Assembly (NCBI GenBank): GCA_902779165.1
Contig: CACZAN010000013.1
Location: 1-64,000 of the forward strand
DNA from: an uncultured Bacteroidales bacterium
GTDB taxonomy: Bacteria > Bacteroidota > Bacteroidia > Bacteroidales > Bacteroidaceae
DNA length: 64,000 nt
Direction: 5' to 3'
Shown: one piece after another, positions 1-64,000 of the stretch
Position numbering within the stretch: position 1 is the first letter of the stretch
How the letters are laid out: each line of letters begins with the position of its first letter
Notes under the pieces: model-generated
The model's database searches: none
What the model was told of the DNA's origin: nothing
Seen by the model: only the letters and a program-made list of their open reading frames with translations
Translations under genes and position numbers: made by a program

Positions 1-327
1 GCAGAGCTCCCCGTGAGGAGCGAGCGTAGGTTACTGCCCCGACGAAGTCAGGGGTACCTTTCTCGTTTGCGGGTGCAAAGGTACGGCGATTTTTCCGAAA
101 CGCCAAACGTTTTCGCAACTTTTTTATCACAAAACCGCAAAAAAATGCAAGATTGTTGATAAGGGTCAACAACCTCGCGCGCGAACATTATTTATATAAC
201 GCGGGCGGGCGAAAGGTCACTTGTTTAGCCTTGAACTGCAAAAACGCACGATTTCTACTCAAGGAAGCGGCATCGGAATTATACCGAACTCACGTTCTAA
301 ATTGGAAAAAATGATGCCAATGGCTCT
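1..327. other. Non-coding left edge with a minus-strand promoter and a repeat end
   Basis: No convincing gene lies in this stretch. It holds a good Bacteroidota promoter reading leftward off the window (76-107) and, at about 277-294, the motif TTATACCGAACTCACG. The same motif, allowing a few base changes, recurs at the ends of the composite repeats at 12.2-12.8 kb and 40.35 kb. Here it sits about 35 bp beyond the 3' end of the RAYT transposase gene. The rest is AT-rich spacer without further recognisable structure. Confidence 0.6.
76..107 (-). promoter_or_regulatory. Bacteroidota-type promoter reading off the left edge
   Basis: On the minus strand a -33 box TTTG (104-107) is followed after exactly 20 nt by the -7 box TACCTTTG (76-83). 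This matches the established Bacteroidota primary-sigma consensus. The gene it drives must start left of the window. Confidence 0.75.
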
Positions 328-1635
328 TTATCCTGCATGGGTTGCATCGGGTGCTTCTTGGTGTTTCCACCAGTCATCCTTAGTCCTGCATAGTGCCTGC
401 GCCACGCAGTTCATGGCTTTACAGAAGGGAACGTGGATGGCATCGTCTTTCCTGCGGAACTGGTAGCGCCAGGGTGTCACGAGGAGGAGAAGGTCGTTAG
501 CACAGGTATCAATCATCTCTTCGGAGGGGTGGTAGCGGTCGGAGAAGCCGTTGTCGATGATGCGGATGACGGGGTAGCCAGCTGCGCTGGCGGCATCCAT
601 GATGTCTTGCTCGCCGCGGGCGATGCGGGCCGAGACAAGGAGTGCGCCTGCGGCGGCAGCCTCTAAGCAGCGCGTTTTCTGCTGAGCAAAGAGGGCGGCA
701 TCCATACGGTGGCAAACGACGGGCTGCAGGCGGCGCTTCAGCAGCTCGCGGTTGCCATAGCTGTCACAGCTGATGTGACCGTTTTCAATGAGAAAGCGCG
801 CTTGTAGCTCTTGCCAGATGGCAGGCGTGAACTGATTAGCGGTGCATTCACGGCGCAGAAATCCACACATGGCAGAGGGGCTGACGGCGGTGTCGATGCC
901 GCCGCGGCGGGGCATGAGCAGGGCGCGGTTGGAGGTGCGCAGCAGGCGGCTGCGCGGGTTGTTGAGGATATAGGCGCGCTGGGTGGCCAGCTGCGCCTCA
1001 TCAACGGGGACGACATCGCAGTAGCCAGCATCGAAGAGAGGTGGGAGAGGGGCGGAGGGGGAGGGGTGATGCTCAACGACTGAATCGTTGAGCGCCATCG
1101 CAGCATTGGTGGTTGCGGCATTGGTGGCTGCTGCTTTGGTGGTTGCTTCCGCGTTGGACGTGATGGCGTCAGGCGATTTGGTCGCCAGCCCTTCCGCCTG
1201 CCCTTCTGTTGCTGGGGCCGTTATGCGGCCTGTCATTTCCCAATAGCGGCGGTTGCAGCCTTGCTTGAAGCCGGCGATGACGCGGCCGATGTGGGTGCGG
1301 CGGCCTGTGGCGGAAAAGATGTCGCGGGTGGCGTGCAGGAGGATGTGGAGATGTTCGGGCATAATCACGTAGGTGTCCACTTCTACCATCGGGTAGTGGC
1401 GCTTGATGCTCGTTAACAGCTCCTGCTGCACCATCTGTCCGAAGGGCGTCAGCTCCACATGGGGCGCCGTGGCATCGCCGTCGGGCTTGCCGATGTCGCC
1501 GCATACCCGCCCTAACGGTTGCCGAAGCTGCTGTCCGGTACTGATGGTGATGTGGAAGTAGCCGCGGTAGCTGTATTCATGCGTGAAACTGCGGCGTTTC
1601 ATGCTGTGTGCTGTAGGCTTCTTTGGCGTTTCCAT
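328..1635 (-). CDS. REP-associated tyrosine transposase (RAYT, IS200-like Y1 family) with a long C-terminal domain
   Basis: This 435-residue protein begins with a Y1 transposase (HUH) domain at about residues 18-135. The metal-binding HUH pair is visible as MPEHLHILLH (H95, H97), and the candidate catalytic tyrosine is Y131 in FKQGCNRRYWE. The block YILNNPRSRL at 222-231 matches the RAYT C-terminal signature. Between them, residues about 137-199 form an Ala/Pro-rich insertion that is not part of the normal fold and encodes one of the REP-like palindromes (1071-1093). The C-terminal 180 residues include LLVSARIARGEQDIMDAA and look like a DprA/Rossmann-type domain; that is a weak inference. RAYT enzymes cut and rejoin single-stranded REP hairpins. 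The gene starts 13 bp after the large lipoprotein gene and may be co-transcribed with it. An alternative start is Met12. Confidence 0.75.
   Translation of the reverse strand: METPKKPTAHSMKRRSFTHEYSYRGYFHITISTGQQLRQPLGRVCGDIGKPDGDATAPHVELTPFGQMVQQELLTSIKRHYPMVEVDTYVIMPEHLHILLHATRDIFSATGRRTHIGRVIAGFKQGCNRRYWEMTGRITAPATEGQAEGLATKSPDAITSNAEATTKAAATNAATTNAAMALNDSVVEHHPSPSAPLPPLFDAGYCDVVPVDEAQLATQRAYILNNPRSRLLRTSNRALLMPRRGGIDTAVSPSAMCGFLRRECTANQFTPAIWQELQARFLIENGHISCDSYGNRELLKRRLQPVVCHRMDAALFAQQKTRCLEAAAAGALLVSARIARGEQDIMDAASAAGYPVIRIIDNGFSDRYHPSEEMIDTCANDLLLLVTPWRYQFRRKDDAIHVPFCKAMNCVAQALCRTKDDWWKHQEAPDATHAG
1071..1100. repeat. REP-like palindrome (family 2) inside the RAYT gene
   Basis: A 9-bp perfect stem GCTCAACGA / TCGTTGAGC encloses loop CTGAA and is followed by GCCATCG. 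The copy at 8483-8512 has the same layout (GCTCGGCGA, loop CGGAA, TCGCCGAGC, then GCTATCG). The two stem differences (AA to GG) are compensated on the other arm, as expected for a selected hairpin. It lies in the low-complexity insertion of the transposase gene. Confidence 0.75.
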
Positions 1636-1648
1636 CAGCGAGCCTGTC

Positions 1649-4060
1649 TTATTGCGTTATCAGGTGTGAAGCCACGTGCATGGGCGGTACTTCCATTCCT
1701 CGTGGTGCTCCTCCATATTCTACGTAAGGCCGCTTGCGGAGGGGCGTCGGGGTGTATTCGTCAGGAGAGGGGACGGTTTGGCGCGCCTCCTGTTTGCCTG
1801 ATGATGCCGTCTGATGGTTGTGATGGGCGTGTGTTGGGGCTGATTCCTTCACGCCGGCCGATGGTGCAAACTGATAAACAGTATCAATTGCTGCCACGTA
1901 AAAGTTCTTGTCAAGGAAATGCTGTCGGCCTTCAAGCTTATACACCCGTGCCGGTGCGCCGTTGGGCATGGTGATGTCTTCTGTTTGAACTGTGGTTTGC
2001 GGTGCACCTCTGTATTCCAAGTAATTAATCATCTTGCCATCAATCACCAAGAATTGATCTGGATTTCCGATTTGAACCTCCATATCTACTAAATAATTGG
2101 TAAGTGGGGGGTAACTATTTTGATAATCGGCAACAATACGCATATCATAGAGAATCTTATATGCATACCAACCGGAAGCCTTTGTAGATGTTCCATTATT
2201 GCCCACAAATTCAACATTATCTACTGTGGAAATATTGACACCATCATCATACAAACCGTTTTGTCCGTATTTTTCCCAATCACCCGGTGAGGGGGAAAGA
2301 TATTTTTGCGTTGTTATTTCCACATCCTTCACCTCAGCCAAATTCGTCACACCTATAGACCTCGTTTTGATGAAAATCGAATCCATATCTGCTTGACTTT
2401 GAGAATGATATGTGATTTTTCCCCCATCCCAAGAAAATTCACCAGTCACAGAGTTTGTATAACCCGCAGTTGCAAGGGCAAGTGTCACAAACAAAAACGA
2501 CCCGCTAAATGTGTCGGTAAACGTTTTTCCATCGGAGTAGATGCGATCTCGGTAAACAATGGGCGCCCACGCCAAGATAATGTTATCATGCGGGGTGTTC
2601 CATTCCCAGCTTTTCCGATACACAACCTTCGTAAGCCGAACCTCTTTCACAGCCATATATTTGACAATATACTCTATGGTCTTGGGCTCACTTTCAGAAA
2701 CATTCCGAGGAGTTAGTATCTGCCTAAAGAGGGCTGAAACCTCATACGCTGTAGCTGTCTCGTCGGAAATAAGGACATCAGGCCTTTCCGTAACCGTAAC
2801 ATCTACCAGCTCGGGTTGGCTAAGTTCGAGATACGGAATGGCTATCTGGCTTCCTTCAATCTCTACAGTACCGTATGCAACATAGCCCCAATTTATAGAA
2901 ATTGTCTGCCCACCACCTATTTCATAGGTCTGGCTTCCGCTGTACACCGTCGGATTTTCTCCTTCAGAACGGATGACCGGCTCAGCAGAAGATGTCTGCT
3001 TCAGTATCTCGTCGTTATCTACATGAACTGTATCATTGGTGAGGCTGACGGCGACCTGGGCCGTGGGCGCATAGTTGACGGCCTGCTGCTCCATGCGTTG
3101 GGTGTCGAACCAGGTGTAGGCGCTCTGCTGCTCGTATGCGATGGTCATCGACGAGGCTCCGGCGGTGAGGGCGAAAGGCGACTGCGTGCTGGTGGTTCCG
3201 CTGAGCGGTTTCGTTTTATAGGAGAAGGTGGTTTGCGGATCGGGGTATTCGGTAGTCGTCTCCACCACCGCCACGTAGTGTACGTCGAAGGCGAGGGTGC
3301 GCGCTTCCATCGGCTCAGCGGCATTGGTGGGCGTGGCCTCGACGGTGAATGTCACGCTGACATCATACACCTGCTCGGAGGTGATGCTGCCTCGGGTGGC
3401 GGGCTGAACGACAGGGCGCAGACGGACGGCTGTCAGGCGAGGTCGGGCGGCCTTGGCCGTTGCCTGCTTCTCTATGGTAGAGGTCTCGCCGGGAGTGGCC
3501 GACGAGAGGCGCATGTAAGGCAGCGTGACCACCTTGCCTGCGGTGTTGTGGTGGTCGATGCGCTCGTAGGAGATATTGAATCGGACTGTCTGCTTGCCAA
3601 TGGCATAGTGCTGCTCCACCTGTGTGGTGACGATTTCGCCCTGCGTCTGCTGGTTGTCGGTGTCCTTGATGCGGCTGATGGCAACCACGTCGGCAACATC
3701 CACCCCGCGGATGGTGTCGGCATCCACCGTGAGATGCACGCTGGCTTTCGGCTGCGCCTGGAAGGTGGTGCCGTCCGGCTCGGTATAGGTGCTGGCCAGG
3801 GACATGTTGACCGTGGTAGGGGTGGATGAGCTGACGACGGCCGGGTTGGCTGTCGTGGCCGTCTGATTGTCAAGGGTCAGCGTGACGGCCCCTACCTTTC
3901 CTTCCTGGTCGGGTGTAGTACCTTGCTGAGGTTGTTCTGTCCCAGGTTTCGGCTCGGCCTCATCATCGCCGCAAGCGGTGAAGAGGGCGGAAGCGAAACA
4001 GAAAAAAGAAATGGCCGTCAGCGCAGCAAACGCACTGCCTGACAAATGCTTGAAGTGCAT
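1649..4060 (-). CDS. Large surface lipoprotein of unknown function
   Basis: This 803-residue protein has an N-terminal hydrophobic segment ending in the lipobox LFTAC, with Cys30 as the lipidation site. It is followed by GDDEAEPKPG, an acidic stretch typical of the Bacteroidota signal that sends lipoproteins to the outer leaflet. The body is Thr/Val-rich and probably beta-strand. Two or more similar modules can be seen (for example two segments with the pattern YDVSVTFTVEAT and YEVSALFRQILT, each followed by a conserved IEYIVKYMAV-like strand). No enzymatic motif was recognised. The C-terminal 80 residues contain a His-rich patch (HAHHNHQT). It starts 19 bp after purM, so it may be read from the purM transcript. 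Confidence 0.6.
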   Translation of the reverse strand: MHFKHLSGSAFAALTAISFFCFASALFTACGDDEAEPKPGTEQPQQGTTPDQEGKVGAVTLTLDNQTATTANPAVVSSSTPTTVNMSLASTYTEPDGTTFQAQPKASVHLTVDADTIRGVDVADVVAISRIKDTDNQQTQGEIVTTQVEQHYAIGKQTVRFNISYERIDHHNTAGKVVTLPYMRLSSATPGETSTIEKQATAKAARPRLTAVRLRPVVQPATRGSITSEQVYDVSVTFTVEATPTNAAEPMEARTLAFDVHYVAVVETTTEYPDPQTTFSYKTKPLSGTTSTQSPFALTAGASSMTIAYEQQSAYTWFDTQRMEQQAVNYAPTAQVAVSLTNDTVHVDNDEILKQTSSAEPVIRSEGENPTVYSGSQTYEIGGGQTISINWGYVAYGTVEIEGSQIAIPYLELSQPELVDVTVTERPDVLISDETATAYEVSALFRQILTPRNVSESEPKTIEYIVKYMAVKEVRLTKVVYRKSWEWNTPHDNIILAWAPIVYRDRIYSDGKTFTDTFSGSFLFVTLALATAGYTNSVTGEFSWDGGKITYHSQSQADMDSIFIKTRSIGVTNLAEVKDVEITTQKYLSPSPGDWEKYGQNGLYDDGVNISTVDNVEFVGNNGTSTKASGWYAYKILYDMRIVADYQNSYPPLTNYLVDMEVQIGNPDQFLVIDGKMINYLEYRGAPQTTVQTEDITMPNGAPARVYKLEGRQHFLDKNFYVAAIDTVYQFAPSAGVKESAPTHAHHNHQTASSGKQEARQTVPSPDEYTPTPLRKRPYVEYGGAPRGMEVPPMHVASHLITQ

Positions 4061-4079
4061 GATGCTTTATGTTTTCAGT

Positions 4080-5234
4080 TTAGTAGTTGAACTCGCCGAA
4101 CTCGCTGCGGATGGTGAGGCTGCGCGGTCCTTCCTCGATGTGGCCGATGACTTGCGCGTCGATGTTGAAACTCTTGGAGATGGCGATGACCTGCTCGGCA
4201 TCCTCGGGGCTGACATAGACCTCCAGGCGATGGCCGCAGTTGAAGACCTTGTACATCTCGCTCCAGTCGGCACCGCTCTCCTCGGCGATGATGCGGAAGA
4301 GGGGCGGCACGGGGAACATGTTGTCCTTGATGCGGGGGCGCAGCTGGTCGAGCAGCACTTTGACGACGGGAGCATAGGTACGGGTGGGGGAGAGGACAAG
4401 ACGGCCGACAGAGAGGGAAGAGGCGTCGGCGGACGAACCGCCGACAACGGGGCTTGGGCAGGCTGAGGCGGAGGCGGATGAATTGTTGATTACGCTGTCG
4501 AGTTTGTAGTGGCCGCTATACACCAGCTCCTCGGGGACGGCGTGGTCGTAGGTCTCGGGGTATTTCTCGGCGAGGTATTTGCTGAAGACATCGTGGCGGG
4601 CCGAGGTGAGTCCGTTGCTGCCCATGCCGCCGTTGTATTCGTGCTCGTAGGTGGCCTGTCCAAAGCTGGCGAGACCGACGATGACATCGCCCGGACGGAT
4701 GTTGGCGTTGTTGATGACATCGCTGCGCTTCATGCGACAGGTGACGGTGGAATCAACGATGATGGTGCGGACAAGGTCGCCCACGTCGGCCGTCTCGCCG
4801 CCGGTAGCGTAGATGCCTATGCCCATATCGCGCAGTTCGCTTAGAAGTTCGTCGGTGCCGTTGATGATGGCGCTGATGACTTCGCCAGGGATGAGCATCT
4901 TGTTGCGGCCTATGGTGCTGCTGACGAGGATGTTATCCACGGCACCCACGCAGAGCAGATCGTCGGTATTCATGATGAGGGCATCCTGTGCAATGCCTTT
5001 CCAGACGGAGAGGTCACCCGTCTCGCGCCAGTAGGCATAGGCGAGGCTGCTCTTGGTTCCGGCGCCATCGGCATGCATGATGTTGCAGTACTCGGGGTCG
5101 CCGCCGAGGATGTCTGGGATGATTTTGCAGAAGGCTTGCGGGAAGATTCCCTTGTCGATGTTTCGGATGGCTGCGTGTACGTCCTCCTTTGCGGCAGAGA
5201 CGCCACGCGCCATGTAACGTTGCTTGCTTTCCAT
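4080..5234 (-). CDS. purM: Phosphoribosylformylglycinamidine cyclo-ligase (AIR synthetase)
   Basis: PurM converts FGAM plus ATP to AIR, the fifth step of purine synthesis, in the cytoplasm. The 384-residue protein carries recognisable family blocks: MHADGAGTKSSLAYAYW near residue 53, a GIGIYATGGETADVGDLVRT block near 137, and LVLSPTRTYAPVVK in the C-terminal half. Length fits the Bacteroidota form. Just before LVLSPTRTYAP there is a Ser/Ala-rich stretch (NSSASASACPSPVVGGSS) that looks inserted and spans a REP-like palindrome at 4425-4445. The start codon overlaps the lemA stop by one base (TGATG), so translation is probably coupled. Another purine gene, purC, lies upstream in the same gene run. 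Confidence 0.93.
   Translation of the reverse strand: MESKQRYMARGVSAAKEDVHAAIRNIDKGIFPQAFCKIIPDILGGDPEYCNIMHADGAGTKSSLAYAYWRETGDLSVWKGIAQDALIMNTDDLLCVGAVDNILVSSTIGRNKMLIPGEVISAIINGTDELLSELRDMGIGIYATGGETADVGDLVRTIIVDSTVTCRMKRSDVINNANIRPGDVIVGLASFGQATYEHEYNGGMGSNGLTSARHDVFSKYLAEKYPETYDHAVPEELVYSGHYKLDSVINNSSASASACPSPVVGGSSADASSLSVGRLVLSPTRTYAPVVKVLLDQLRPRIKDNMFPVPPLFRIIAEESGADWSEMYKVFNCGHRLEVYVSPEDAEQVIAISKSFNIDAQVIGHIEEGPRSLTIRSEFGEFNY
4425..4445. repeat. REP-like palindrome (family 2) inside purM
   Basis: An 8-bp perfect stem GTCGGCGG / CCGCCGAC encloses the 5-nt loop ACGAA. Stem length, loop size and flanking G-rich sequence resemble the palindromes at 1071-1093 and 8483-8505. It lies in-frame inside purM and explains the unusual PVVGGSSADASS stretch in the protein. 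It is the most divergent of the three, so membership is less certain. Confidence 0.55.
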
Positions 5235-5821
5235 CAGAATTCTACGGTTGGTGCTTTCTCTGCTCCAGCGTCAGCCTTGAAGTTGCCCTTGACGGCGAAG
5301 CCGAAGAGGTTGGCGAAGATGTTGTTTGGGAAACTACGCACAGTGACATTGTACTTCTGTGCGGCTTCGTTGAAGAGTCGACGGGATTCGGCGATTCGGT
5401 TCTCTGTGCCTTCGAGCTGAGCTTGGAGCTCGCTGAACTGTTCGTTGGCCTTGAGGTCGGGATAGTTCTCGGTGATGGCGAGCAGACGTCCGAGTGCTTG
5501 GCTGACTTCTCCTTGAGCAGCTTGGTATTCAGCCAGTTTCTCAGGGGTGAGGTTCTCGGGGTCTATGGTGATTTGCGTAGCCTTGGTGCGTGCCTCGACC
5601 ACAGCCTGCAGGGTCTCGCTTTCGTGGGCGGCATAGCCTTTTACGGTGTTTACGAGGTTGGGAATCAGGTCGGCGCGACGCTGATACTGGGTTTCTACAT
5701 CAGACCATGCACGTGAGACGTTTTCGTCCTCCGATACCATGGAGTTGTACTGATTGCAGCCGTAGAAGCCGAAGATGACGACGACAGCAGCGATGATGAG
5801 GTAGATTGTTGATTTTTTCAT
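5234..5821 (-). CDS. lemA: LemA family protein
   Basis: This 195-residue protein has an N-terminal membrane anchor (residues 5-21), then a helical LemA domain with the family blocks SRAWSDVETQYQRRADLIPN and LVNTVKGYAAHE near residues 36-67 and AESRRLFNEAAQKYN near 160. LemA proteins are membrane-anchored, mostly extracytoplasmic helical bundles of poorly defined function. They are commonly encoded next to TPM-domain proteins, as here (the TPM gene lies immediately upstream, 63 bp away). A lipobox-like FYGC is also present. Its stop overlaps the purM start by one base. Confidence 0.9.
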   Translation of the reverse strand: MKKSTIYLIIAAVVVIFGFYGCNQYNSMVSEDENVSRAWSDVETQYQRRADLIPNLVNTVKGYAAHESETLQAVVEARTKATQITIDPENLTPEKLAEYQAAQGEVSQALGRLLAITENYPDLKANEQFSELQAQLEGTENRIAESRRLFNEAAQKYNVTVRSFPNNIFANLFGFAVKGNFKADAGAEKAPTVEF

Positions 5822-5884
5822 TGTTGTTATGTTTTTAGGGTTATTGAATATTTATGTGAGCAAGTGGGGTGAATGTATGGTTTG

Positions 5885-6850
5885 TCAGAAGTGTCCGCCG
5901 GCACCTCCTCCTCCGAAGGAACCTCCTCCGAATGATCCTCCTCCGAATCCTCCACCGCGACCGAAGAAGCTGCCTCCGAGAGCGCCTCCTGCGGCAGCTC
6001 CACCGCTACCGCTGTTGATGTTTTCGTCCCAATGAACTTCCTTGGTGAAGAAACAGTTGGTGCAACGGTAGGTGTCGTGGTGCGAGCGTATGCCGAGTAG
6101 TCTGTTCTTAGTGGTATAGCCGCTGATTTTCTTCATCTTGTGCTGGTGGCAACTGGGGCAGTAGGACTTCTTGTAGTTGTCGTACCAGATACCAAAGAAA
6201 ATGAGTCCCAAACCGAGTAACATACAGACGACGAATGCGATGAGCGCGGCAACGTCGTCTTCGTCATCGAAGTCCGATGAACCTACGAGGGAATCGTCGC
6301 CATCGACATATTGAGTAATGGCGCGAACGGTATTGAGCATCGCCTCGTCCCATTCTCCTTCGCGCAGATAGGGTAGCATCTGCCTGTTCTCGATACGTTT
6401 GCAGATAGCGTCGGGCAGTGTTCCTTCGAGGCCGCGTCCCGTAAGGATATAGTAGGCTCGGTCTTCTGTGGCGAGCACGATGATGAGTCCTGTGTTCTGC
6501 TCCTTTGAACCAATACCATATTTGCGTCCGAGTGCCATGCTGAAATCATAGGCTTCACCTCCTTCAATACGCTCAACGACAGCAAGTACGGTCTGTACGC
6601 CATGTGATGCTTCCATCTGTCCGAGCCAAAGGTTCAGTGAATCCACCGTGGTTCGTGAGAGGATGTCATCGGGGTTGGAGACGTACTGTGTCTTGTCCTG
6701 AAGGTAGGGGATGGGAAGATTGTCTGGCGTGTAGGTGGCGGCGAGGAGGTGGGGTACCGAGCAAATATGCTCGGCACACAACAGGAGCACCAGTGCTATG
6801 AGGCGTGTAGAACTTATCAGGGTCTTAAGGCTGGAGAGGAATGTTCTCAT
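5885..6850 (-). CDS. TPM-domain (YgcG-like) membrane protein with zinc ribbon and Gly-rich tail
   Basis: A signal or anchor sequence is followed by a TPM domain (about residues 45-200; block YYILTGRGLEGTLPDA), a transmembrane helix near residue 215 (AALIAFVVCMLLGLGLIFFG), a CPSCH...CTNC zinc ribbon and a Gly/Phe-rich tail. This is the classic YgcG/TPM layout; such proteins partner with LemA, encoded just downstream. I chose the internal Met at 6850 (MRTFLSSLKTL) because it gives a clean signal peptide; a start at 6904 is possible and would add 18 residues. The molecular function is not settled for the family. Confidence 0.85.
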   Translation of the reverse strand: MRTFLSSLKTLISSTRLIALVLLLCAEHICSVPHLLAATYTPDNLPIPYLQDKTQYVSNPDDILSRTTVDSLNLWLGQMEASHGVQTVLAVVERIEGGEAYDFSMALGRKYGIGSKEQNTGLIIVLATEDRAYYILTGRGLEGTLPDAICKRIENRQMLPYLREGEWDEAMLNTVRAITQYVDGDDSLVGSSDFDDEDDVAALIAFVVCMLLGLGLIFFGIWYDNYKKSYCPSCHQHKMKKISGYTTKNRLLGIRSHHDTYRCTNCFFTKEVHWDENINSGSGGAAAGGALGGSFFGRGGGFGGGSFGGGSFGGGGAGGHF

Positions 6851-6909
6851 TGGCTTGTTTTTTCCTTTTATGTCAAAAGATGATGCTGGTGACCTTAGCT
6901 TCACATTAT

Positions 6910-7728
6910 TTAATCTTTTCCGTTCCAGAACTCCCAGCTGGCTACGGCCTGACGATGCAGCATTTCGAGTCCGCCTTTGACGGTGGCTCCGAAACGGCGC
7001 CCTTGGCGCATGAACTCTGTGACTTCGGGGTTGTAGACGAGGTCGTAGAGCAGATGTCGTGGTGACAGGGCGGCGTAGGGGAGTGGCGGTGCTGTGTCAA
7101 TGTTTGGATGCATTCCAAGGGGGGTGCAGTTGACGATGACGTTGTATTCAGCAAGGAGGGCGGGAGTGACATCGGAGTAGGTGAAGGGTCTCTCCCCCGC
7201 CCCCTCTCCTGTTAGAGAGGGGAGCTTTTCTGGGCGCTTGCGGGTGACGTAGCGCCATTCGATTCCGAGTCTTTCGAGGCCTCGGCAGATGGCTTTCGAG
7301 GCGCCGCCGGTTCCGAGCACGAGGGCTCGGCGGTGGTATGGTTGAAGGAGGGGTCTGATACTCTCCATGAATCCGATGATGTCGGAGTTGAAGCCCTTGA
7401 GGTAGTGGCGTGGCTGCTCGACGGACGGACTGCCGGGCCCACTCTCCACCGGTTCTCGGGTGATGCGAATCACATTGACGGCTCCAATGGCACGGGCCTC
7501 GTCAGAGAGTTCATCGAGAAATGGGATGACAGCCTTTTTATGAGGAATGGTGACATTGAGTCCCTGGAGGTTTGGGTGCTCCTGAATGATATGCAACAAC
7601 ATCTCAGCCGACGGCACCTCGAAGTTGAGGTAGTCGGCATCGATTCCTTCGCGCGCGAATTTTTCTAAGAAGAACGCGCGTGAGAAGGAGTGGCCGAGAG
7701 GGTAGCCAAGCAGACCGTATTCTTTCAT
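6910..7728 (-). CDS. aroE: Shikimate dehydrogenase
   Basis: AroE reduces 3-dehydroshikimate with NADPH in aromatic amino acid synthesis. The start ([16 protein letters not shown]) overlaps the ubiE stop as ATGA. Visible motifs are [11 protein letters not shown] with the catalytic Lys near 64-65, GFNSDIIGF with the catalytic Asp116, the nucleotide-binding GTGGASKA at 139-146, and [10 protein letters not shown] near 200. At 272 residues it is about 25 longer than usual. The extra residues are two in-frame insertions: about 91-106, and about 166-181 ([14 protein letters not shown]), the latter being the translation of a REP-like palindrome at 7201-7222. Both fall at predicted surface loops, so activity is plausible. 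Confidence 0.92.
7191..7225. repeat. REP-like GC-rich palindrome (family 1) inside aroE
   Basis: An 8-bp perfect stem CCCCTCTC (7201-7208) / GAGAGGGG (7215-7222) with loop CTGTTA, flanked by a C-rich tract (CTCCCCCGC). It is the same design as the elements in truA and the transporter gene and is inserted in-frame. Confidence 0.75.
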
Positions 7729-8465
7729 TTTGTTGCCAGATACATAGTTGAGAGTCCGAAGGTGAAGCGCTGGTACTGCACTTCGCTGAAGCCGCAATGG
7801 CGAAGGAGGGGAACCAGGATCTCGGCTTGCGGGAAAGCAGCCATCGATTGAGGAAGATAGGTGTATGCGCTGTCATCGTGGCTGACGAGACGTCCGATGA
7901 AGGGCATTACGGTGTGGGCGTAGAACCCGAACAGTTGCTTCATGGGAAAGCGTGGAGGCGTGGTGAGTTCCACCAGCATTAAATGTCCGCCAGGAATGAG
8001 CACTCGGCACATCTCCTTGAGTCCCGCTTCGAGATCGTCGAAATTACGGGCTCCGTAGGCGACCGTGACGGCATCGAACGTCTCGTTATCGAAGGAGAGG
8101 GCTGTGGAGTCGTCCTTCATGAAGAAGATGACGTTGTCCAGTCCAGCCGCTTTCACCTTTTCGCGCCCCACATCCATCATCCCCTCGCTGATGTCTACCC
8201 CGATAATGCGGTCTGGATCCAGGCGTTGAGCTGCGAGTATGGCGAAATCGCCCGTTCCTGTAGCGATATCAAGTATCGTCTGAGGTGCAAACGGTTTCAA
8301 GGCATCGATAGCTTTGCGTCGCCAGCGACGGTCGATTCCGAGTGATAGCGAGTGGTTCAGGCGGTCGTAGGTGGGGGCGATGTGGTTGAACATCATTTCC
8401 ACCTGCTCGCGCTTGGGTCCGCGGGCTGTAGGGTAGGGGGTGATGGGCTCTTGATGGTGGGGCAT
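7725..8465 (-). CDS. ubiE: Demethylmenaquinone methyltransferase (UbiE/MenG)
   Basis: This SAM-dependent methyltransferase performs the last step of menaquinone synthesis. The 246-residue protein shows the family signature [20 protein letters not shown] at about 27-46, SAM motif [15 protein letters not shown] near 64, and a conserved [12 protein letters not shown] block near 135. Bacteroidota use menaquinone, so the menaquinone role is expected. It overlaps aroE by ATGA and follows purC by 52 bp; that gap holds a REP-like palindrome. The neighbours suggest a mixed housekeeping operon rather than a menaquinone cluster. Confidence 0.92.
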
Positions 8466-8482
8466 AACTGCTGGGAGAGGAG

Positions 8483-8512
8483 GCTCGGCGACGGAATCGC
8501 CGAGCGCTATCG
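8483..8512. repeat. REP-like palindrome (family 2) between purC and ubiE
   Basis: A 9-bp perfect stem GCTCGGCGA / TCGCCGAGC encloses loop CGGAA, followed by GCTATCG. It is the intergenic sister of the copy inside the RAYT gene (1071-1100). Being between two co-directional genes it could also act as an mRNA processing or stability hairpin. Confidence 0.75.
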
Positions 8513-8517
8513 GGATA

Positions 8518-9468
8518 TTATTGGTGGGTGGAGAGCCAGGTGGCTACGTTCTTCTCGATGCGGGCTGCTACATCATCGCCGGAAGCCTCTTTAACAAACT
8601 TCTCGCCTACGATGTGCTCGTAGAGTTCGATATAGCGCTCACTGATGCTGTCAACGAAGGCCTCGGTCAGTTCGGGCATCACGTCGCCAGGGCGGTTCAT
8701 GAAGTTGTGGTCGATGAGCCACTGGCGCACAAACTCTTTCGAGAGCTGACGCTGTGGCTCGTTTTTCGCGAACTTCTCCTCGTAACCTTCAGCGTAGAAA
8801 TAGCGACTGCTGTCGGGCGTGTGTATTTCATCAATGAGAATCACTTTTCCTTCGCGCTTGCCGAATTCATATTTAGTATCGACGAGAATGAGCCCTTTCT
8901 TCGAAGCAATCTCTGTACCACGCTGGAATAGCGCGCGTGTGTAGCGTTCCATTACCTCATAATCCTCTGCGCTGACGATTCCTTGTGCGATGATTTCCTC
9001 CTTGGAAATATTTTCGTCGTGCCCCTCATCGGCCTTCGTTGTCGGAGTGATGATGGGTTCTGGGAAACGCTGATTTTCGCGCATACCATCGGGTAACTTG
9101 ACTCCGCAGAGTTCTCGGCAGCCGTTCTTGTACTCGCGCCATGCAGATCCGGTAAGATATCCGCGAATAATCATCTCCACGCGGAACCCTTCGGCCTTCA
9201 GACCAACAGTAACCATTGGGTCGGGGGTAGCAAGTTTCCAGTTAGGAACGATATCTGCTGTGGCATCGAGGAAACTGGCGGCAATCTGGTTCAGTACCTG
9301 TCCCTTGAAAGGAATGCCTTTTGGGAGTACCACGTCGAACGCCGAAATGCGATCAGTGGCTACCATCACCATCAGGTCATCGTTGATGTTGTACACGTCG
9401 CGTACCTTGCCGTGGTACACGCTTTTCTGTCCGGGAAATTGGAATTCAGTCTTTGTTAATGCTTTCAT
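8518..9468 (-). CDS. purC: Phosphoribosylaminoimidazole-succinocarboxamide synthase (SAICAR synthetase)
   Basis: PurC joins CAIR and aspartate with ATP in purine synthesis. The 316-residue protein has the N-terminal block [28 protein letters not shown] in pieces ([14 protein letters not shown], residues about 21-48), then [17 protein letters not shown] near 125 and [12 protein letters not shown] near 192 followed by [12 protein letters not shown]. Length matches the Bacteroidota form. Its 5' end overlaps the phoH 3' end by 23 bp in another frame, so the two are co-transcribed. Confidence 0.95.
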
Positions 9469-10414
9469 TGTTTTTGTATTTTTTATAGTATTCTTCGTAA
9501 GCTTTCACGATTCGCGTGACAAGTTTATGTCGCACGATGTCTTTCTGGTTGAGTTGGATAACAGCAATTCCTTCAACGTCTTTCAGAACATGCAAGGAAT
9601 CGATGAGCCCGCTCTTCTGTGAGTGTGGAAGGTCAATCTGTGTGATGTCTCCGGTGACGATCATCTTTGTGTTCATTCCCATTCGGGTTAGGAACATCTT
9701 GATTTGGGCAGGTGTGGTGTTCTGCGCTTCGTCGAGAATGACGATGGCATCGTTCAGGGTGCGCCCTCGCATGAAGGCGAGCGGAGCAATCTGAATAACG
9801 TTTTGCTCCATCATTTCGTTCAGCTTCTGTCGGGGAATCATGTCCTCGAGTGCATCGTAGAGCGGTTGTAGATAAGGGTCGATTTTATCCTTCATGTCGC
9901 CGGGAAGGAACCCCAGTTTCTCGCCCGCCTCCACCGCTGGACGGCTGAGTATGATGCGGCGCACTTCCTTATTCTTCAAGGCGCGCACAGCAAGAGCTAT
10001 ACTCGTGTAGGTCTTCCCGGATCCGGCAGGTCCGATAGCAAAGACCATATCGTGCGTTTCGAATGCGCGCACCAGCCGCTGTTGGTTTTCGCTGCGGGCT
10101 GTAATGGGCTTGCCCGTGACGCTGAAGACGATAGCGCCGCTAATGCTCTCGCGCTTTGTTTTCTCGCCCTTGATGATATGGAGGATGTCCTCTTCTCCGA
10201 GGCTGTTGTACTTTGCACAATGTTTCTGCAAACGTTCAATGTTCTTTTCGAACGCACACAATTCTTCCTCGTCGCCCATCACTTTGATGACGTTTCCACG
10301 TGCCACGATGCGCAACTTCGGATAGAGCGCCTTGATCATTTGCATATTGGCATTGTTCACGCCATAGAAAATGAGCGGGTCAGCCTCTTCCAGAATGAGA
10401 TGTTTTTCGGTCAT
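9446..10414 (-). CDS. PhoH-family ATPase
   Basis: This 322-residue cytoplasmic P-loop ATPase has Walker A GPAGSGKT near residue 128, a Walker B region [13 protein letters not shown] near 220, and the family block [20 protein letters not shown]. The N-terminal 100 residues resemble the KH/TusA-like N-domain of YbeZ-type PhoH proteins, which act with YbeY in rRNA maturation. It is the first gene of the leftward run; its start is 20-30 bp downstream of a -7-like TATTTTTG box (10441-10449 on the minus strand). Confidence 0.92.
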
Positions 10415-10440
10415 TCGGACATTAATTGCTTAAATTCGCG

Positions 10441-10502
10441 GCAAAAATAGTGAAATTTATTGGAAAAGCATACTTTATTTGGAAAATTTGTGTTACTTTT
10501 GC
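10441..10502. promoter_or_regulatory. Divergent promoter region between phoH and the DUF5715-like gene
   Basis: Two -7-like boxes of the Bacteroidota type face away from each other: TATTTTTGC on the minus strand (10441-10449) serving phoH, and TACTTTTGC on the plus strand (10494-10502) serving the gene starting near 10520. Neither has a perfect -33 TTTG at the usual 19-21 nt distance, so strengths are uncertain. Confidence 0.5.
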
Positions 10503-10519
10503 GCCACAAATTGACAGAA

Positions 10520-11350
10520 GTGGTATTTCGTAAACTCAAGAAGAAGGTTTTTCTGCAGCTGACGGTCATTATTGTGATGATTTTGTTCTTGATCAGGTTG
10601 CTCTCTCCCGGCGTTAACAAACCCCGGTCAGAAGGTGTTGTTTCTGAGGCCGAAATTCCAGAGCTATCTGCGGGCGCGGACTCGCTGCCCCTTCCTCCCC
10701 AGTCTGAACTGCGTCAGGACCCTCGCGACGGTGCCCTTTCAGAATACGTGTCTCTGCCAGACTTGGATTTCAGTTTCAAGCATTCCATCCGTAGCGTGCC
10801 CTCGTACAACGACTGCTTTCCTGACGTTCAGGACGTTCAATATCCTGCCGCCCGGGCTCACGGCGTTCGACCTGTAGCCAACCGCCGCGAGGCCGAGGAG
10901 CGCAAGCGTGATTTGCTTTACGTGGGCAACAATCCCTATTATGTCATCGATCCGGCAATTCGGAGCAGTATTCCTTATTTAGTACCGCGCGCGAGCCGGC
11001 TACTTCAACACATAGGCCGTCGTTTCCTTGATTCGCTGGCAGTGAAGCAGGTGCCCCTGCATACGATTATCGTCACCAGCGTCCTCAGGACCGAGGAAGA
11101 TGTTGCCCGCCTTCGCCGTATCAACGGCAACGCATCAGAACAAAGTTGTCATCGTTTTGGCACAACTTTCGATATCTCTTATAACCGTTACCACACTGTC
11201 ACCCCTCCGGGAGAGGAGGCGCGCCGTGTTGTGCGGAACGATACCTTGAAATTCATACTTTCTGAAGTGCTTCGCGATGCCCGGGCCGAAGGACGTTGTT
11301 ATATAAAGTATGAAGTGAAGCAGGGTTGCTTCCATATAACAGTGAGGTGA
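10520..11350 (+). CDS. DUF5715-like membrane-anchored protein (M15-peptidase-like)
   Basis: A short basic N-terminus (FRKLKKK) and one hydrophobic segment (LQLTVIIVMILFLIRLL) anchor the protein, with the rest outside the cytoplasm. The C-terminal domain has IIVTSVLRTEEDVARLRR, then SCHRFGTTFDISYNRY and GCFHITVR. The His/Asp/His pattern resembles D-Ala-D-Ala peptidases of family M15 and the Bacteroidota DUF5715 family, so a cell-wall role is plausible. I chose the GTG at 10520 because the reading frame upstream (ATG 10460) precedes the likely promoter at 10494-10502; TTG at 10511 is the alternative. Confidence 0.7.
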   Translation: MVFRKLKKKVFLQLTVIIVMILFLIRLLSPGVNKPRSEGVVSEAEIPELSAGADSLPLPPQSELRQDPRDGALSEYVSLPDLDFSFKHSIRSVPSYNDCFPDVQDVQYPAARAHGVRPVANRREAEERKRDLLYVGNNPYYVIDPAIRSSIPYLVPRASRLLQHIGRRFLDSLAVKQVPLHTIIVTSVLRTEEDVARLRRINGNASEQSCHRFGTTFDISYNRYHTVTPPGEEARRVVRNDTLKFILSEVLRDARAEGRCYIKYEVKQGCFHITVR

Positions 11351-11463
11351 TCTGTTAATGAATCTAAAAAAATCGGAGGCGCTTAAACCTTCTTGTTACA
11401 CGAGTGTCATAAAGATGTGATCACACAAAAAATGATACATTCGTAACAAAAACTTATACTAAA

Positions 11464-11982
11464 ATGAAAAAGACAATAATACTTACAGCATTGATCGCCT
11501 TCCTTTTCGGCACCATCAATACCATCAGTGCTCAGGACGATAGTCGTCGTCAGGAATTTATGGCTCGTCAGACAGAGCGCCTTGTCAAGAATCTGAAACT
11601 TGACGGCGACAAGAAGATACAGTTCGAAGCCATCTACAAGAGATATCAAGAAGAACTCGCTGCTACCCGTCAGCAACAGGCCCGCCAAAGAGACGATGAT
11701 AACAACAAGAACCTCTCTGACGAGGAGGCAACCGCCAAACTTACTGAAATCTTCGCCCGTCAGGCAGAACAGATACAGCAGCAGCAGCGTCGTTTGGACA
11801 TCCAGCAGAAGTATTGTGCAGAATTGTCAGCGATTCTCACTCCGCAGCAGTTGTTACAGGTCTTCCAGCCGCAAGGCCGGCAGGGTGGCCGTCAGGGACA
11901 AGGAGGTCGTGGAGGCTTCGGTGGAGGTCCTCGTGGCGGCGGCTTCGGCGGTGGCGGTGACTTCGGAGGCCCCGGTTTCTGA
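11464..11982 (+). CDS. Exported helical Spy-like protein with Gly-rich tail
   Basis: A cleavable signal peptide (cut after ISAQ, about residue 24) is followed by a Gln/Arg-rich helical region with periodic hydrophobics and the motif LTPQQLLQVFQ near 128, reminiscent of the LTxxQ motif of Spy/CpxP periplasmic proteins. The last 35 residues are a Gly-Arg-Phe tail. This points to a small periplasmic coiled protein, possibly chaperone-like; the similarity is weak. It stands alone, with a hairpin terminator about 160 bp downstream. Confidence 0.6.
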   Translation: MKKTIILTALIAFLFGTINTISAQDDSRRQEFMARQTERLVKNLKLDGDKKIQFEAIYKRYQEELAATRQQQARQRDDDNNKNLSDEEATAKLTEIFARQAEQIQQQQRRLDIQQKYCAELSAILTPQQLLQVFQPQGRQGGRQGQGGRGGFGGGPRGGGFGGGGDFGGPGF

Positions 11983-12142
11983 TAGATGATATACGTAAAA
12001 CATATACATTGCTATAATTTGAGATAACACCACATCACAAACGCAGGTAAAACACGACAACATTAAGAAAAGCATTGCATAAATTAGATTAGTTTTAGAT
12101 TGATTAGTTGATTGAGTGTGCAGCCTTGTGCTGCATGCAAAA

Positions 12143-12178
12143 AAGAAGGCCGCCGCCCGCGAGGGTAGTGGCCTTCTT
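12143..12178 (+). terminator. Hairpin terminator after the Spy-like gene
   Basis: A 9-bp stem AAGAAGGCC / GGCCTTCTT surrounds an 18-nt GC-rich loop and is followed by a T-rich stretch (CCTTCTTTTCG). It is a reasonable rho-independent terminator, although the T run is interrupted. Confidence 0.5.
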
Positions 12179-12320
12179 CCTTCTTTTCGATGCCTTTTTA
12201 ACGTGAGTTCGGCGTAAGGATTATGCAACAAGTCTGCATCTGTCATGGATTTCATGGTTCATCTCAGTTCCCGCAGCGCGACCTCCACATCATACAGGAA
12301 AGCGAATAGCTCTTTGCAAA

Positions 12321-12474
12321 AGGACGTAACGTCTTTCTCCATAGGACGTAACGTCTTTTTCCATAGGACGTAACGTCTTTTTCCATAGGACGTATCGTCT
12401 TTTTCCATAGGACGTATCGCTTTCCGCCATAGGACGTATCGCCTTTCACGACAGGATGTATCGGCCTTTACGTA
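12321..12474. repeat. Seven tandem 22-bp units with a palindromic core
   Basis: Units begin at 12321, 12343, 12365, 12387, 12409, 12431 and 12453. Each carries a dyad core of the form GACGTAACGTC or GACGTATCGTC followed by a T-rich tract and CCAT. There are no unique spacers, so it is not a CRISPR. The homologous copy at 40.53 kb has only two such units. Confidence 0.85.
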
Positions 12475-12530
12475 TATATGTCTCGTCTACTCCCACCTGT
12501 GTCACGATTCCCTGAAGGAACAAGCCGAAC

Positions 12531-12596
12531 AAACTATAGTTCCTCCAGCGACAAACTATAGTTCCTCCGACGACCGAGTATAGTTCCCCGCACGAC
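12531..12596. repeat. Three tandem 22-bp units with core AACTATAGTT
   Basis: Units at 12531-12552, 12553-12574 and 12575-12596 each contain the palindrome AACTATAGTT (third unit: degenerate GTATAGTTC) and end in CGAC. They have the same 22-bp period as the neighbouring array but a different core. The same three units occur in reverse at 40409-40474. Confidence 0.8.
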
Positions 12597-12616
12597 AAGG
12601 CTTGGATTTGACGTTT

Positions 12617-12761
12617 TGCAAAAAGTTGACGCAAAAACACTCCGAACACTCCGATACACTCCGAATTCTTGTAGTCAGTTTGCCATCTGAAGATGACAAT
12701 TGAAAGAGGTCGTTCGGAGTGTATCGGAGTGTTCGGAGTGTTTTTGCGTCAACTTTTTGCA
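12617..12761. mobile_element. 145-bp MITE-like perfect inverted-repeat module
   Basis: The arms 12617-12665 and 12713-12761 are exact reverse complements over 49 bp; they begin TGCAAAAAGTTGACGC and include three CACTCCGA repeats. They enclose a 47-nt centre with TTTGCCATCTGAAGAT. A second copy lies at 51060-51203. The related locus at 40.37 kb keeps only the outer 18 bp of one arm, so the module can be present or absent. No coding capacity. Confidence 0.75.
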
Positions 12762-12830
12762 TTATCTTATACCGAACTCACGCTTTTTTATCTCTTTTTC
12801 CCACTTTTCATAAAAAAAATCCTTATAAGT

Positions 12831-12862
12831 TTTGCCGTTTGGACAAAATGCAGTAATTTCGC
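12831..12862 (+). promoter_or_regulatory. Promoter of the secreted nuclease operon
   Basis: A -33 TTTG (12831-12834), 19-nt spacer and -7 TAATTTCGC (12854-12862) fit the Bacteroidota consensus with one change in the -7 box. The gene starts 31 bp further on. Confidence 0.6.
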
Positions 12863-12893
12863 GCCGTATTCACTTTAAACCTTTATAATTATT

Positions 12894-15248
12894 ATGAGAA
12901 AATTCTACTCTTTTTTGATTGCCGTATTGGCAGTTTGCGGTATGGCTAATGCACAGACAACTCTCACATGGGTTGCCGTAGATCAAAGCTATGCAAATGC
13001 CCAAGATTTCGATGGTCAAACCATCCAGTTGAATGAGACCATTAGTGCTACCTTTTCTAAAGGAACAGGTTCTACAACGCCTAAGTACTACGACACTGGC
13101 ACCGCTATGCGCCTTTATGCAGGAAATACGATGGTTATTTCCGGTTCCAACATCTTGAAGGTTGTGCTCACTTATTCCGGTGCTTCTAATGCCGGTGAAG
13201 TATCGACTTCTCCTGAAGGCTACGAATTGGACGGCGTAGTCGGCACGTGGCAGGGAAGCTCTGAGTCTGTGACATTTACCCGTGGAGGCTCCAGCGGTCA
13301 TGTCCGTATTCAACAGATTGAAGTGACCTACGGGTCCGTAGACCCCACCTTTGTTGCAGCTCCAACCATCAAGCCCGCCACAGGCACGTATTATGAAGCT
13401 CAGGAGGTGTCCATAAAAGCAGGTGAAGGCTCCTCGATCTTCTACACCCTCGATGGTTCCGAGCCTTCAGCGTCCAGCACCGCATATACAGCTCCCTTCA
13501 CAGTGGAGAAAACCACGACCGTGAAGGCTATTGCCGTGAAAGGTGAATACAAGAGCCAGGTGTCAGAGAGTGTTATCACCATTGAAACGGTACAGAAAAA
13601 GACCATTGCAGAGATCATCGCTACAGGCGCTCTGGATAGAGTGGAGACTTCTGCAACAGTTCAGGCTGTATATTCCTCAGGTTTAATGCTTGGCGATGCC
13701 ACTGGATATATCACGGCATTTCTTGGCGCTACTCCCGATGTTGCTGTCGGTGATGTCGTGGATGTCGTCGGACCTACCGCAGCCTATGGTGGTTGCATCC
13801 AGTTTGGACAAGGAACAGAAGTCACCAAGACTGGAACCGCTGAGGTCGTATATCCTGAAGCTGTAGAGCTGGATGGCAGCGCCTTCGATGCGCTGGTCGC
13901 AGAACCTGTTGTCAAATATGTGAAGGTGAAGGGCACCCTCACCATTAGTGGAAACTATAAGAATCTGGAAATCGATGGTGCAACGAACCTCGGGTCCATC
14001 CAGTGCACAGGGGAGGTCCTTGGTACAGTCCTCTCTGGTCAGGAAGTGGAAGTGACGGGTTTCTTCGCCTACAAGAGTGGAAGCACTACAGTCTACGGAA
14101 ACATCATTGCAACGAGTATTACTGCTTTAGGAGAAGTTCCCACCTATGCTACCATTGCTGAAGTCAAGGCCGCAGCCAAGGTGGACAAGGTAGGTGTTAT
14201 CTTTAATGCCCAGGAAGTCCTCGTTACTTACATCAATTCCAATAATGTCTACGTTTACGACGGCACCGATGGCTTGATGCTTTATGGAAAGAACAGCGGC
14301 TTTAAGGCTGGTGACAAGATTTCTGCTAAGGTAGCAGGTGAACTCTATCTCTACAACGGTCTGACCGAGATTTCTAATTGCACCTTTACAGACCTTACTG
14401 TCGTCAGCAGTGACAACGAAGTGACTCCTCAGAAGGCAACTATCGCCGATGTCACCAACAACTATGCCCAGTATGAGAGCGAACTGGTAACCATCGAGGG
14501 TCTGACAACAGACACCATAGGTTGGGACGAGAATCGCGTCATACCTTTCATAGATGACATTGACAATGAAATCATGGTGCGCGACAACTTCAAGGTTGCT
14601 ACCAATCTGGTCTTTGATCCTCAGAAGACCTACACCATCACAGGTTTCGTCGCAGCTTATACAGCAGAGGGGAAGACCTCCTATCGCATCTATCCGCGTT
14701 CTGCCGCAGACATTGATAATGGCGATGTGCCTCAGCCTGGTCCGGAGCCTCGCGAGACATCGATGCAGAATCCGTATTCTGTGACAGATGTGCTTGCCTT
14801 CCAGATTGCAGCCAAGACAGATACCATTCAGGTGGGCGCCTGGGTAGAGGGCTTCATCATTGGCTCCGTAAAGAACAGTAAGCTTGCCCTTGGCTTAGAA
14901 GATGCTCAGGCCTCGAACATTGCTATTGCTGTTACAGCTGACGAGCAAACCGTTTTCCTCCCCGTGGAACTGGCTTCCAAGAGCGACGCCCGCGCTGTAC
15001 TGAACCTTGTTGACAACTCCGACATGCTCGGCAAGAAAGTATGGCTCTGTGGCACCATCACCCAGTATTTCGGCATGAATGGTCTGAAAGCAATCACAGA
15101 CTTCAGCCTTGATGGCCAGACTCGTGTGGCCGACCTCCGCACGACCGTAGGCACGAAGGCCATCTACAACCTCGCCGGCCAGCGTCTGCAATCCCTTAGC
15201 CGCAGTGGCCTCTATATCATTGACGGCAAGAAGGTTGTTGTCAAGTAA
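12894..15248 (+). CDS. Secreted multidomain protein with CHB_HEX-like and OB-fold-like domains
   Basis: This 784-residue protein has a signal peptide (cleavage after ANAQ, residue 21). An N-terminal beta domain contains the pattern ...YDTGTAMRLYAGNTMVISG, related to the C-terminal part of the next gene. A CHB_HEX_C-type Ig-like domain follows (about 160-225; IFYTLDGSEPSASSTAYTAPF), then repeated OB-fold-like domains (DUF5689/DUF6359 type), the last at about 625-750. The end is NLAGQRLQSLSRSGLYIIDG plus KKVVVK, a short type IX secretion-like tail. OB-fold domains of this kind are common in secreted nucleases of Bacteroidota. It is the first gene of an operon with two endonucleases, so an accessory role in extracellular nucleic-acid handling is inferred. 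Confidence 0.65.
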   Translation: MRKFYSFLIAVLAVCGMANAQTTLTWVAVDQSYANAQDFDGQTIQLNETISATFSKGTGSTTPKYYDTGTAMRLYAGNTMVISGSNILKVVLTYSGASNAGEVSTSPEGYELDGVVGTWQGSSESVTFTRGGSSGHVRIQQIEVTYGSVDPTFVAAPTIKPATGTYYEAQEVSIKAGEGSSIFYTLDGSEPSASSTAYTAPFTVEKTTTVKAIAVKGEYKSQVSESVITIETVQKKTIAEIIATGALDRVETSATVQAVYSSGLMLGDATGYITAFLGATPDVAVGDVVDVVGPTAAYGGCIQFGQGTEVTKTGTAEVVYPEAVELDGSAFDALVAEPVVKYVKVKGTLTISGNYKNLEIDGATNLGSIQCTGEVLGTVLSGQEVEVTGFFAYKSGSTTVYGNIIATSITALGEVPTYATIAEVKAAAKVDKVGVIFNAQEVLVTYINSNNVYVYDGTDGLMLYGKNSGFKAGDKISAKVAGELYLYNGLTEISNCTFTDLTVVSSDNEVTPQKATIADVTNNYAQYESELVTIEGLTTDTIGWDENRVIPFIDDIDNEIMVRDNFKVATNLVFDPQKTYTITGFVAAYTAEGKTSYRIYPRSAADIDNGDVPQPGPEPRETSMQNPYSVTDVLAFQIAAKTDTIQVGAWVEGFIIGSVKNSKLALGLEDAQASNIAIAVTADEQTVFLPVELASKSDARAVLNLVDNSDMLGKKVWLCGTITQYFGMNGLKAITDFSLDGQTRVADLRTTVGTKAIYNLAGQRLQSLSRSGLYIIDGKKVVVK

Positions 15249-15251
15249 ACG

Positions 15252-16742
15252 ATGATGAAAAGAGCCTCTCTTTATACAGTCTTTCTGACTGTTTTCCTCA
15301 TGGCATGTACTGCCTGTGTACGGGCGCAGTCGTCTTCGGCGGCTGGCGCTCCGTCCACAGCGCCAGTCTCGTCTGTGAACCTTGCGACCTATTACTCCAA
15401 CGCGAATGGCAAGAAGAAAGCTGAGTTGAAGACAGCGCTGTATAATATCATCAACAACCACACCACCATCAGCTACAACGGTTTGCTGGATGCTTATGCC
15501 ACCTCAGACCGCCGGGCCGATGGCAAGTTGCGCGACTGGTATTCCAATGTCACCAACTATGAAATAGGAGGTAGCGCTGAGGCTGCATCGTATAAGAAAG
15601 AAGGCGACAGCTACAACCGAGAGCACAGCGTGCCCCAAAGCTGGTTCGGCAAGGCCAGTCCAATGAAGAGCGACCTTGTACATGTCATTCCTACCGACGG
15701 CTACGTCAACAACCGCCGCGGGAATATTCCTTTTGGCGAGAACCGGGGCGAGACCTATCAGTCCCTCAACGGCTACAGCAAGGTGGGTGCGTGCACCGTC
15801 AGTGGTTACACTGGTCAGTGCTTCGAGCCGAACGACGAAATCAAGGGCGACATCGCGCGTATCTATTTTTATATGGTCACCTGCTACGAGAATCGCATTT
15901 CCAGTTGGAACGGCGGAACTGCTTCACAGGTCTTCGACGGCAAAACATATCCCGGGTTAAAGGAGTGGACCCTGAAGATGATGCTCCGCTGGTCTAAGCA
16001 GGATCCCGTCGATGAGGTGGAACGTGCACGCAACGAGGCGGTATATCAGTTGCAGCAGAACCGCAATCCCTTTGTGGACTATCCTTCGCTCTGTGAGTAT
16101 GTATGGGGCGACAGCATCAGCTATGCTTTCGATGTCACCAAGGGGCATGAGGTGAATCCTGATGACCCTGATAAACCCGATAATCCCGACAACCCGGATA
16201 ATCCCGACAATCCCGATAACCCGGATGTGACTTCAGGCTCTATAGATCTGACTCTGCTGACTTGGACTGCCACTTCTGACCCTACTTATGGATCTGGTTT
16301 CACGGCCAAGGCGAATGGATTGACCATCAGCTACTACAAGGCATCATCCTCTGTGGAACCCATTATAGTCTCTACAGAGTTGCGCTTCTACGATCAGTCC
16401 GTCCTTGTCATCTCTGGTGCCACCATCAATAAGCTGGTGTTCTACGATGCAGGCGGGTCGAAGTCCGGTGCTTCGATAATCGTGGATGGTTCCAATTATG
16501 CCTTTGAGGAGGGCAAGATTACATGGACTGGCTCCAAGAATCCCTTCGTCTGTCAGGCCGACAAACAGTTGCGTTTCAAATCAATCGACGTGACCATCGC
16601 CTCCGAACCCGAAGTCGGTATTGCCCGCGTCGCTTCCACCCGGAAGCAGGCCGCTGACGTCTTCGACCTCACGGGTCGTCGTGCTAAACCCTCACAGCGC
16701 GGCGTTTATATTGTCAATGGAAAGAAAATAGCACTCCGATGA
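15252..16742 (+). CDS. Secreted endonuclease I family nuclease
   Basis: A signal peptide (a lipobox-like MACTAC is present) precedes an endonuclease I (NucM/EndA-type, beta-beta-alpha metal) domain at about residues 45-285. The active-site block reads YNREHSVPQSWFG (H125 as general base) followed by SDLVHVIPTDGYVNNRRG and NIPFGE. A low-complexity linker of about seven DNP(D/K) repeats near 300-322 leads to a C-terminal beta domain and a tail ending RGVYIVNGKKIALR. Such enzymes cut DNA and RNA non-specifically outside the cell. It starts 3 bp after the previous stop, and its own stop overlaps the next start by ATGA. Confidence 0.88.
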   Translation: MMKRASLYTVFLTVFLMACTACVRAQSSSAAGAPSTAPVSSVNLATYYSNANGKKKAELKTALYNIINNHTTISYNGLLDAYATSDRRADGKLRDWYSNVTNYEIGGSAEAASYKKEGDSYNREHSVPQSWFGKASPMKSDLVHVIPTDGYVNNRRGNIPFGENRGETYQSLNGYSKVGACTVSGYTGQCFEPNDEIKGDIARIYFYMVTCYENRISSWNGGTASQVFDGKTYPGLKEWTLKMMLRWSKQDPVDEVERARNEAVYQLQQNRNPFVDYPSLCEYVWGDSISYAFDVTKGHEVNPDDPDKPDNPDNPDNPDNPDNPDVTSGSIDLTLLTWTATSDPTYGSGFTAKANGLTISYYKASSSVEPIIVSTELRFYDQSVLVISGATINKLVFYDAGGSKSGASIIVDGSNYAFEEGKITWTGSKNPFVCQADKQLRFKSIDVTIASEPEVGIARVASTRKQAADVFDLTGRRAKPSQRGVYIVNGKKIALR

Positions 16743-19087
16743 AACGGTTTCTTGCTCTCGTATACATCTCCAGCTTTCTGGCGGGCTGCCTTTGGGCCCA
16801 GCCTTTGTCTTTGGATTATGTCCGCTCTGTCCAAGGTCTGAACAAGGCGGAGCTGAAGAATGCACTCCATGCTTTGGTGCAGCCACGTCAGGTGTTGTCT
16901 TATGGCGGCAAGGGCGAGGGCTATACATGGGCAGGTTTCTTTGCTGCCGATACGTTGTCTGATGGCATCTCCGTTCGCGACCGCTACAGCAACGAGCAGC
17001 GTACCTTCAGCGGATTGCAGGCGGTCAACGGAATGAATATAGAACATATCTGGGCCAATTCTTGGTGGGGACATACGGTGAACAACGCCTACTGCGACCT
17101 CTTTAACCTCTATCCTGCCGACGGACCCGCCAATCAGCGCAAGAGCAATAATCCCATAGGCATTGTCGACGGCGACATCGCATTCGACAATGGCGTCATC
17201 CGGGTGGGCAAGAGCAGCAGCTATCGTGCCGACAGTCTCATCACGGTCTGGGAACCCGCCGATGAATGGAAGGGCGACTTCGCACGAACCTATTTCTATA
17301 TGGCCACCACCTATCAGCACATGACTGATGAATGGCAGACCACCGAGGGACTATTGACCGTGGATCCGGCTTCGTGGACAACCATGCGTCCCTGGGTCTA
17401 TGAGCTGATGCTCGCATGGGCTGAAGAGGATCCCGTCGACGATATCGAGCGAGCCCGCAACGAAGTCATCTACGACATACAGGGCAATCGCAACCCTTAT
17501 GTAGACATGCCTGAATTAGCAGACTACGTCTGGGGCCCTTCCAGCGATCTCGTCTTCTATGTGGACCCGGCTTCCACTGCGCCGGAAGTCTTTGTGCCTG
17601 TGCATGATGTACCTCTGGACTTCGGCCTGCAGGCTCTGAGTCTTGGGATGACGCGCAGGGTGCAGGTGCGCGGCCGTAATCTGCCTGCCGGTCTGAAAGT
17701 TGCTGTCGAGGGCGAGGGCTTCGCGATGTCAGAAACAGAACTGACAGCAGAGGAACTGGTGAAGGGCAAGGACCTGATGCTCACCTCCAACGCTACTTCT
17801 GGGGGTGTCTACGATGCCCTTCTCGTCCTGCGCGGAGAAGATTCCTTCGAGCAGTCCACGCCTCTGCACATGACCGTGATAGACGGCGTTCCTGCCTATC
17901 CGGCCCAGAATATCGTGTGCTCCGTCAACAGCCGTTCGTTCACAGCATCGTGGATGAACATGCATCTGGCAGACGGCGAACACTACACGCTTGAGGTCTA
18001 TTCCAAAAACGCCGACGGCAGCCGTAAGGCGTTCACGGGGTATCCTGTGGAGCTGGCCGACACCTTTTGCGTCGTGAAGAGTCCTGCGGCATCGTCGACT
18101 TATTTCTATGAGGTGCATACACCTGCTGGCCTCGTCAGCAACGAGGTACAAGTCGATATGCCCGCTATCACGCCCGTCTTCTCGACATCTTCCTCTGAAC
18201 TCTTCTTCGCTTGCGTTCCTGGGTTGCCTTCTCAGCCTCAGACGGTGAAGATCACGGTACTGGGCGTCAGCGGCTACGCTGTCGGCGTCTCGTGTCCAGA
18301 GCCCTTCGAAGTCAGCATCGACGGCGAGACATGGGTTCATGATCTACAGCTAACAGCCTCGCAGACAGAGATGCAAGTGCGCTTCGGCGGTGCCGCCGAC
18401 GAGGGCACATACGAGGACGAGCTGACACTTTCGTTGCCCGACGTGAAGGATATCGTGCTGTCCCTGACAGCCTCTGTCGATGTCACCAAGTCCTTCTTCG
18501 AGAGCTTTGAACTTGGATCCAAGGGCGGTTATGCAGAGGGCATCGTCACCTGTAATGCATCGTCCTGGCTGATGACCAATGCCCTCTTGGCAACGGGAGA
18601 TGCCAATTGCAACGACAGTCGCAGCGTCCGCATGAAGATCGGAGGTTCCATCACCATGCAGGACGACAAACTGGGAGGCTGCGATTCGCTGTGGTTCTAT
18701 GCCGGCCTCTATAATAAAGATACGGGCGTGAAGCTCACTGTCAGCTACAGCCTCGACGGCGGATCCACTTGGATGCCGGTCGTCAGCGAACTCACGTTCA
18801 CTGCAGGCGAATGGCGCCGCTACGGATATAAGATAGACCGCGACGGCTTCCTGCGACTGAAATTCGAGACTCAGGCCGGGAACCAGAACAAACGCATCAA
18901 TATCGATGATATCCAGATGAGCGACTACGGCACCAGCGATGCCTTGCCAGAACTGGAATGGGCCTTCAGCCAGGAACCCATCGTTGTCTACACCATCGAT
19001 GGACGCTACGTGGGAACCACCTTGCCTGCCCGGGCTGGAATCTATCTCGTTCGCCAAGGCGACACGATGAAGAAGATAATGAAGTAA
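16739..19087 (+). CDS. Second secreted endonuclease I family nuclease with large C-terminal extension
   Basis: This 782-residue protein has a signal peptide (cut after LWAQ, residue 21), then an endonuclease I domain (about 25-265) with active-site block MNIEHIWANSWWGH (H103) and CDLFNLYPADGPANQRKSNN. About 500 residues of beta-rich domains follow, including an Ig/FN3-like region and a jelly-roll-like segment (about 585-740), and a tail VYTIDGRYVG...AGIYLVRQGD. It is not a recent duplicate of the upstream nuclease: sequence outside the active site is quite different. The ATGA overlap with the preceding gene indicates coupled translation and a shared extracellular role, perhaps using extracellular DNA as a phosphate or nucleoside source. 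Confidence 0.88.
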   Translation: MKRFLALVYISSFLAGCLWAQPLSLDYVRSVQGLNKAELKNALHALVQPRQVLSYGGKGEGYTWAGFFAADTLSDGISVRDRYSNEQRTFSGLQAVNGMNIEHIWANSWWGHTVNNAYCDLFNLYPADGPANQRKSNNPIGIVDGDIAFDNGVIRVGKSSSYRADSLITVWEPADEWKGDFARTYFYMATTYQHMTDEWQTTEGLLTVDPASWTTMRPWVYELMLAWAEEDPVDDIERARNEVIYDIQGNRNPYVDMPELADYVWGPSSDLVFYVDPASTAPEVFVPVHDVPLDFGLQALSLGMTRRVQVRGRNLPAGLKVAVEGEGFAMSETELTAEELVKGKDLMLTSNATSGGVYDALLVLRGEDSFEQSTPLHMTVIDGVPAYPAQNIVCSVNSRSFTASWMNMHLADGEHYTLEVYSKNADGSRKAFTGYPVELADTFCVVKSPAASSTYFYEVHTPAGLVSNEVQVDMPAITPVFSTSSSELFFACVPGLPSQPQTVKITVLGVSGYAVGVSCPEPFEVSIDGETWVHDLQLTASQTEMQVRFGGAADEGTYEDELTLSLPDVKDIVLSLTASVDVTKSFFESFELGSKGGYAEGIVTCNASSWLMTNALLATGDANCNDSRSVRMKIGGSITMQDDKLGGCDSLWFYAGLYNKDTGVKLTVSYSLDGGSTWMPVVSELTFTAGEWRRYGYKIDRDGFLRLKFETQAGNQNKRINIDDIQMSDYGTSDALPELEWAFSQEPIVVYTIDGRYVGTTLPARAGIYLVRQGDTMKKIMK

Positions 19088-19146
19088 GCCAGATGAGTCC
19101 TATAAGTCCAATGAGACCTATGAGCCTAATTAAATAGTAATCGATT

Positions 19147-19980
19147 GTGCGCTACTTCATAGAATTATCCTACGACGGCACAGCCTATCACGGCTGGCAG
19201 ATACAACCAAATGGCGAGAGCGTGCAGGGAGTACTCCAGCGCGCCCTCTCTACGTTAATGCGCCAGGAGGTCGTCGTCACAGGGGCCGGTCGCACCGATG
19301 CAGGCGTGCATGCCGTAATGATGGTGGCACATTTCAATGTCGAAGACCCGCTCCCAACCCCTCCCGTCAGAGAGGGGAGAGAGGCGCAGTCAGCAGAGGA
19401 CTACCTTGTATATCGCCTCAATGGGATGTTGCCGCCTGATATCGCCATTCATCGCATCTATCCTGTGGCAGACGATGCCCACGCCCGTTTCTCCGCTCGT
19501 GCGCGTACCTATTATTATTATGTCCACACCCGCAAGTCTCCTTTCCTTCGCGACCGCTCCTGGCGGCTCATCAGCACTCCCGATTTCGAGGCGATGAACC
19601 GTGCGGCCAGACTGCTGCTGGAGTACGAGGACTTCACCAGTTTCTCCAAACTCAACACCGACACGAAGACCAATATCTGTCATGTCACCTCTGCCCGTTG
19701 GGTGCAACTCTCCGACCACGAGTGGCGTTTCGAGATCACGGCCGACCGCTTCCTTCGCAACATGGTGCGCGCCATCGTTGGAACCTTGATGGAGGTCGGT
19801 CGCGGTCAACTCACCCTCGACGGCTTCCGTCAGGTAATCGAACAGCAAGACCGCTGTGCCGCAGGCGACAGCGTGCCCGCAAGGGGATTGTTTCTCCAGA
19901 AGGTGGAATATTCAGACCCACCCCTCACCCTCCCTGTGAGGGAGGGAGTGGTCACAAAAGATAATAACGATCTTAAATAA
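19147..19980 (+). CDS. truA: tRNA pseudouridine synthase A
   Basis: TruA makes pseudouridine 38-40 in the tRNA anticodon arm. The GTG start gives RYFIELSYDGTAYHGWQIQ, and the catalytic Asp51 sits in GAGRTDAGVHA. The C-terminal family blocks FTSFSKLNTDT and FLRNMVRAIVGTLMEVG are present. Two REP-like palindromes lie in the coding sequence. The first adds residues about 68-80 (DPLPTPPVREGRE) after the catalytic loop. The second replaces the normal C-terminus, so the last 20 residues (SDPPLTLPVREGVVT...) come from the repeat. The core fold looks intact, so the enzyme is probably active. Confidence 0.93.
   Translation: MRYFIELSYDGTAYHGWQIQPNGESVQGVLQRALSTLMRQEVVVTGAGRTDAGVHAVMMVAHFNVEDPLPTPPVREGREAQSAEDYLVYRLNGMLPPDIAIHRIYPVADDAHARFSARARTYYYYVHTRKSPFLRDRSWRLISTPDFEAMNRAARLLLEYEDFTSFSKLNTDTKTNICHVTSARWVQLSDHEWRFEITADRFLRNMVRAIVGTLMEVGRGQLTLDGFRQVIEQQDRCAAGDSVPARGLFLQKVEYSDPPLTLPVREGVVTKDNNDLK
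19351..19379. repeat. REP-like palindrome (family 1) inside truA
   Basis: Stem CCCCTCCC (19358-19365) / GAGAGGGG (19370-19377) with one mismatch and loop GTCA, preceded by CTCCCAA. It encodes LPTPPVREGR in-frame. Confidence 0.75.
19914..19946 (+). repeat. REP-like element (family 1) at the truA 3' end, left arm of an inverted pair
   Basis: It contains AGACCCACCCCTCA followed by an 8-bp hairpin CCCTCCCT / AGGGAGGG with loop GTG. All 33 bases are repeated as an exact reverse complement at 20003-20035, 56 bp further on. The truA stop codon lies between the arms. Confidence 0.85.
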
Positions 19981-20002
19981 TCAATTCGCAATACATTCCA
20001 CC

Positions 20003-20035
20003 CCCTCCCTCACAGGGAGGGTGAGGGGTGGGTCT
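20003..20035 (-). repeat. REP-like element (family 1), right arm of the inverted pair after truA
   Basis: An exact 33-bp reverse complement of 19914-19946. The pair could fold into one large hairpin in the mRNA or into two small ones. The next gene starts 5 bp after this arm, so it may also affect that gene's translation. Confidence 0.85.
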
Positions 20036-20040
20036 TTCCT

Positions 20041-20982
20041 ATGTGGTTAATCCTCGCCTTCGCCTCTGCCGCACTCCTCGGCTTCTATGATGTCTTCAAG
20101 AAACAAGCCTTGAAGGCCAATGATGTCGTGGTGGTGCTAACGCTCAACACCCTCTTCGGGTCGCTCATCTTCCTGCCTTTCGTCCTGCTCTCCGCGGGGG
20201 GACAATTGTCCTCCGACTCCCTCTTCTACGTCCCCGTTTGCGGTTGGGATGTACATCAATATATTATCCTCAAGGCCGTCATCGTCCTCGCCTCGTGGCT
20301 CTGCGGCTATTTCGCCTTGCAGAACCTGCCCCTGACCATCGTTGGCCCCATCAATGCCACCCGTCCGGTAATGGTGCTGCTGGGGGCCATCCTCGTCTTT
20401 GGCGAACGCCTGAATCTCTATCAGTGGGTGGGTGTGCTCTGTGCCGTCTTCGGCTTCTACCTCCTCAGCCGCAGCGGCAAGAAAGAGGGCATCGATTTTC
20501 GCCACAACCGCTGGATTGTCCTCGCAGTACTCGCATCCGCGCTTGGAGCCGTCAGCGCCCTCTTCGACAAGTACCTGCTGGCACCTGTGGAGACCGGTGG
20601 AAGAGGCATCGACCACATGGTCGTCCAAAGCTACTTCATGTTCTATCAGTTTGTGATGATGTTGCCAATCTTGTGGTGGACGAAGAAGCGCACTGCGCAG
20701 TCTACTCCCCTCCCTGACGGGAGGGGTCGGGGGTGGGTCTGTTGGAAATGGTCTATTCTGCTCATCTCCCTCTTCCTCTGTGCTGCCGACTTCGTCTATT
20801 TCTACGCCCTGACCCTGCCCGAGGCGTTGATAGCGGTGGTCTCCATGATTCGTCGTGGCAGCGTCCTCGTCTCTTTCTTCGTGGGAGCTCTCGTCTTCCA
20901 CGAGAAGAACCTGCGCTACAAGGTAGTAGACCTTGCCCTCGTTCTCCTCAGTATGGTGTTCCTGTATCTGGGAAGCCGGTAA
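20041..20982 (+). CDS. EamA/DMT-family transporter
   Basis: This 313-residue inner-membrane protein has about ten predicted helices in two EamA repeats. Signature stretches are NLPLTIVGPINATRPVMVLL in the first repeat and LPEALIAVVSMIRRGSVLVS in the second. The substrate cannot be read from sequence; related proteins export metabolites or drugs. Residues about 221-236 (TPLPDGRGRGWVCWK) come from an in-frame REP-like palindrome and fall in a loop between helices, where they may be tolerated. Confidence 0.85.
   Translation: MWLILAFASAALLGFYDVFKKQALKANDVVVVLTLNTLFGSLIFLPFVLLSAGGQLSSDSLFYVPVCGWDVHQYIILKAVIVLASWLCGYFALQNLPLTIVGPINATRPVMVLLGAILVFGERLNLYQWVGVLCAVFGFYLLSRSGKKEGIDFRHNRWIVLAVLASALGAVSALFDKYLLAPVETGGRGIDHMVVQSYFMFYQFVMMLPILWWTKKRTAQSTPLPDGRGRGWVCWKWSILLISLFLCAADFVYFYALTLPEALIAVVSMIRRGSVLVSFFVGALVFHEKNLRYKVVDLALVLLSMVFLYLGSR
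20705..20740. repeat. REP-like palindrome (family 1) inside the transporter gene
   Basis: A perfect 8-bp stem CCCCTCCC (20707-20714) / GGGAGGGG (20719-20726) with loop TGAC, followed by the shared tail TCGGGGGTGGGTCT. It has the same orientation as the arm at 20003-20035 and is inserted in-frame. Confidence 0.8.
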
Positions 20983-21257
20983 TTGAAAAGTTGAGAATTG
21001 AAAAGTTGAGAATTGAAACATTGAAATATTGAGAATAAACCAGTTGGTTGAATTAATTTGTTGTTCATGACATGAGCCTAATCAGTTGGAATAGAAAGCC
21101 CCAGCGGGGCTTAATAGAGGTTCTTGAAGTGTCAAGCGTCTCTTCGAGCCGAGCGGCCAGCCAATTCATTGGCTGGTACCAAATGGCAAAGAATATGCGT
21201 GCCTTTAGGTACGCGACATCAAACCCCTATCGCGTACCTACGGCACGCAATCTATCA
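20983..21257. repeat. Cluster of unrelated intergenic palindromes before the DUF3256 gene
   Basis: No gene is supported here. From left to right there is an AT-rich tandem tract of ATTGAAAAGTTGAGA type (20983-21035); a hairpin AAGCCCC-AGC-GGGGCTT (21096-21112); a 9-bp hairpin CCAGCCAAT / ATTGGCTGG (21157-21176); and a long imperfect hairpin, TGCGTGCC...AGGTACGCG (21196-21215) pairing with CGCGTACCTACGGCACGCA (21231-21249). The reading frame open through this stretch is not taken as coding because the downstream Met gives a proper signal peptide. Confidence 0.65.
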
Positions 21258-21983
21258 ATGTCCTTTTTTCCCTTCCGCCGCTCCCTGTGCGCAGCTCTAT
21301 TTTTCATTTTTCATTTTTCCCTTTTCACTTTATCGGCACAGCCGATAATGATGCGTGATGTCTTTGCCGCTATGCCCGATTCCGTTCTTCCGATGGTGAC
21401 GAAGAACAACAGGCTCGACTGCATTGACTTTATCGATAATGATATGGAGGCGAAAGCGCGCAACACCTTTGGTGAATATGTTACCCTCGAGGCACTTACA
21501 GCCGACTATGCCCGCTTCCGCACCAGCTCCGCTTCGCTTCTCGAGATGAAGCTGCTGCCACTCTTGCCGGCACTACTTCCTACCGACACCACTGCCGCCG
21601 ACACCACCTTCCTCCTCTGCCTCGTGAGTACGGCACAGACAGGAGAACCTGACACGCCCCGTCGCCTCGAAGACTCCAATATCCGATTCCTTCGTCCCGA
21701 CTGGTCGCCCCTCGACTCCCTCGCCGTTCCCTTCTACCTTCCTCCTTTCACGTCTTTCATCGAGGGTCAGGCTCCCGACAGTCTGAGAGCCACCTATGAC
21801 TCTGCCCTCCGTTCCCTCGACTCCTTCCATCCCGTTCGCCTCGCCCTCTCAGCAGAATCCACAACTTTGACCGCCACCCTGCAGCCCGCCTATCTCGCTA
21901 AAGACGAGCGCGAAGCCATCACACCCCACCTCCATCCACTCACCTTCATCTGGAACGGCACCAACTTCGCAGTGGAACCGTGA
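21258..21983 (+). CDS. DUF3256-family exported protein
   Basis: This 241-residue protein has a signal peptide starting at Met 21258 (MSFFPFRRSLCAALFF...). The mature part carries the DUF3256 pattern MRDVFAAMPDSVLPMVTKNNRLDCIDFIDN. Function is unknown; the family is largely restricted to Bacteroidota. The hydrophobic core of the signal peptide is encoded by a simple repeat (ATTTTTCATTTTTC), similar to AT-rich intergenic tracts in such genomes, so the export signal may have arisen from repeat sequence. No partner genes are obvious. Confidence 0.75.
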   Translation: MSFFPFRRSLCAALFFIFHFSLFTLSAQPIMMRDVFAAMPDSVLPMVTKNNRLDCIDFIDNDMEAKARNTFGEYVTLEALTADYARFRTSSASLLEMKLLPLLPALLPTDTTAADTTFLLCLVSTAQTGEPDTPRRLEDSNIRFLRPDWSPLDSLAVPFYLPPFTSFIEGQAPDSLRATYDSALRSLDSFHPVRLALSAESTTLTATLQPAYLAKDEREAITPHLHPLTFIWNGTNFAVEP

Positions 21984-22075
21984 GGAACAAGCTCATATCA
22001 TCTGTTATTTATCGCAATCTGGGTTCAAAGATACAACTTTTTCTGAAAACTCGCCTGATTTCGCTGAAAAAGCAG

Positions 22076-22084
22076 TAATTTTGC
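22076..22084 (+). promoter_or_regulatory. -7 box ahead of the membrane regulator gene
   Basis: TAATTTTGC matches the Bacteroidota -7 element and lies 20 bp before the start codon at 22104. No perfect -33 box is seen. Confidence 0.45.
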
Positions 22085-22103
22085 GGCGAAAATAAAAAAC
22101 GAT

Positions 22104-23166
22104 ATGCCCGAACAGATAACTCCATTATCGATACTCTATCTTCTGCTCCACGGCGCAGGAACTGCCTTGGCCGTTGTGCTGTTCCTCTATTTGCTGTTGT
22201 GTCGGGGCAAGGCCATCGCACCCGACATCACGCCGCCCGCACGACTTCGCCGCTGGGCAGCGGCACTCTTCGCCGTCATGGCCCTGGTCCACATCTGGTG
22301 GATACTGTTCTACACGTTTTCTAACGACATCCACTCGGTGATCTACGGGTTGCTCGTAGCCCTCGACTGCATGGCGCTGCCCCCCGTCTTTGTCGGCACA
22401 CTGCTGATCATGCTGCAGGACCGCCGCCGGCCGCTGTGGCCCATTTTTGTCGTCATAACACCCTGTGCAGTGCTCGCAGTGCTGCAGACCGCCCTGCCAT
22501 CCATCGACCTCACGACCCCGAACAAGATTTATGGACTGGTCATCATCGTGACCTTTATTATATATATGGTGGTGGCCGTGAGACAATATGGGCGGTGGCT
22601 GCGCGACAACTATGCCGACCTGGAGCACAAGGAAGTGTGGATCAGCCTGACGCTGCGCCCACCTCACCGGCTTCCCGCTGGCGGGGCTCCTGTTGTGGCG
22701 CGTGGAGACATTGAAAGACCTGAGCACCGACAGCCTCCCATCCCATTCGGCCCTTAGCGACGACGGCCCGAGCAAGCACTCGGCGACGCCGCACGAAGCA
22801 AAGAGCCCCTCCTCCAAGGGCGATGCATCCCATATCGGCCAACTGCTGGCGAAGCACTGCGAGGACACACAACTCTACCTGCAGACCGACCTGACCCTGT
22901 CGCAACTCTCGGCAGCCGTCGGCGTGAACCGCTACTATCTCAGCCAATATTTCGCCAGTCAGAACACCAGCTACTATGAATACATCCACGACCTTCGCGT
23001 CGGTCACTTCATAGCCCGCTACCGCGAGCTTGTCGCTGCACAGGAGCCCATTGTTGCCCAGCAGCTGGCTCGGGAGAGCGGCTACCACAGCTACAGCACC
23101 TTCAGTGCCGCCTTCAAGCAGCGCATGCACATGAGCGTCACCACTTGGATGCACGAAGAGGCCTAG
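22104..23166 (+). pseudogene. Frameshifted membrane-anchored AraC-family regulator
   Basis: The first frame (22104-22757) encodes about five or six transmembrane helices. The second frame (open to 23166) encodes an AraC-type double helix-turn-helix ending in YHSYSTFSAAFKQRMHMSVTTW. Near 22653 the reading switches frame: after SLT the +1 frame continues CAHLTGFPLAGLLLWRVETL, which restores the last helix and joins the HTH domain. One inserted base would explain this. Intact Bacteroidota homologues are single proteins of about 350 residues with this 7TM-like/AraC layout. This is either a real inactivating mutation or an assembly/sequencing error. A strong terminator follows. Confidence 0.8.
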
Positions 23167-23177
23167 GTTTTTGTATC

Positions 23178-23215
23178 CCGCCGAGACATCAAATAATGAT
23201 TCTCGGCGGTTTTTT
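23178..23215 (+). terminator. Rho-independent terminator
   Basis: A perfect 8-bp stem CCGCCGAG (23178-23185) / CTCGGCGG (23202-23209) is followed by six T. It closes the AraC-type gene. Confidence 0.85.
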
Positions 23216-23286
23216 GTGCCCATTTCATCGCCGGTTGCCGATGTCGGTAATGCGTGAATGGGCGAATCAGGAGGGCGGGGCAACTT

Positions 23287-23320
23287 TCAGCTAAAGCAAA
23301 AAACTCTCAGCTAAAGCAAA
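23287..23320. promoter_or_regulatory. Direct repeat, putative operator
   Basis: TCAGCTAAAGCAAA occurs twice (23287-23300 and 23307-23320), spaced exactly 20 bp apart, about two helical turns. It lies about 50-80 bp before the -7 box at 23369. Tandem direct half-sites are typical for AraC-family dimers, and an AraC-type gene lies just upstream. Binding is inferred only. Confidence 0.55.
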
Positions 23321-23368
23321 TTCTTCGCTTGATAGGTCTAAATCGCCTCAAACTTCGGCTTTTTTGAG

Positions 23369-23377
23369 TACCTTTGC
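23369..23377 (+). promoter_or_regulatory. -7 box of the paired lipoprotein genes
   Basis: TACCTTTGC matches the Bacteroidota -7 consensus exactly. The -33 element is poor, which fits a promoter that needs an activator bound at the direct repeat upstream. Confidence 0.5.
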
Positions 23378-23567
23378 GGCGAAAAAAAGGACGGGTGACA
23401 TTTATGTCTGTGCAGGCACAATGGACCCCTTACGACACTCAAGCGACCTCAGTGGCGTGCTCGGAGCCATCGACCACATGGATATTCGAGGATGTCAAGT
23501 GGAAGTAAATCCTTCTGGAATTAGTATTATCTCCATATTGTTTATTAATTATTTTTTTAAAAAAAGA

Positions 23568-24206
23568 ATGCAAAAGTTTTTTAATTGGATGCTTGCCGCC
23601 ATCCTGATTTGCGGCACAAGTGTAGTAACCACATCGTGTGGTGATGATAAAGACGAAATCCCAGAGCCGGAGTTGACCCCCAACACCTACGAGGTCACTC
23701 TGTCTGCTGTTTTGCCCGAAAGCGCAGCAGCGTTCTTTACCCTCGATCTGGAATATACAGATGCTGAAGGCAAGAAAGCTACCGTTACTGTGAAAGCCGG
23801 TGACCAGACAGATCCGATGATTGAGGCGATGAAGCCCCAATACAATCAAAAGAAGGAATTTCTTATCTCAACGATGGATTTAAACTCCGAAGAGGCAAAA
23901 GTGTTTGACAAGCTCATCATTAAGAACATCAAATTCAACGTTCCCGCCGGCAAGAGCTTCAGTTACAAGGGCACTGCCAAAGCCAGAAACGACTATGCAC
24001 AGCCCGAAGGGGAGACCTTCGTCTTCATGGCTCCGTTTGTATATCTGAGTTCAAAACGTATTTCGGGTGACGAAACGGACTATTCGGTGTTCACTGAAGA
24101 AATCAAAATCTCCGTGGCTGCAGGAGTGGAATCTGACCATGTTAGTGATTTAATCAGAATCTATGATGGTAAAGTGGTGGCTAATGATAGCAGAACCATG
24201 AAATAA
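23568..24206 (+). CDS. Surface lipoprotein, paralogue of the next gene
   Basis: This 212-residue protein has a signal peptide ending at Cys24 (VVTTSC), then GDDKDEIPEPE, an acidic surface-export signal. The mature domain begins YEVTLSAVLPESAAAFFTLDLEYTD and then KATVTVKAGDQTDP. This pattern recurs in the next gene, so the two are tandem paralogues of unknown function. Start chosen at Met 23568, which follows an A-rich stretch and gives a correct lipoprotein signal; the open frame extends upstream to 23364 without such features. Confidence 0.7.
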   Translation: MQKFFNWMLAAILICGTSVVTTSCGDDKDEIPEPELTPNTYEVTLSAVLPESAAAFFTLDLEYTDAEGKKATVTVKAGDQTDPMIEAMKPQYNQKKEFLISTMDLNSEEAKVFDKLIIKNIKFNVPAGKSFSYKGTAKARNDYAQPEGETFVFMAPFVYLSSKRISGDETDYSVFTEEIKISVAAGVESDHVSDLIRIYDGKVVANDSRTMK

Positions 24207-24255
24207 TAATTAAAGCAACAACCAAATTAATAAAACAACAACCAAATTAACAAGT

Positions 24256-24870
24256 ATGAAAAAGATTTTTTGGATGACGGCTGTGGCTCTTGTTGCCGGC
24301 CTCTCCTTCACTTCATGTGGTGGTGATGACGAGGAAAATCAAACTCCCAACACTCCTCAAGAGGAGAACACAAAGTTTACGGTCTATGCCTCTGTCACTC
24401 TTGACAGGAATCTGGCTGAATTCGGCTATCTGGTGGCTACTTACACCTACAAGGACAAGGAAGAGACCATCCAGCTGAAGAAGGGCGACAAATCAGATCA
24501 GTTCCCCACCGCAAACAATTTCGGAGCCTCTGTTATTAATTATATTAATAAACAGTATAGTATCAAATACTCAAACGATGACTTTATTGTCCGTAACGTG
24601 GTAATAAAGGATCTGGACATGAGAAAAAACGAAAACGCTGTGTTCAAGATTAAGTTCGTCGTTGATCCCCAGCATCCTGAAGTCACCGAAGAGAGCAACC
24701 GCACTTTCGTAATTCCCGATGTGGTGGGATACACCGAAGGCGGCTTTACGATGATTCGTTCAAACTTACGTGGCGCCAAAGGTGTACATGTCGATAAGTT
24801 TGAGGACTGGCTTTCAAAGCGCGAACAAGAGGTTACGATTACCTTCGGTCCCAGTTCCCCCAATGAATAA
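24256..24870 (+). CDS. Surface lipoprotein, paralogue of the previous gene
   Basis: This 204-residue protein has lipobox FTSC (Cys21) followed by GGDDEENQTPN. The mature domain starts FTVYASVTLDRNLAEFGYLV and has ETIQLKKGDKSDQFP, aligning with the paralogue's VTVKAGDQTDP. Only 49 bp separate the two genes, and that spacer contains a direct repeat of ACAACAACCAAATTAA. Function unknown; probably regulated with its neighbour. Confidence 0.7.
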   Translation: MKKIFWMTAVALVAGLSFTSCGGDDEENQTPNTPQEENTKFTVYASVTLDRNLAEFGYLVATYTYKDKEETIQLKKGDKSDQFPTANNFGASVINYINKQYSIKYSNDDFIVRNVVIKDLDMRKNENAVFKIKFVVDPQHPEVTEESNRTFVIPDVVGYTEGGFTMIRSNLRGAKGVHVDKFEDWLSKREQEVTITFGPSSPNE

Positions 24871-24928
24871 AAAAGACCTTATAGTATAAAGACCCGATTA
24901 CACATAAAGGGTAAATAACACAACCCAT

Positions 24929-24957
24929 GCCGCCGAGGGTTCGACTCCCTCGGCGGC
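24929..24957 (+). other. Hairpin resembling the T-arm and acceptor end of a tRNA
   Basis: An 11-bp perfect stem GCCGCCGAGGG / CCCTCGGCGGC encloses the 7-nt loop TTCGACT, which is a canonical tRNA T-loop. No D-arm or anticodon arm precedes it, so it is not a complete tRNA. It could be a tRNA 3' fragment left by an integrative element, or simply a hairpin before the next gene. Confidence 0.5.
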
Positions 24958-24984
24958 AACAATTAAATAATTAACAAATAAGAT

Positions 24985-27900
24985 ATGAAAAGGGAAGTAC
25001 TATTTATTTTTGCCCTGCTGTGCGCGGTCGCACAAGGGGCGTGGTCACAGAACGTGGTTAACCTTTCGACGTTGACCAGCGACTATGTGGCTCAGAACGG
25101 CGACGTACTGACGGGCACACTCGAGACTAATGGAAAAAATGCCATAAAAATGTCGATAGCTAATAATGCGCAGATTACACTCAGAAATGCAAATATTCTT
25201 TACGGTTATGATGCGGATATGCTAGGCCTCAAGTGCGAGGGTAATGCCACTATTTGGCTCGAGGGGGATAACAAAATAGTTGCTAGTCCAGGTGCTTGTT
25301 GCATACAGGCGGGTCCTGTAGGCACGACACTCACCATCAAGGGCACTGGTTCGCTCTATGCCACTGCGGCTGAGTATAACAGTGTTTATAGTTATAATGC
25401 ACCAGCAGCAATCGGCAGCCCATATAAGGGGAGTTGTGGCGATATCTCCATCGAAGGAGGTAACATTACGGCCTTAGGTGGGTTTACCGATGGATATAAA
25501 AACAGTGGTTGGTTGGGAGGTGCAGGTATTGGCGGCAGTTCTGGTAGTAATTGCGGTGACATCACCTTCAAGAATTGTACGGTCAAGGCAACGGGTGGTG
25601 AAAGAGCAGCCGGCATTGGCAAAGGCACTGCCTTCGAAGAAGGCACAGTCTTCGGTGCAGATGACATAGGTGGAAAGTGCGGTGTCATTACAATAGAAGA
25701 AGGTGCCGATATCACAGCCTACGGTGGTGGCAAAGCAGCCGGTATCGGCGGCTCCCAAGCTCTGCCTGGCTGTGAAACAAGAATCTATGCCGGCAGCGTC
25801 GTAAGAGCATACGGCGGTAAGTATGGTGCGGGCATCGGTGGTGGCATTGAAGCTGGTGGCGGCCCGCTGTGGATTCAGGGCGGCACCATCTATGCCTACG
25901 GCGGCACAGACGCTGCCGGCATAGGCGGCGGCGAAACCGGCAACAGCGGAGATATTGTCATCAACGGCGGTACCATCTATGCCTACGGCAACGGCTGGGG
26001 CGTAGGCATCGGCGCCGGCGAGGACGGCAACGTGAATGACGATTGGAGCTCTATCTCCATCAATGGCGGTACCATCCATGCCGAAGGTGGTGAGGATATA
26101 GGGCGTGCCATCGGCGGCGAGGACGAAGAAGACTACGATGCTAATGTGCTCAGCTTCGGCCCCGGCCTGTATGTTTACACTCCCTTGGGCTTAGGATTCC
26201 CAGATATACCTTTTTATAATTATGAGCGCAATTCAAATTTGCAGAGATGTAGAATCGTTGATATAAAGCCTTGTGAGCATCCCAATCAGGAATTGTCATA
26301 CGCCTATCTTAACGATGAAAAACATAGATTTTACTGTAAATGGTGCGGATTTATGGATGAGGCCCATACGCTGGAGTTGGACGCTCAAGATCAGTTCTCT
26401 TGCACCAAATGCAGTTATAGCGTAGAGCCGCAAACCGTTCATTTTTATGAAATGGTATATAATGAGGGTTCGCAAAAATACGAGTATCAGAAGGTGGCTT
26501 CGGAGTTCTTCAAGAATTCTTTAGTCCTGCCCGCACATCATGGCACCGTTCCTGCCGACCGCGTTTTCGCAAGATGGACAGGAGTTGAGCTCGATGCTAA
26601 TGACGACGGCATAGTGAAAGAAGATTCTTATCATCTGTGGCCTGCTGGCCAATATATTAGTACAGATGCTCCAGAAATAAGTATCAAGGCCCGCTACGTC
26701 AATAAGACGCTCGACCTCGCAACGGTTCGGAGCGATCAGACGGTCTATGACGGAGTGACAGTTACAGGCACGCTCAATACCGCCGACTATCCCGTGAAGA
26801 TCACGATAGCCGATGGTGCAACGGTGACGCTCAGCGGCATAAACATCAGCGGCGTGAACAACGCAAACTACAATTGGGCGGGCATCACCTGCGAGGGCAA
26901 TGCCACCATCATCCTTGCCGACGGAACGACAAACACCGTGAAGGGATTCTACGAGCAATACCCCGGCTTCTTTGTGCCCGCCTCCTCTATACTGACCATC
27001 GATGGCGAGGGTTCGCTGAACGCCAGCAGCAACGGCTTTGGCGCCGGCATCGGTGGCGGTTATTATGGTGATGCGTGTGGTATCATCAACATCAATGGTG
27101 GCAACATCACGGCAACAGGCGGTAGATATGCAGCCGGCATCGGCAGCAGTCATAATAATTCCTGCAGCCACATCATCATCAGCGGCGGCACCATCCATGC
27201 CACAGGTGGCAATAGTGCTGCTGGCATCGGCAGCGGATGGGGTGGTACCAATCAGGGCGATTTCTCTTCATGCGGCTTGATCTCCATCACCAACGGCGTG
27301 ACCAGCGTGACCGCCACGAAGGGCTCAGAAGACGCCCCCAACAGCATCGGCGCAGGTGATCATGGCACTTGTCTCAGCTCGGGCGTGGCCATCGGCAACA
27401 TGGTTGGTGTCGTCACACGGAGCCCCTATAACTATGTTCCCCTTACAGATGAGGCCGACAACAGCTCCAAGATTTCTGCTTTCGAGAACAATCCCAGCGA
27501 CGTGACACTTTATAGGCGCACGCTCTACAAGGACGGCGCATGGAACACGCTGTGCCTGCCGTTTGCCCTCAACAGCTTTGCAGGCACACCGCTCGAAGGA
27601 GCCATGGTGAAGACGCTTGAAAGCGCCAGCTTCAATGAAGAAAGCGGCGAGTTGACCCTGAACTTCACCGCGAACAACCAGACCGCCATCGAGGCCGGCA
27701 AGCCTTACATCGTGAAGTGGGCCAGCGGTGACAACATCGAGAGTCCTACGTTCACAAACGTGACCATCAGCACCACAACGCCCACCGACATCACGCCTAC
27801 TGGCGACGGCAGCGACGGCAGCGTCACCTTCAAGGGTACGTTCGGTCCCGTTGCCATCGGTGAGCGCGGCGACAACACCAAGCTCTATCTTGGTGGCGAT

Positions 27901-28179
27901 AACAAGCTTTACTGGCCCAATGGCGCGATGAGTATCAACAGCTTCCGTGCCTACTTCCAGCTGAACGACATTACAGCTGGCAACCCGTCAAGTAGTGGTG
28001 TCCGTGCCTTCGTATTGAACTTCGACGGCGAAGAGCAGACGGGCATAACGACCACAAATTACACGAATTTCTCGAATTCAGACAATGCGTGGTACACGCT
28101 CGACGGCAGGAAGTTCTCAGGCAAGCCGACTGCCAAGGGTTTATATATAAATAATGGTAAAAAGGTCGTGATCAAATAA
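24985..28179 (+). CDS. Secreted repeat protein with predicted beta-helix, 1064 residues
   Basis: A signal peptide (cut after AWSQ, residue 22) is followed by two blocks of repeats (about 30-400 and 580-800) with the pattern GG.I.A.GG..AAGIG(G/S), each turn about 20-25 residues, typical of extracellular beta-helix or Gly-rich adhesin folds. Between them, near residues 430-480, there are two CxxC pairs (YCKWC, SCTKC) that could bind zinc or form disulfides. A C-terminal region (about 840-1020) contains WNTLCLPFALNSFAGTPLEG, common in Bacteroidota surface proteins. The last residues (WYTLDGRKF...KGLYINNGKKVVIK) resemble a type IX sorting tail. No enzymatic motif is seen. It is followed after 16 bp by the giant protein gene. 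Confidence 0.7.
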   Translation: MKREVLFIFALLCAVAQGAWSQNVVNLSTLTSDYVAQNGDVLTGTLETNGKNAIKMSIANNAQITLRNANILYGYDADMLGLKCEGNATIWLEGDNKIVASPGACCIQAGPVGTTLTIKGTGSLYATAAEYNSVYSYNAPAAIGSPYKGSCGDISIEGGNITALGGFTDGYKNSGWLGGAGIGGSSGSNCGDITFKNCTVKATGGERAAGIGKGTAFEEGTVFGADDIGGKCGVITIEEGADITAYGGGKAAGIGGSQALPGCETRIYAGSVVRAYGGKYGAGIGGGIEAGGGPLWIQGGTIYAYGGTDAAGIGGGETGNSGDIVINGGTIYAYGNGWGVGIGAGEDGNVNDDWSSISINGGTIHAEGGEDIGRAIGGEDEEDYDANVLSFGPGLYVYTPLGLGFPDIPFYNYERNSNLQRCRIVDIKPCEHPNQELSYAYLNDEKHRFYCKWCGFMDEAHTLELDAQDQFSCTKCSYSVEPQTVHFYEMVYNEGSQKYEYQKVASEFFKNSLVLPAHHGTVPADRVFARWTGVELDANDDGIVKEDSYHLWPAGQYISTDAPEISIKARYVNKTLDLATVRSDQTVYDGVTVTGTLNTADYPVKITIADGATVTLSGINISGVNNANYNWAGITCEGNATIILADGTTNTVKGFYEQYPGFFVPASSILTIDGEGSLNASSNGFGAGIGGGYYGDACGIININGGNITATGGRYAAGIGSSHNNSCSHIIISGGTIHATGGNSAAGIGSGWGGTNQGDFSSCGLISITNGVTSVTATKGSEDAPNSIGAGDHGTCLSSGVAIGNMVGVVTRSPYNYVPLTDEADNSSKISAFENNPSDVTLYRRTLYKDGAWNTLCLPFALNSFAGTPLEGAMVKTLESASFNEESGELTLNFTANNQTAIEAGKPYIVKWASGDNIESPTFTNVTISTTTPTDITPTGDGSDGSVTFKGTFGPVAIGERGDNTKLYLGGDNKLYWPNGAMSINSFRAYFQLNDITAGNPSSSGVRAFVLNFDGEEQTGITTTNYTNFSNSDNAWYTLDGRKFSGKPTAKGLYINNGKKVVIK

Positions 28180-28195
28180 CATTCTTTTTATATCT

Positions 28196-31100
28196 ATGAG
28201 AAAGACAAACAATCAAACAAACCTCCTTGGGCGCCTGTTCCTGCTGGTGCTCCTGTTGAGTGTGAGCTTGAGTACCAAAGCAGACGATTACTTGGAGAAG
28301 GAATCCAACTACACCGCCATGCTTTGGGGTAATGACAAGTTGCAGATCAAGTTACCAACCCAAAATGACATCACCGGTGCGTTCAACCGAGGAGTCACCG
28401 ACGGCCGCGTCTATGTGACTATCGATGGGGGTGAGCGTCAGCTGTTGCTCTGGTGGGACTGTAACACACACTACTCTGACCTTAGTGCGGCCAAAGTTTT
28501 TCATGCCAACCAACCTGGACGATTCAACCTAATGGGTACCGCCTATGGTGTAAAGTCAGATATCACCAAGGATGACGGTACTGTCATGTATTTCCTAAAG
28601 CCCGATGCAGAAGATGGCGACCATTATACCACAACTGTAGAGTGGACCGTGCCACGCATATATCGCGGGCATCGTCTGAAGATAGAGGTGTGGTGCCAGA
28701 TTGATGATGCCACTTCAAGCTGGTTTATCCCCAAGGGTCAGAAGAATCCCAGCTCTTTTTATGTGATGGGCACGGTTGATATGCCTGAAGCCGGTGAAGC
28801 CAGTGTGACGCTCACAGATCCTATGCTGGCCACAGGGCGCGACCATGCAAATGAAATCATGTTAAGCTATAGCTTTGTCGTGAACAAAATCTATTCTGCA
28901 ACGCTCCATTATACCGATGCGGTGACGAACAAGCAATACACACAAACGCTTTCCACCAGCAAGAAGGTGGACTTTGCTTATCTCCCTGCCAACCGCCCCT
29001 GGAAGGATATCCACATCAAAGCTTCTGTCCTTGATGTGCAGACCAAGACCGATAATCCTAACGACAAAGTCGACATCGAATCTGAGAAATTTTCGAGCAG
29101 TATGCTACACCATCCGCGAGGACTGTCGGCGAAACTTGAAGAGAATGGCTTTGTGACACTGAACTGGCAGGTGGACGACCCCGATCAGGGAGACATCTAT
29201 GAGGGCGACTTCTTTGAGATTCAGCGCAATCTTATGGGTGCCACCGATGATGACGACCCCTATTGGAAAACAATTTCTATGGAGGTTTCGTATAAAAATA
29301 ACCAGAAGGACTATTCCTTTGTAGATGAGACGCTGATTGACCAGTATGAAGGCAAGGAGGTCACCTATCGTGTGCGCCGTTCTGTATCTTCGATGTGGCA
29401 GTGGATCAACTCTTCCACCTATGCGCAGTATTTAATGTCGGAGATTATCTACCTGCCCCGCATAGCCGGTGCAACTGTCAGTCGTACTAAGCAGTGGAAT
29501 GATGAGAGTCACATTGCAAAGTTCGACCTTTTGCTCTCCACTTCCGATGGATTAGTTGTGTACAACGACGAGGATTTGGAAGCAGCTCGTCAAAAGATTC
29601 TGGACGGGGAAATCGCTCAAGATAAGATTGTTATTCCAATCCGCAACGCAGCCGACTGGGATCGTTGTGCCAAGGCAGTTGAAATGAATATCAGAAAACC
29701 AAATATTGTATTGATGTACGATGTCAAGCTGACAAGAGACAGCAAGATGATCGGTAGCGAGAGCAGTCCTTTTGCAGGAACGTTTTACGGCAACGGCCAC
29801 ACGCTGGAAATAGATTTTTTTAATAAAGCAGACTACACGGCTCCTTTCCGCTACGTCGAGGATGCAACTATCAAGGACCTGCACATCACAGGTCGTATTG
29901 AATCTGAGTACAAATTCATGGGGGGTCTGATAGCCTGTGTCTATAACAGGTCTGGAAATCCCACGAAAATCTACAACTGTCGCAGCTCTGTCAGCATTGA
30001 AACCGATTACTCGGACGACACCTCCAGTGGCGGCTTCATCGGGCGTCAGATGTATGGTGAGCTTAATATCTTTTACTGCCTATTTGATGGTCGATTCTCC
30101 TTTACTCGGGGCTCATCTAATAAGAACCACAGTAATGGTGGATTCATTGGCTGGAAAGACGACACCTCCGATAGAGCATACATAAGAAACTGCCTCTTTG
30201 CTCCAATAGAAATCTCTACTGGTTATGATAATTGCGCCACCTTTTCACGAGCAAAAGACTTATCTTCTGTGACGCTTGTAAACTGTTATTATACCCAGAC
30301 TTATGGTTCAGAAACCAATGGTGCTAACGACTGTAATGGCGTTTCTGCCAAAGTGTTAGCTGGATATTTAAATGACTATGGTGTGTATTGGGAGATAAAA
30401 GACGACAAAGTAGTCCCTGTCGTGTCGGAACACTACCAATTACCCGTTGCCGTATGGGATCAGCGTGCTAAATTGAAACTTCGTATCAACATGCATGGCG
30501 AGAAGGGCGTGGAATCCACTATCGTTGATATCTCCGATAATGACGAAGCCATCAATCATCGCTTCTTTACGTATGAACTCTCGCGCAAGTGTGTCGACTA
30601 CTCGTTCGATCTGCTGCAGATACGCGGTTCATCGCCATTGAGCATTGTCGGCTACGACAAGGACACGCTGGTTGTCCACGTTTATAAATTTGAGGGCAAC
30701 AACACCGACTACAGCTTCAACAACATGAACCGCGTCGAGAATCTCAAATGGGAGAAGAAGCAGAGCTCTGTAGTCCTTACGTGGGATACCAGCGGCGGCG
30801 AGAGCGACTTCTACCGTGTACTGCGCCGTAAACATACGACTCAGGAAGATGCCGAATGGACCGATACCATTGCCACCAACCTGACGCTGCAGCAGTATGA
30901 GGATATCTCAACACAGATACAGGTGAACTACGACTACTGCGTGCAGAGCGTCCTCCAGTGCGAGGGCACGCACATCACGCAGGACATCTGTAGCAATGCT
31001 GCCTGCGAAACAACAGGTAAAATCGAGGGCTATATCCGTCTGGCCGACGGAACCTCGATGGGAGGCCAGACGGTGATTTGCGAACCTGTTGATATCCCTG

Positions 31101-34100
31101 GAACCAGTTCTGAATATAAGGTGATTTCTGACGATTCAGGATATTTCGTGTTCGATAAGCTGCCTATCTACTTCGGCCCAGACGGTAAGGTGCAGGGTGA
31201 ATACCATGTCTCCGTCATGACTTCTGGCAGCGGAGGAAAATACACCGGACCGAACGAGCAAGGCATCGTATCCTTCAACCGCAACGTCAACTGGAAGCAG
31301 GAATTCAACTTCTATATGGACACCTACTTCATCTATTCGGGTAACGTGTTCTACGACACCTCCAGCATCCCTGTGCCAGGTGTATCCTTCCTGCTCGACG
31401 GCAAACTCATGAATGATGCCAGCAACCAGTTGATTACCACCGATACGCAAGGAGCTTTCGCCCTGAGTATTCCACGCGGCGAACACAGCGTGCAGGCCGT
31501 GAAGGACGGACACACGTTTGCCAACAACGGTTACCTGCTGAATCCCGACGCCCGCGAGGGAGAGGACAAGACACGCTACAATTTCGTCAATAACGTGTCG
31601 AGCATTTATATCTGGGACTCCACCACAGTTGTGTTGCGCGGTCGTGTAGTGGGTGGCGACATCGAGGGCAGCAGACCGCTCGGCCACAGCCTCTCGACCA
31701 ACAACCTCGGCGACTCGCTGAAGATTGTGATGCAGCTCGAAGGCGACAATGCCTCATACATCTTCCGCGACCCCAAGAACGAAAGCCTGAGGAGCACCTC
31801 ATATAAGGTGGACTTCGGATCGGCTCATGCCGACACCACCCAAGTCACCAAGACGCGACGCTCCATCACCATACGTCCCGATGCCAAGACGGGCGAGTAC
31901 GAACTGAGGGTTCACCCCGCCAAGTACAAGATTACGGAAGTGTCGGCTCAGGGCTATGCCACCCTGTTCCAGAACGGACAGGTGGGCCAGACGCTCGACC
32001 TCACCTTCAATGTGGGGGGCGACACTTGCGAGTACAACCGCATCTATCATGCTATCCCCGATGTGGAGGTGACGCAGTACAATCCCACAGGCGAGAAATA
32101 CTTTGGTGTGAAGTGGCTTACCGCCCAGGACAACATCGGCAACAAATCGAATGTAAACCTGGTTTATTATACGAAGGTGACGCCCGAAGCCAAGGACAGC
32201 ATCGTGCACTACTCCTTCGGATATCCCGTATTCATGGCGGGTTCACCCTACGGCTTCATGCTGCAGGCTTGCGAGAAATACTACTGGAACAACGACCCAT
32301 CAAAAAAGGTCGATATCGTGAAGCTCGACCAGCGCGGCAAGATCATCATCAAGAATGCGCTGACCACTGACTCGAAGACGGCACAATGGGAGAGCGACCT
32401 CGACGAGGATGGCGGATGCGACTACATCTTCACACCCGACAATGCCACCTTCACCATGGAGGGTGACAATGCCCTGAAGACATTCGACATCACGCTGCTC
32501 TACGACGGCACATACTACGATGTCAAGCCATTCTACGGAAACATTCTGCGGGGCTACGTGATGGCAACCAAGGCCAAGCCCGAAGGCCGCAAGGCCATTG
32601 TGGCAGGAAAGCCACAGTTGTGGGATATCCTGCGCGACCCGCCAGGAGGCAGCAGCACATCTTACATCAAAGAAGGCTCCAAGCTTTCATATGGCTACTC
32701 CATCGACGTGACTGCTGCGGCAGGCTTCACCGTAAAGACAACAACCGGTACTGGCGTCGATTCCTACAAGGGCTATGTGCTTGCACCTAATGGATATGGT
32801 GGAACCACTGGTACATTGGATAAGTCGAAGTCGAAGACAGGCATTGACTTAAAGTTTGAATTCAACTTCGGACACTCATGGAACTGGTCCTACGGTATGG
32901 ACATCACCGAGCGTATCCAGACCAAGAGCGGACAGAAGTGGGTTGCCGGCAAGGCCGACCTCTTTATCGGTACCACCGAGAGTTTCATCGTTCAGGATGC
33001 CATAGCTGTACGCGTCGTTCCCGACAGTATGTATCAGATTGTGAAACTCCATGAGGGAGGTACATACGAGGCTGTTGACAATAATGGTCAAGTGGTCACC
33101 AAGGTGAAGGTTCCAGTCGGTACCACCAAGGTGCTGGCCCAGGGTACAGACGATACCGGCAAGCCCATCTATCTGGTTCGCGACGAGGTGATGTCCATGT
33201 CACCTACAGTGACTTCTACCTTCGTCCACTCGCAGCATTATATCGAGAACGAACTGCTGCCCGATTTGTTCAAGATTCGTAATTCGCTGATCCTGCCGAA
33301 GGGCACTGACGTGACAAAGGCCAAAGCACTGGCCGACAGCCGTGGCTATGCCACATATATCAGTAACGTGGATGCCGACGACAAGGCGTTTGGTGTGGAC
33401 TATACAGTGGTTCGTCCAAATAATGAGACAACAGGCGACAGCATCAAGGCCCTGAACCAGGAAATCCTGGCGTGGGTGGGCTTCCTTGCCAAGAACGAGG
33501 AGGAGAAGCTGAGCGTAGTTCCTACCGATTTGGTGAAACGCTACGACTTTGATGGTGCAGCAAACATCCAGTACAGCGAAAACTTTACGATGGGTAAGAC
33601 CATGTCGCGCTACCTGCGTTACCCGGGTGTGACAGGACTGGGTAATCTTTTTGCGGCAACAGGACCTCTGGCCATTATCATGAGTACCCTGGAAGAAAAA
33701 CTGAAAAAAGAGGGCGGTAGTATAAAAGCTGACCCTGTTCCATATATAGATTATAGTGACGTGTTTAAACATGGAATTGACTTAGAAGTCTCAGGCAGTA
33801 CCTGGGAAACCCAATGGGGTATTATTCTCAACATCAACGCCAGTGACAAATACAATTCATCGGAGAGCCATTCCAAGGAAGTGGGCTTCACACTGGCCGC
33901 ATCCAGCAAGTCCAGCCTGACGGTGGACGTCTATCGCACAGGAACAGAATATACGATAGACGAGAACACCAATTACTTCAACAAGATTACTCTGGAGACA
34001 CTGAGCAAGGTGCGCTATGGTACCCTGACACCGCCGATGATGACCTTTGCAAGCTTCACTAATGAGAAGGTGTATTCCAACTTCGTGTTCCGTACCATTG

Positions 34101-37100
34101 GCGGTGTGACCTGTCAGCCGTACGAGGGTGAGCGCGTGACAAAGTGGCATCAGCCCGGAATGGTGCTTGACGTGGCCACCATCCCTGCCGACAAGCCCAG
34201 AATATGGATTGAGCAGCCTGTGGTGAGCAATGTGCCGTTCGACGAGCCTGCTCGCTTTGTGCTGCACATGGCCAACGAGACCGACTATCCTGAGCGAGCC
34301 ACGCTGAAGTTCAACTACTTCCTGGAGGCTGGCAGTAATCCCAATGGTGCCAGAGTATGCGTGGACGGAGCGCCTCTCACAGGCGCCGGTGTGGATCTGG
34401 TGCTGTGGCCGGCCATCGGAAGCGACGGCAAGCACAATGTGTTTACCAAGGAGATTACCGTCTATCCCAGCAAGGCGTTCGACTATGAGGACATGGCCAT
34501 CTGTCTGATGGATCCCGAGGACAATTCACGTGTGTTCACACAGAAATTCTCGGCCCACTTCATCCCGACATCCGGCAAGGTGAAGGTGAGTGTGCCCAGC
34601 AACAACTGGGTGATAAACACCGAAAGCCCATTCGACGGCAAGCGCAAGGCTTACTACATGCCAGTACGCATAGAAGGCTTCGACGTGAACTGGCCCAACT
34701 TCGACCATATCGAACTGCAATACAAGCTCTCCACTCAGGGCGACAACGACTGGGTGAACGTATGCTCATACTATCAAGACAGGGAACTGCAGAAGAAAGC
34801 CAGCGGTGTCACCGATACGATACCAAGTTCGGGCGTCATCGTGGCTCCGTTCTATGGCGAGGTAGACCCGATAGAGCAATACTACGACATCCGTGCCGTG
34901 ACCTTCTGCCGCCATGCCGGCGGCTACCTGACGGGGGCCTCAGAGGTGCTGAAAGGCATCAAGGACACCCGCAGGCCGGAAACCTTTGGAACGCCCGAGC
35001 CTACCAATGGCATTTTGGGCATTGGCGACGACATCCTAATAAAGTTCTCGGAGCCTATTGCGGGCAACTACCTGCGTGGAATCAACAATTTCGAAGTGTT
35101 GGGTACGCTGATGAGCAACGACATCTCGACATCAACATCGCTGAGCTTCGATGGAAATGCCGTCGCCGGCACGCAGGGCGAACGTAACCTGATGGGTAAG
35201 AGCTTCACAGTGGATATCATGCTGAATCCGGCTATCGACCAGCGCGAGATGACCGTGTTCTCGCATGGCGGCGACGAGAAGGGGCTGCGCTTCGGAATTA
35301 CTGCCGACCGCAGGCTATCGGCTACCATCAACGGCGAGACGCTGGTATCAGACTCCATCGTGGCATTCAACAATATGCTGCATCAGGTGGCCTACGTGCT
35401 TGACCAAAGCGGCGAGACGACAACCGTGAAGTTCTACGACGGCAATACGCCTATCGGCAAAAAGGAACTGGCAGAACGCTATGAAGGCGCTACATCGGGC
35501 ATCATCTTAGGTGCGGACTTTGACTATTCAGAAGATTTACGTTATAAGGGCGAGATGCTGGAGTTCCGCCTATGGAACCGCGCTTTGACGGGCAGCGAAC
35601 TCTTGAGCTACGGCCAGAAAAAACTCTCGGGCTACGAGACGGGACTGCTGGACTACTACCCGATGAACGAAGGCGAAGGCAGCTGGGCCTACGACAAGGC
35701 TCCGGGAAGCATGGATCTCTGGCTGGCAGGCACCAGCTGGAAGCGTCCAGCCGGCATCTCAATGGAAATCAAGGGCGACAAAGGACTGTGCATAAAGCCA
35801 GACAAGTTCGTACGCAGCAAGAACCACGATTTCACCCTGACCTTCTGGTTCCACACGAACGACGAGAACGCCACTCTGTTCTCCAACGGCGAAGCCAATT
35901 ACGGTCAGGCCGACCAGCTCAATATCGGTATAAAAGACAGTATACTCTATGTGCGTTCGCAGGGCTTCGAGAGGAAAATATCGGCCTTTGTATCAGAAGG
36001 CAGCTGGCACCACTTCGCCATGACGGTGTCGCGTTCGCAGAACGTCAGCAACGTCTATGTGGACAAAAAGCTTGTCGAGTCATTCCCTGCTGACAGCGTG
36101 GGCGGTATCATGGGCAACGACATCACACTGGGTGCTACCTTTGTGGACAAGGGCAAGCATACCAACGTGATGAAGGGGCACATCGACGAATTGGGCCTGT
36201 TCTCAAGCGTACTGCCTGTGAACCTCATCAAGGAGTATTCGAACCACACGCCACTCGGCACCATGAGTGCGCTGCTGGCTTATCTGGATTTCGGACGCTC
36301 GGAGAAACTGGACAATAACCAGCAGCATCTTGAGCCGACAGGTATCAGCCTGAAACGCTACGTTGACTCGCTGGGTAAGTTAGAGGAACGCCGCGATACA
36401 CTGCTGTCCGATGAAGAGGTGAAGGCCTTGGCTGCGCGCGACTTCTATGCTCCGATGGTCAGCAACTCGCAGATGGATAACCTGCGGTACAGCTACGTGG
36501 CCAACGACAACGAGTTGTATGTCAATGTCAACGAGCCCGACTTCCTGATAGAGAAGACCAACATCTACGTCACCCTCAAGGAAATTCCTGATTTGCAGGG
36601 CAACCTGATGGCATCGCCCGTCACGCTGAACCTCTACGTGTATCGCAATCCGTTGCGCTGGGATGTGAAGCGCATCGAAAAGGATGTGCGCTATGGTGAG
36701 GGCGTGACCTTCGAGGCCACGGTGAAGAATCTGAGCGGTGTGACGCAGGACTTCAAGTTGGAAGATCTGCCGTTGTGGATCAACGCTTCACAGACACAAG
36801 GCGTACTTGATGCGCTGGACGAGCAGACCATCACATTCACCGTCAGCGACTATATTAATATAGGTACATACAACGAGCAGATAGCTCTTATTGGAGACAA
36901 TATGATGTCGGAACCGCTGCCTATCACGCTGCGTGTGCGTGGCGACGAACCTGACTGGACGGTTCCTGACCGCCTGAAAAAGAACAACCAGACAATGATG
37001 ATGGTGGCACGTGTGAAGATTGACGGTGTGGTGGCCAGCTCGAAGGAGGACATTCTGGCTGTGTTTGACGATAAACAGCAGGTTCTGGGTGTGGCTCATA

Positions 37101-38353
37101 TTGAGGTCAACGACAATGCCAACGCCAACGAGGCACTGGCCTATCTGACCATCTATGGATATAATTTCCCCAATGGCACAGGGCCCACACTGAACTTCCG
37201 CTTCTTTGACGCTTCATCAGGCAACGTTTACAGCGTGACGCCAGCCGACAGCACAACCTATAACTTCCAACAGGATGCCATCGTAGGCACTGATGCTAAC
37301 CCCGTAGTGCTGCTGAATAACTACAACTACATGCAGGCGCTGAAACTGAAGACGGGATGGAACTGGGTAAGCTTCTACGTGATTCCGAAGGAAGGCACGA
37401 CGCTGGGACAATTCCTGAACAGTATGTCGAAGTGGGAGGTTGGCGAAGTGATTACGGTAGTCAACGGTACGGAGACGAGGGACTATTACTGTCGTGAGAA
37501 CGCGAAAGCTGCCAATGGTAAGATGTGGGATAACGAAGATGATCCTATCACCATCCATCCCGAACAGATGTATAGCATCTACTCGAAGAGCGACAAGACC
37601 ATCTATCTGGAAGGTGAATTCGCTCGCCGCTACATCACTGTCCATAAGGACTGGAACCGCGTGGGCTATAACTCAATGATTAACTTGCCTATCTCTCAGG
37701 CTCTGGCCGACTACTTGGAAAAGGCACAGGAGGGTGACGTGGTGAAATCGCAGGACGGATTCGCCATCGCCAGCCAGAGTGCTACGGGACTGGTCTGGAA
37801 AGGCAACTTGCAGTATATGGAGGCAGGCAAGGGCTACATGTTCAAGCGACAGGCCGACAGCGAAGTACAGTTCCTGTATCCACTCTACTTCGATGACTCA
37901 CGCTACAGCAGCACCAGCGAAAGCCGTGCTCCGAGACGCACCTCTGTCAACACCGCAACGACCATGAACATCGTGGCTGCGGTGGATGGTGTCGAGACTG
38001 AGAAGGGCGACCGTCTGGTAGTGTTCTGCGGCGCAGAACGAATAGCAGAAGCTACGGCCGACGATGAGAAGAACTACTATCTGAACATCGGCAGCGACTT
38101 CAACAGCAGCGATGCCATGACCTTCATGATAGAGCGCGACGGCGAGCCTATTGCTATGACAGGCAGCTCCATCAGCTATGCACCCAACAAGGTTCTCGGC
38201 ACGCCCGACAATCCTACCGTCATCAGTTTCGTTTCTATTGACCAGATGCCTAACGACGGCAAGTGGTACACAGTTGGCGGTATCGTGATTGGTGAGAAGC
38301 CAAAGCAGCGTGGTGTGTATATCCACAACGGCAAAGCTGTAGTGGTGAGGTAA
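28196..38353 (+). CDS. Giant secreted surface protein with FN3-like, CarboxypepD_reg-like and LamG domains, 3385 residues
   Basis: A signal peptide (cut after STKA, about residue 29) leads into beta-rich modules. FN3-like domains lie near 310-420 and 845-925, a GLUG-like segment near 575-680 (SGGFIGRQMYGELN), and carboxypeptidase-regulatory-like domains near 940-1110 (SGNVFYDTSSIPVPGVSF). Two LamG/concanavalin-type jelly rolls lie at about 2325-2500 and 2510-2690 (HDFTLTFWFHTNDEN, GSWHHFAMTVSRSQN). Near 2935-3040 and 3260-3350 are two copies of a domain (VDGVETEKGDRLVVFCG) that is also the body of the next lipoprotein. Two GWNWVSF-like repeats lie between. The tail WYTVGGIVIG...RGVYIHNGKAVVVR resembles a type IX sorting signal. 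Likely a cell-surface adhesin or glycan-binding scaffold; no catalytic motif seen. Confidence 0.75.
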   Translation: MRKTNNQTNLLGRLFLLVLLLSVSLSTKADDYLEKESNYTAMLWGNDKLQIKLPTQNDITGAFNRGVTDGRVYVTIDGGERQLLLWWDCNTHYSDLSAAKVFHANQPGRFNLMGTAYGVKSDITKDDGTVMYFLKPDAEDGDHYTTTVEWTVPRIYRGHRLKIEVWCQIDDATSSWFIPKGQKNPSSFYVMGTVDMPEAGEASVTLTDPMLATGRDHANEIMLSYSFVVNKIYSATLHYTDAVTNKQYTQTLSTSKKVDFAYLPANRPWKDIHIKASVLDVQTKTDNPNDKVDIESEKFSSSMLHHPRGLSAKLEENGFVTLNWQVDDPDQGDIYEGDFFEIQRNLMGATDDDDPYWKTISMEVSYKNNQKDYSFVDETLIDQYEGKEVTYRVRRSVSSMWQWINSSTYAQYLMSEIIYLPRIAGATVSRTKQWNDESHIAKFDLLLSTSDGLVVYNDEDLEAARQKILDGEIAQDKIVIPIRNAADWDRCAKAVEMNIRKPNIVLMYDVKLTRDSKMIGSESSPFAGTFYGNGHTLEIDFFNKADYTAPFRYVEDATIKDLHITGRIESEYKFMGGLIACVYNRSGNPTKIYNCRSSVSIETDYSDDTSSGGFIGRQMYGELNIFYCLFDGRFSFTRGSSNKNHSNGGFIGWKDDTSDRAYIRNCLFAPIEISTGYDNCATFSRAKDLSSVTLVNCYYTQTYGSETNGANDCNGVSAKVLAGYLNDYGVYWEIKDDKVVPVVSEHYQLPVAVWDQRAKLKLRINMHGEKGVESTIVDISDNDEAINHRFFTYELSRKCVDYSFDLLQIRGSSPLSIVGYDKDTLVVHVYKFEGNNTDYSFNNMNRVENLKWEKKQSSVVLTWDTSGGESDFYRVLRRKHTTQEDAEWTDTIATNLTLQQYEDISTQIQVNYDYCVQSVLQCEGTHITQDICSNAACETTGKIEGYIRLADGTSMGGQTVICEPVDIPGTSSEYKVISDDSGYFVFDKLPIYFGPDGKVQGEYHVSVMTSGSGGKYTGPNEQGIVSFNRNVNWKQEFNFYMDTYFIYSGNVFYDTSSIPVPGVSFLLDGKLMNDASNQLITTDTQGAFALSIPRGEHSVQAVKDGHTFANNGYLLNPDAREGEDKTRYNFVNNVSSIYIWDSTTVVLRGRVVGGDIEGSRPLGHSLSTNNLGDSLKIVMQLEGDNASYIFRDPKNESLRSTSYKVDFGSAHADTTQVTKTRRSITIRPDAKTGEYELRVHPAKYKITEVSAQGYATLFQNGQVGQTLDLTFNVGGDTCEYNRIYHAIPDVEVTQYNPTGEKYFGVKWLTAQDNIGNKSNVNLVYYTKVTPEAKDSIVHYSFGYPVFMAGSPYGFMLQACEKYYWNNDPSKKVDIVKLDQRGKIIIKNALTTDSKTAQWESDLDEDGGCDYIFTPDNATFTMEGDNALKTFDITLLYDGTYYDVKPFYGNILRGYVMATKAKPEGRKAIVAGKPQLWDILRDPPGGSSTSYIKEGSKLSYGYSIDVTAAAGFTVKTTTGTGVDSYKGYVLAPNGYGGTTGTLDKSKSKTGIDLKFEFNFGHSWNWSYGMDITERIQTKSGQKWVAGKADLFIGTTESFIVQDAIAVRVVPDSMYQIVKLHEGGTYEAVDNNGQVVTKVKVPVGTTKVLAQGTDDTGKPIYLVRDEVMSMSPTVTSTFVHSQHYIENELLPDLFKIRNSLILPKGTDVTKAKALADSRGYATYISNVDADDKAFGVDYTVVRPNNETTGDSIKALNQEILAWVGFLAKNEEEKLSVVPTDLVKRYDFDGAANIQYSENFTMGKTMSRYLRYPGVTGLGNLFAATGPLAIIMSTLEEKLKKEGGSIKADPVPYIDYSDVFKHGIDLEVSGSTWETQWGIILNINASDKYNSSESHSKEVGFTLAASSKSSLTVDVYRTGTEYTIDENTNYFNKITLETLSKVRYGTLTPPMMTFASFTNEKVYSNFVFRTIGGVTCQPYEGERVTKWHQPGMVLDVATIPADKPRIWIEQPVVSNVPFDEPARFVLHMANETDYPERATLKFNYFLEAGSNPNGARVCVDGAPLTGAGVDLVLWPAIGSDGKHNVFTKEITVYPSKAFDYEDMAICLMDPEDNSRVFTQKFSAHFIPTSGKVKVSVPSNNWVINTESPFDGKRKAYYMPVRIEGFDVNWPNFDHIELQYKLSTQGDNDWVNVCSYYQDRELQKKASGVTDTIPSSGVIVAPFYGEVDPIEQYYDIRAVTFCRHAGGYLTGASEVLKGIKDTRRPETFGTPEPTNGILGIGDDILIKFSEPIAGNYLRGINNFEVLGTLMSNDISTSTSLSFDGNAVAGTQGERNLMGKSFTVDIMLNPAIDQREMTVFSHGGDEKGLRFGITADRRLSATINGETLVSDSIVAFNNMLHQVAYVLDQSGETTTVKFYDGNTPIGKKELAERYEGATSGIILGADFDYSEDLRYKGEMLEFRLWNRALTGSELLSYGQKKLSGYETGLLDYYPMNEGEGSWAYDKAPGSMDLWLAGTSWKRPAGISMEIKGDKGLCIKPDKFVRSKNHDFTLTFWFHTNDENATLFSNGEANYGQADQLNIGIKDSILYVRSQGFERKISAFVSEGSWHHFAMTVSRSQNVSNVYVDKKLVESFPADSVGGIMGNDITLGATFVDKGKHTNVMKGHIDELGLFSSVLPVNLIKEYSNHTPLGTMSALLAYLDFGRSEKLDNNQQHLEPTGISLKRYVDSLGKLEERRDTLLSDEEVKALAARDFYAPMVSNSQMDNLRYSYVANDNELYVNVNEPDFLIEKTNIYVTLKEIPDLQGNLMASPVTLNLYVYRNPLRWDVKRIEKDVRYGEGVTFEATVKNLSGVTQDFKLEDLPLWINASQTQGVLDALDEQTITFTVSDYINIGTYNEQIALIGDNMMSEPLPITLRVRGDEPDWTVPDRLKKNNQTMMMVARVKIDGVVASSKEDILAVFDDKQQVLGVAHIEVNDNANANEALAYLTIYGYNFPNGTGPTLNFRFFDASSGNVYSVTPADSTTYNFQQDAIVGTDANPVVLLNNYNYMQALKLKTGWNWVSFYVIPKEGTTLGQFLNSMSKWEVGEVITVVNGTETRDYYCRENAKAANGKMWDNEDDPITIHPEQMYSIYSKSDKTIYLEGEFARRYITVHKDWNRVGYNSMINLPISQALADYLEKAQEGDVVKSQDGFAIASQSATGLVWKGNLQYMEAGKGYMFKRQADSEVQFLYPLYFDDSRYSSTSESRAPRRTSVNTATTMNIVAAVDGVETEKGDRLVVFCGAERIAEATADDEKNYYLNIGSDFNSSDAMTFMIERDGEPIAMTGSSISYAPNKVLGTPDNPTVISFVSIDQMPNDGKWYTVGGIVIGEKPKQRGVYIHNGKAVVVR

Positions 38354-38386
38354 TTGAAAATTGAGAATTGAAAATTGACAATGATA

Positions 38387-38836
38387 ATGAAAAAGAGTAT
38401 AATCGCATTGGCAGCCCTCGCCCTCGTGGCGTGGGGCTGCTCCTCCGGAGAAGATGAGTCTCAGCCACAATCAGCAGAAATCTCCATAGGTACTGATGTA
38501 CGTCCTGACTGGCAGGGCCCTAACTTCGACCTCTATGAGCAGATCATGAAAGTGGAAGTGCAGATTCAGGACACCCTGACACAGTATGTGTCGGAAGCTG
38601 ACCTGCTCTGCGCAACCATCAACGGCGAAGTGCGCGGTGTTGCCGCCCCTCGGAAGGTAGAAGACAAATGGTTGTTCCCGATGACCATTGCCAGCAATGA
38701 TGCAGATGTAGCGGTTTCGCTGTCGTACTACTGCGACCAACTGCACCGCATCTACACCATTCAATGGACAACGTTTGATGCCTCAGTGGCACCGACTGGC
38801 ACAAATGGTATCTATAAACCGGTATTCATCAAATAA
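38387..38836 (+). CDS. Small lipoprotein sharing a domain with the giant protein
   Basis: About 149 residues from Met 38387 (MKKSIIALAAL), with lipobox VAWGC and Ser/Gly/acidic residues after the Cys. The domain has DLLCATINGEVRGVAAP, which matches the giant protein's DILAVFDDKQQVLGVAHI region and its second copy near the C-terminus. An ATG at 38381 is the alternative start. The gene follows the giant gene by 33 bp of AT-rich repeat (ATTGAGAATTG type), so it probably belongs to the same transcript and may sit with the giant protein on the surface. Confidence 0.7.
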   Translation: MKKSIIALAALALVAWGCSSGEDESQPQSAEISIGTDVRPDWQGPNFDLYEQIMKVEVQIQDTLTQYVSEADLLCATINGEVRGVAAPRKVEDKWLFPMTIASNDADVAVSLSYYCDQLHRIYTIQWTTFDASVAPTGTNGIYKPVFIK

Positions 38837-38849
38837 TCCATATTTGAAA

Positions 38850-39032
38850 ATGAAAAGACATAAATATCAACAGCCCTCCATTCAGGTCGTCAGAGTGGCG
38901 CCCCATACCATGCTGGCAACAAGCAGCGAGGGGGTGATGGCCAACCGTAGTGGATATGGCGAAGCAAAACAATCCGATTGGAATGAGAGTGCGGTCAAAG
39001 CCTACAAAAATCCAGTGAACTGGGAGGAATAA
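38850..39032 (+). CDS. Small 60-residue protein, no signal peptide
   Basis: It starts MKRHKYQQPSIQVVRVAPHT and ends AYKNPVNWEE. Small proteins of this pattern (basic start, 'QPSI.VV', acidic W-containing end) occur beside surface-protein genes in Prevotella-like genomes, with no known function. It is 13 bp after the lipoprotein gene and 19 bp before the next one, so translation in this operon is plausible. It could be a leaderless secreted peptide or a regulator; nothing in the sequence decides. Confidence 0.5.
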   Translation: MKRHKYQQPSIQVVRVAPHTMLATSSEGVMANRSGYGEAKQSDWNESAVKAYKNPVNWEE

Positions 39033-39051
39033 TTTACAAGGAAACATGACA

Positions 39052-39879
39052 ATGAAAAAAGTTATTTTCAGTATGTTGCTCTTGGCAGGACTGGCGCTGA
39101 CCGCCTGCTCGTCAGATGATAGCAACACAGAACCGGTCCGCAGGACCTACACCATGACCATAGATGCCACGAAAGGTGCGAATGAAGCCTCCGTCCGTGG
39201 CGATACCCGTGCCCTGACACTCGATGGCAGCATACTCAATGCTTCGTGGGCGACATCGGAACATGTTTATGTGCAAGGCAAGTTGTTGTCTGATGAATCA
39301 TTATTCTGGTTCGAAGGCTCTATCCAGCCTCAATATGCAGGAACAACCACAAAATTGAATGGTACTATCAGCCTTCCGTCAGGTTGGACCATCTCGATTG
39401 ACGAAGCTATAGGCAAACCTCATAAATTGACCCTTCAGTTCCCGCGTTCTGGCGCTCGGGATTATACAGGTCAGATAGGAACGTTGGCAGATATTGCAGC
39501 AAAATACGACTATGCTATAGCCGAGGATGTGGAAGTTGAGGTAAAAGAAGGCCAAGTGCGTGGGGTAGCATCGGCTACATTCGTGAATCAGCAGGCAATC
39601 GTCAGGTTCACGCTCTTGGACAAAGCCGACGGCACCACCTTGCTGAACCCAACGGCGCTGACCATCCAATATGGTGGAGAAAGCCTGTCATTGACCATCC
39701 CTGCAGACACCTATACAACCAATGGCGCCGGTGTCATCTACGTAGCAATACCAGGATTCAGCGGCAAAGAGGTTACCCTTACGGCAAAAGTCGGTGATGA
39801 CACCTACACCTTCACCAAATCAGGTATCACCTTCGAAAACGGAGAGTATTACGAGATTAACGTGAAGATGAAGGAATAA
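39052..39879 (+). CDS. Fimbrillin-like lipoprotein
   Basis: This 275-residue lipoprotein from Met 39052 (ATG 39046 is the alternative) has lipobox ALTAC followed by SSDDSNTEP. The body fits the Mfa-like/fimbrillin family of Bacteroidota: an N-terminal region with RAL.LDG..L.ASWATSEHVYV, a Thr-rich beta sandwich, and a C-terminal strand ENGEYYEINVKMKE. Proteins of this type form stalks or tips of type V pili or act as single surface lipoproteins. No pilus assembly partners are present here. Confidence 0.7.
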   Translation: MKKVIFSMLLLAGLALTACSSDDSNTEPVRRTYTMTIDATKGANEASVRGDTRALTLDGSILNASWATSEHVYVQGKLLSDESLFWFEGSIQPQYAGTTTKLNGTISLPSGWTISIDEAIGKPHKLTLQFPRSGARDYTGQIGTLADIAAKYDYAIAEDVEVEVKEGQVRGVASATFVNQQAIVRFTLLDKADGTTLLNPTALTIQYGGESLSLTIPADTYTTNGAGVIYVAIPGFSGKEVTLTAKVGDDTYTFTKSGITFENGEYYEINVKMKE

Positions 39880-39907
39880 CACAAAAGTATTACAATAATA
39901 GAGAAAT

Positions 39908-39967
39908 ATGAAAAAGTATTTTAATCTGCTGCTCGTTGCCATCCTGTTCTGCGGAATGGGGGGATGA
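39908..39967 (+). pseudogene. Truncated lipoprotein start (signal peptide only)
   Basis: The sequence encodes MKKYFNLLLVAILFCGMGG and then stops. It closely resembles the signal peptide of the lipoprotein at 23568 (MQKFFNWMLAAILICGTS). The mature part is missing; the sequence runs straight into a different frame, which suggests a deletion junction near 39955-39967. Confidence 0.65.
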
Positions 39968-40196
39968 GCTCCTGTTCTACGGCATGTTCTATGCGGCTCA
40001 AGAAGAGGCTATTGTACGCAGCACCATAGGTGACAGCCTGTATAATGTCATTCACGAGAAGACAGGCGTTGAGCCGGGAATGTCGCACCACTACTACGAG
40101 ATTATGCGTGCCGACACATCCAGCGCCGCCACCGTGGAATACTACAAACAACTGGCCATAAAGTATCACGAATGCTTCGAACATATTAACGACTGA
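39936..40196 (+). pseudogene. Likely 5'-truncated gene of unknown function
   Basis: The frame encodes DELLFYGMFYAAQEEAIVRS...KYHECFEHIND, a helical, soluble-looking protein I do not recognise. Its frame opens inside the remnant of the lipoprotein signal peptide, so its own start has probably been lost; Met at 39984 is a possible new start. The next small gene overlaps its stop codon by one base (TGATG), indicating that the two were once a coupled pair. Confidence 0.45.
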
Positions 40197-40366
40197 TGAG
40201 TACCGTTTACGAGGTGAGGTGTCACGAGACGGGCGACGGCAGCGACTACCTCATCAGGGCTTTCCAAACCCTACAGGAAGCCGAGGCGTATATCCGTCGG
40301 CGCAACGAAGAACGTCCGCAAGACGAACTCTACGAGCATTGGTACGTTAACATGAGTTCAGTATAA
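40196..40366 (+). CDS. Small 56-residue protein coupled to the preceding fragment
   Basis: The start overlaps the previous stop (TGATG). It reads MSTVYEVRCHETGDGSDYLI and continues with a helical FQTLQEAEAYIRRRNEE segment. The end (NMSSV and the TAA stop) is supplied by the end of the composite repeat (ATGAGTTCAGTATAA), so the original C-terminus may have been replaced. Not recognised; the tiny two-gene arrangement is compatible with a decayed toxin-antitoxin pair but nothing proves it. Confidence 0.45.
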   Translation: MSTVYEVRCHETGDGSDYLIRAFQTLQEAEAYIRRRNEERPQDELYEHWYVNMSSV

Positions 40367-40592
40367 GATAATGCAAAAAGTTGACGCAAATCGTCAAATC
40401 CAAGCCTTGTCGTGCTGGGAACTATACTCGGTCGTCGGAGGAACTATAGTTTGTCGTCGGAGGAACTATAGTTTGTTCGGCTTGTTCTTTCAGGGTATCG
40501 TGACACAGGGGGGAGTAGACGAGGCATATATACGTAAAGGCCGATACGTCCTGTCGTGAAAGACGATACGTCCTTTTGCAAAGAGCTATTCA
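40345..40592 (-). repeat. Composite intergenic repeat (copy B), left flank of the defence island
   Basis: This is the reverse complement of much of copy A. In order: the end motif ATGAGTTCAGTATAAG, a stub of the 145-bp module (TGCAAAAAGTTGACGC), three 22-bp units with AACTATAGTT-type cores (40409-40474), a spacer with TATATACGTAAAGG, and only two 22-bp units with core GATACGTC (40531-40574). The 145-bp inverted-repeat module is missing and the second array is shorter (2 versus 7 units). The remaining spacer to 40755 holds no gene, only the promoter noted below. Confidence 0.8.
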
Positions 40593-40721
40593 CCGTGTTT
40601 GCTTGCATATTTGAACCTCAGTTTTTGCGAGGATTGGGTGAAGATTGGCCAAAACAAGTCCTATTTTGAGCCAAAAATGTTATAAATCCGTAAAAAAGTT
40701 ACGGGATAGGAAAATAATTTG

Positions 40722-40730
40722 TATATTTGC
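40722..40730 (+). promoter_or_regulatory. -7 box of the ATPase/Toprim operon
   Basis: TATATTTGC matches the Bacteroidota -7 element and lies 25 bp before the chosen ATG at 40756. The -33 region (GTTAC near 40698) is a weak match. Confidence 0.55.
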
Positions 40731-40755
40731 AGCGGTTTTTCAAATAATTATATCT

Positions 40756-41856
40756 ATGCTGGTTAAATTTGCCGTAAAAAACTTTCGAGGTTTTGCAGAT
40801 AGGATTGAGTGGGATTTGTCCCATCCAAGTAATTACTCGTTTAATACCTACGCTATCAAAGATGGCGTCGTTAAGAATGGTATTATTTATGGCCCTAATG
40901 GCTCTGGAAAGTCAAATTTTGCTTTGGCTATCTTCGATATAGTCTATCATTTGACGCAAAAGTATAAGAAAGAGGACTTCTATAAAAACTACGTGTATGG
41001 AGGAGACTCAAAAGGGAAAGTGCTGTTTGAATACACCTTCAAGTTTGGTCCTCAAATTGTGGAATATAGCTACGGCAAGAATATGTTCGGCATGTTGTTT
41101 GCAGAATCATTGTCAGTCGACGGAGTGAATGTGTTTAGGCGCGAGTTTGACAAATTAGAACTTGACGAAGAGCAGTTTCCAATCAATGCAGATGCCAAAA
41201 AGAACCTTCAGGCTAATGCGAACAATATCTCCATTGTGAATTATCTGCTTACTTCTTATCCACTATCCAAGAATCACTATCTTATTCTCTTGCGTGATTT
41301 TGTTAATTCTATGTTATGGTTCCGCAGTCTCAAGGCCAATGAGTATATAGGATTAGATAATAGTATTACGCAATTAGATGAATACATTATTCAAAACAAA
41401 TTTGTAGAGGATTTTACCGCATTTCTAAATAATGTCAGTGGTCAGGACTTTATATTCGTAAAGCCTAATCCCACCGATAAACTACTTGCATGTAAATTCA
41501 AATCTGGAATTGTATTGTTTGATGATATCGCTTCTACTGGTACTCTTTCGCTAGAACTCCTCTATTACTGGCTAAAGAAGATGAACAATGCTTCATTCGT
41601 GTTTATTGACGAATTTGATGCATTCTATCACTTCAAATTGGCATATGAGGTTTGCAAGCAACTCTTCAATCTCGATTGTCAGGTGTTTACGTCATCACAT
41701 AATACTTATTTGATGACTAATGACTTGCTGAGACCGGACTGCAACTTCATTTTGCAGAACAATAAGATCAAGCCCCTACAAGCCTGCACAGAAAAAGAAC
41801 TGAGGTTTGGACACAATATCGAAAAACTATTCCGTGGAGGAGCTTTTGAGGTATGA
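40756..41856 (+). CDS. AAA/ABC-type ATPase of an ATPase-Toprim defence pair (AriA/AbiLi-like)
   Basis: This 366-residue ATPase has Walker A GPNGSGKS (residues 46-53) just after the N-terminal VKFAVKNFRGFADRIEWDLS strand typical of AAA_15/RecF-like ATPases, and a late Walker B SFVFIDEFDAFYH near 288 with a following SSHN sensor. I start at ATG 40756 because it lies 25 bp after the promoter box and gives the canonical FxxxNFxG N-terminus; an upstream start at 40645 would precede the promoter. Its stop overlaps the Toprim gene by ATGA. This pair layout is shared by PARIS (AriA/AriB) and AbiL/RloAB defence systems; which one cannot be fixed by eye. Confidence 0.75.
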   Translation: MLVKFAVKNFRGFADRIEWDLSHPSNYSFNTYAIKDGVVKNGIIYGPNGSGKSNFALAIFDIVYHLTQKYKKEDFYKNYVYGGDSKGKVLFEYTFKFGPQIVEYSYGKNMFGMLFAESLSVDGVNVFRREFDKLELDEEQFPINADAKKNLQANANNISIVNYLLTSYPLSKNHYLILLRDFVNSMLWFRSLKANEYIGLDNSITQLDEYIIQNKFVEDFTAFLNNVSGQDFIFVKPNPTDKLLACKFKSGIVLFDDIASTGTLSLELLYYWLKKMNNASFVFIDEFDAFYHFKLAYEVCKQLFNLDCQVFTSSHNTYLMTNDLLRPDCNFILQNNKIKPLQACTEKELRFGHNIEKLFRGGAFEV

Positions 41857-42686
41857 TACTATTTATATTTGAAGGTAAGGACGATAAGACTTATTTCGAG
41901 TCTATCAAACGGCTTTTCTTTCCAGAAAAGTCGGAGACCTTCGTATGTACCTATAATAGCAATATCTACTCTCTTTATACAAAACTGAAGAATCACGATG
42001 CGCTGAATGGAAAACTGGAAGTAGATACAGTCTCTGTATTCAAGGAAATCCTGACAGAAAAAGGTGACAACACTTTAAAGGACATCAGAGAAGACGAAGT
42101 TTCTGAAATCTATCTTTTCTTCGATTACGATTTCCAAGAGAATTCCAGAACGCTTGAAGAAAACAACAAGCGACTGAGTGAGATGCTTGATCATTTCACA
42201 GACGAGACAGACAATGGCAAACTTTACATTAACTATCCGATGGTAGAATCTCTTCGCTATACCAAAGAATTGCCAGATAATGATTATTGGCGCTATACGG
42301 TATCTCGCCAGAAATGTCAAGAAGAAAGTTTCAAGCATCAAGTTCACGAGTTCTCATTCTACAAGTCAAACCTGGAATATCTTGTGCTCACAATCAAGCC
42401 TGCAGACGACGAAACAAAGATTCTGCATAAGGCAGATACAGCCAAGACGAATTGGCTGCACCTTGTCACGATGAACACGAGCAAGGCCAACTATATTTGT
42501 AATGATAAGAACGAACTTCCTGAAGAAGTGAATTCACAGAAAGAGATATATGATAATCAGCTTGCCAAGTATGTAGATACAGAAGAATGCAAGATCGCTA
42601 TCCTTAATGCATTCCCAATATTCCTATTTGACTACTTCGGCAAAAAAATTGTCAGCGACAGAGAAGAAACAGACAAAACCCAATAA
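41853..42686 (+). CDS. Toprim-like nuclease partner of the ATPase (AriB/AbiLii-like)
   Basis: This 277-residue protein shows a Toprim pattern: the N-terminal strand ILFIFEGKDD (Glu7), LFFDYDFQ (Asp91, Asp93) and NYPMVESLRY (Glu132). OLD-family, RloB and DUF4435/AriB effectors share this arrangement. In PARIS, the ATPase holds AriB inactive until a phage anti-restriction protein appears, and AriB then acts on tRNA. Here the overlap with the ATPase gene (ATGA) and the defence neighbourhood support an effector role. Assignment to a specific family is inferred from motifs only. Confidence 0.65.
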   Translation: MILFIFEGKDDKTYFESIKRLFFPEKSETFVCTYNSNIYSLYTKLKNHDALNGKLEVDTVSVFKEILTEKGDNTLKDIREDEVSEIYLFFDYDFQENSRTLEENNKRLSEMLDHFTDETDNGKLYINYPMVESLRYTKELPDNDYWRYTVSRQKCQEESFKHQVHEFSFYKSNLEYLVLTIKPADDETKILHKADTAKTNWLHLVTMNTSKANYICNDKNELPEEVNSQKEIYDNQLAKYVDTEECKIAILNAFPIFLFDYFGKKIVSDREETDKTQ

Positions 42687-42688
42687 AT

Positions 42689-42904
42689 ATGAGCAACAAA
42701 GAACCTGATTACGTTTACATATTGACCTGTTCGACCTTTGGTCGCTTGAAACTTCAAGAATCCCAGTTTTCACGCGCTTATCAAGGTGCCAATTATCTCT
42801 CGTATTATGGGAATGTGATCGATATTATTGAAAAAGGACGTAAAGATTATGTAGTTTGGAAAAGAATTGTTCCAAAATTTGTTTGCTTGCAAGATAATCG
42901 CTAA
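42689..42904 (+). CDS. Small 71-residue protein in the ATPase/Toprim operon
   Basis: It starts 2 bp after the Toprim stop and reads MSNKEPDYVYILTCSTFGRL...RIVPKFVCLQDNR. It is soluble and unrecognised. Its 3' end contains the -33 box of the hsdR promoter. It may be a third component of the pair or a small regulator of the adjacent restriction system. Confidence 0.5.
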   Translation: MSNKEPDYVYILTCSTFGRLKLQESQFSRAYQGANYLSYYGNVIDIIEKGRKDYVVWKRIVPKFVCLQDNR

Positions 42905-42910
42905 ATTTGC
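42878..42910 (+). promoter_or_regulatory. Promoter of the type I restriction operon
   Basis: A perfect -33 TTTG (42878-42881), 20-nt spacer and -7 TAAATTTGC (42902-42910). It lies partly inside the end of the 71-residue gene and 21 bp before the hsdR GTG start, giving a very short leader. Confidence 0.75.
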
Positions 42911-42931
42911 GCCATAAAACTAAAGAATATC

Positions 42932-45928
42932 GTGTTTGAGAGCCAAATTGAGAATAGTTTCATACAGAAACTAACTACAGATTTGAAATATGTCTATCGT
43001 GATGATATTCACGACAGACAGAGTCTTGAGCGTAACTTTAGGGAGAAGTTTCAGGCATTGAATAAGGTGCATCTGACAGATGCAGAGTTTACTCGATTGA
43101 TGGAGGAACTTACTAATTCCGATGTTTATGCCTCATCCAAAAGGTTGCGTGAACGCAATACGTTTATGCGTGAAGACGGTACGCCACTTCAATATACTTT
43201 GGTCAATATCAAAGACTGGTGCAAAAATGATTACGAAGTCATCAATCAGTTGCGAATGAACACCCGCTATAGTTCGCATCGTTATGATGTGATACTTCTG
43301 ATTAATGGTTTGCCTCTTGTGCAGATTGAATTGAAGACACTCGATGTCAGTCCTCGTCGTGCTATGCAGCAGATAGTTGACTATAAGAATGACGTTGGCA
43401 ACGGATACACCAATTCGCTGCTTTGCTTCATGCAGATGTTCATTGTCAGCAACAAAACAAACACTTACTATTTTGCTAACAACAATAGAACTCACTTCAA
43501 TTTTAATGCTGCCGAGAACTATTTGCCGGTCTATCAATGGGCTGATGAGAAGAATAAGAAGATAACCAATCTTGACGACTTCTCCGATGTATTCCTGACA
43601 AAGTGTAAGTTGGGTGAGATGATTAGCCGATATATGGTACTTGTTGCCAGCGAACAGAAGATATTGATGATGCGTCCCTATCAGATTTATGCTGTAAAGG
43701 CAATCATAAATTGTATCAATGAGAATCGTGGTAACGGCTATATCTGGCATACAACGGGTAGCGGTAAGACACTCACCTCTTTCAAGGCTGCAACGCTGTT
43801 GAAGGACAATCCTGAAATAGACAAATGTCTGTTTGTAGTGGATCGTAAAGATCTTGACAGACAGACACGTGAGGAATTCAACAAGTTCCAAGAGGGTTGC
43901 GTGGAAGAGAACACCAATACTGATGCATTGGTGCGCAGAATGTTGTCGGAAGACTATTCCGATAAGATTATCGTGACCACTATTCAGAAGTTAGGTATTG
44001 CTTTAGACCCGCAGAACCGTGCGAACTATCAGAAGCGTTTGCTTCCTGTAAGAGATATGCGGATGGTGTTCATCTTCGACGAGTGCCACCGTTCGCAGTT
44101 TGGCGAGAACCATAAGGCCATTAAAGAGTTCTTTCCCAACTCTCAGTTGTTTGGCTTTACTGGAACGCCCATCTTTGAGCAGAATGCATCCTATACACAG
44201 ATAACTGGTGAGGAGGCACAATACAAGACGACAGAAGATGTCTTTGAGAAGGAACTGCATGCCTATACTATCACCAATGCCATTGACGACAAAAACGTGC
44301 TGCGTTTCCATGTGGACTATTTTAAGTCTGATGAGGACGATAATGTTATTGGCATTGCGAAGAAACAGGCTATCGTCAGAACGATTCTTCAAAAACATAA
44401 CAACGCCACCAATGAGCGTCGTTTCAATGCACTCTTTGCAACGGGTTCAATCAATGAGGCCATAGAGTATTACCAGTTGTTTAAACGGATACAAAAAGAT
44501 CGCCAGATGATGGACGAGTCCTTTGAACCTTTAAATATTGCCTGTGTGTTCTCGCCGCCAGCCGAAGGAAATAAGGATATTATGCAGATTCAGGAGGATT
44601 TGCAGCAAGAGCGTATAGACAATGAGAAAGAGCCTGACCAGAAAAAGGCAGCACTCATGGCCATCATAGATGATTATAACAAACAGTATGGCACGAACCA
44701 TTCTGTAGCTGAGTTTGATGCTTACTATCAGGATGTTCAGAAGCGAATTAAGAGCCAAAAATACACCAATCAGGATAATCCACATAAAAACAAGATAGAT
44801 ATTACGATTGTGGTGGATATGCTGCTGACGGGTTTTGACTCCAAGTATCTGAATACACTCTATGTGGATAAGAACTTGAAGTATCATGGACTAGTGCAGG
44901 CGTTCTCCCGTACCAACAGAATCTTAAACGATACAAAACCATACGGAAACATCCTCGATTTCAGAGGACAGCAAGATGCTGTTGATGAGGCTATCGCATT
45001 GTTCTCTGGCGAAAAGAATGGAGATGTTGCTCGTCAGGTATGGCTCGTTGAACCAGCTGCTGTCATCATTCAAAAGTTTAATGAAGCAGTCCGAAACTTA
45101 CAGAACTTCATGAATCTGCACAATCTTGAATTTAAGGCAGATGAAGTTGCGAACCTCAGAGGTGACGAGGCGAAAGCTGGCTTTATCAATTATTTTAAGG
45201 AGGTGCAGCGATATAAAACACAACTTGATCAATATACGGATCTTATTGTTGTTGATGACAATGAAGACGCAGATGTGGTGTCAGAGTCAACAGCCGCTTA
45301 TGGCTTTACTGATGATACTATGCGTGCTTTCCGTGGTGCATACCTTGACATAGCCAAGCAACTTAAGACAAAACGCGAAAAGAACGATACACCAGTCTCT
45401 GCTGAGATTGAGGATTTAGATTTCGAGTTTGTCCTGTTTGCATCGGCTCTGATAGACTATGATTACATCATGGAATTGATAAGTCATTATGTGGGTGCTC
45501 CCTCTATGCAGAAGATGACAAAGGAGCAGTTGGTCAACCTGATTTGTTCCAGTGCCAATCTCATAGATGAGCGTGAGGACATTATCGACTATATTGACGA
45601 CTTGGATGCCAAAGGCGTGAATGGCAAGACAGAAAAGGAAATAGAACAAGGCTACGAGCTCTTCAAAAAAGACAAGTTTACTAAAGCGATATCTTCCATT
45701 GCCGAAAAGCATCATTTGGATATTGAAGCCGTTCAAGCTTTTGTCAATGAGATTGTGGAACGAAGAATCTTTGACGGAGAGAAACTTTACGATCTAATTG
45801 CCCCTCTGGAATTAGGTTGGAAAGATCGTGCCAGAAAGGAAGAGGAGCTGATGAAGGACCTGATTCCTTTATTGAAACGAATGGCAGGAGGTCAAAAGAT
45901 TTCTGGACTTTCTGCGTATGAAGAATAG
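42932..45928 (+). CDS. hsdR: Type I restriction enzyme, R (motor/nuclease) subunit
   Basis: HsdR translocates DNA and cuts it when HsdM/HsdS find unmodified sites. The 998-residue protein has a PD-(D/E)xK nuclease core near the N-terminus (RYDVILLI with Asp119, then QIELK with Glu133 and Lys135), superfamily 2 helicase motif I TGSGKT (275-280), motif II DECH (382-385), motif III FTGTP and the late motifs LLTGFDS and QAFSRTNR. The C-terminal helical part contacts the methylase. The start is GTG at 42932 (FESQIENSFI), as in close relatives. Length is full. All motifs are intact, so it should be active. Confidence 0.96.
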   Translation: MFESQIENSFIQKLTTDLKYVYRDDIHDRQSLERNFREKFQALNKVHLTDAEFTRLMEELTNSDVYASSKRLRERNTFMREDGTPLQYTLVNIKDWCKNDYEVINQLRMNTRYSSHRYDVILLINGLPLVQIELKTLDVSPRRAMQQIVDYKNDVGNGYTNSLLCFMQMFIVSNKTNTYYFANNNRTHFNFNAAENYLPVYQWADEKNKKITNLDDFSDVFLTKCKLGEMISRYMVLVASEQKILMMRPYQIYAVKAIINCINENRGNGYIWHTTGSGKTLTSFKAATLLKDNPEIDKCLFVVDRKDLDRQTREEFNKFQEGCVEENTNTDALVRRMLSEDYSDKIIVTTIQKLGIALDPQNRANYQKRLLPVRDMRMVFIFDECHRSQFGENHKAIKEFFPNSQLFGFTGTPIFEQNASYTQITGEEAQYKTTEDVFEKELHAYTITNAIDDKNVLRFHVDYFKSDEDDNVIGIAKKQAIVRTILQKHNNATNERRFNALFATGSINEAIEYYQLFKRIQKDRQMMDESFEPLNIACVFSPPAEGNKDIMQIQEDLQQERIDNEKEPDQKKAALMAIIDDYNKQYGTNHSVAEFDAYYQDVQKRIKSQKYTNQDNPHKNKIDITIVVDMLLTGFDSKYLNTLYVDKNLKYHGLVQAFSRTNRILNDTKPYGNILDFRGQQDAVDEAIALFSGEKNGDVARQVWLVEPAAVIIQKFNEAVRNLQNFMNLHNLEFKADEVANLRGDEAKAGFINYFKEVQRYKTQLDQYTDLIVVDDNEDADVVSESTAAYGFTDDTMRAFRGAYLDIAKQLKTKREKNDTPVSAEIEDLDFEFVLFASALIDYDYIMELISHYVGAPSMQKMTKEQLVNLICSSANLIDEREDIIDYIDDLDAKGVNGKTEKEIEQGYELFKKDKFTKAISSIAEKHHLDIEAVQAFVNEIVERRIFDGEKLYDLIAPLELGWKDRARKEEELMKDLIPLLKRMAGGQKISGLSAYEE

Positions 45929-45958
45929 TATGATAATACTTAAATTGAACTTTATATA

Positions 45959-46603
45959 ATGAATATGAATGACAAGGCTATACCACTTTTAAGATTTCCT
46001 AAGTTCATAGATTCAGGATCATGGGATGAAGCGTTATTGGGAGATATCGCTTATGTTTTTCAAGGATTTGGTTTTCCAGAAAGAATGCAAGGAAAACACG
46101 AGGGTAAATATCCTTTTTATAAAGTGAGCGACATCTCATATACTGTAATGAATGGGAACATGTTTATTGATGAGGCCTTTAATTATATAGATGATGATGA
46201 TGTTGCAGTTTTGAAAGCTGAGCATATTCCTATAGGAACTACAATTTTTGCTAAAATTGGAGAAGCTATAAAACTTAACAGAAGGGTTATTACAACAAAA
46301 GAATGTTTTATTGATAATAATACAGCAGGGATTAAAGCAAAATCAGGTTGTGCAGATGATCTGTTTCTTTATTATGTAATGTCAAATATTAATTTGTCAG
46401 ATTACGCTGGTGGTGCTGTTCCTGCTGTTAAAAAGTCAACAATTGAACATATCCCTATATTAATTCCTTCTCTATCAGAGCAAAAGAAAATAGCAGAGTT
46501 TCTTTTTTCTATTGATGAGAATATCTCTTTTACATATCAAAAACTCTATCAAATGAGAGAATACAAAAAGGGAATGATGCGACAACTATTTCCAAATAAA
46601 TAA
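45959..46603 (+). CDS. hsdS: Type I restriction specificity subunit, half-size (single target-recognition domain)
   Basis: HsdS chooses the DNA target. Normal HsdS is about 400 residues with two recognition domains; this one has 214 residues and one. The domain begins WDEALLGDIAYVFQGFGF and ends with the conserved helical spacer SLSEQKKIAEFLFSIDENI. A half-size HsdS can work as a homodimer and would then recognise a symmetric split site. Alternatively it is a truncation, with a second hsdS elsewhere. The coding sequence is much more AT-rich than the hsdR gene, which suggests separate acquisition. Confidence 0.85.
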   Translation: MNMNDKAIPLLRFPKFIDSGSWDEALLGDIAYVFQGFGFPERMQGKHEGKYPFYKVSDISYTVMNGNMFIDEAFNYIDDDDVAVLKAEHIPIGTTIFAKIGEAIKLNRRVITTKECFIDNNTAGIKAKSGCADDLFLYYVMSNINLSDYAGGAVPAVKKSTIEHIPILIPSLSEQKKIAEFLFSIDENISFTYQKLYQMREYKKGMMRQLFPNK

Positions 46604-46611
46604 AAAATATT

Positions 46612-47745
46612 ATGGAGTTAAAAGAGATTGCTAAAACAATTAAGGAAGCGAAAGAAAACATCTTTCTAATATACGCTTTTAATGGGACTGGAAAGACAAG
46701 ACTTTCTAAAGAATATAAAGACCTCACAAAGGATGTTGATGGCAACCATACTGGGGTATATTATAATGCATTTAGTGAAGATTTGTTTAGATGGAACAAT
46801 GATGAGCCTAATAAAAATGAAAACATTAGATTAGAGGTCGTTGATAGTAGCCTTTCCACATTGTATCAATATTTTGGTGATGAAGGCCCAATAAAAGATA
46901 AGCTTAAAATATACCAACCAAATTATGACTTCCGCTTTAAGTTTATCAATGATAATCAAGAAAAAGGAATTGAATACATTTGGTTTTTTAAGGAAGATGA
47001 TAAAGATACCTGGATAAAGATATCAAGAGGAGAGGAACGAATATTCATTTGGTGTTTTTTCTTGGCATTGTTTGAGATAGAGGATTTTGAAGATGCGCAT
47101 AAAGATTATATCTTCATCGACGATCCAGTTTCCAGCTTAGATGATAATAATCTTTATCTTACTGCTATGACTCTATTTGAGTTGTTAGAGAAAACCGTAG
47201 ATAGTGACAAAAAAATAATAATTTCAACACATCATATTGGTTTATTCTCACTTCTAATAGATTGGCTTGGAAAGGGAGAACATTCTATTAAATTCAAAAA
47301 GAAAGAAATCGTACAACACAAAAAGGAATCAAAAGACGGAATCGAAATTTATGAAGTGATAGAAGAAGAAAACCTGTATTGTATAAAAATATTAGAAAGG
47401 ATTGGTGAGGATTATTTTCTAAAAAGTAGATATAAAGGCGCATGGTTATATCATTTACTTTTAATGCAATTATTGAAACAAGTTATTGATGAAGATGATT
47501 TATATTTATATCATTTTGGTATATTAAGACAGATACTTGAAATGGTAGCGTCATTTTTAGGTGAAGGACGATTTGGCTTTGTTTTGCATGAGATTGGTGA
47601 ACCTAATGAAACTGCAGATAAAATTAATGCTTTTTCTCATAAAAGAGTATATGATAGTGTAAATGCTAAACTAACGGCTGACAATAAAGAAACTTTTATT
47701 CGTGTTTTCAACAATCTAATCCATAAGTACAATTTTAAGATATAA
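46612..47745 (+). CDS. prrC: PrrC-like anticodon nuclease embedded in the type I restriction operon
   Basis: This 377-residue protein has an ABC-type ATPase with Walker A FNGTGKT (23-29), a signature-like ISRGEERIFIW near 138, Walker B YIFIDDPVSSLDD near 167 and an H-loop STHH near 205. In the C-terminal third it has RQILE (Arg306, Glu310) and FSHKR (His343). Known PrrC uses Arg320, Glu324 and His356, so the spacing matches almost exactly. Its length (PrrC: about 396) and position between hsdS and hsdM also match the PrrC arrangement. PrrC stays silent inside the restriction complex and cuts tRNA-Lys when a phage peptide disables restriction. Strongly AT-rich. RloC is less likely, since it is about twice as long. 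I am fairly sure of the family, not of the tRNA target. Confidence 0.78.
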   Translation: MELKEIAKTIKEAKENIFLIYAFNGTGKTRLSKEYKDLTKDVDGNHTGVYYNAFSEDLFRWNNDEPNKNENIRLEVVDSSLSTLYQYFGDEGPIKDKLKIYQPNYDFRFKFINDNQEKGIEYIWFFKEDDKDTWIKISRGEERIFIWCFFLALFEIEDFEDAHKDYIFIDDPVSSLDDNNLYLTAMTLFELLEKTVDSDKKIIISTHHIGLFSLLIDWLGKGEHSIKFKKKEIVQHKKESKDGIEIYEVIEEENLYCIKILERIGEDYFLKSRYKGAWLYHLLLMQLLKQVIDEDDLYLYHFGILRQILEMVASFLGEGRFGFVLHEIGEPNETADKINAFSHKRVYDSVNAKLTADNKETFIRVFNNLIHKYNFKI

Positions 47746-47747
47746 TT

Positions 47748-49376
47748 ATGACAACAAGTCAACAACAAGAACTCGGAAAAACTCTTTGGGAAATCGCCAA
47801 TAATCTGCGTGGCGCAATGATGGCAGATAGTTTCCGAGATTATATGCTGTCATTCCTTTTCTGGAAGTATTTGTCAGATAGTTATATCAATGCTGCCAAA
47901 AGGGAGTTAGGTCCAGATTATCCAGAAATTCCTAAGGATGTTTTGGTTGCTATGGGTGTAGCAACTCCTTTACAGATATGGTATAAGGAAAATCCCAACG
48001 ACACGTCTTTGTTTGAAAAGCAGATGAAACGTAAAGTTCATTATGTCATTGAGCCACAATATTTATGGGATAATATCGTGGAATTGGCAAGAACTCAAAG
48101 TGACAAATTGCTTCAAACATTAGAAGAAGGTTTTAAATATATAGAGAATGATTCTTTTGACAGTTCATTTAAAGGTCTGTTTTCGGAGATTAATTTGAAT
48201 TCAGAGAAATTAGGCAAAAACTATACAGAGAGAAACGAACTACTGGCTAAGGTCATTACGACGATTGCGAATGGATTGAAAGAGTTTTCTGCTGATAATG
48301 ATTCGTTGGGTGATGCATACGAATATCTGATAGGTCAGTTTGCTGCTGGGTCTGGTCAAAAAGCTGGCGAATTCTATACGCCGCAGATGATCTCAACAAT
48401 TCTTTCACGCATTGTTACTTTGGATTGTCAAGACCCTGCATCTGGCAAGAAGAACAGAATTAACCGTGTACTGGACTTCGCTTGCGGTTCCGGTTCGTTG
48501 CTGTTGAATGTGCGTAACCAGATGGGAGAAAGTGGAATAGGCAAGATTTATGGTCAGGAGAAGAATATCACGACCTATAACCTTTGCCGCATGAATATGT
48601 TGCTGCATGGGGTGAAAGATTCTGCTTTTGAAATACATCATGGTGATTCACTCGCTAATGACTGGGACATCTTGCAAGAAGAGAATCCTGCCAACAAGAT
48701 AGATTTCGATGCAGTCGTAGCCAATCCGCCTTTTTCTCTACGTTGGGATCCAACGGAAGATACTGCCAACGACTTCCGCTTTAACCGTTATGGTGTAGCA
48801 CCACGTTCTGCTGCAGACTTTGCTTTCCTTTTGCATGGCTTTCATTTCTTGAGTGGAGATGGAACGATGGCTATCATTCTCCCTCACGGCGTGTTGTTCC
48901 GTGGTGGCAAAGAGTTGGCTATCAGAAAGAAACTGCTTGAAGATGACAACATTGATGCGGTCATTGGCTTGCCTGGCAACCTATTCTATTCAACGGGTAT
49001 TCCTGTTTGTATCATTGTGTTGAAGAAGTGTCGTAAGAATGAAAAGATTCTCTTCATCAATGCCAGTTCCGATGAGCACTACGAAAAAGGAAAACGTCAA
49101 AACTATTTGCGTGATGAGGATGTCAATAAGATAGTTGAAACTTACCAATTCCGCAAAGAAGAGTTACGCTATTCCCGTCAGGTTTCTTTGCAGGAAATTA
49201 AAGATAATGACTATAATTTGAACATCACCCGCTATGTCAGTCTTGCACAAGAAGAAAAGCCCATCGACCTGCAAGAAGTACATGATAAGTTGGTAGAGAT
49301 AGAAGCAGAGATCGTCAAGGCTCGCGATAAGCATAATGAATTTCTGAAAGAATTAGGTCTTCCCCCATTAGTTTAA
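47748..49376 (+). CDS. hsdM: Type I restriction system adenine methyltransferase
   Basis: HsdM, with HsdS, methylates adenine in host sites. The 542-residue protein has the N-terminal helical HsdM_N domain, then AGEFYTPQMIS near 206, SAM motif I DFACGSG (243-249) and the catalytic NPPF (326-329), typical of N6-adenine methylases. It starts 2 bp after the prrC-like stop, and its own stop overlaps abiH by one base (TAATG). Gene order R-S-ACNase-M-abiH differs from the common M-S-R order. Confidence 0.96.
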   Translation: MTTSQQQELGKTLWEIANNLRGAMMADSFRDYMLSFLFWKYLSDSYINAAKRELGPDYPEIPKDVLVAMGVATPLQIWYKENPNDTSLFEKQMKRKVHYVIEPQYLWDNIVELARTQSDKLLQTLEEGFKYIENDSFDSSFKGLFSEINLNSEKLGKNYTERNELLAKVITTIANGLKEFSADNDSLGDAYEYLIGQFAAGSGQKAGEFYTPQMISTILSRIVTLDCQDPASGKKNRINRVLDFACGSGSLLLNVRNQMGESGIGKIYGQEKNITTYNLCRMNMLLHGVKDSAFEIHHGDSLANDWDILQEENPANKIDFDAVVANPPFSLRWDPTEDTANDFRFNRYGVAPRSAADFAFLLHGFHFLSGDGTMAIILPHGVLFRGGKELAIRKKLLEDDNIDAVIGLPGNLFYSTGIPVCIIVLKKCRKNEKILFINASSDEHYEKGKRQNYLRDEDVNKIVETYQFRKEELRYSRQVSLQEIKDNDYNLNITRYVSLAQEEKPIDLQEVHDKLVEIEAEIVKARDKHNEFLKELGLPPLV

Positions 49377-50485
49377 TGAATAGAATCGTACTCATAGGCA
49401 ACGGCTTTGATTTGGCTCATGGTCTCAAGACCAGCTATAAAGACTTTATTTGTTGGTACTGGAAACAATGGGGCTATCGTTTGTTACATGGGTTAGGCAA
49501 AGAAGAGTCTGACGGATTGTGTTCATTTGTAATTAAAGATGGAATCAATGTTCCCAACTGGGCTTCTGCTTTTAAAGGATGGTACTTTAAGAGAGATAAT
49601 CCATTTGTTCCATGGGATGAAACCGATGCATTCTCTGAAGCTATCAAAGATAGAAGATTATGTGAATTCACTTTAATTAGCCCACTCCTTCAACGAATAT
49701 GGAAACAATTTTTATTAGGATGGGTAGATGTTGAGAATGAATACTTTTCGTTACTAAGAGAAGAAAAAATGTCAATGGACAAAGGTATTGTTTATCCAGA
49801 CTTCAAAGAATTGAATGACCATTTAGATATACTGCGTAATAGTCTTGTTCAATACCTAAAAACTGAAAGTGAAAAGGGAGCTCCTGAGATTGCTGAGATT
49901 AAAGAAAAAATATATCACCCTATAAAAGAGAGGGAGATATCAGTAGCCTTCAAGAGATTACTTGATAAAACTACATTAGGAGATGTGGATCCCAATGTAA
50001 TCATGCTTCTCAACTTTAACTACACTAAAACGCCTGAACAATATGCGGCTAAATCATCAAAAGTTCAAGTCAATTACATTCACGGGAAACTTGATTGTCC
50101 TGAGAGTGTAATATTTGGTTATGGAGATGAATTGGACGATAGCTTCAAGAAACTACAAAGCATGAATGATAATGAGTGCTTACGTCATATTAAATCCATA
50201 CGCTATCTTGAATCTGATAATTATCGAAAGTTATTGGAATTTATCGAGTCTGATACTTTCCAAGTTGTTATAATGGGTCATTCATGCGGAAACTCTGACC
50301 GCACTTTATTAAATACACTCTTCGAACATAAGAATTGTATATCCATCAAACCCTATTTCTATAAAAAAGAGGATGGAACAGACAATTATCTTGAATTGAT
50401 TCAGAATATTAGTAGGAACTTTACCGATATGAAACTCATGCGAGATAGGGTTGTTAATAAAACATTTTGCGAACCACTTACTTAA
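49376..50485 (+). CDS. abiH: AbiH-family abortive infection protein
   Basis: This 369-residue protein starts with the AbiH signature IGNGFDLAHGLKTSYKDF (residues 7-24). Family members give phage resistance by abortive infection; their biochemical activity is not established. Conserved later blocks include MLLNFNYTKTPEQY near 201, HGKLD near 224, and VVIMGHSCGNSD near 298, consistent with a Rossmann-like fold. The start overlaps the hsdM stop, so it is translated as part of the restriction operon. Confidence 0.88.
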   Translation: MNRIVLIGNGFDLAHGLKTSYKDFICWYWKQWGYRLLHGLGKEESDGLCSFVIKDGINVPNWASAFKGWYFKRDNPFVPWDETDAFSEAIKDRRLCEFTLISPLLQRIWKQFLLGWVDVENEYFSLLREEKMSMDKGIVYPDFKELNDHLDILRNSLVQYLKTESEKGAPEIAEIKEKIYHPIKEREISVAFKRLLDKTTLGDVDPNVIMLLNFNYTKTPEQYAAKSSKVQVNYIHGKLDCPESVIFGYGDELDDSFKKLQSMNDNECLRHIKSIRYLESDNYRKLLEFIESDTFQVVIMGHSCGNSDRTLLNTLFEHKNCISIKPYFYKKEDGTDNYLELIQNISRNFTDMKLMRDRVVNKTFCEPLT

Positions 50486-50558
50486 TAATAGAGAATATGG
50501 GCAAAACAGTAACAACATTCTCTACGTAATAATTTGTTTATTTATTTTGCAAAAGAAT

Positions 50559-50897
50559 ATGGCAAAAAGAAGAGAAATAAGAAACAGCACGGCAGAGTTC
50601 CTGATATTCCAGATAGAGGGAAAGGGACAGGGAATAGAGGTGTACTATAAGGACAAGACGGTTTGGTGTACCCAGAAGGCGATGGGAATGCTGTTTGACT
50701 GCTCAACGGACAATGTGGGACTTCACCTGAAGAACATCTTTGCAAGTGGTGAACTGGTTAAGGATTCAGTTACCGAGAAAATCTCGGCAACTGCCCCTGA
50801 TGGGAAAAACTACATGACGCAGTTCTACAACCTCGATGCCATCATCAGCGTGGGTTATCGGGGAGTAAGATGGGACATCTCAGCATGGTGCTATTGA
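50559..50897 (+). pseudogene. RhuM-family gene fragment (N-terminal part)
   Basis: It reads MAKRREIRNSTAEFLIFQIE...VWCTQKAMGMLFDCSTDNVGLH...YNLDAIISVGYRG and stops at residue 112. RhuM proteins are about 330 residues and continue after SVGYR with a conserved NSKRATQFR block, which is missing here. The break is followed by unrelated sequence with a short remnant reading LLIEPMDYVRLIPIKTENYF, so this looks like a rearrangement junction at the edge of the defence island. Confidence 0.75.
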
Positions 50898-51059
50898 TAG
50901 AGCCGATGGACTATGTTCGCCTTATTCCTATAAAAACGGAGAATTATTTCAAAAACACTACACACTACACGAATTTGTGTTTATAGGCTCACTTTCTGCC
51001 TGTTTATGGGCAAAAAAGGGAAAAGTAGTGTAGTGTGTAGTGTTTTTTTGATGGCATTT

Positions 51060-51203
51060 TGCAAAAAGTTGACTCAAAAACACTCCGAAACTCCGAAACA
51101 CTCCGAATATAACACATCAAAATGCTATCTCCAGATGGCAAACCGAATATAAGAATCGGAGTGTTTCGGAGTGTTCGGAGTGTTTTTGCGTCAACTTTTT
51201 GCA
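51060..51203. mobile_element. 144-bp MITE-like inverted-repeat module (second copy)
   Basis: The arms start and end with TGCAAAAAGTTGAC and its reverse complement and carry three CACTCCGA-type repeats, nearly identical to the copy at 12617-12761 (one base change and one indel between arms). The centre contains the same TTTGCCATCTG-type motif but on the opposite strand, so this copy is inverted relative to the first. Confidence 0.75.
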
Positions 51204-51207
51204 ACTT

Positions 51208-51405
51208 CTCTCCGCTATAACGTCACCTCATCTCCGCTATAACGTCACCTCATCTCCGATAAGACGTCACGTCTTCCACGATAATCCGTCACGTCTTCCG
51301 CGATAGGACGTCACGTCTTCCACGAAAGGACGTAAGCGGTCGGACGTATATATGTCTCGGCCTTTACGTATATACATAAACGCCCGCACGTATATATGTC
51401 TTTGG
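51208..51405. repeat. Nine tandem 22-bp units with palindromic cores (copy C)
   Basis: Units start every 22 bp from 51208. The first six have cores around TAACGTCAC or GACGTCACGTC; the last three have ACGTATATATGT or GTATATAC. The core phase jumps by 14 bp at the change, and the same 14-bp jump occurs in copy A (near 12470), so the layout is conserved. Confidence 0.8.
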
Positions 51406-51575
51406 CTTCATGAAGTGGCTGCTTTAGAATATTTCATTATTCCAGAGCATCTTCAAGAAATCAAGGACGTAGATGAGTTCCACATCTCCAGATTTGCGGG
51501 TAATTGGGGCGAGTCTATTCCGGATTTTTATATGAAAATCGGGAGTATGGTCACGAATTTAATGACTTTTTCAGT

Positions 51576-51608
51576 GCAAAAGTACATGTTATTTAATGAA
51601 ATAGCAAA
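51576..51608 (-). promoter_or_regulatory. Promoter motif without an obvious gene
   Basis: On the minus strand: -33 TTTG (51605-51608), 20-nt spacer, -7 TACTTTTGC (51576-51584), a full match to consensus. A transcript would run left through the 22-bp array and the 145-bp module. I see no open frame longer than about 10 codons in it before the arrays. Confidence 0.5.
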
Positions 51609-51669
51609 TCTTTTGCGAGAAAATACAAATAATGGTCTTTTCCCTATCATTTTTCCTGTCGTTGAGCCA

Positions 51670-53220
51670 CTACGGGATGAGGGATTGGGCGGCGCGGAGG
51701 AGGACGCGGTCGTAGCCGTAGATGTCGGAGTGGAATTGGAGGTGGTGGGTTTCGGGGTCGGGATAGGCGGTGTAGTAGATGATGAAGAGGGGGACGTTGG
51801 GCTTGATGTCGTGGTAGGTGAGTAGGCGCAGGGGGCGCTGGATGGTTTCTCCATTGCGTTCGCGTTCGCGGAGGTCTTTGAGGTAGTCGCGACCTCGTTC
51901 GGACTGTGGCGGCAGGTCCATGGATAGGCGCAGGCGGTCGAGGGTCCATTCGTCGGCATCTGGCAGCAGGAAACAGGCGAGTTCGAAGGGTTGCTCAACG
52001 CGGATGCAGCCGTGGGAGAGGGTGCGGCGCTCGCGCTGGAAGGCGGAGGGGTTGTTGGTGTCGTGGAGGTAGACGGCGAAGTCGTTGGGGAAGCGGAAGA
52101 CGATGCGGCCGAGGCTGTTGCCGGCTCCGCCGAACTGGGCTATTCGCAGCCGCCCGGACAGCATCTGGTCGGATGTGACCTTGGCGGGGTTGAGGGTGTC
52201 GCCCGTAGAGCGGTTGATGATGTAATATCGATGGCGTGCGAAGTAGGCCGAGTCTCCGGCGTGGCGGGTGATATCGGTCTTGACGATGTTTTGTGGGATA
52301 ATCCATTCGGGATTAACCTGCATGTATTTGATGGTGCTGTGGAGGAGGGGCGTCTTGGTGAGTGTGCTGCCGCAGCAGATGCGCATTTTGAGGATGCTGT
52401 CTGGCCCGATGGCCCACAGTTGCTGGGCGGCGAGGTTGACGATGATGCGTCGGCCGTCGGTGGCGGGCTGTGGCCTCTGCCAGCGGCATCGTTCGAGGTT
52501 GATGGCGAGTTTGCGGCGGAGCTCTTTGCTGGTGGTGGTGTCGATGGCTGCGCGCAGGGCTTCGCTGACGGCTCCTGTGGGGCGGGAGTTGCGAAGGTAG
52601 TCCATGCGGTCGTCGGAGGGTAGCTGGCGCAGCGCTTCGGCGTAGTCGGGTGTCTGCACTTCGTAGGCGAAGAGGCGTGCATAGCCGGGTCCTGCGAGTT
52701 TGTTGTCCAGTTGGTTGAGCAGCTTGTCGGGGCGCAGGAACCCGTAGCGCTGGCCCGTGCAGTAGTGGACATAGGTGCGCGAGAGGTTGTAGTCGAGGCG
52801 GGGCAGCACCTCGTTGATGCTCACGCCGAGGGAGTCGAAGGCGAGGCGATGGATGATCTCGAGGTCATGGGCAATCTGCGGAAGGAGGAAGGCTGCGCTG
52901 TCGAGACCAGCCAGGGGGAGCTCGCGGCGGAGGATGGCGAGCAGGGTGTCGGCGTCTTCAGAGACTCCCATTCGGTTGAACCATAGGGGGGTGTCTTCAT
53001 AGCGGTTGGCAGTGCTGTAGTGCTGGCGCACGATGAGGTGTGCCTTCCAGTCGGAGGTGTCGGCGCTGAGAATCTGCCGGAGGTTCTGCTGCAGCTGCAG
53101 GGTGTCGAGGTCATAGACGTAGCGTCCGAAGGCGGAGCGGTCGGCCTCGGAAGTGGGCGTCGTTGAGCAGGACAGCAATGCGGCGCAGGTGCATGCAATC
53201 AGAAGGATGGCCTTTTTCAA
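51670..53220 (-). CDS. L,D-transpeptidase (YkuD/YcbB-like) lipoprotein
   Basis: This 516-residue protein has lipobox ALLSC (Cys18) and then a scaffold region as in YcbB. The YkuD catalytic domain covers about 255-445. The active site is visible: His386 in YLHDTN, and SHGCIRV with His403, Cys405 and Arg407. It forms 3-3 cross-links or attaches proteins in peptidoglycan, at the periplasmic side of a membrane. All catalytic residues are present. It lies alone, 96 bp downstream of the CotH gene; the spacer holds AT-rich TTTCAATATTTC repeats. Confidence 0.9.
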   Translation of the reverse strand: MKKAILLIACTCAALLSCSTTPTSEADRSAFGRYVYDLDTLQLQQNLRQILSADTSDWKAHLIVRQHYSTANRYEDTPLWFNRMGVSEDADTLLAILRRELPLAGLDSAAFLLPQIAHDLEIIHRLAFDSLGVSINEVLPRLDYNLSRTYVHYCTGQRYGFLRPDKLLNQLDNKLAGPGYARLFAYEVQTPDYAEALRQLPSDDRMDYLRNSRPTGAVSEALRAAIDTTTSKELRRKLAINLERCRWQRPQPATDGRRIIVNLAAQQLWAIGPDSILKMRICCGSTLTKTPLLHSTIKYMQVNPEWIIPQNIVKTDITRHAGDSAYFARHRYYIINRSTGDTLNPAKVTSDQMLSGRLRIAQFGGAGNSLGRIVFRFPNDFAVYLHDTNNPSAFQRERRTLSHGCIRVEQPFELACFLLPDADEWTLDRLRLSMDLPPQSERGRDYLKDLRERERNGETIQRPLRLLTYHDIKPNVPLFIIYYTAYPDPETHHLQFHSDIYGYDRVLLRAAQSLIP

Positions 53221-53316
53221 TTTTAGCTTCGCTGACTTTTGTCACGACTCGGCCATTTCAAGCAAGCTTGATGGCGCTCGCTGCTCCAAAAGTTCAACAT
53301 TTCAATATTTCAATTT

Positions 53317-56300
53317 TCAATTTTTCAACAATTTCTTAGAGCTTCCATCGGCTAAGCGGACGATGTAGAGTCCTGGACGGAGGGCGGCGAAGTCGCGCCC
53401 GAGGTAGTGGCCGTTGAGGTTGTAGTAGCCGGCGAGGACGTCGGAGGCGATGACGGCTGAGGGTTCTGCCTGCTCCATCTCCACCATATCGTGCACCTCC
53501 GGAGTCACGCCTTTGTCGGTGCCGATGACGACGTCGAAGGTGTGGATGGTGTTGGTGAATCCTATCGTGGGTCGATGCATGTGGTAGAATGTGTTGGCAC
53601 CGTCGGGATAGCGGCCTACGGACTCGTCGCCCTTATGGCTGTTGTAGACGAGGGCGTCGGCAAATTCCTTCAGTTCCGGATGGTCGATGAAGAAGGGTGC
53701 GTTGCGCTCCACGAACTCCTCAGAGGAGGTGAGCCTCACTTGTTCTCCTTTCTTGTTGCCCAGTTTGAAGGGCGTGTGGAGCTGACTGAGGCTTTCGAGG
53801 TCGTCTGCCCAGACGGTGAGGAATCCATGTGCTGGGACGATGGTGTTGAGTGCCGATGTGGTTGGAATCTGATATTTGTTCGGCTCCTTGGGATCGTCGC
53901 TGAGGTAGAGTCCAGCAGCGTCGAGGTCGTGGTCGGTGGTGTTGTAGAGCTCGAACCAGTCGTTCTTCTTGAAGTATTCATTGATGAAGACCGTGTTGCC
54001 GGCACTCACCTCGTTGATGCGGATGGGGTTGGCGATATCGGCGAGCAGTTCCTCGTCGGGCAGTTTCTCGAAGACAGCGATGATGGCTTGCTGCACGCCT
54101 GGGTCGGCGATGTCCTGTATGTCGATTTCTGCGGCTTCATCCACGAGTTTGTAGCTGCCTTTGGTGATGGTGGCGCCCCAGTAGATGTCTGACGAGGAAG
54201 CAGAGGTGTTGTGGACTTCTGCACTAATGGAATTGGTGCCGGAGCGCAGCAATTCGTTGGGAATCGTCAGTGTGGTGGAGTAGGCCTGGCTGCCCTCGTA
54301 GGTGGTGGAATAGGTGTTGTAGGTCGGAGTGCCTTCTGGCATGTGGTAGCGGGTGAGCTCGGTTCCGTTGATATAGATGACCACGCCGTCATCGACATAG
54401 TAGGTGAGGCGGAAGACATCGTTCTCGGTGGGGGCTGTGTTGAGCTGGAAGGACTTGCGGAAATAATAGGTGGGACGCTTGTTGGAGCTGTTGCCGCCGT
54501 AGTCCAGTTCGGTGGTGTAGTCTCCGGCGCCGGCCTCTATTCCAACGGTTCCGTAGCCGAAGGGGGCCTGTGCTTTCTTCCAGTTGGTGACGTTGGACAC
54601 GCGGGTGTTCCAGTTTTTATCGTCGAGCGAGCCTTGGTCGTAGTAGCTCCACGTGTCGTTGAGGGCAACCAGTGTCTCCTGTGTGGAATATTCTCCATTT
54701 GTCCGCCAGCCGGAGAAACGATATCCTGCCGGAGCCTTTGCCTCGATGATTGCTGGGGCGAAGAGGGTGCCGTTGAAGCGTCCTGTAGGTACGTCGATGT
54801 TGTTGATAAGCAGCTTGGCATCGGGGATGTTGGAGGATATCTGGATGGGGTAGCCTTTGCCGAGTTGGAAGTAGGAGCTGAGTGCGCTGATACGTGCATT
54901 GCGGTTGCTGTTGTTGGAGATGGTGCTGATGAGGCTATTGGCAGAACCCCAAGGCGACTTGCCCTCCCAGCTGAGGGCCTCGTTGGTGCGGTTTGCCAGT
55001 TCCTGAATGATGGCGCTGCAGCGTTCCGGCTCGAAGACGCTTCCATCGACGATGCAATAGGTGTCGATGAAGCGTTTGCGGTAGGGCAGGTGTTTGAGCA
55101 TATTCAGATGGATGGCAACGAGGTAGCTCTGACCGCCGCTGTAGCGCGAGTCGTTGAGGCTGTTGGGCAGGCGGCTGACCATGTTGGTCATCTGGAATCC
55201 TGCATCTAAGTCAATCATCACGAGGTGGAACTTGCCTCCGTCGGCGCGCGAGCGGAATCCTTTGACATTGTTGCAGTTCGTGAGCCAGTCGGAACTGCCG
55301 ATGTAGCACTCTGCAGCCATATAGTTGCAGTACTCATCGATGTCCACGAGTTGGCAGATCTGCTTGTAGGTGGTGTCGGCCAGCAACCTGTCGCCAAGGT
55401 TCTTGGAAAGCTCTATCCAGCGCAGCATGGCTTTGTTGTCACCGGACTTCTGCTCGTAGCCTTTGGAACCGTTGATTTCGAACTCGTCGATTTCATCCTT
55501 GTCGATGCCGTAGTTGCTGTAGGAGAAGTTCTTGTTGCTGGTTTCGCGCATGTTGTAGGTGTACTGGAACACGCCGTTGAAGAATACGTGTACGGGCTGC
55601 ACAGAGAGCCCGTCGACATTGAATCCGCTGCGGAGGATGCATTCCTGGATGCCGGCATCGATGATTCGGCAGTTGTGGTCGTTGCCGCCATTGCGCACTT
55701 GAACGGCTTTGTGTTTGATGTAGGGTTTCTCCTGGAAGAAGGGATAGGGGAGGAAGTTCTGTCCCTCGTACTGCTTGGCTGCCTTCAAGCGGAAGGAGCT
55801 GGGCGCAAAGTGGCGGCTCCATCCTCCGGCGATTTCGAAATCCGTCTCTTGCTGAATGGGAGAGGTGGTGTAATCGCCGGCTTCGTCGGGCATCAGATAT
55901 TCGAAATTGACGGGTCGCTCCCAGGCGCGGTTCTTGTTGCTGTTGTTCTTGTTGTTGCCGTTGGTACCGTTGGTGCCGTCGACATAGACGCCGATGCGGT
56001 TGTCGTAGAGGTTCTTCGCGTCGGTGGCCACAGAGACGATGGGCAGGTAGTAGTTGCGGTCCTTATAGATATAGGAACGCGTGACGACAGGACTGGGGAG
56101 GAATCCGTCGCGGAAGAGGCGGAACCGGAAGACGGTGGTCTTGTTGATAACAGGCAGACGTCCGTCGAGGTTGCGTATGCCGTTTTCCAGGGTGGGTGTG
56201 GAGCCGTCGGTGGTGTAGACGAGGAATGCTCCTTCGGGGATTTTTACTTCGATGTAGAAGGGGTCGGTGAAGACGGTGCCGTCGGGCGCTCCTTCCAGAG

Positions 56301-56868
56301 ACGGCAGTTGTTCGCTGGCAAAGGTGCTGCCAGCGTTCGAGGCGGCAGGGGTGGGAGTGCTGGTATAGGACCATGTGCCGGCACCATCGACGGTGCGGGC
56401 ATAGCTGCAACGTGTGACGGCGGGCGGATAGCTCTGGCTGTCGATGAGTTCCTGACTGCTGGTGTAGAGGTAGATGGTGCCGCCTTCCGAGTTGAGTTTG
56501 AAGGGCACCTGTTTGTAGGCGTTGGTGCTGTAGCGCGTGTCGGAACGGATGGTGTTGTGGTCGAACCAGATGTTCATGAAGCCTCCTGCCTTGACGGTCC
56601 CAATTCCAGAAGGCAGCTTGAACTTCACGGGGTCATTGGGGTCATCGCTGATGCTGCAGTTGAAGAGGTTGACGTCTTCATCCGTAGGGTTGAAGATTTC
56701 TATCCACCCACCGTAGTTGAACGAGGGGTCGATGAACATATCGATATTGGCCACCTGTATCTCATTGATGATGAGATCCTCTGGCCCTGCAGTCAGGGTA
56801 CAGCAGAATCCTGCCAAGGTGGTTAAAACGGCTGCAAGTCGTCTGATAAAAAATGAAGACCGGTACAT
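53317..56868 (-). CDS. Secreted CotH-kinase family protein with lamin-tail domains
   Basis: This 1183-residue protein has a signal peptide and an N-terminal lamin-tail (LTD) domain (about 28-165; LIINEIQVANIDMFIDPS). A CHB_HEX_C-like domain follows (about 205-265; VYTTDGSTPTLENG), then a CotH domain (about 275-660) with RNGGNDHNCRIIDAG, DEFEINGSKG and VMIDLDAGFQM. A beta region (about 690-900) carries YYVDDGVVIYINGTEL. A second LTD domain lies near 960-1080, and the tail reads YYNLNGHYLG...PGLYIVRLADGSSKKL. CotH proteins are atypical protein kinases known from spore coats; secreted bacterial versions are widespread but uncharacterised. The tail suggests type IX export. Confidence 0.85.
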   Translation of the reverse strand: MYRSSFFIRRLAAVLTTLAGFCCTLTAGPEDLIINEIQVANIDMFIDPSFNYGGWIEIFNPTDEDVNLFNCSISDDPNDPVKFKLPSGIGTVKAGGFMNIWFDHNTIRSDTRYSTNAYKQVPFKLNSEGGTIYLYTSSQELIDSQSYPPAVTRCSYARTVDGAGTWSYTSTPTPAASNAGSTFASEQLPSLEGAPDGTVFTDPFYIEVKIPEGAFLVYTTDGSTPTLENGIRNLDGRLPVINKTTVFRFRLFRDGFLPSPVVTRSYIYKDRNYYLPIVSVATDAKNLYDNRIGVYVDGTNGTNGNNKNNSNKNRAWERPVNFEYLMPDEAGDYTTSPIQQETDFEIAGGWSRHFAPSSFRLKAAKQYEGQNFLPYPFFQEKPYIKHKAVQVRNGGNDHNCRIIDAGIQECILRSGFNVDGLSVQPVHVFFNGVFQYTYNMRETSNKNFSYSNYGIDKDEIDEFEINGSKGYEQKSGDNKAMLRWIELSKNLGDRLLADTTYKQICQLVDIDEYCNYMAAECYIGSSDWLTNCNNVKGFRSRADGGKFHLVMIDLDAGFQMTNMVSRLPNSLNDSRYSGGQSYLVAIHLNMLKHLPYRKRFIDTYCIVDGSVFEPERCSAIIQELANRTNEALSWEGKSPWGSANSLISTISNNSNRNARISALSSYFQLGKGYPIQISSNIPDAKLLINNIDVPTGRFNGTLFAPAIIEAKAPAGYRFSGWRTNGEYSTQETLVALNDTWSYYDQGSLDDKNWNTRVSNVTNWKKAQAPFGYGTVGIEAGAGDYTTELDYGGNSSNKRPTYYFRKSFQLNTAPTENDVFRLTYYVDDGVVIYINGTELTRYHMPEGTPTYNTYSTTYEGSQAYSTTLTIPNELLRSGTNSISAEVHNTSASSSDIYWGATITKGSYKLVDEAAEIDIQDIADPGVQQAIIAVFEKLPDEELLADIANPIRINEVSAGNTVFINEYFKKNDWFELYNTTDHDLDAAGLYLSDDPKEPNKYQIPTTSALNTIVPAHGFLTVWADDLESLSQLHTPFKLGNKKGEQVRLTSSEEFVERNAPFFIDHPELKEFADALVYNSHKGDESVGRYPDGANTFYHMHRPTIGFTNTIHTFDVVIGTDKGVTPEVHDMVEMEQAEPSAVIASDVLAGYYNLNGHYLGRDFAALRPGLYIVRLADGSSKKLLKN

Positions 56869-56883
56869 AGCGTATTATTGCTT

Positions 56884-59826
56884 TTATTGTCTTTTTCTGG
56901 CTTTGGCCAGTTGCTTCAGGTGTTTGCGAAGCTGCTTGTTATAGAGTTGTAGATAGGGGGCTGCCGTTGCCTCTGTGGCGCGGCAACTGAGGGATAATTT
57001 CTCGGGCCTGCCGGCAAGGGGTGCTACCGCTGTCGGTGCAGAGGGAGAGGTGGGGGAGTAGTTGCGGAGCGTCTTGCCGTCGGTGGTGAGCCAGTAGGTG
57101 ACGTTCTGTTCTTCCTTCAGTTGGAGCAATGTCTCTACGGGTTCGCCCACATGCCAACTGGTGGAATCTCCTGCGGCGGCAATAATCACAGAGGGGTCGA
57201 TGACATCGTGCCCGTAGCCGTAGCCGCGATTGCTGCGGAAGAGGTCGAGGAAGAGTGTGGGCAGGATGCAGGTCGAAGCCTCTTCACGGGTGGCCGGCAG
57301 AGTGCTGGTCTGCTGCTTGCTGCTCAGCAGGTTGCGATAGGCGGCGAGGCAGGCTGCTGTCTGCTGTTGTGGGTCATAGCTTCCAGCGAGGGCCTGTTCA
57401 TATTCTGCTGGCGAAAGAGCCAACTGCTGTTCGCGTCGCTGCTGGGTGTCGGTACGATAGAGACGATGGACGAGGATTCCCAGTTCGCGCGGAGTACCTG
57501 CGGGCAGGGTGAGTTCATGGTGAACGTAATATTCTCCTGCATGTCCCACGCGCAACACGCGCACTTGTTTCGGGCGCGATGCCTCGTTGACCGACGCCAA
57601 TGACCACTGGCTGCGGAGTGCCTCTTCCTTTTGGGAACCATCGACGGCGAAGTCGCCCCATACCTGGATGATGTCGCCGCTGCGGAGACCCAGCGGATGT
57701 GCGATGGAGGAATCTACGACCTCGATGGAGAGGGCCTTGTAGCAACTGTCGCGGAACGCGGGCATATTCTTGATTTCGCGATCGTGGTCATCGAAGTAGA
57801 CGTAGCTGTGGCGGGTGAGGCGCTGGTAGCAGTCGGCACCATCATTCAAGGTGGCGATGTAGTCTCTGTCGCCAAATTCATCGATGGCCACCCATGTGGC
57901 TTCTTCCATGCGTGGGGTGTAGATGACATTGGCTTTGTAGAAGCGGAGTTCATAGAAGAGCGCTCCGCCCGTGCGGCAGGCATTGCCGAAGTCATCGAGC
58001 GAGGTGGCGCTGGTCATGTGGGGATTGAGAAGATCCTCATAGGAACTGATGTCCCGGCGGTAGAGGCCTCCTGCAGGGATTGCCTGAAGACGTAGTTTCG
58101 TGAAATGTCCTTCGTTGTCTTGCCACACTTGTTGAGTTGCTGAGACGCTGGGCTCTTCGCGTGTGCCGATAGGTTGTCCGTCGGCTCCGAACTGGCTGTA
58201 GATCTTTAGCATACTGCGCTGTCCTCCAATGGTTCCTGGCGTGTAGGAATAATCTCGCCAGGCAAAGGTGCCGAGGTCTGTGGTGCGAAGCATGGGACGG
58301 CCGCTCCTGTCAAAATGTGCGCGCTGTAGCAACCGTCCTTCGGAGTCCAGCGTGTCGAAGGTGGTGCTGCCGTTGGCGTAGCGTGTGTAGCGCTGTTGTG
58401 GAGTTATGATATCTTCGGATACAGGCTCGTCGCTACCGTCGGGCAGACGGCGGTAGGTGGCGTGGTGGACGAGGGTTCCCTTGCTGTCGTACTCCCACGT
58501 TTCGCGATAGATATTGGGAGCGGGAACTGGTTGGCGCAGGGAATCCAACCAGAGGGTTTCGGTCTTGCGTCCGCGGGCATCGTAGTTGATGTGACGGATA
58601 TGGAAGTAGGCGTCCTCGGAAGGATGCATGCGGCCTTCGCGGTTTCTTCCATAGGATTCGACGAGGCGGCCCTGTTCGTCGTAGATGGTGTACTGCACGT
58701 GTGCACCGTAGGAGTTGGTGTCGGGCAGCATTTCTGGATAGGTCCAGAAGGACTTCTCGACTTCCCGACCGTAGTCGTCGTAGACGTATTTTTTACATAT
58801 CGTGCCCACGGAGGAACCCTGCACACGGCGACCATAAGGCATGCGGACGGGCGACCATGTGGAATCCATATTGATGGTTTGCACACGCTTATGCCGGTTG
58901 TCGTAGGTATACTGTGTTCCACAGGTGCCCCAGTTATCGTTGATCAGATGTCCGTTCTCGTCATCTGCTTGCTGGCGTGTGCGGCGGCCGAGGGAGTCGA
59001 AGGTGTAGATCTGCATGAAAGCGCTGTCGGAATCGAGTTTCGGACGTCCCTTGGCATCCAGTAGCTGAACGATGGAGTCGTTGCCCCAATGGTCCTCGGT
59101 GAGCATCACAATGGTGCCGTAGGTGAAGGGCGTGCGCTGGGCAGAGCTGTCGGTGAGCATGAAGGAGGCTTCCTTATGCATTTCTGCTGGAAGGCCAAGT
59201 GCATCGCGGTAGGCTCCGATATACTGGTTGGCGCTGATACGGGTGCGCGAATATACGTAGATGAGAGAGTCCTTGGGGTCGAAGACGCGTTCCTGCATCA
59301 CTTCGTTACCTGTCGGATCGGCAATCATCTGGCGACGACAAATGTTGTTGGCGCGGCGGGCCCACTCGGCATTCAGGGTCGTGTCGGTCTTCAAGGCATA
59401 GACGCGCATGAGGTATGATTCCATCTTTCCAGTGCGGTACCTGCCGCTGCCTGTGAAACATTCGATGCGTGTCCAGTGCCCAGAGGCGTTGGGCTCAGAA
59501 AGGCGGTAGTAGAAGTCGTAGTGGGGAGCTTCGAGAGAGTCGATGCGGTCTACTGCATCGTACCAGCCATGTTGTTTCTTGAGCAGTGTGCAGAGGATAT
59601 GGGTCGGGCGCTGAACAGGCTTCTTGGGTTGTACTTCTGTAATGACGACAGGGCGCGATGAGGCTGAGAGCGCATCCACATGCAGCGACGTGCTCTTGCG
59701 CTGACGCTGAGCCACTTGCAGACGAAGGCTTTGGGCTGTCAGCTGTTGGCAGCAGAGACCCAAACCACAGGCGATGAACAGCCAGGGAAGGAGGGCTTGG
59801 AGACGTATGATGCGTGGCGCGTTCAT
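56884..59826 (-). CDS. Secreted YD-repeat-like protein with C-terminal PDZ-like domain (980 residues)
   Basis: A signal peptide (cut after LTAQ, about residue 32) precedes an N-terminal domain shared with the next two genes upstream (HYDFYYRLSEPNASGHWTRIE...DPTGNEVMQERVFD). Many YD/RHS-like repeats follow (pattern YDxxGRxxxxxWxD; about 260-560). Near 720-800 a PDZ-like segment reads HPLGLRSGDIIQVWGDFAVD. The last 150 residues are Gln/Ala-rich. No toxin domain or RHS core motif is present, so it is not a classical RHS toxin. The start overlaps the stop of the preceding gene (ATGA). Likely an extracytoplasmic sensor or binding component of the cluster. Confidence 0.65.
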   Translation of the reverse strand: MNAPRIIRLQALLPWLFIACGLGLCCQQLTAQSLRLQVAQRQRKSTSLHVDALSASSRPVVITEVQPKKPVQRPTHILCTLLKKQHGWYDAVDRIDSLEAPHYDFYYRLSEPNASGHWTRIECFTGSGRYRTGKMESYLMRVYALKTDTTLNAEWARRANNICRRQMIADPTGNEVMQERVFDPKDSLIYVYSRTRISANQYIGAYRDALGLPAEMHKEASFMLTDSSAQRTPFTYGTIVMLTEDHWGNDSIVQLLDAKGRPKLDSDSAFMQIYTFDSLGRRTRQQADDENGHLINDNWGTCGTQYTYDNRHKRVQTINMDSTWSPVRMPYGRRVQGSSVGTICKKYVYDDYGREVEKSFWTYPEMLPDTNSYGAHVQYTIYDEQGRLVESYGRNREGRMHPSEDAYFHIRHINYDARGRKTETLWLDSLRQPVPAPNIYRETWEYDSKGTLVHHATYRRLPDGSDEPVSEDIITPQQRYTRYANGSTTFDTLDSEGRLLQRAHFDRSGRPMLRTTDLGTFAWRDYSYTPGTIGGQRSMLKIYSQFGADGQPIGTREEPSVSATQQVWQDNEGHFTKLRLQAIPAGGLYRRDISSYEDLLNPHMTSATSLDDFGNACRTGGALFYELRFYKANVIYTPRMEEATWVAIDEFGDRDYIATLNDGADCYQRLTRHSYVYFDDHDREIKNMPAFRDSCYKALSIEVVDSSIAHPLGLRSGDIIQVWGDFAVDGSQKEEALRSQWSLASVNEASRPKQVRVLRVGHAGEYYVHHELTLPAGTPRELGILVHRLYRTDTQQRREQQLALSPAEYEQALAGSYDPQQQTAACLAAYRNLLSSKQQTSTLPATREEASTCILPTLFLDLFRSNRGYGYGHDVIDPSVIIAAAGDSTSWHVGEPVETLLQLKEEQNVTYWLTTDGKTLRNYSPTSPSAPTAVAPLAGRPEKLSLSCRATEATAAPYLQLYNKQLRKHLKQLAKARKRQ

Positions 59827-60800
59827 GGTTGATGCTTTATAGGTTGGCCGTCGCGGTCGGCATAATCTGTTGCGATAATGTCGCCAACGTCATTATAAGT
59901 ATAGCGTGTGATACAGACTCCGTAGCGGTCTTCCATCCTGAATCCCACAGGATTACCATTCGTGATCGTGGTCAGACGACCAGGAGACGCGGGGTCGTAC
60001 TCCATACGCTTCTCGTAGATACCATCGACATTCGGCCGTACGTATCCGGCGCCATCCATATAACGGATGGTGTGGTCGTAGCCTTCGGGTGTGTATTTGA
60101 TGCGAACGACAGTGCCATAATAAAGGGTGGTGTCCTCCACGATTTCCGCTGGCATCCCTAAAGCATCGGTATAACTGCCGACGACGATGTCTTCAGCCAG
60201 AGGAACAGGGGTGAAGGCGTACATCATATTTCCCTCTGCATCGTAGGCGCGCTCCTCAAAGACCTGTTTGCCGCTGGGGTCCGAGAAGAAATACCACTGA
60301 CAGACGCTGCGCAGACGACGTATCCAGCGGGCATCGACCTCGCGGCCGTAGTCGTGAGATGTATCGAGCAGGTAGCTGTTGATGTGGTGATTCGTGGTGG
60401 GAGCATTGCCTTGCATGGCTTCGACGTGTTGCCAGTGACCCGCTTCGCTTTTGATACTGAGTTTGAAGTAGAGCGGCAGCGTATCTGCTTCAGCTTGTGA
60501 GATGGGGCTGCCTAATCCTTCCAACCAGGTATGGCGGCGCACGATGTGGCGATAAAGCACAGAGTCCGGACGTACAGCCACGATGGTGGTGCCGCCTTCT
60601 TCGGCTTTCTGATGTACAACAGATCGGGTGATATGAAGTCGCGTATTGTCGCGGTTACCACTGGCTTGAGCACTGCGCACGGCTGCAGGAATCTCGCGCA
60701 AGCCTTGTCCTCTCATAGGCGAAAGGATAAAGAATGCCAGCAGTGCCACCGTCAGCAGACGCCGGAGAATTATTAGGCTATGGACTACAGCAATCTTCAT
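59823..60800 (-). CDS. Secreted short paralogue of the YD-repeat-like proteins (325 residues)
   Basis: It starts at ATG 60798-60800, overlapping the previous stop as ATGA. A signal peptide precedes a domain that matches the N-terminus of the 980-residue protein: LYFKLSIKSEAGHWQHVEAM versus FYYRLSEPNASGHWTRIECF, and DPSGKQVFEERAYDAEG versus DPTGNEVMQERVFD. It ends after two or three YD-like repeats (YTYNDVGDIIATDYADRDG) and lacks the PDZ part. It may be a truncated duplicate or a separate subunit. Coupled translation on both sides argues that it is used. Confidence 0.6.
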   Translation of the reverse strand: MKIAVVHSLIILRRLLTVALLAFFILSPMRGQGLREIPAAVRSAQASGNRDNTRLHITRSVVHQKAEEGGTTIVAVRPDSVLYRHIVRRHTWLEGLGSPISQAEADTLPLYFKLSIKSEAGHWQHVEAMQGNAPTTNHHINSYLLDTSHDYGREVDARWIRRLRSVCQWYFFSDPSGKQVFEERAYDAEGNMMYAFTPVPLAEDIVVGSYTDALGMPAEIVEDTTLYYGTVVRIKYTPEGYDHTIRYMDGAGYVRPNVDGIYEKRMEYDPASPGRLTTITNGNPVGFRMEDRYGVCITRYTYNDVGDIIATDYADRDGQPIKHQP

Positions 60801-63800
60801 TGAACAGACCATCGGTTGAGTTCGGCTTGGGTGAGCTTGAGTATGTGATATTCCGCTTGTAGACCTTGCTCGGACGCAGCAGGAACTGTGGCCTCATACA
60901 GTTGGAAGCCAGCAGCTGCTGGGCGACGGACAGCGATGGCTCCTCCTTCTTCTTCCAATTGCTGCCAAGCGGTTGCAAGTGCTTCGGCGGATTGTCCAAA
61001 TTGCCAGGAACCGGCACGAATAATGCGGTCGCCATCGCGCAATCCACTGTCATAGAGTGGCGAACGGCGATTGAGAATGTGCAAGTAGGGCAGAGCTGTA
61101 TGGGTGCCGGTCGTGTCGGGTTTGAAAACGAACTGCCGGTAGTGGTCGTTGATGAGGAAGACGTCAGGACTGTCCTGAGCTCGTGTCTCCCAACTGAACA
61201 TATCTGTGAACTCCACTCGCTGATAACCTTCAATCGTGGGGTCATAGAAGAGGCTGGGCTGATTCCATTCGTCGACGGGCGAGACGCTGACAAAACGTCC
61301 GCGGAAGTCTACGCTGTAGAAGATCTTGTAGTATCCAAAACCATCTTCTTCCCAATTCGGACAACGAACGGGAGTGCCGTCGATGCCCATCGCAGCGCGA
61401 GCCACATGCTGCCCGTTCTGATAGTAATAGACCATAGACTTTATGACCACATCGTCTGCACCTAAGCGTTGGCTGGTCAGGAGGTTGCCGTCGGCATCGA
61501 AGGTCTGGATGTCGCGATACCAAGCACGAGCGATACCCACGGAATCGATGTGGGCCGGACGGCGCTGCTGGCGTCCATCGTTGTTCACGATAAAGTAGTG
61601 AGTCTCTACGGTTGTCGTATCTTTTTGCTGACGGATGGAGAGCTTGCGGTGATAGGACTCCGTGTTGTCTGCCGGGTCATCGTAGTTCAGGGGCATACTT
61701 CCTGAGCCAAACCAACTGGTGCTGGTGGTGTCGCCTCGTACGGAATCCACGCGCGCGATATATTTATAAGGTGCAGCTTCGTCGCGGACAGTGGTGGTCG
61801 TGATGTTGCCTTCGTGCTTAACGGTGCGCGAGTAGACCAATTTGTCAACGAGGTAGCGCTCATGTAGGATTACTTCTCCGTCTTCATCGTAGTCCCAACA
61901 CTCGCGGCTGGCACCTGCTCCTCTGAAAGGTTGCTCGTCGGCTGTCAGTCTTTCGACGGAAGTGGGGTAGCCGGTGCGGGGATCGTAGGTGTAGCGCACC
62001 CTGGGCGGAACGGAGGCAGCCAACTTCCCACCGATGATGGCTTCCTCGGTAACGTTGCCGCAACGGTCGAACACAATTTGCTGTCGGGCAATAGGCGACG
62101 TAAAGTCTGTGCCGTAATAAATGTGTACGTTGGGAACAAAGACCCTGCGGGCGTAACCCTCCGGCGTCAGAACTGGAGTCGGGAGGGTGTCGGCGACGGA
62201 GGTAGCATGGGAGTAGGTGAGGTACGTACTGTCCCTGGTAATGCGTGTGGTGATGACGTTCGCGGCAACGGACATCATATTACCATATTCATTGAGTTTG
62301 TATCTGCTGATACTGCCGTCGGCAAAGTATCGGATGGCATAAGCCTGAACGCCTTCAGCTACTGGCTGACAGATACCATCGGAGTCGAAGAACATGAGAT
62401 TGGAGATGCGTCCTTGTTCGTCCCAACGCAACTTGATGCGGTCGGCGCCGTTCTGGCGGAAAGGCATGGACTGACCGCTGCTGGTGGTGAATCGAAGCCA
62501 AGCCTGAGGCGACGATCCAACATGGAAGTAGCTGATGACAAGCAGAGTGGAGTCTTTACACATCACCGTCTCGCGGTTGATTTGTCCTTCATTATTTGCT
62601 TCGAAATGAATGTGTGTGGCCCGTGAAAGCAGTCTCTCGAAATGCTGGGCTGCTGGGTCGTTGGCATTGTCGGAGTAGAGTTCCTGCAGAGGGAAGCGTG
62701 GTGTCTGAGGCAGACGCGGATTGGAAGAACAGACTTCAACGTCTGTGTATGGCCCGAAGAGGCCTGTACGCGTAAGACGATAATATAGAGGTTGCTGTGA
62801 AGGTGCGCGTCCTGTCTCTATGCCCACTGGCCAACCATTGATGCGTGTGAAGCTGGCATATTCTGATGAGTAGACATGGAAATAGGTGAAGTAGATGCCC
62901 AAAATGACTCCCAGAAGTCCCAGCAAACTGCCGATCAATATTCGTGCAGTTCGCCGCATGCGCTGACGTTCTTTGGCCGCAGCCGCTTTCACCTCTGCCA
63001 GCCGGCGTGCTTCCATTCGCTGCTGTCGTCGTTCGATGACCACTGGACACAGGATATCGTGGAGGAATTCTATGCGATCTGCGCCGGCGTAGTTGAAGCG
63101 GCGTAGCAGCCGGCGTGTGCGGTCGTTGGCGTCTTCGCCGCAGAGCAGGCTGATGAAATCCTCGGTCAGGGGGCCTTCGGTGGTGGCGCTGCTGACAGAG
63201 ACGTTTTCGCGATGGCCGTCGTTCGTGATGAGGCTATCCTCCATATATTCAACCATCTCCAATGGCAGTCCATCGATGCTCGAAAGGTAGAAGTCCTTGA
63301 TAATATCACCGCCATAGAGACTGATGAGCTCGGCGGTGAGGGTCGTTTCTCCCTTCTCCTGCATCTTGATGTACAATCGCTCAAGGAAGAGTGAGAGCAC
63401 AGCGGAGTCAACAGGAATCTCCGGACGACCGTCGAAGTCGAAGTCCGTGCGGTTGGTGACATTCTCAATGATGAGGCGAGCCACATCGCGTGATACCAGT
63501 CCTGGCTGGGGTTGGGTGATGATTTCCAACGCCTGTTCCTCGTTGATGGGCTGGAGGAAGTAGCGGTTGTAGCGCAGCGATGGAATGCGGGACGTGGCGT
63601 GCTCCAGGAAGGCGAGATAGTCCTCGCGGATGATGATGACGATGTGAAAATTCGATGTCGTCAGGTAGTCTGCCGTATCTGTTGACATACTCTCGATGAA
63701 CGAGGCATCGAGGTCAAGCTGCAAAAGGTCTTCGGGTGAAGACGTGGTATCCTGGGATTGAGGAGCTGTCGTTGCCTTGGATGGCGAAGCAGGAGACACG

Positions 63801-64000
63801 CCCAACTGAGCATCGCTGATATAGTCTGGAGTGACGTGGTTCAGTAGGTCGCCTAATTGACAGAAGAAATCTATGACACGGGCTTTGTCGCGAGCCAGGG
63901 TGAAGATTTCCTCGAATTGGTCGAGCACGATTAGCGGTTTGATTTCTTGCCCGTTGGGGAGGAGGAAACGATGACGGTGGAAGTACTCCCAAAGGGTTTC
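60797..64000 (-). CDS. nSTAND-type NTPase fused to a membrane-anchored YD/PDZ region (partial, 5' end outside window)
   Basis: The frame is open to the right edge, so the start is missing. The first residues seen (KPLIVLDQFEEIFTLARD) are the Walker B of the novel-STAND NTPase family; the P-loop must lie outside. Further STAND-like features follow: HIVIIIREDYLAFLE, RYFLQPINEEQALEIITQP, and a winged-helix-like region to about 320 residues after the Walker B. Then come a basic helix and a transmembrane segment (ILIGSLLGLLGVILGIYFTYF; about 62.95 kb), an extracytoplasmic domain related to the two downstream genes, YD-like repeats and a C-terminal PDZ-like domain (YDSGLRDGDRIIRAG). The fusion of a cytoplasmic STAND ATPase with an exported sensor-like part suggests transmembrane signalling. 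Function unknown. Confidence 0.7.
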   Translation of the reverse strand, partial: ETLWEYFHRHRFLLPNGQEIKPLIVLDQFEEIFTLARDKARVIDFFCQLGDLLNHVTPDYISDAQLGVSPASPSKATTAPQSQDTTSSPEDLLQLDLDASFIESMSTDTADYLTTSNFHIVIIIREDYLAFLEHATSRIPSLRYNRYFLQPINEEQALEIITQPQPGLVSRDVARLIIENVTNRTDFDFDGRPEIPVDSAVLSLFLERLYIKMQEKGETTLTAELISLYGGDIIKDFYLSSIDGLPLEMVEYMEDSLITNDGHRENVSVSSATTEGPLTEDFISLLCGEDANDRTRRLLRRFNYAGADRIEFLHDILCPVVIERRQQRMEARRLAEVKAAAAKERQRMRRTARILIGSLLGLLGVILGIYFTYFHVYSSEYASFTRINGWPVGIETGRAPSQQPLYYRLTRTGLFGPYTDVEVCSSNPRLPQTPRFPLQELYSDNANDPAAQHFERLLSRATHIHFEANNEGQINRETVMCKDSTLLVISYFHVGSSPQAWLRFTTSSGQSMPFRQNGADRIKLRWDEQGRISNLMFFDSDGICQPVAEGVQAYAIRYFADGSISRYKLNEYGNMMSVAANVITTRITRDSTYLTYSHATSVADTLPTPVLTPEGYARRVFVPNVHIYYGTDFTSPIARQQIVFDRCGNVTEEAIIGGKLAASVPPRVRYTYDPRTGYPTSVERLTADEQPFRGAGASRECWDYDEDGEVILHERYLVDKLVYSRTVKHEGNITTTTVRDEAAPYKYIARVDSVRGDTTSTSWFGSGSMPLNYDDPADNTESYHRKLSIRQQKDTTTVETHYFIVNNDGRQQRRPAHIDSVGIARAWYRDIQTFDADGNLLTSQRLGADDVVIKSMVYYYQNGQHVARAAMGIDGTPVRCPNWEEDGFGYYKIFYSVDFRGRFVSVSPVDEWNQPSLFYDPTIEGYQRVEFTDMFSWETRAQDSPDVFLINDHYRQFVFKPDTTGTHTALPYLHILNRRSPLYDSGLRDGDRIIRAGSWQFGQSAEALATAWQQLEEEGGAIAVRRPAAAGFQLYEATVPAASEQGLQAEYHILKLTQAELNRWSVQ

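Follow-up and report, generated by a model that had tools for sequence, protein, structure and literature searches.

The 64,000-nucleotide stretch of DNA from an uncultured Bacteroidales bacterium analyzed here (the window) contains a gene (prrC, Table 1) that is assigned from its sequence to the PrrC family of anticodon nucleases and lies within a type I restriction operon. Its product is probably a latent anticodon nuclease of the PrrC type that would guard a type IC-like restriction enzyme. PrrC is the textbook guard that punishes phages that disable restriction, and among the rows sampled here the family splits into three branches (A, B and C) by operon order and active-site signatures. 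The window protein belongs to branch A, which bears on how general the tRNA-Lys rule is for the PrrC family.

Table 1. Features of the restriction operon and of the prrC product, in window positions.
Feature	Position	Strand	Evidence or remark
hsdR, type IC-like, EcoR124-type C-terminal domain	42932..45928	+	TIGR00348 E=3e-120; EcoR124_C E=3.5e-59; PADLOC REase_I
hsdS, half-size, 214 aa, single Methylase_S domain	45959..46603	+	Pfam Methylase_S, one stretch, E=5e-15
prrC, 377 aa, branch A, predicted latent anticodon nuclease	46612..47745	+	ATG start; PADLOC PrrC; conserved triad
Walker A AFNGTGKT, residues 22-29 of the prrC product	46675..46698	+	Read directly; N24, G27, K28, T29 invariant in 102/102 rows
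Putative C-terminal HEPN-like nuclease domain, residues 276-377, modelled alone	47437..47745	+	
R306-Q-I-L-E310, first part of triad	47527..47541	+	Aligns with R320/E324 of E. coli PrrC
H343, predicted catalytic histidine	47638..47640	+	Aligns with H356 of E. coli PrrC
hsdM, type I N6-adenine methyltransferase subunit	47748..49376	+	TIGR00497 E=1e-112
AbiH-family gene, overlaps hsdM stop by one base	49376..50485	+	Pfam AbiH E=1e-29

The PADLOC PrrC model (PDLC02360) matches the window protein over nearly its full length (residues 2-376, E=4.3e-93), bearing out the family identity proposed in the original prediction, and Pfam AAA_13 matches as well (E=4e-14). The product has no zinc-hook insert, and its length falls inside the 341-416 aa range given for PrrC (PMC2610378). 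In its own genome assembly (86% complete), prrC is the sole match to the PADLOC PrrC model. Matches at E 1e-20 or better occur in 4 of the 139 genomes of the genus (the window and L004 in branch A, L002 in B and L037 in C), so that the spread of PrrC within the genus is patchy. An RloC-like effector that acts without a restriction-modification enzyme, for example on DNA damage, would share the Rad50-like head and the R-x3-E...H triad arrangement (PMC2610378). This reading is nevertheless very improbable: RloC proteins are described as having 658-897 aa with a coiled-coil/zinc-hook insert (PMC2610378), and the window gene has a fixed place in the hsd operon. RloC identity was rejected on length, and the RloC-sized frames of 746-807 aa in four of the five weak genus matches likewise set these apart from the window prrC.

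Among the 75 stretches returned by a single-sequence scan of the genome contigs there was no relative, and sequence searches of the PDB gave no PrrC chain, the best matches being a ribosomal protein (E 0.16) and Rad50-type proteins (E 0.004-0.04). No match was found in the phage records searched or, in a DNA-level and hence weak search with one branch-A gene, in E. coli DNA.

The gene is nested between hsdS and hsdM, as had been predicted, in a tight forward-strand run of hsdR, hsdS, prrC, hsdM and the AbiH-family gene. With its EcoR124_C-bearing hsdR followed by hsdS, prrC and hsdM, this locus places prrC in a type IC setting after hsdS; PrrC orthologues are reported to be invariably linked to type Ic systems (PMC2610378). 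The AbiH-family gene, which also follows hsdM in loci L049 and L108, is probably an operon rider.

Further genes surround the operon or interrupt related ones. Upstream of hsdR are two genes (40645-42686) that score against PDC-M12A (E=3e-132) and PDC-M12B (E=5e-71), a candidate defence pair; their similarity to AbiLi/AbiLii is weaker. An M12A-like gene lies between hsdR and hsdS in L119. A short, possibly truncated RhuM-like frame of 148 aa (50451-50897) matches PDC-S05; RhuM-like genes also separate prrC from hsdM in 7 of the 93 branch-A loci, the one in L095 following the second PrrC gene, and RhuM linkage of PrrC/RloC has been noted (PMC3710099). The G+C content of hsdS and prrC in the window is 30-32%, vs 41-42% for hsdR and hsdM, and a 3385-aa frame (28196-38353) stands upstream of this lower-G+C defence region. 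Across the window and L040-L119, prrC is lower in G+C than both hsdR and hsdM in all 79 loci having all four genes, as it is at third positions in 74 of the 79 (the C-like prrC copy being used in L095).

Of the 93 branch-A loci, 78 have an upstream S gene of 390-457 codons; the window HsdS is half-size, being 56% identical to residues 213-421, the second half, of the 425-aa Rikenella microfusus HsdS. Half-size S genes (222 aa) are also found in two near-identical MAG loci, L088 and L100, and L028 and L033 have short S frames. Homodimers of truncated EcoDXXI S proteins are reported to recognize interrupted palindromes (PMC3874165), so that a restriction enzyme with a half-size HsdS could plausibly work. 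A nearby invertible or phase-variable hsdS partner was considered and rejected: repeats of at least 20 bases within 40000-51000 are at most 86% alike, and the window's own genome has its three other Methylase_S matches (contigs C17 and C33) within open frames of 393 aa. In L088 and L100, a 626-aa gene of unknown family (5467-7347) separates hsdR from the half-size hsdS; PADLOC gave no match for the L088 copy, and by eye the gene resembles a GHKL ATPase.

Alignments of the homologues show three groups: branch A (the window protein and 88 other rows), branch B (the E. coli type, 8 rows) and branch C (5 rows). These labels were assigned by eye from the alignments before a tree was calculated. A tree built from 52 of the 103 rows, with L124 as an additional C row, separates each group from the rest by a branch supported at 100/100; the tree is unrooted, and the tool gave a warning about long branches between A and B. 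Identity to the window protein is 46-55% for the 88 other branch-A rows, 34-39% for the 8 rows of B and 35-40% for 6 rows of C. The loci were gathered by protein similarity rather than gene context, 80 of them being the best 80 of 548 relatives, and include near-copies (L030 and L043 are identical, L088 and L100 nearly so). The order survey covers 93 branch-A and 11 branch-B loci, from which the alignments hold 89 rows of A (alignment A4, leaving out L029, L047, L088 and L093) and 8 rows of B (leaving out L016, L017 and L018). A limited search found no description of the three-branch split in the portions of the PrrC literature that it covered, and we do not claim that the split is unpublished.

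Judged by record titles, branch A is widespread and crosses phyla, occurring in Bacteroidota, Pseudomonadota, Bacillota, Spirochaetes, Chloroflexi, Planctomycetota and others, with many metagenome assemblies. No plasmid-borne branch-A protein appeared among the plasmid matches listed: the best reached 34.6% identity to the window protein (40 of 113 matches listed), and a search with a Pseudomonas branch-A protein gave 35-37% (12 of 113 listed), values below the 46-55% seen within the branch. In the Klebsiella plasmids L124 and L155, two additional genes (1386-5173 and 1934-5721, respectively) separate hsdR from hsdS, and a PrrC-like gene precedes hsdM. The L124 annotation describes the additional pair as a TrlF-family AAA-like ATPase and an RNA-binding-domain protein; L155 gives them other names. 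The PrrC of L124, the one of the two that was aligned, is branch C. In a Halomonas MAG (L095), two PrrC genes share one restriction operon: a branch-A copy (8001-9074) and a branch-C-like copy (10713-11900), the product of the latter being 52% identical to the L023 protein.

Operon order tracks PrrC branch. Branch-A loci have the order R-S-PrrC-M in 82 of 93 cases, S-PrrC-M in 10 and PrrC-M in 1; in the 11 exceptions the locus is truncated, either by short flanks or by a contig end, and no hsdR was seen downstream in any of the 93. In branch B, hsdR is the next gene downstream of prrC in 11/11 loci, and branch C shows S-PrrC-M in 5/5, with short flanks. Genes were recognized by similarity to 16 reference proteins and repeats were collapsed, so that other genes may lie between those named; the gap between hsdR and hsdS is wide in several loci. 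The R-S-PrrC-M arrangement, which the original prediction had called unusual, is thus ordinary for branch A. It is also already in print for an operon that has been cloned and tested (PMC11555353), and the window protein belongs to a known family. Other parts of that prediction, namely the PrrC family, the type I operon, the triad and, modestly, an HEPN-like C-terminal domain, hold.

The active site was compared with that of an E. coli protein annotated as "anticodon nuclease" (WP_032251799.1, 396 aa), encoded in an M-S-PrrC-R operon. Arg306, Glu310 and His343, the residues singled out at the outset, occupy the exact alignment columns of its Arg320, Glu324 and His356, and each is invariant in 102/102 aligned rows, the window counted, as is His281 (E. 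coli His295). The conservation of these columns indicates that the predicted spacing is more than chance. Glu and His are 33 residues apart in the window protein vs 32 in E. coli PrrC. In branch A the distance is usually 35 (72/89 rows), and 33 is found in 2/89, again counting the window.

The ABC ATPase motifs are likewise present and conserved across the alignments: Walker A (AFNGTGKT), the signature (SRGEE), Walker B/D-loop (FIDDPVSSLD) and the switch (STHH). In a structure model of the protein (pLDDT 90.6) the ATPase head is Rad50-like, Arg306 and Glu310 lie one turn apart on helix 300-315, and His343 is placed at the end of helix 332-343. The C-terminal domain, modelled alone, has HEPN proteins as its four best structural matches, which points weakly to an HEPN-like fold. 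Foldseek returned nothing at E 0.001 for either model, and Pfam gave no family for this domain of the window protein and scattered weak families for that of other proteins.

HEPN proteins are defined by an Rx4-6H motif (PMC3710099). In the window protein His343 is present, Asp336 stands at H-7 and there is no Arg from H-5 to H-7. Arginine at H-7 is kept in all 13 aligned rows of B and C and in 17/89 rows of branch A, and its absence could be taken to mean that the window protein is a decayed relative without catalytic activity, whose sole role would be to modulate the restriction enzyme. We regard this as very improbable, given the intact reading frame, the conserved ATPase motifs and the four residues invariant in every row, since a dead active site would hardly be kept across many phyla.

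For a catalytic PrrC, the EcoprrI system provides a precedent: binding to the restriction complex is reported to keep PrrC silent until restriction is blocked, whereupon PrrC is freed and cuts tRNA (PMC3014915). From this E. coli prototype we infer that the HsdR/M/S complex would hold the window PrrC silent and that a phage product blocking restriction would probably let it loose. A shift in the state of the Rad50-like ATPase head would release the C-terminal HEPN-like domain, and Arg306, Glu310 and His343 could then cut a tRNA anticodon loop, stopping translation for phage and host alike.

Which tRNA would be cut is a separate matter. A contact between Asp287 of E. coli PrrC and the modified wobble base of tRNA-Lys has been proposed, and substitutions at this residue are reported to alter how PrrC handles that base (PMC3014915). 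The window protein has Lys275 in this column and Gly in the next. A GD[ST]-like motif containing Asp287 is found in 8/8 rows of branch B and 5/5 of C vs 1/89 of branch A, which keeps the triad and mostly goes without both this motif and the canonical HEPN Arg. Because the motif is missing, tRNA-Lys is a possible target of the window PrrC but is not implied and cannot be assumed; the loss lowers the probability of tRNA-Lys cleavage, not that of PrrC family membership. The host genome has a tRNA-Lys(UUU) gene with the loop CUUUUAA (among 30 of 46 tRNA matches), and a codon test for the target tRNA gave no Lys enrichment in prrC.

The same latent nuclease may therefore act on a tRNA other than tRNA-Lys, or on a wider set, branch A having lost the wobble-reading loop, a possibility that we take seriously without expecting it to be correct. 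It would agree with the motif distribution, with the co-occurrence of branch-A and C-like PrrC in the Halomonas operon, and with RloC, which is reported to prefer a different substrate and in which no counterpart of the PrrC tRNA-recognition region has been described (PMC2610378). Against it, Asp occupies the Asp287 column in 6/89 branch-A rows and the next column in 41/89, so that a one-residue loop shift could place an acid there in many of them, though not in the window protein, and the Halomonas C-like PrrC itself has Glu rather than Asp in the motif (GETP where GDTP is expected). Also, tRNA-Lys is the substrate of PrrC170 of Klebsiella quasipneumoniae, which shares 35% identity with EcoPrrC (PMC11555353). 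That identity lies within the ranges of both A (32-40%) and C (35-38%), so that PrrC170 may belong to either branch. In the literature covered here, substrate evidence comes from a handful of proteins: E. coli PrrC, PrrC170 and, through unpublished results cited in PMC2610378, those of H. influenzae and S. mutans. A broader and rather doubtful extension is that branch A comprises phylum-crossing, restriction-modification-guarding anticodon nucleases with a tRNA-choice rule of their own, directed at another tRNA or site, and that some operons pair branches and so hit two tRNA pools.

Among known systems, RloC resembles the window PrrC in its ABC-ATPase, Rad50-like head and triad arrangement, but is described as about twice as long, with a zinc-hook insert, rarely located in a restriction-modification operon, and excising the wobble nucleotide (PMC2610378). 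E. coli PrrC of the EcoprrI type shares the ABC head, the triad and a position directly after hsdS in a type I operon, and is 39% identical to the window protein over aligned positions of a pairwise global alignment (34% in the multiple alignment); it differs in its M-S-PrrC-R order (records L038 and L039) and in having both the motif with Asp287 and an arginine at H-7. The PrrC170 locus has, like the window, a diverged PrrC in the four-gene order HsdR, HsdS, PrrC, HsdM. In the published account the PrrC170 system has activity against T1 and T7, its overexpression stops growth, and tRNA sequencing identifies tRNA-Lys as the target (PMC11555353).
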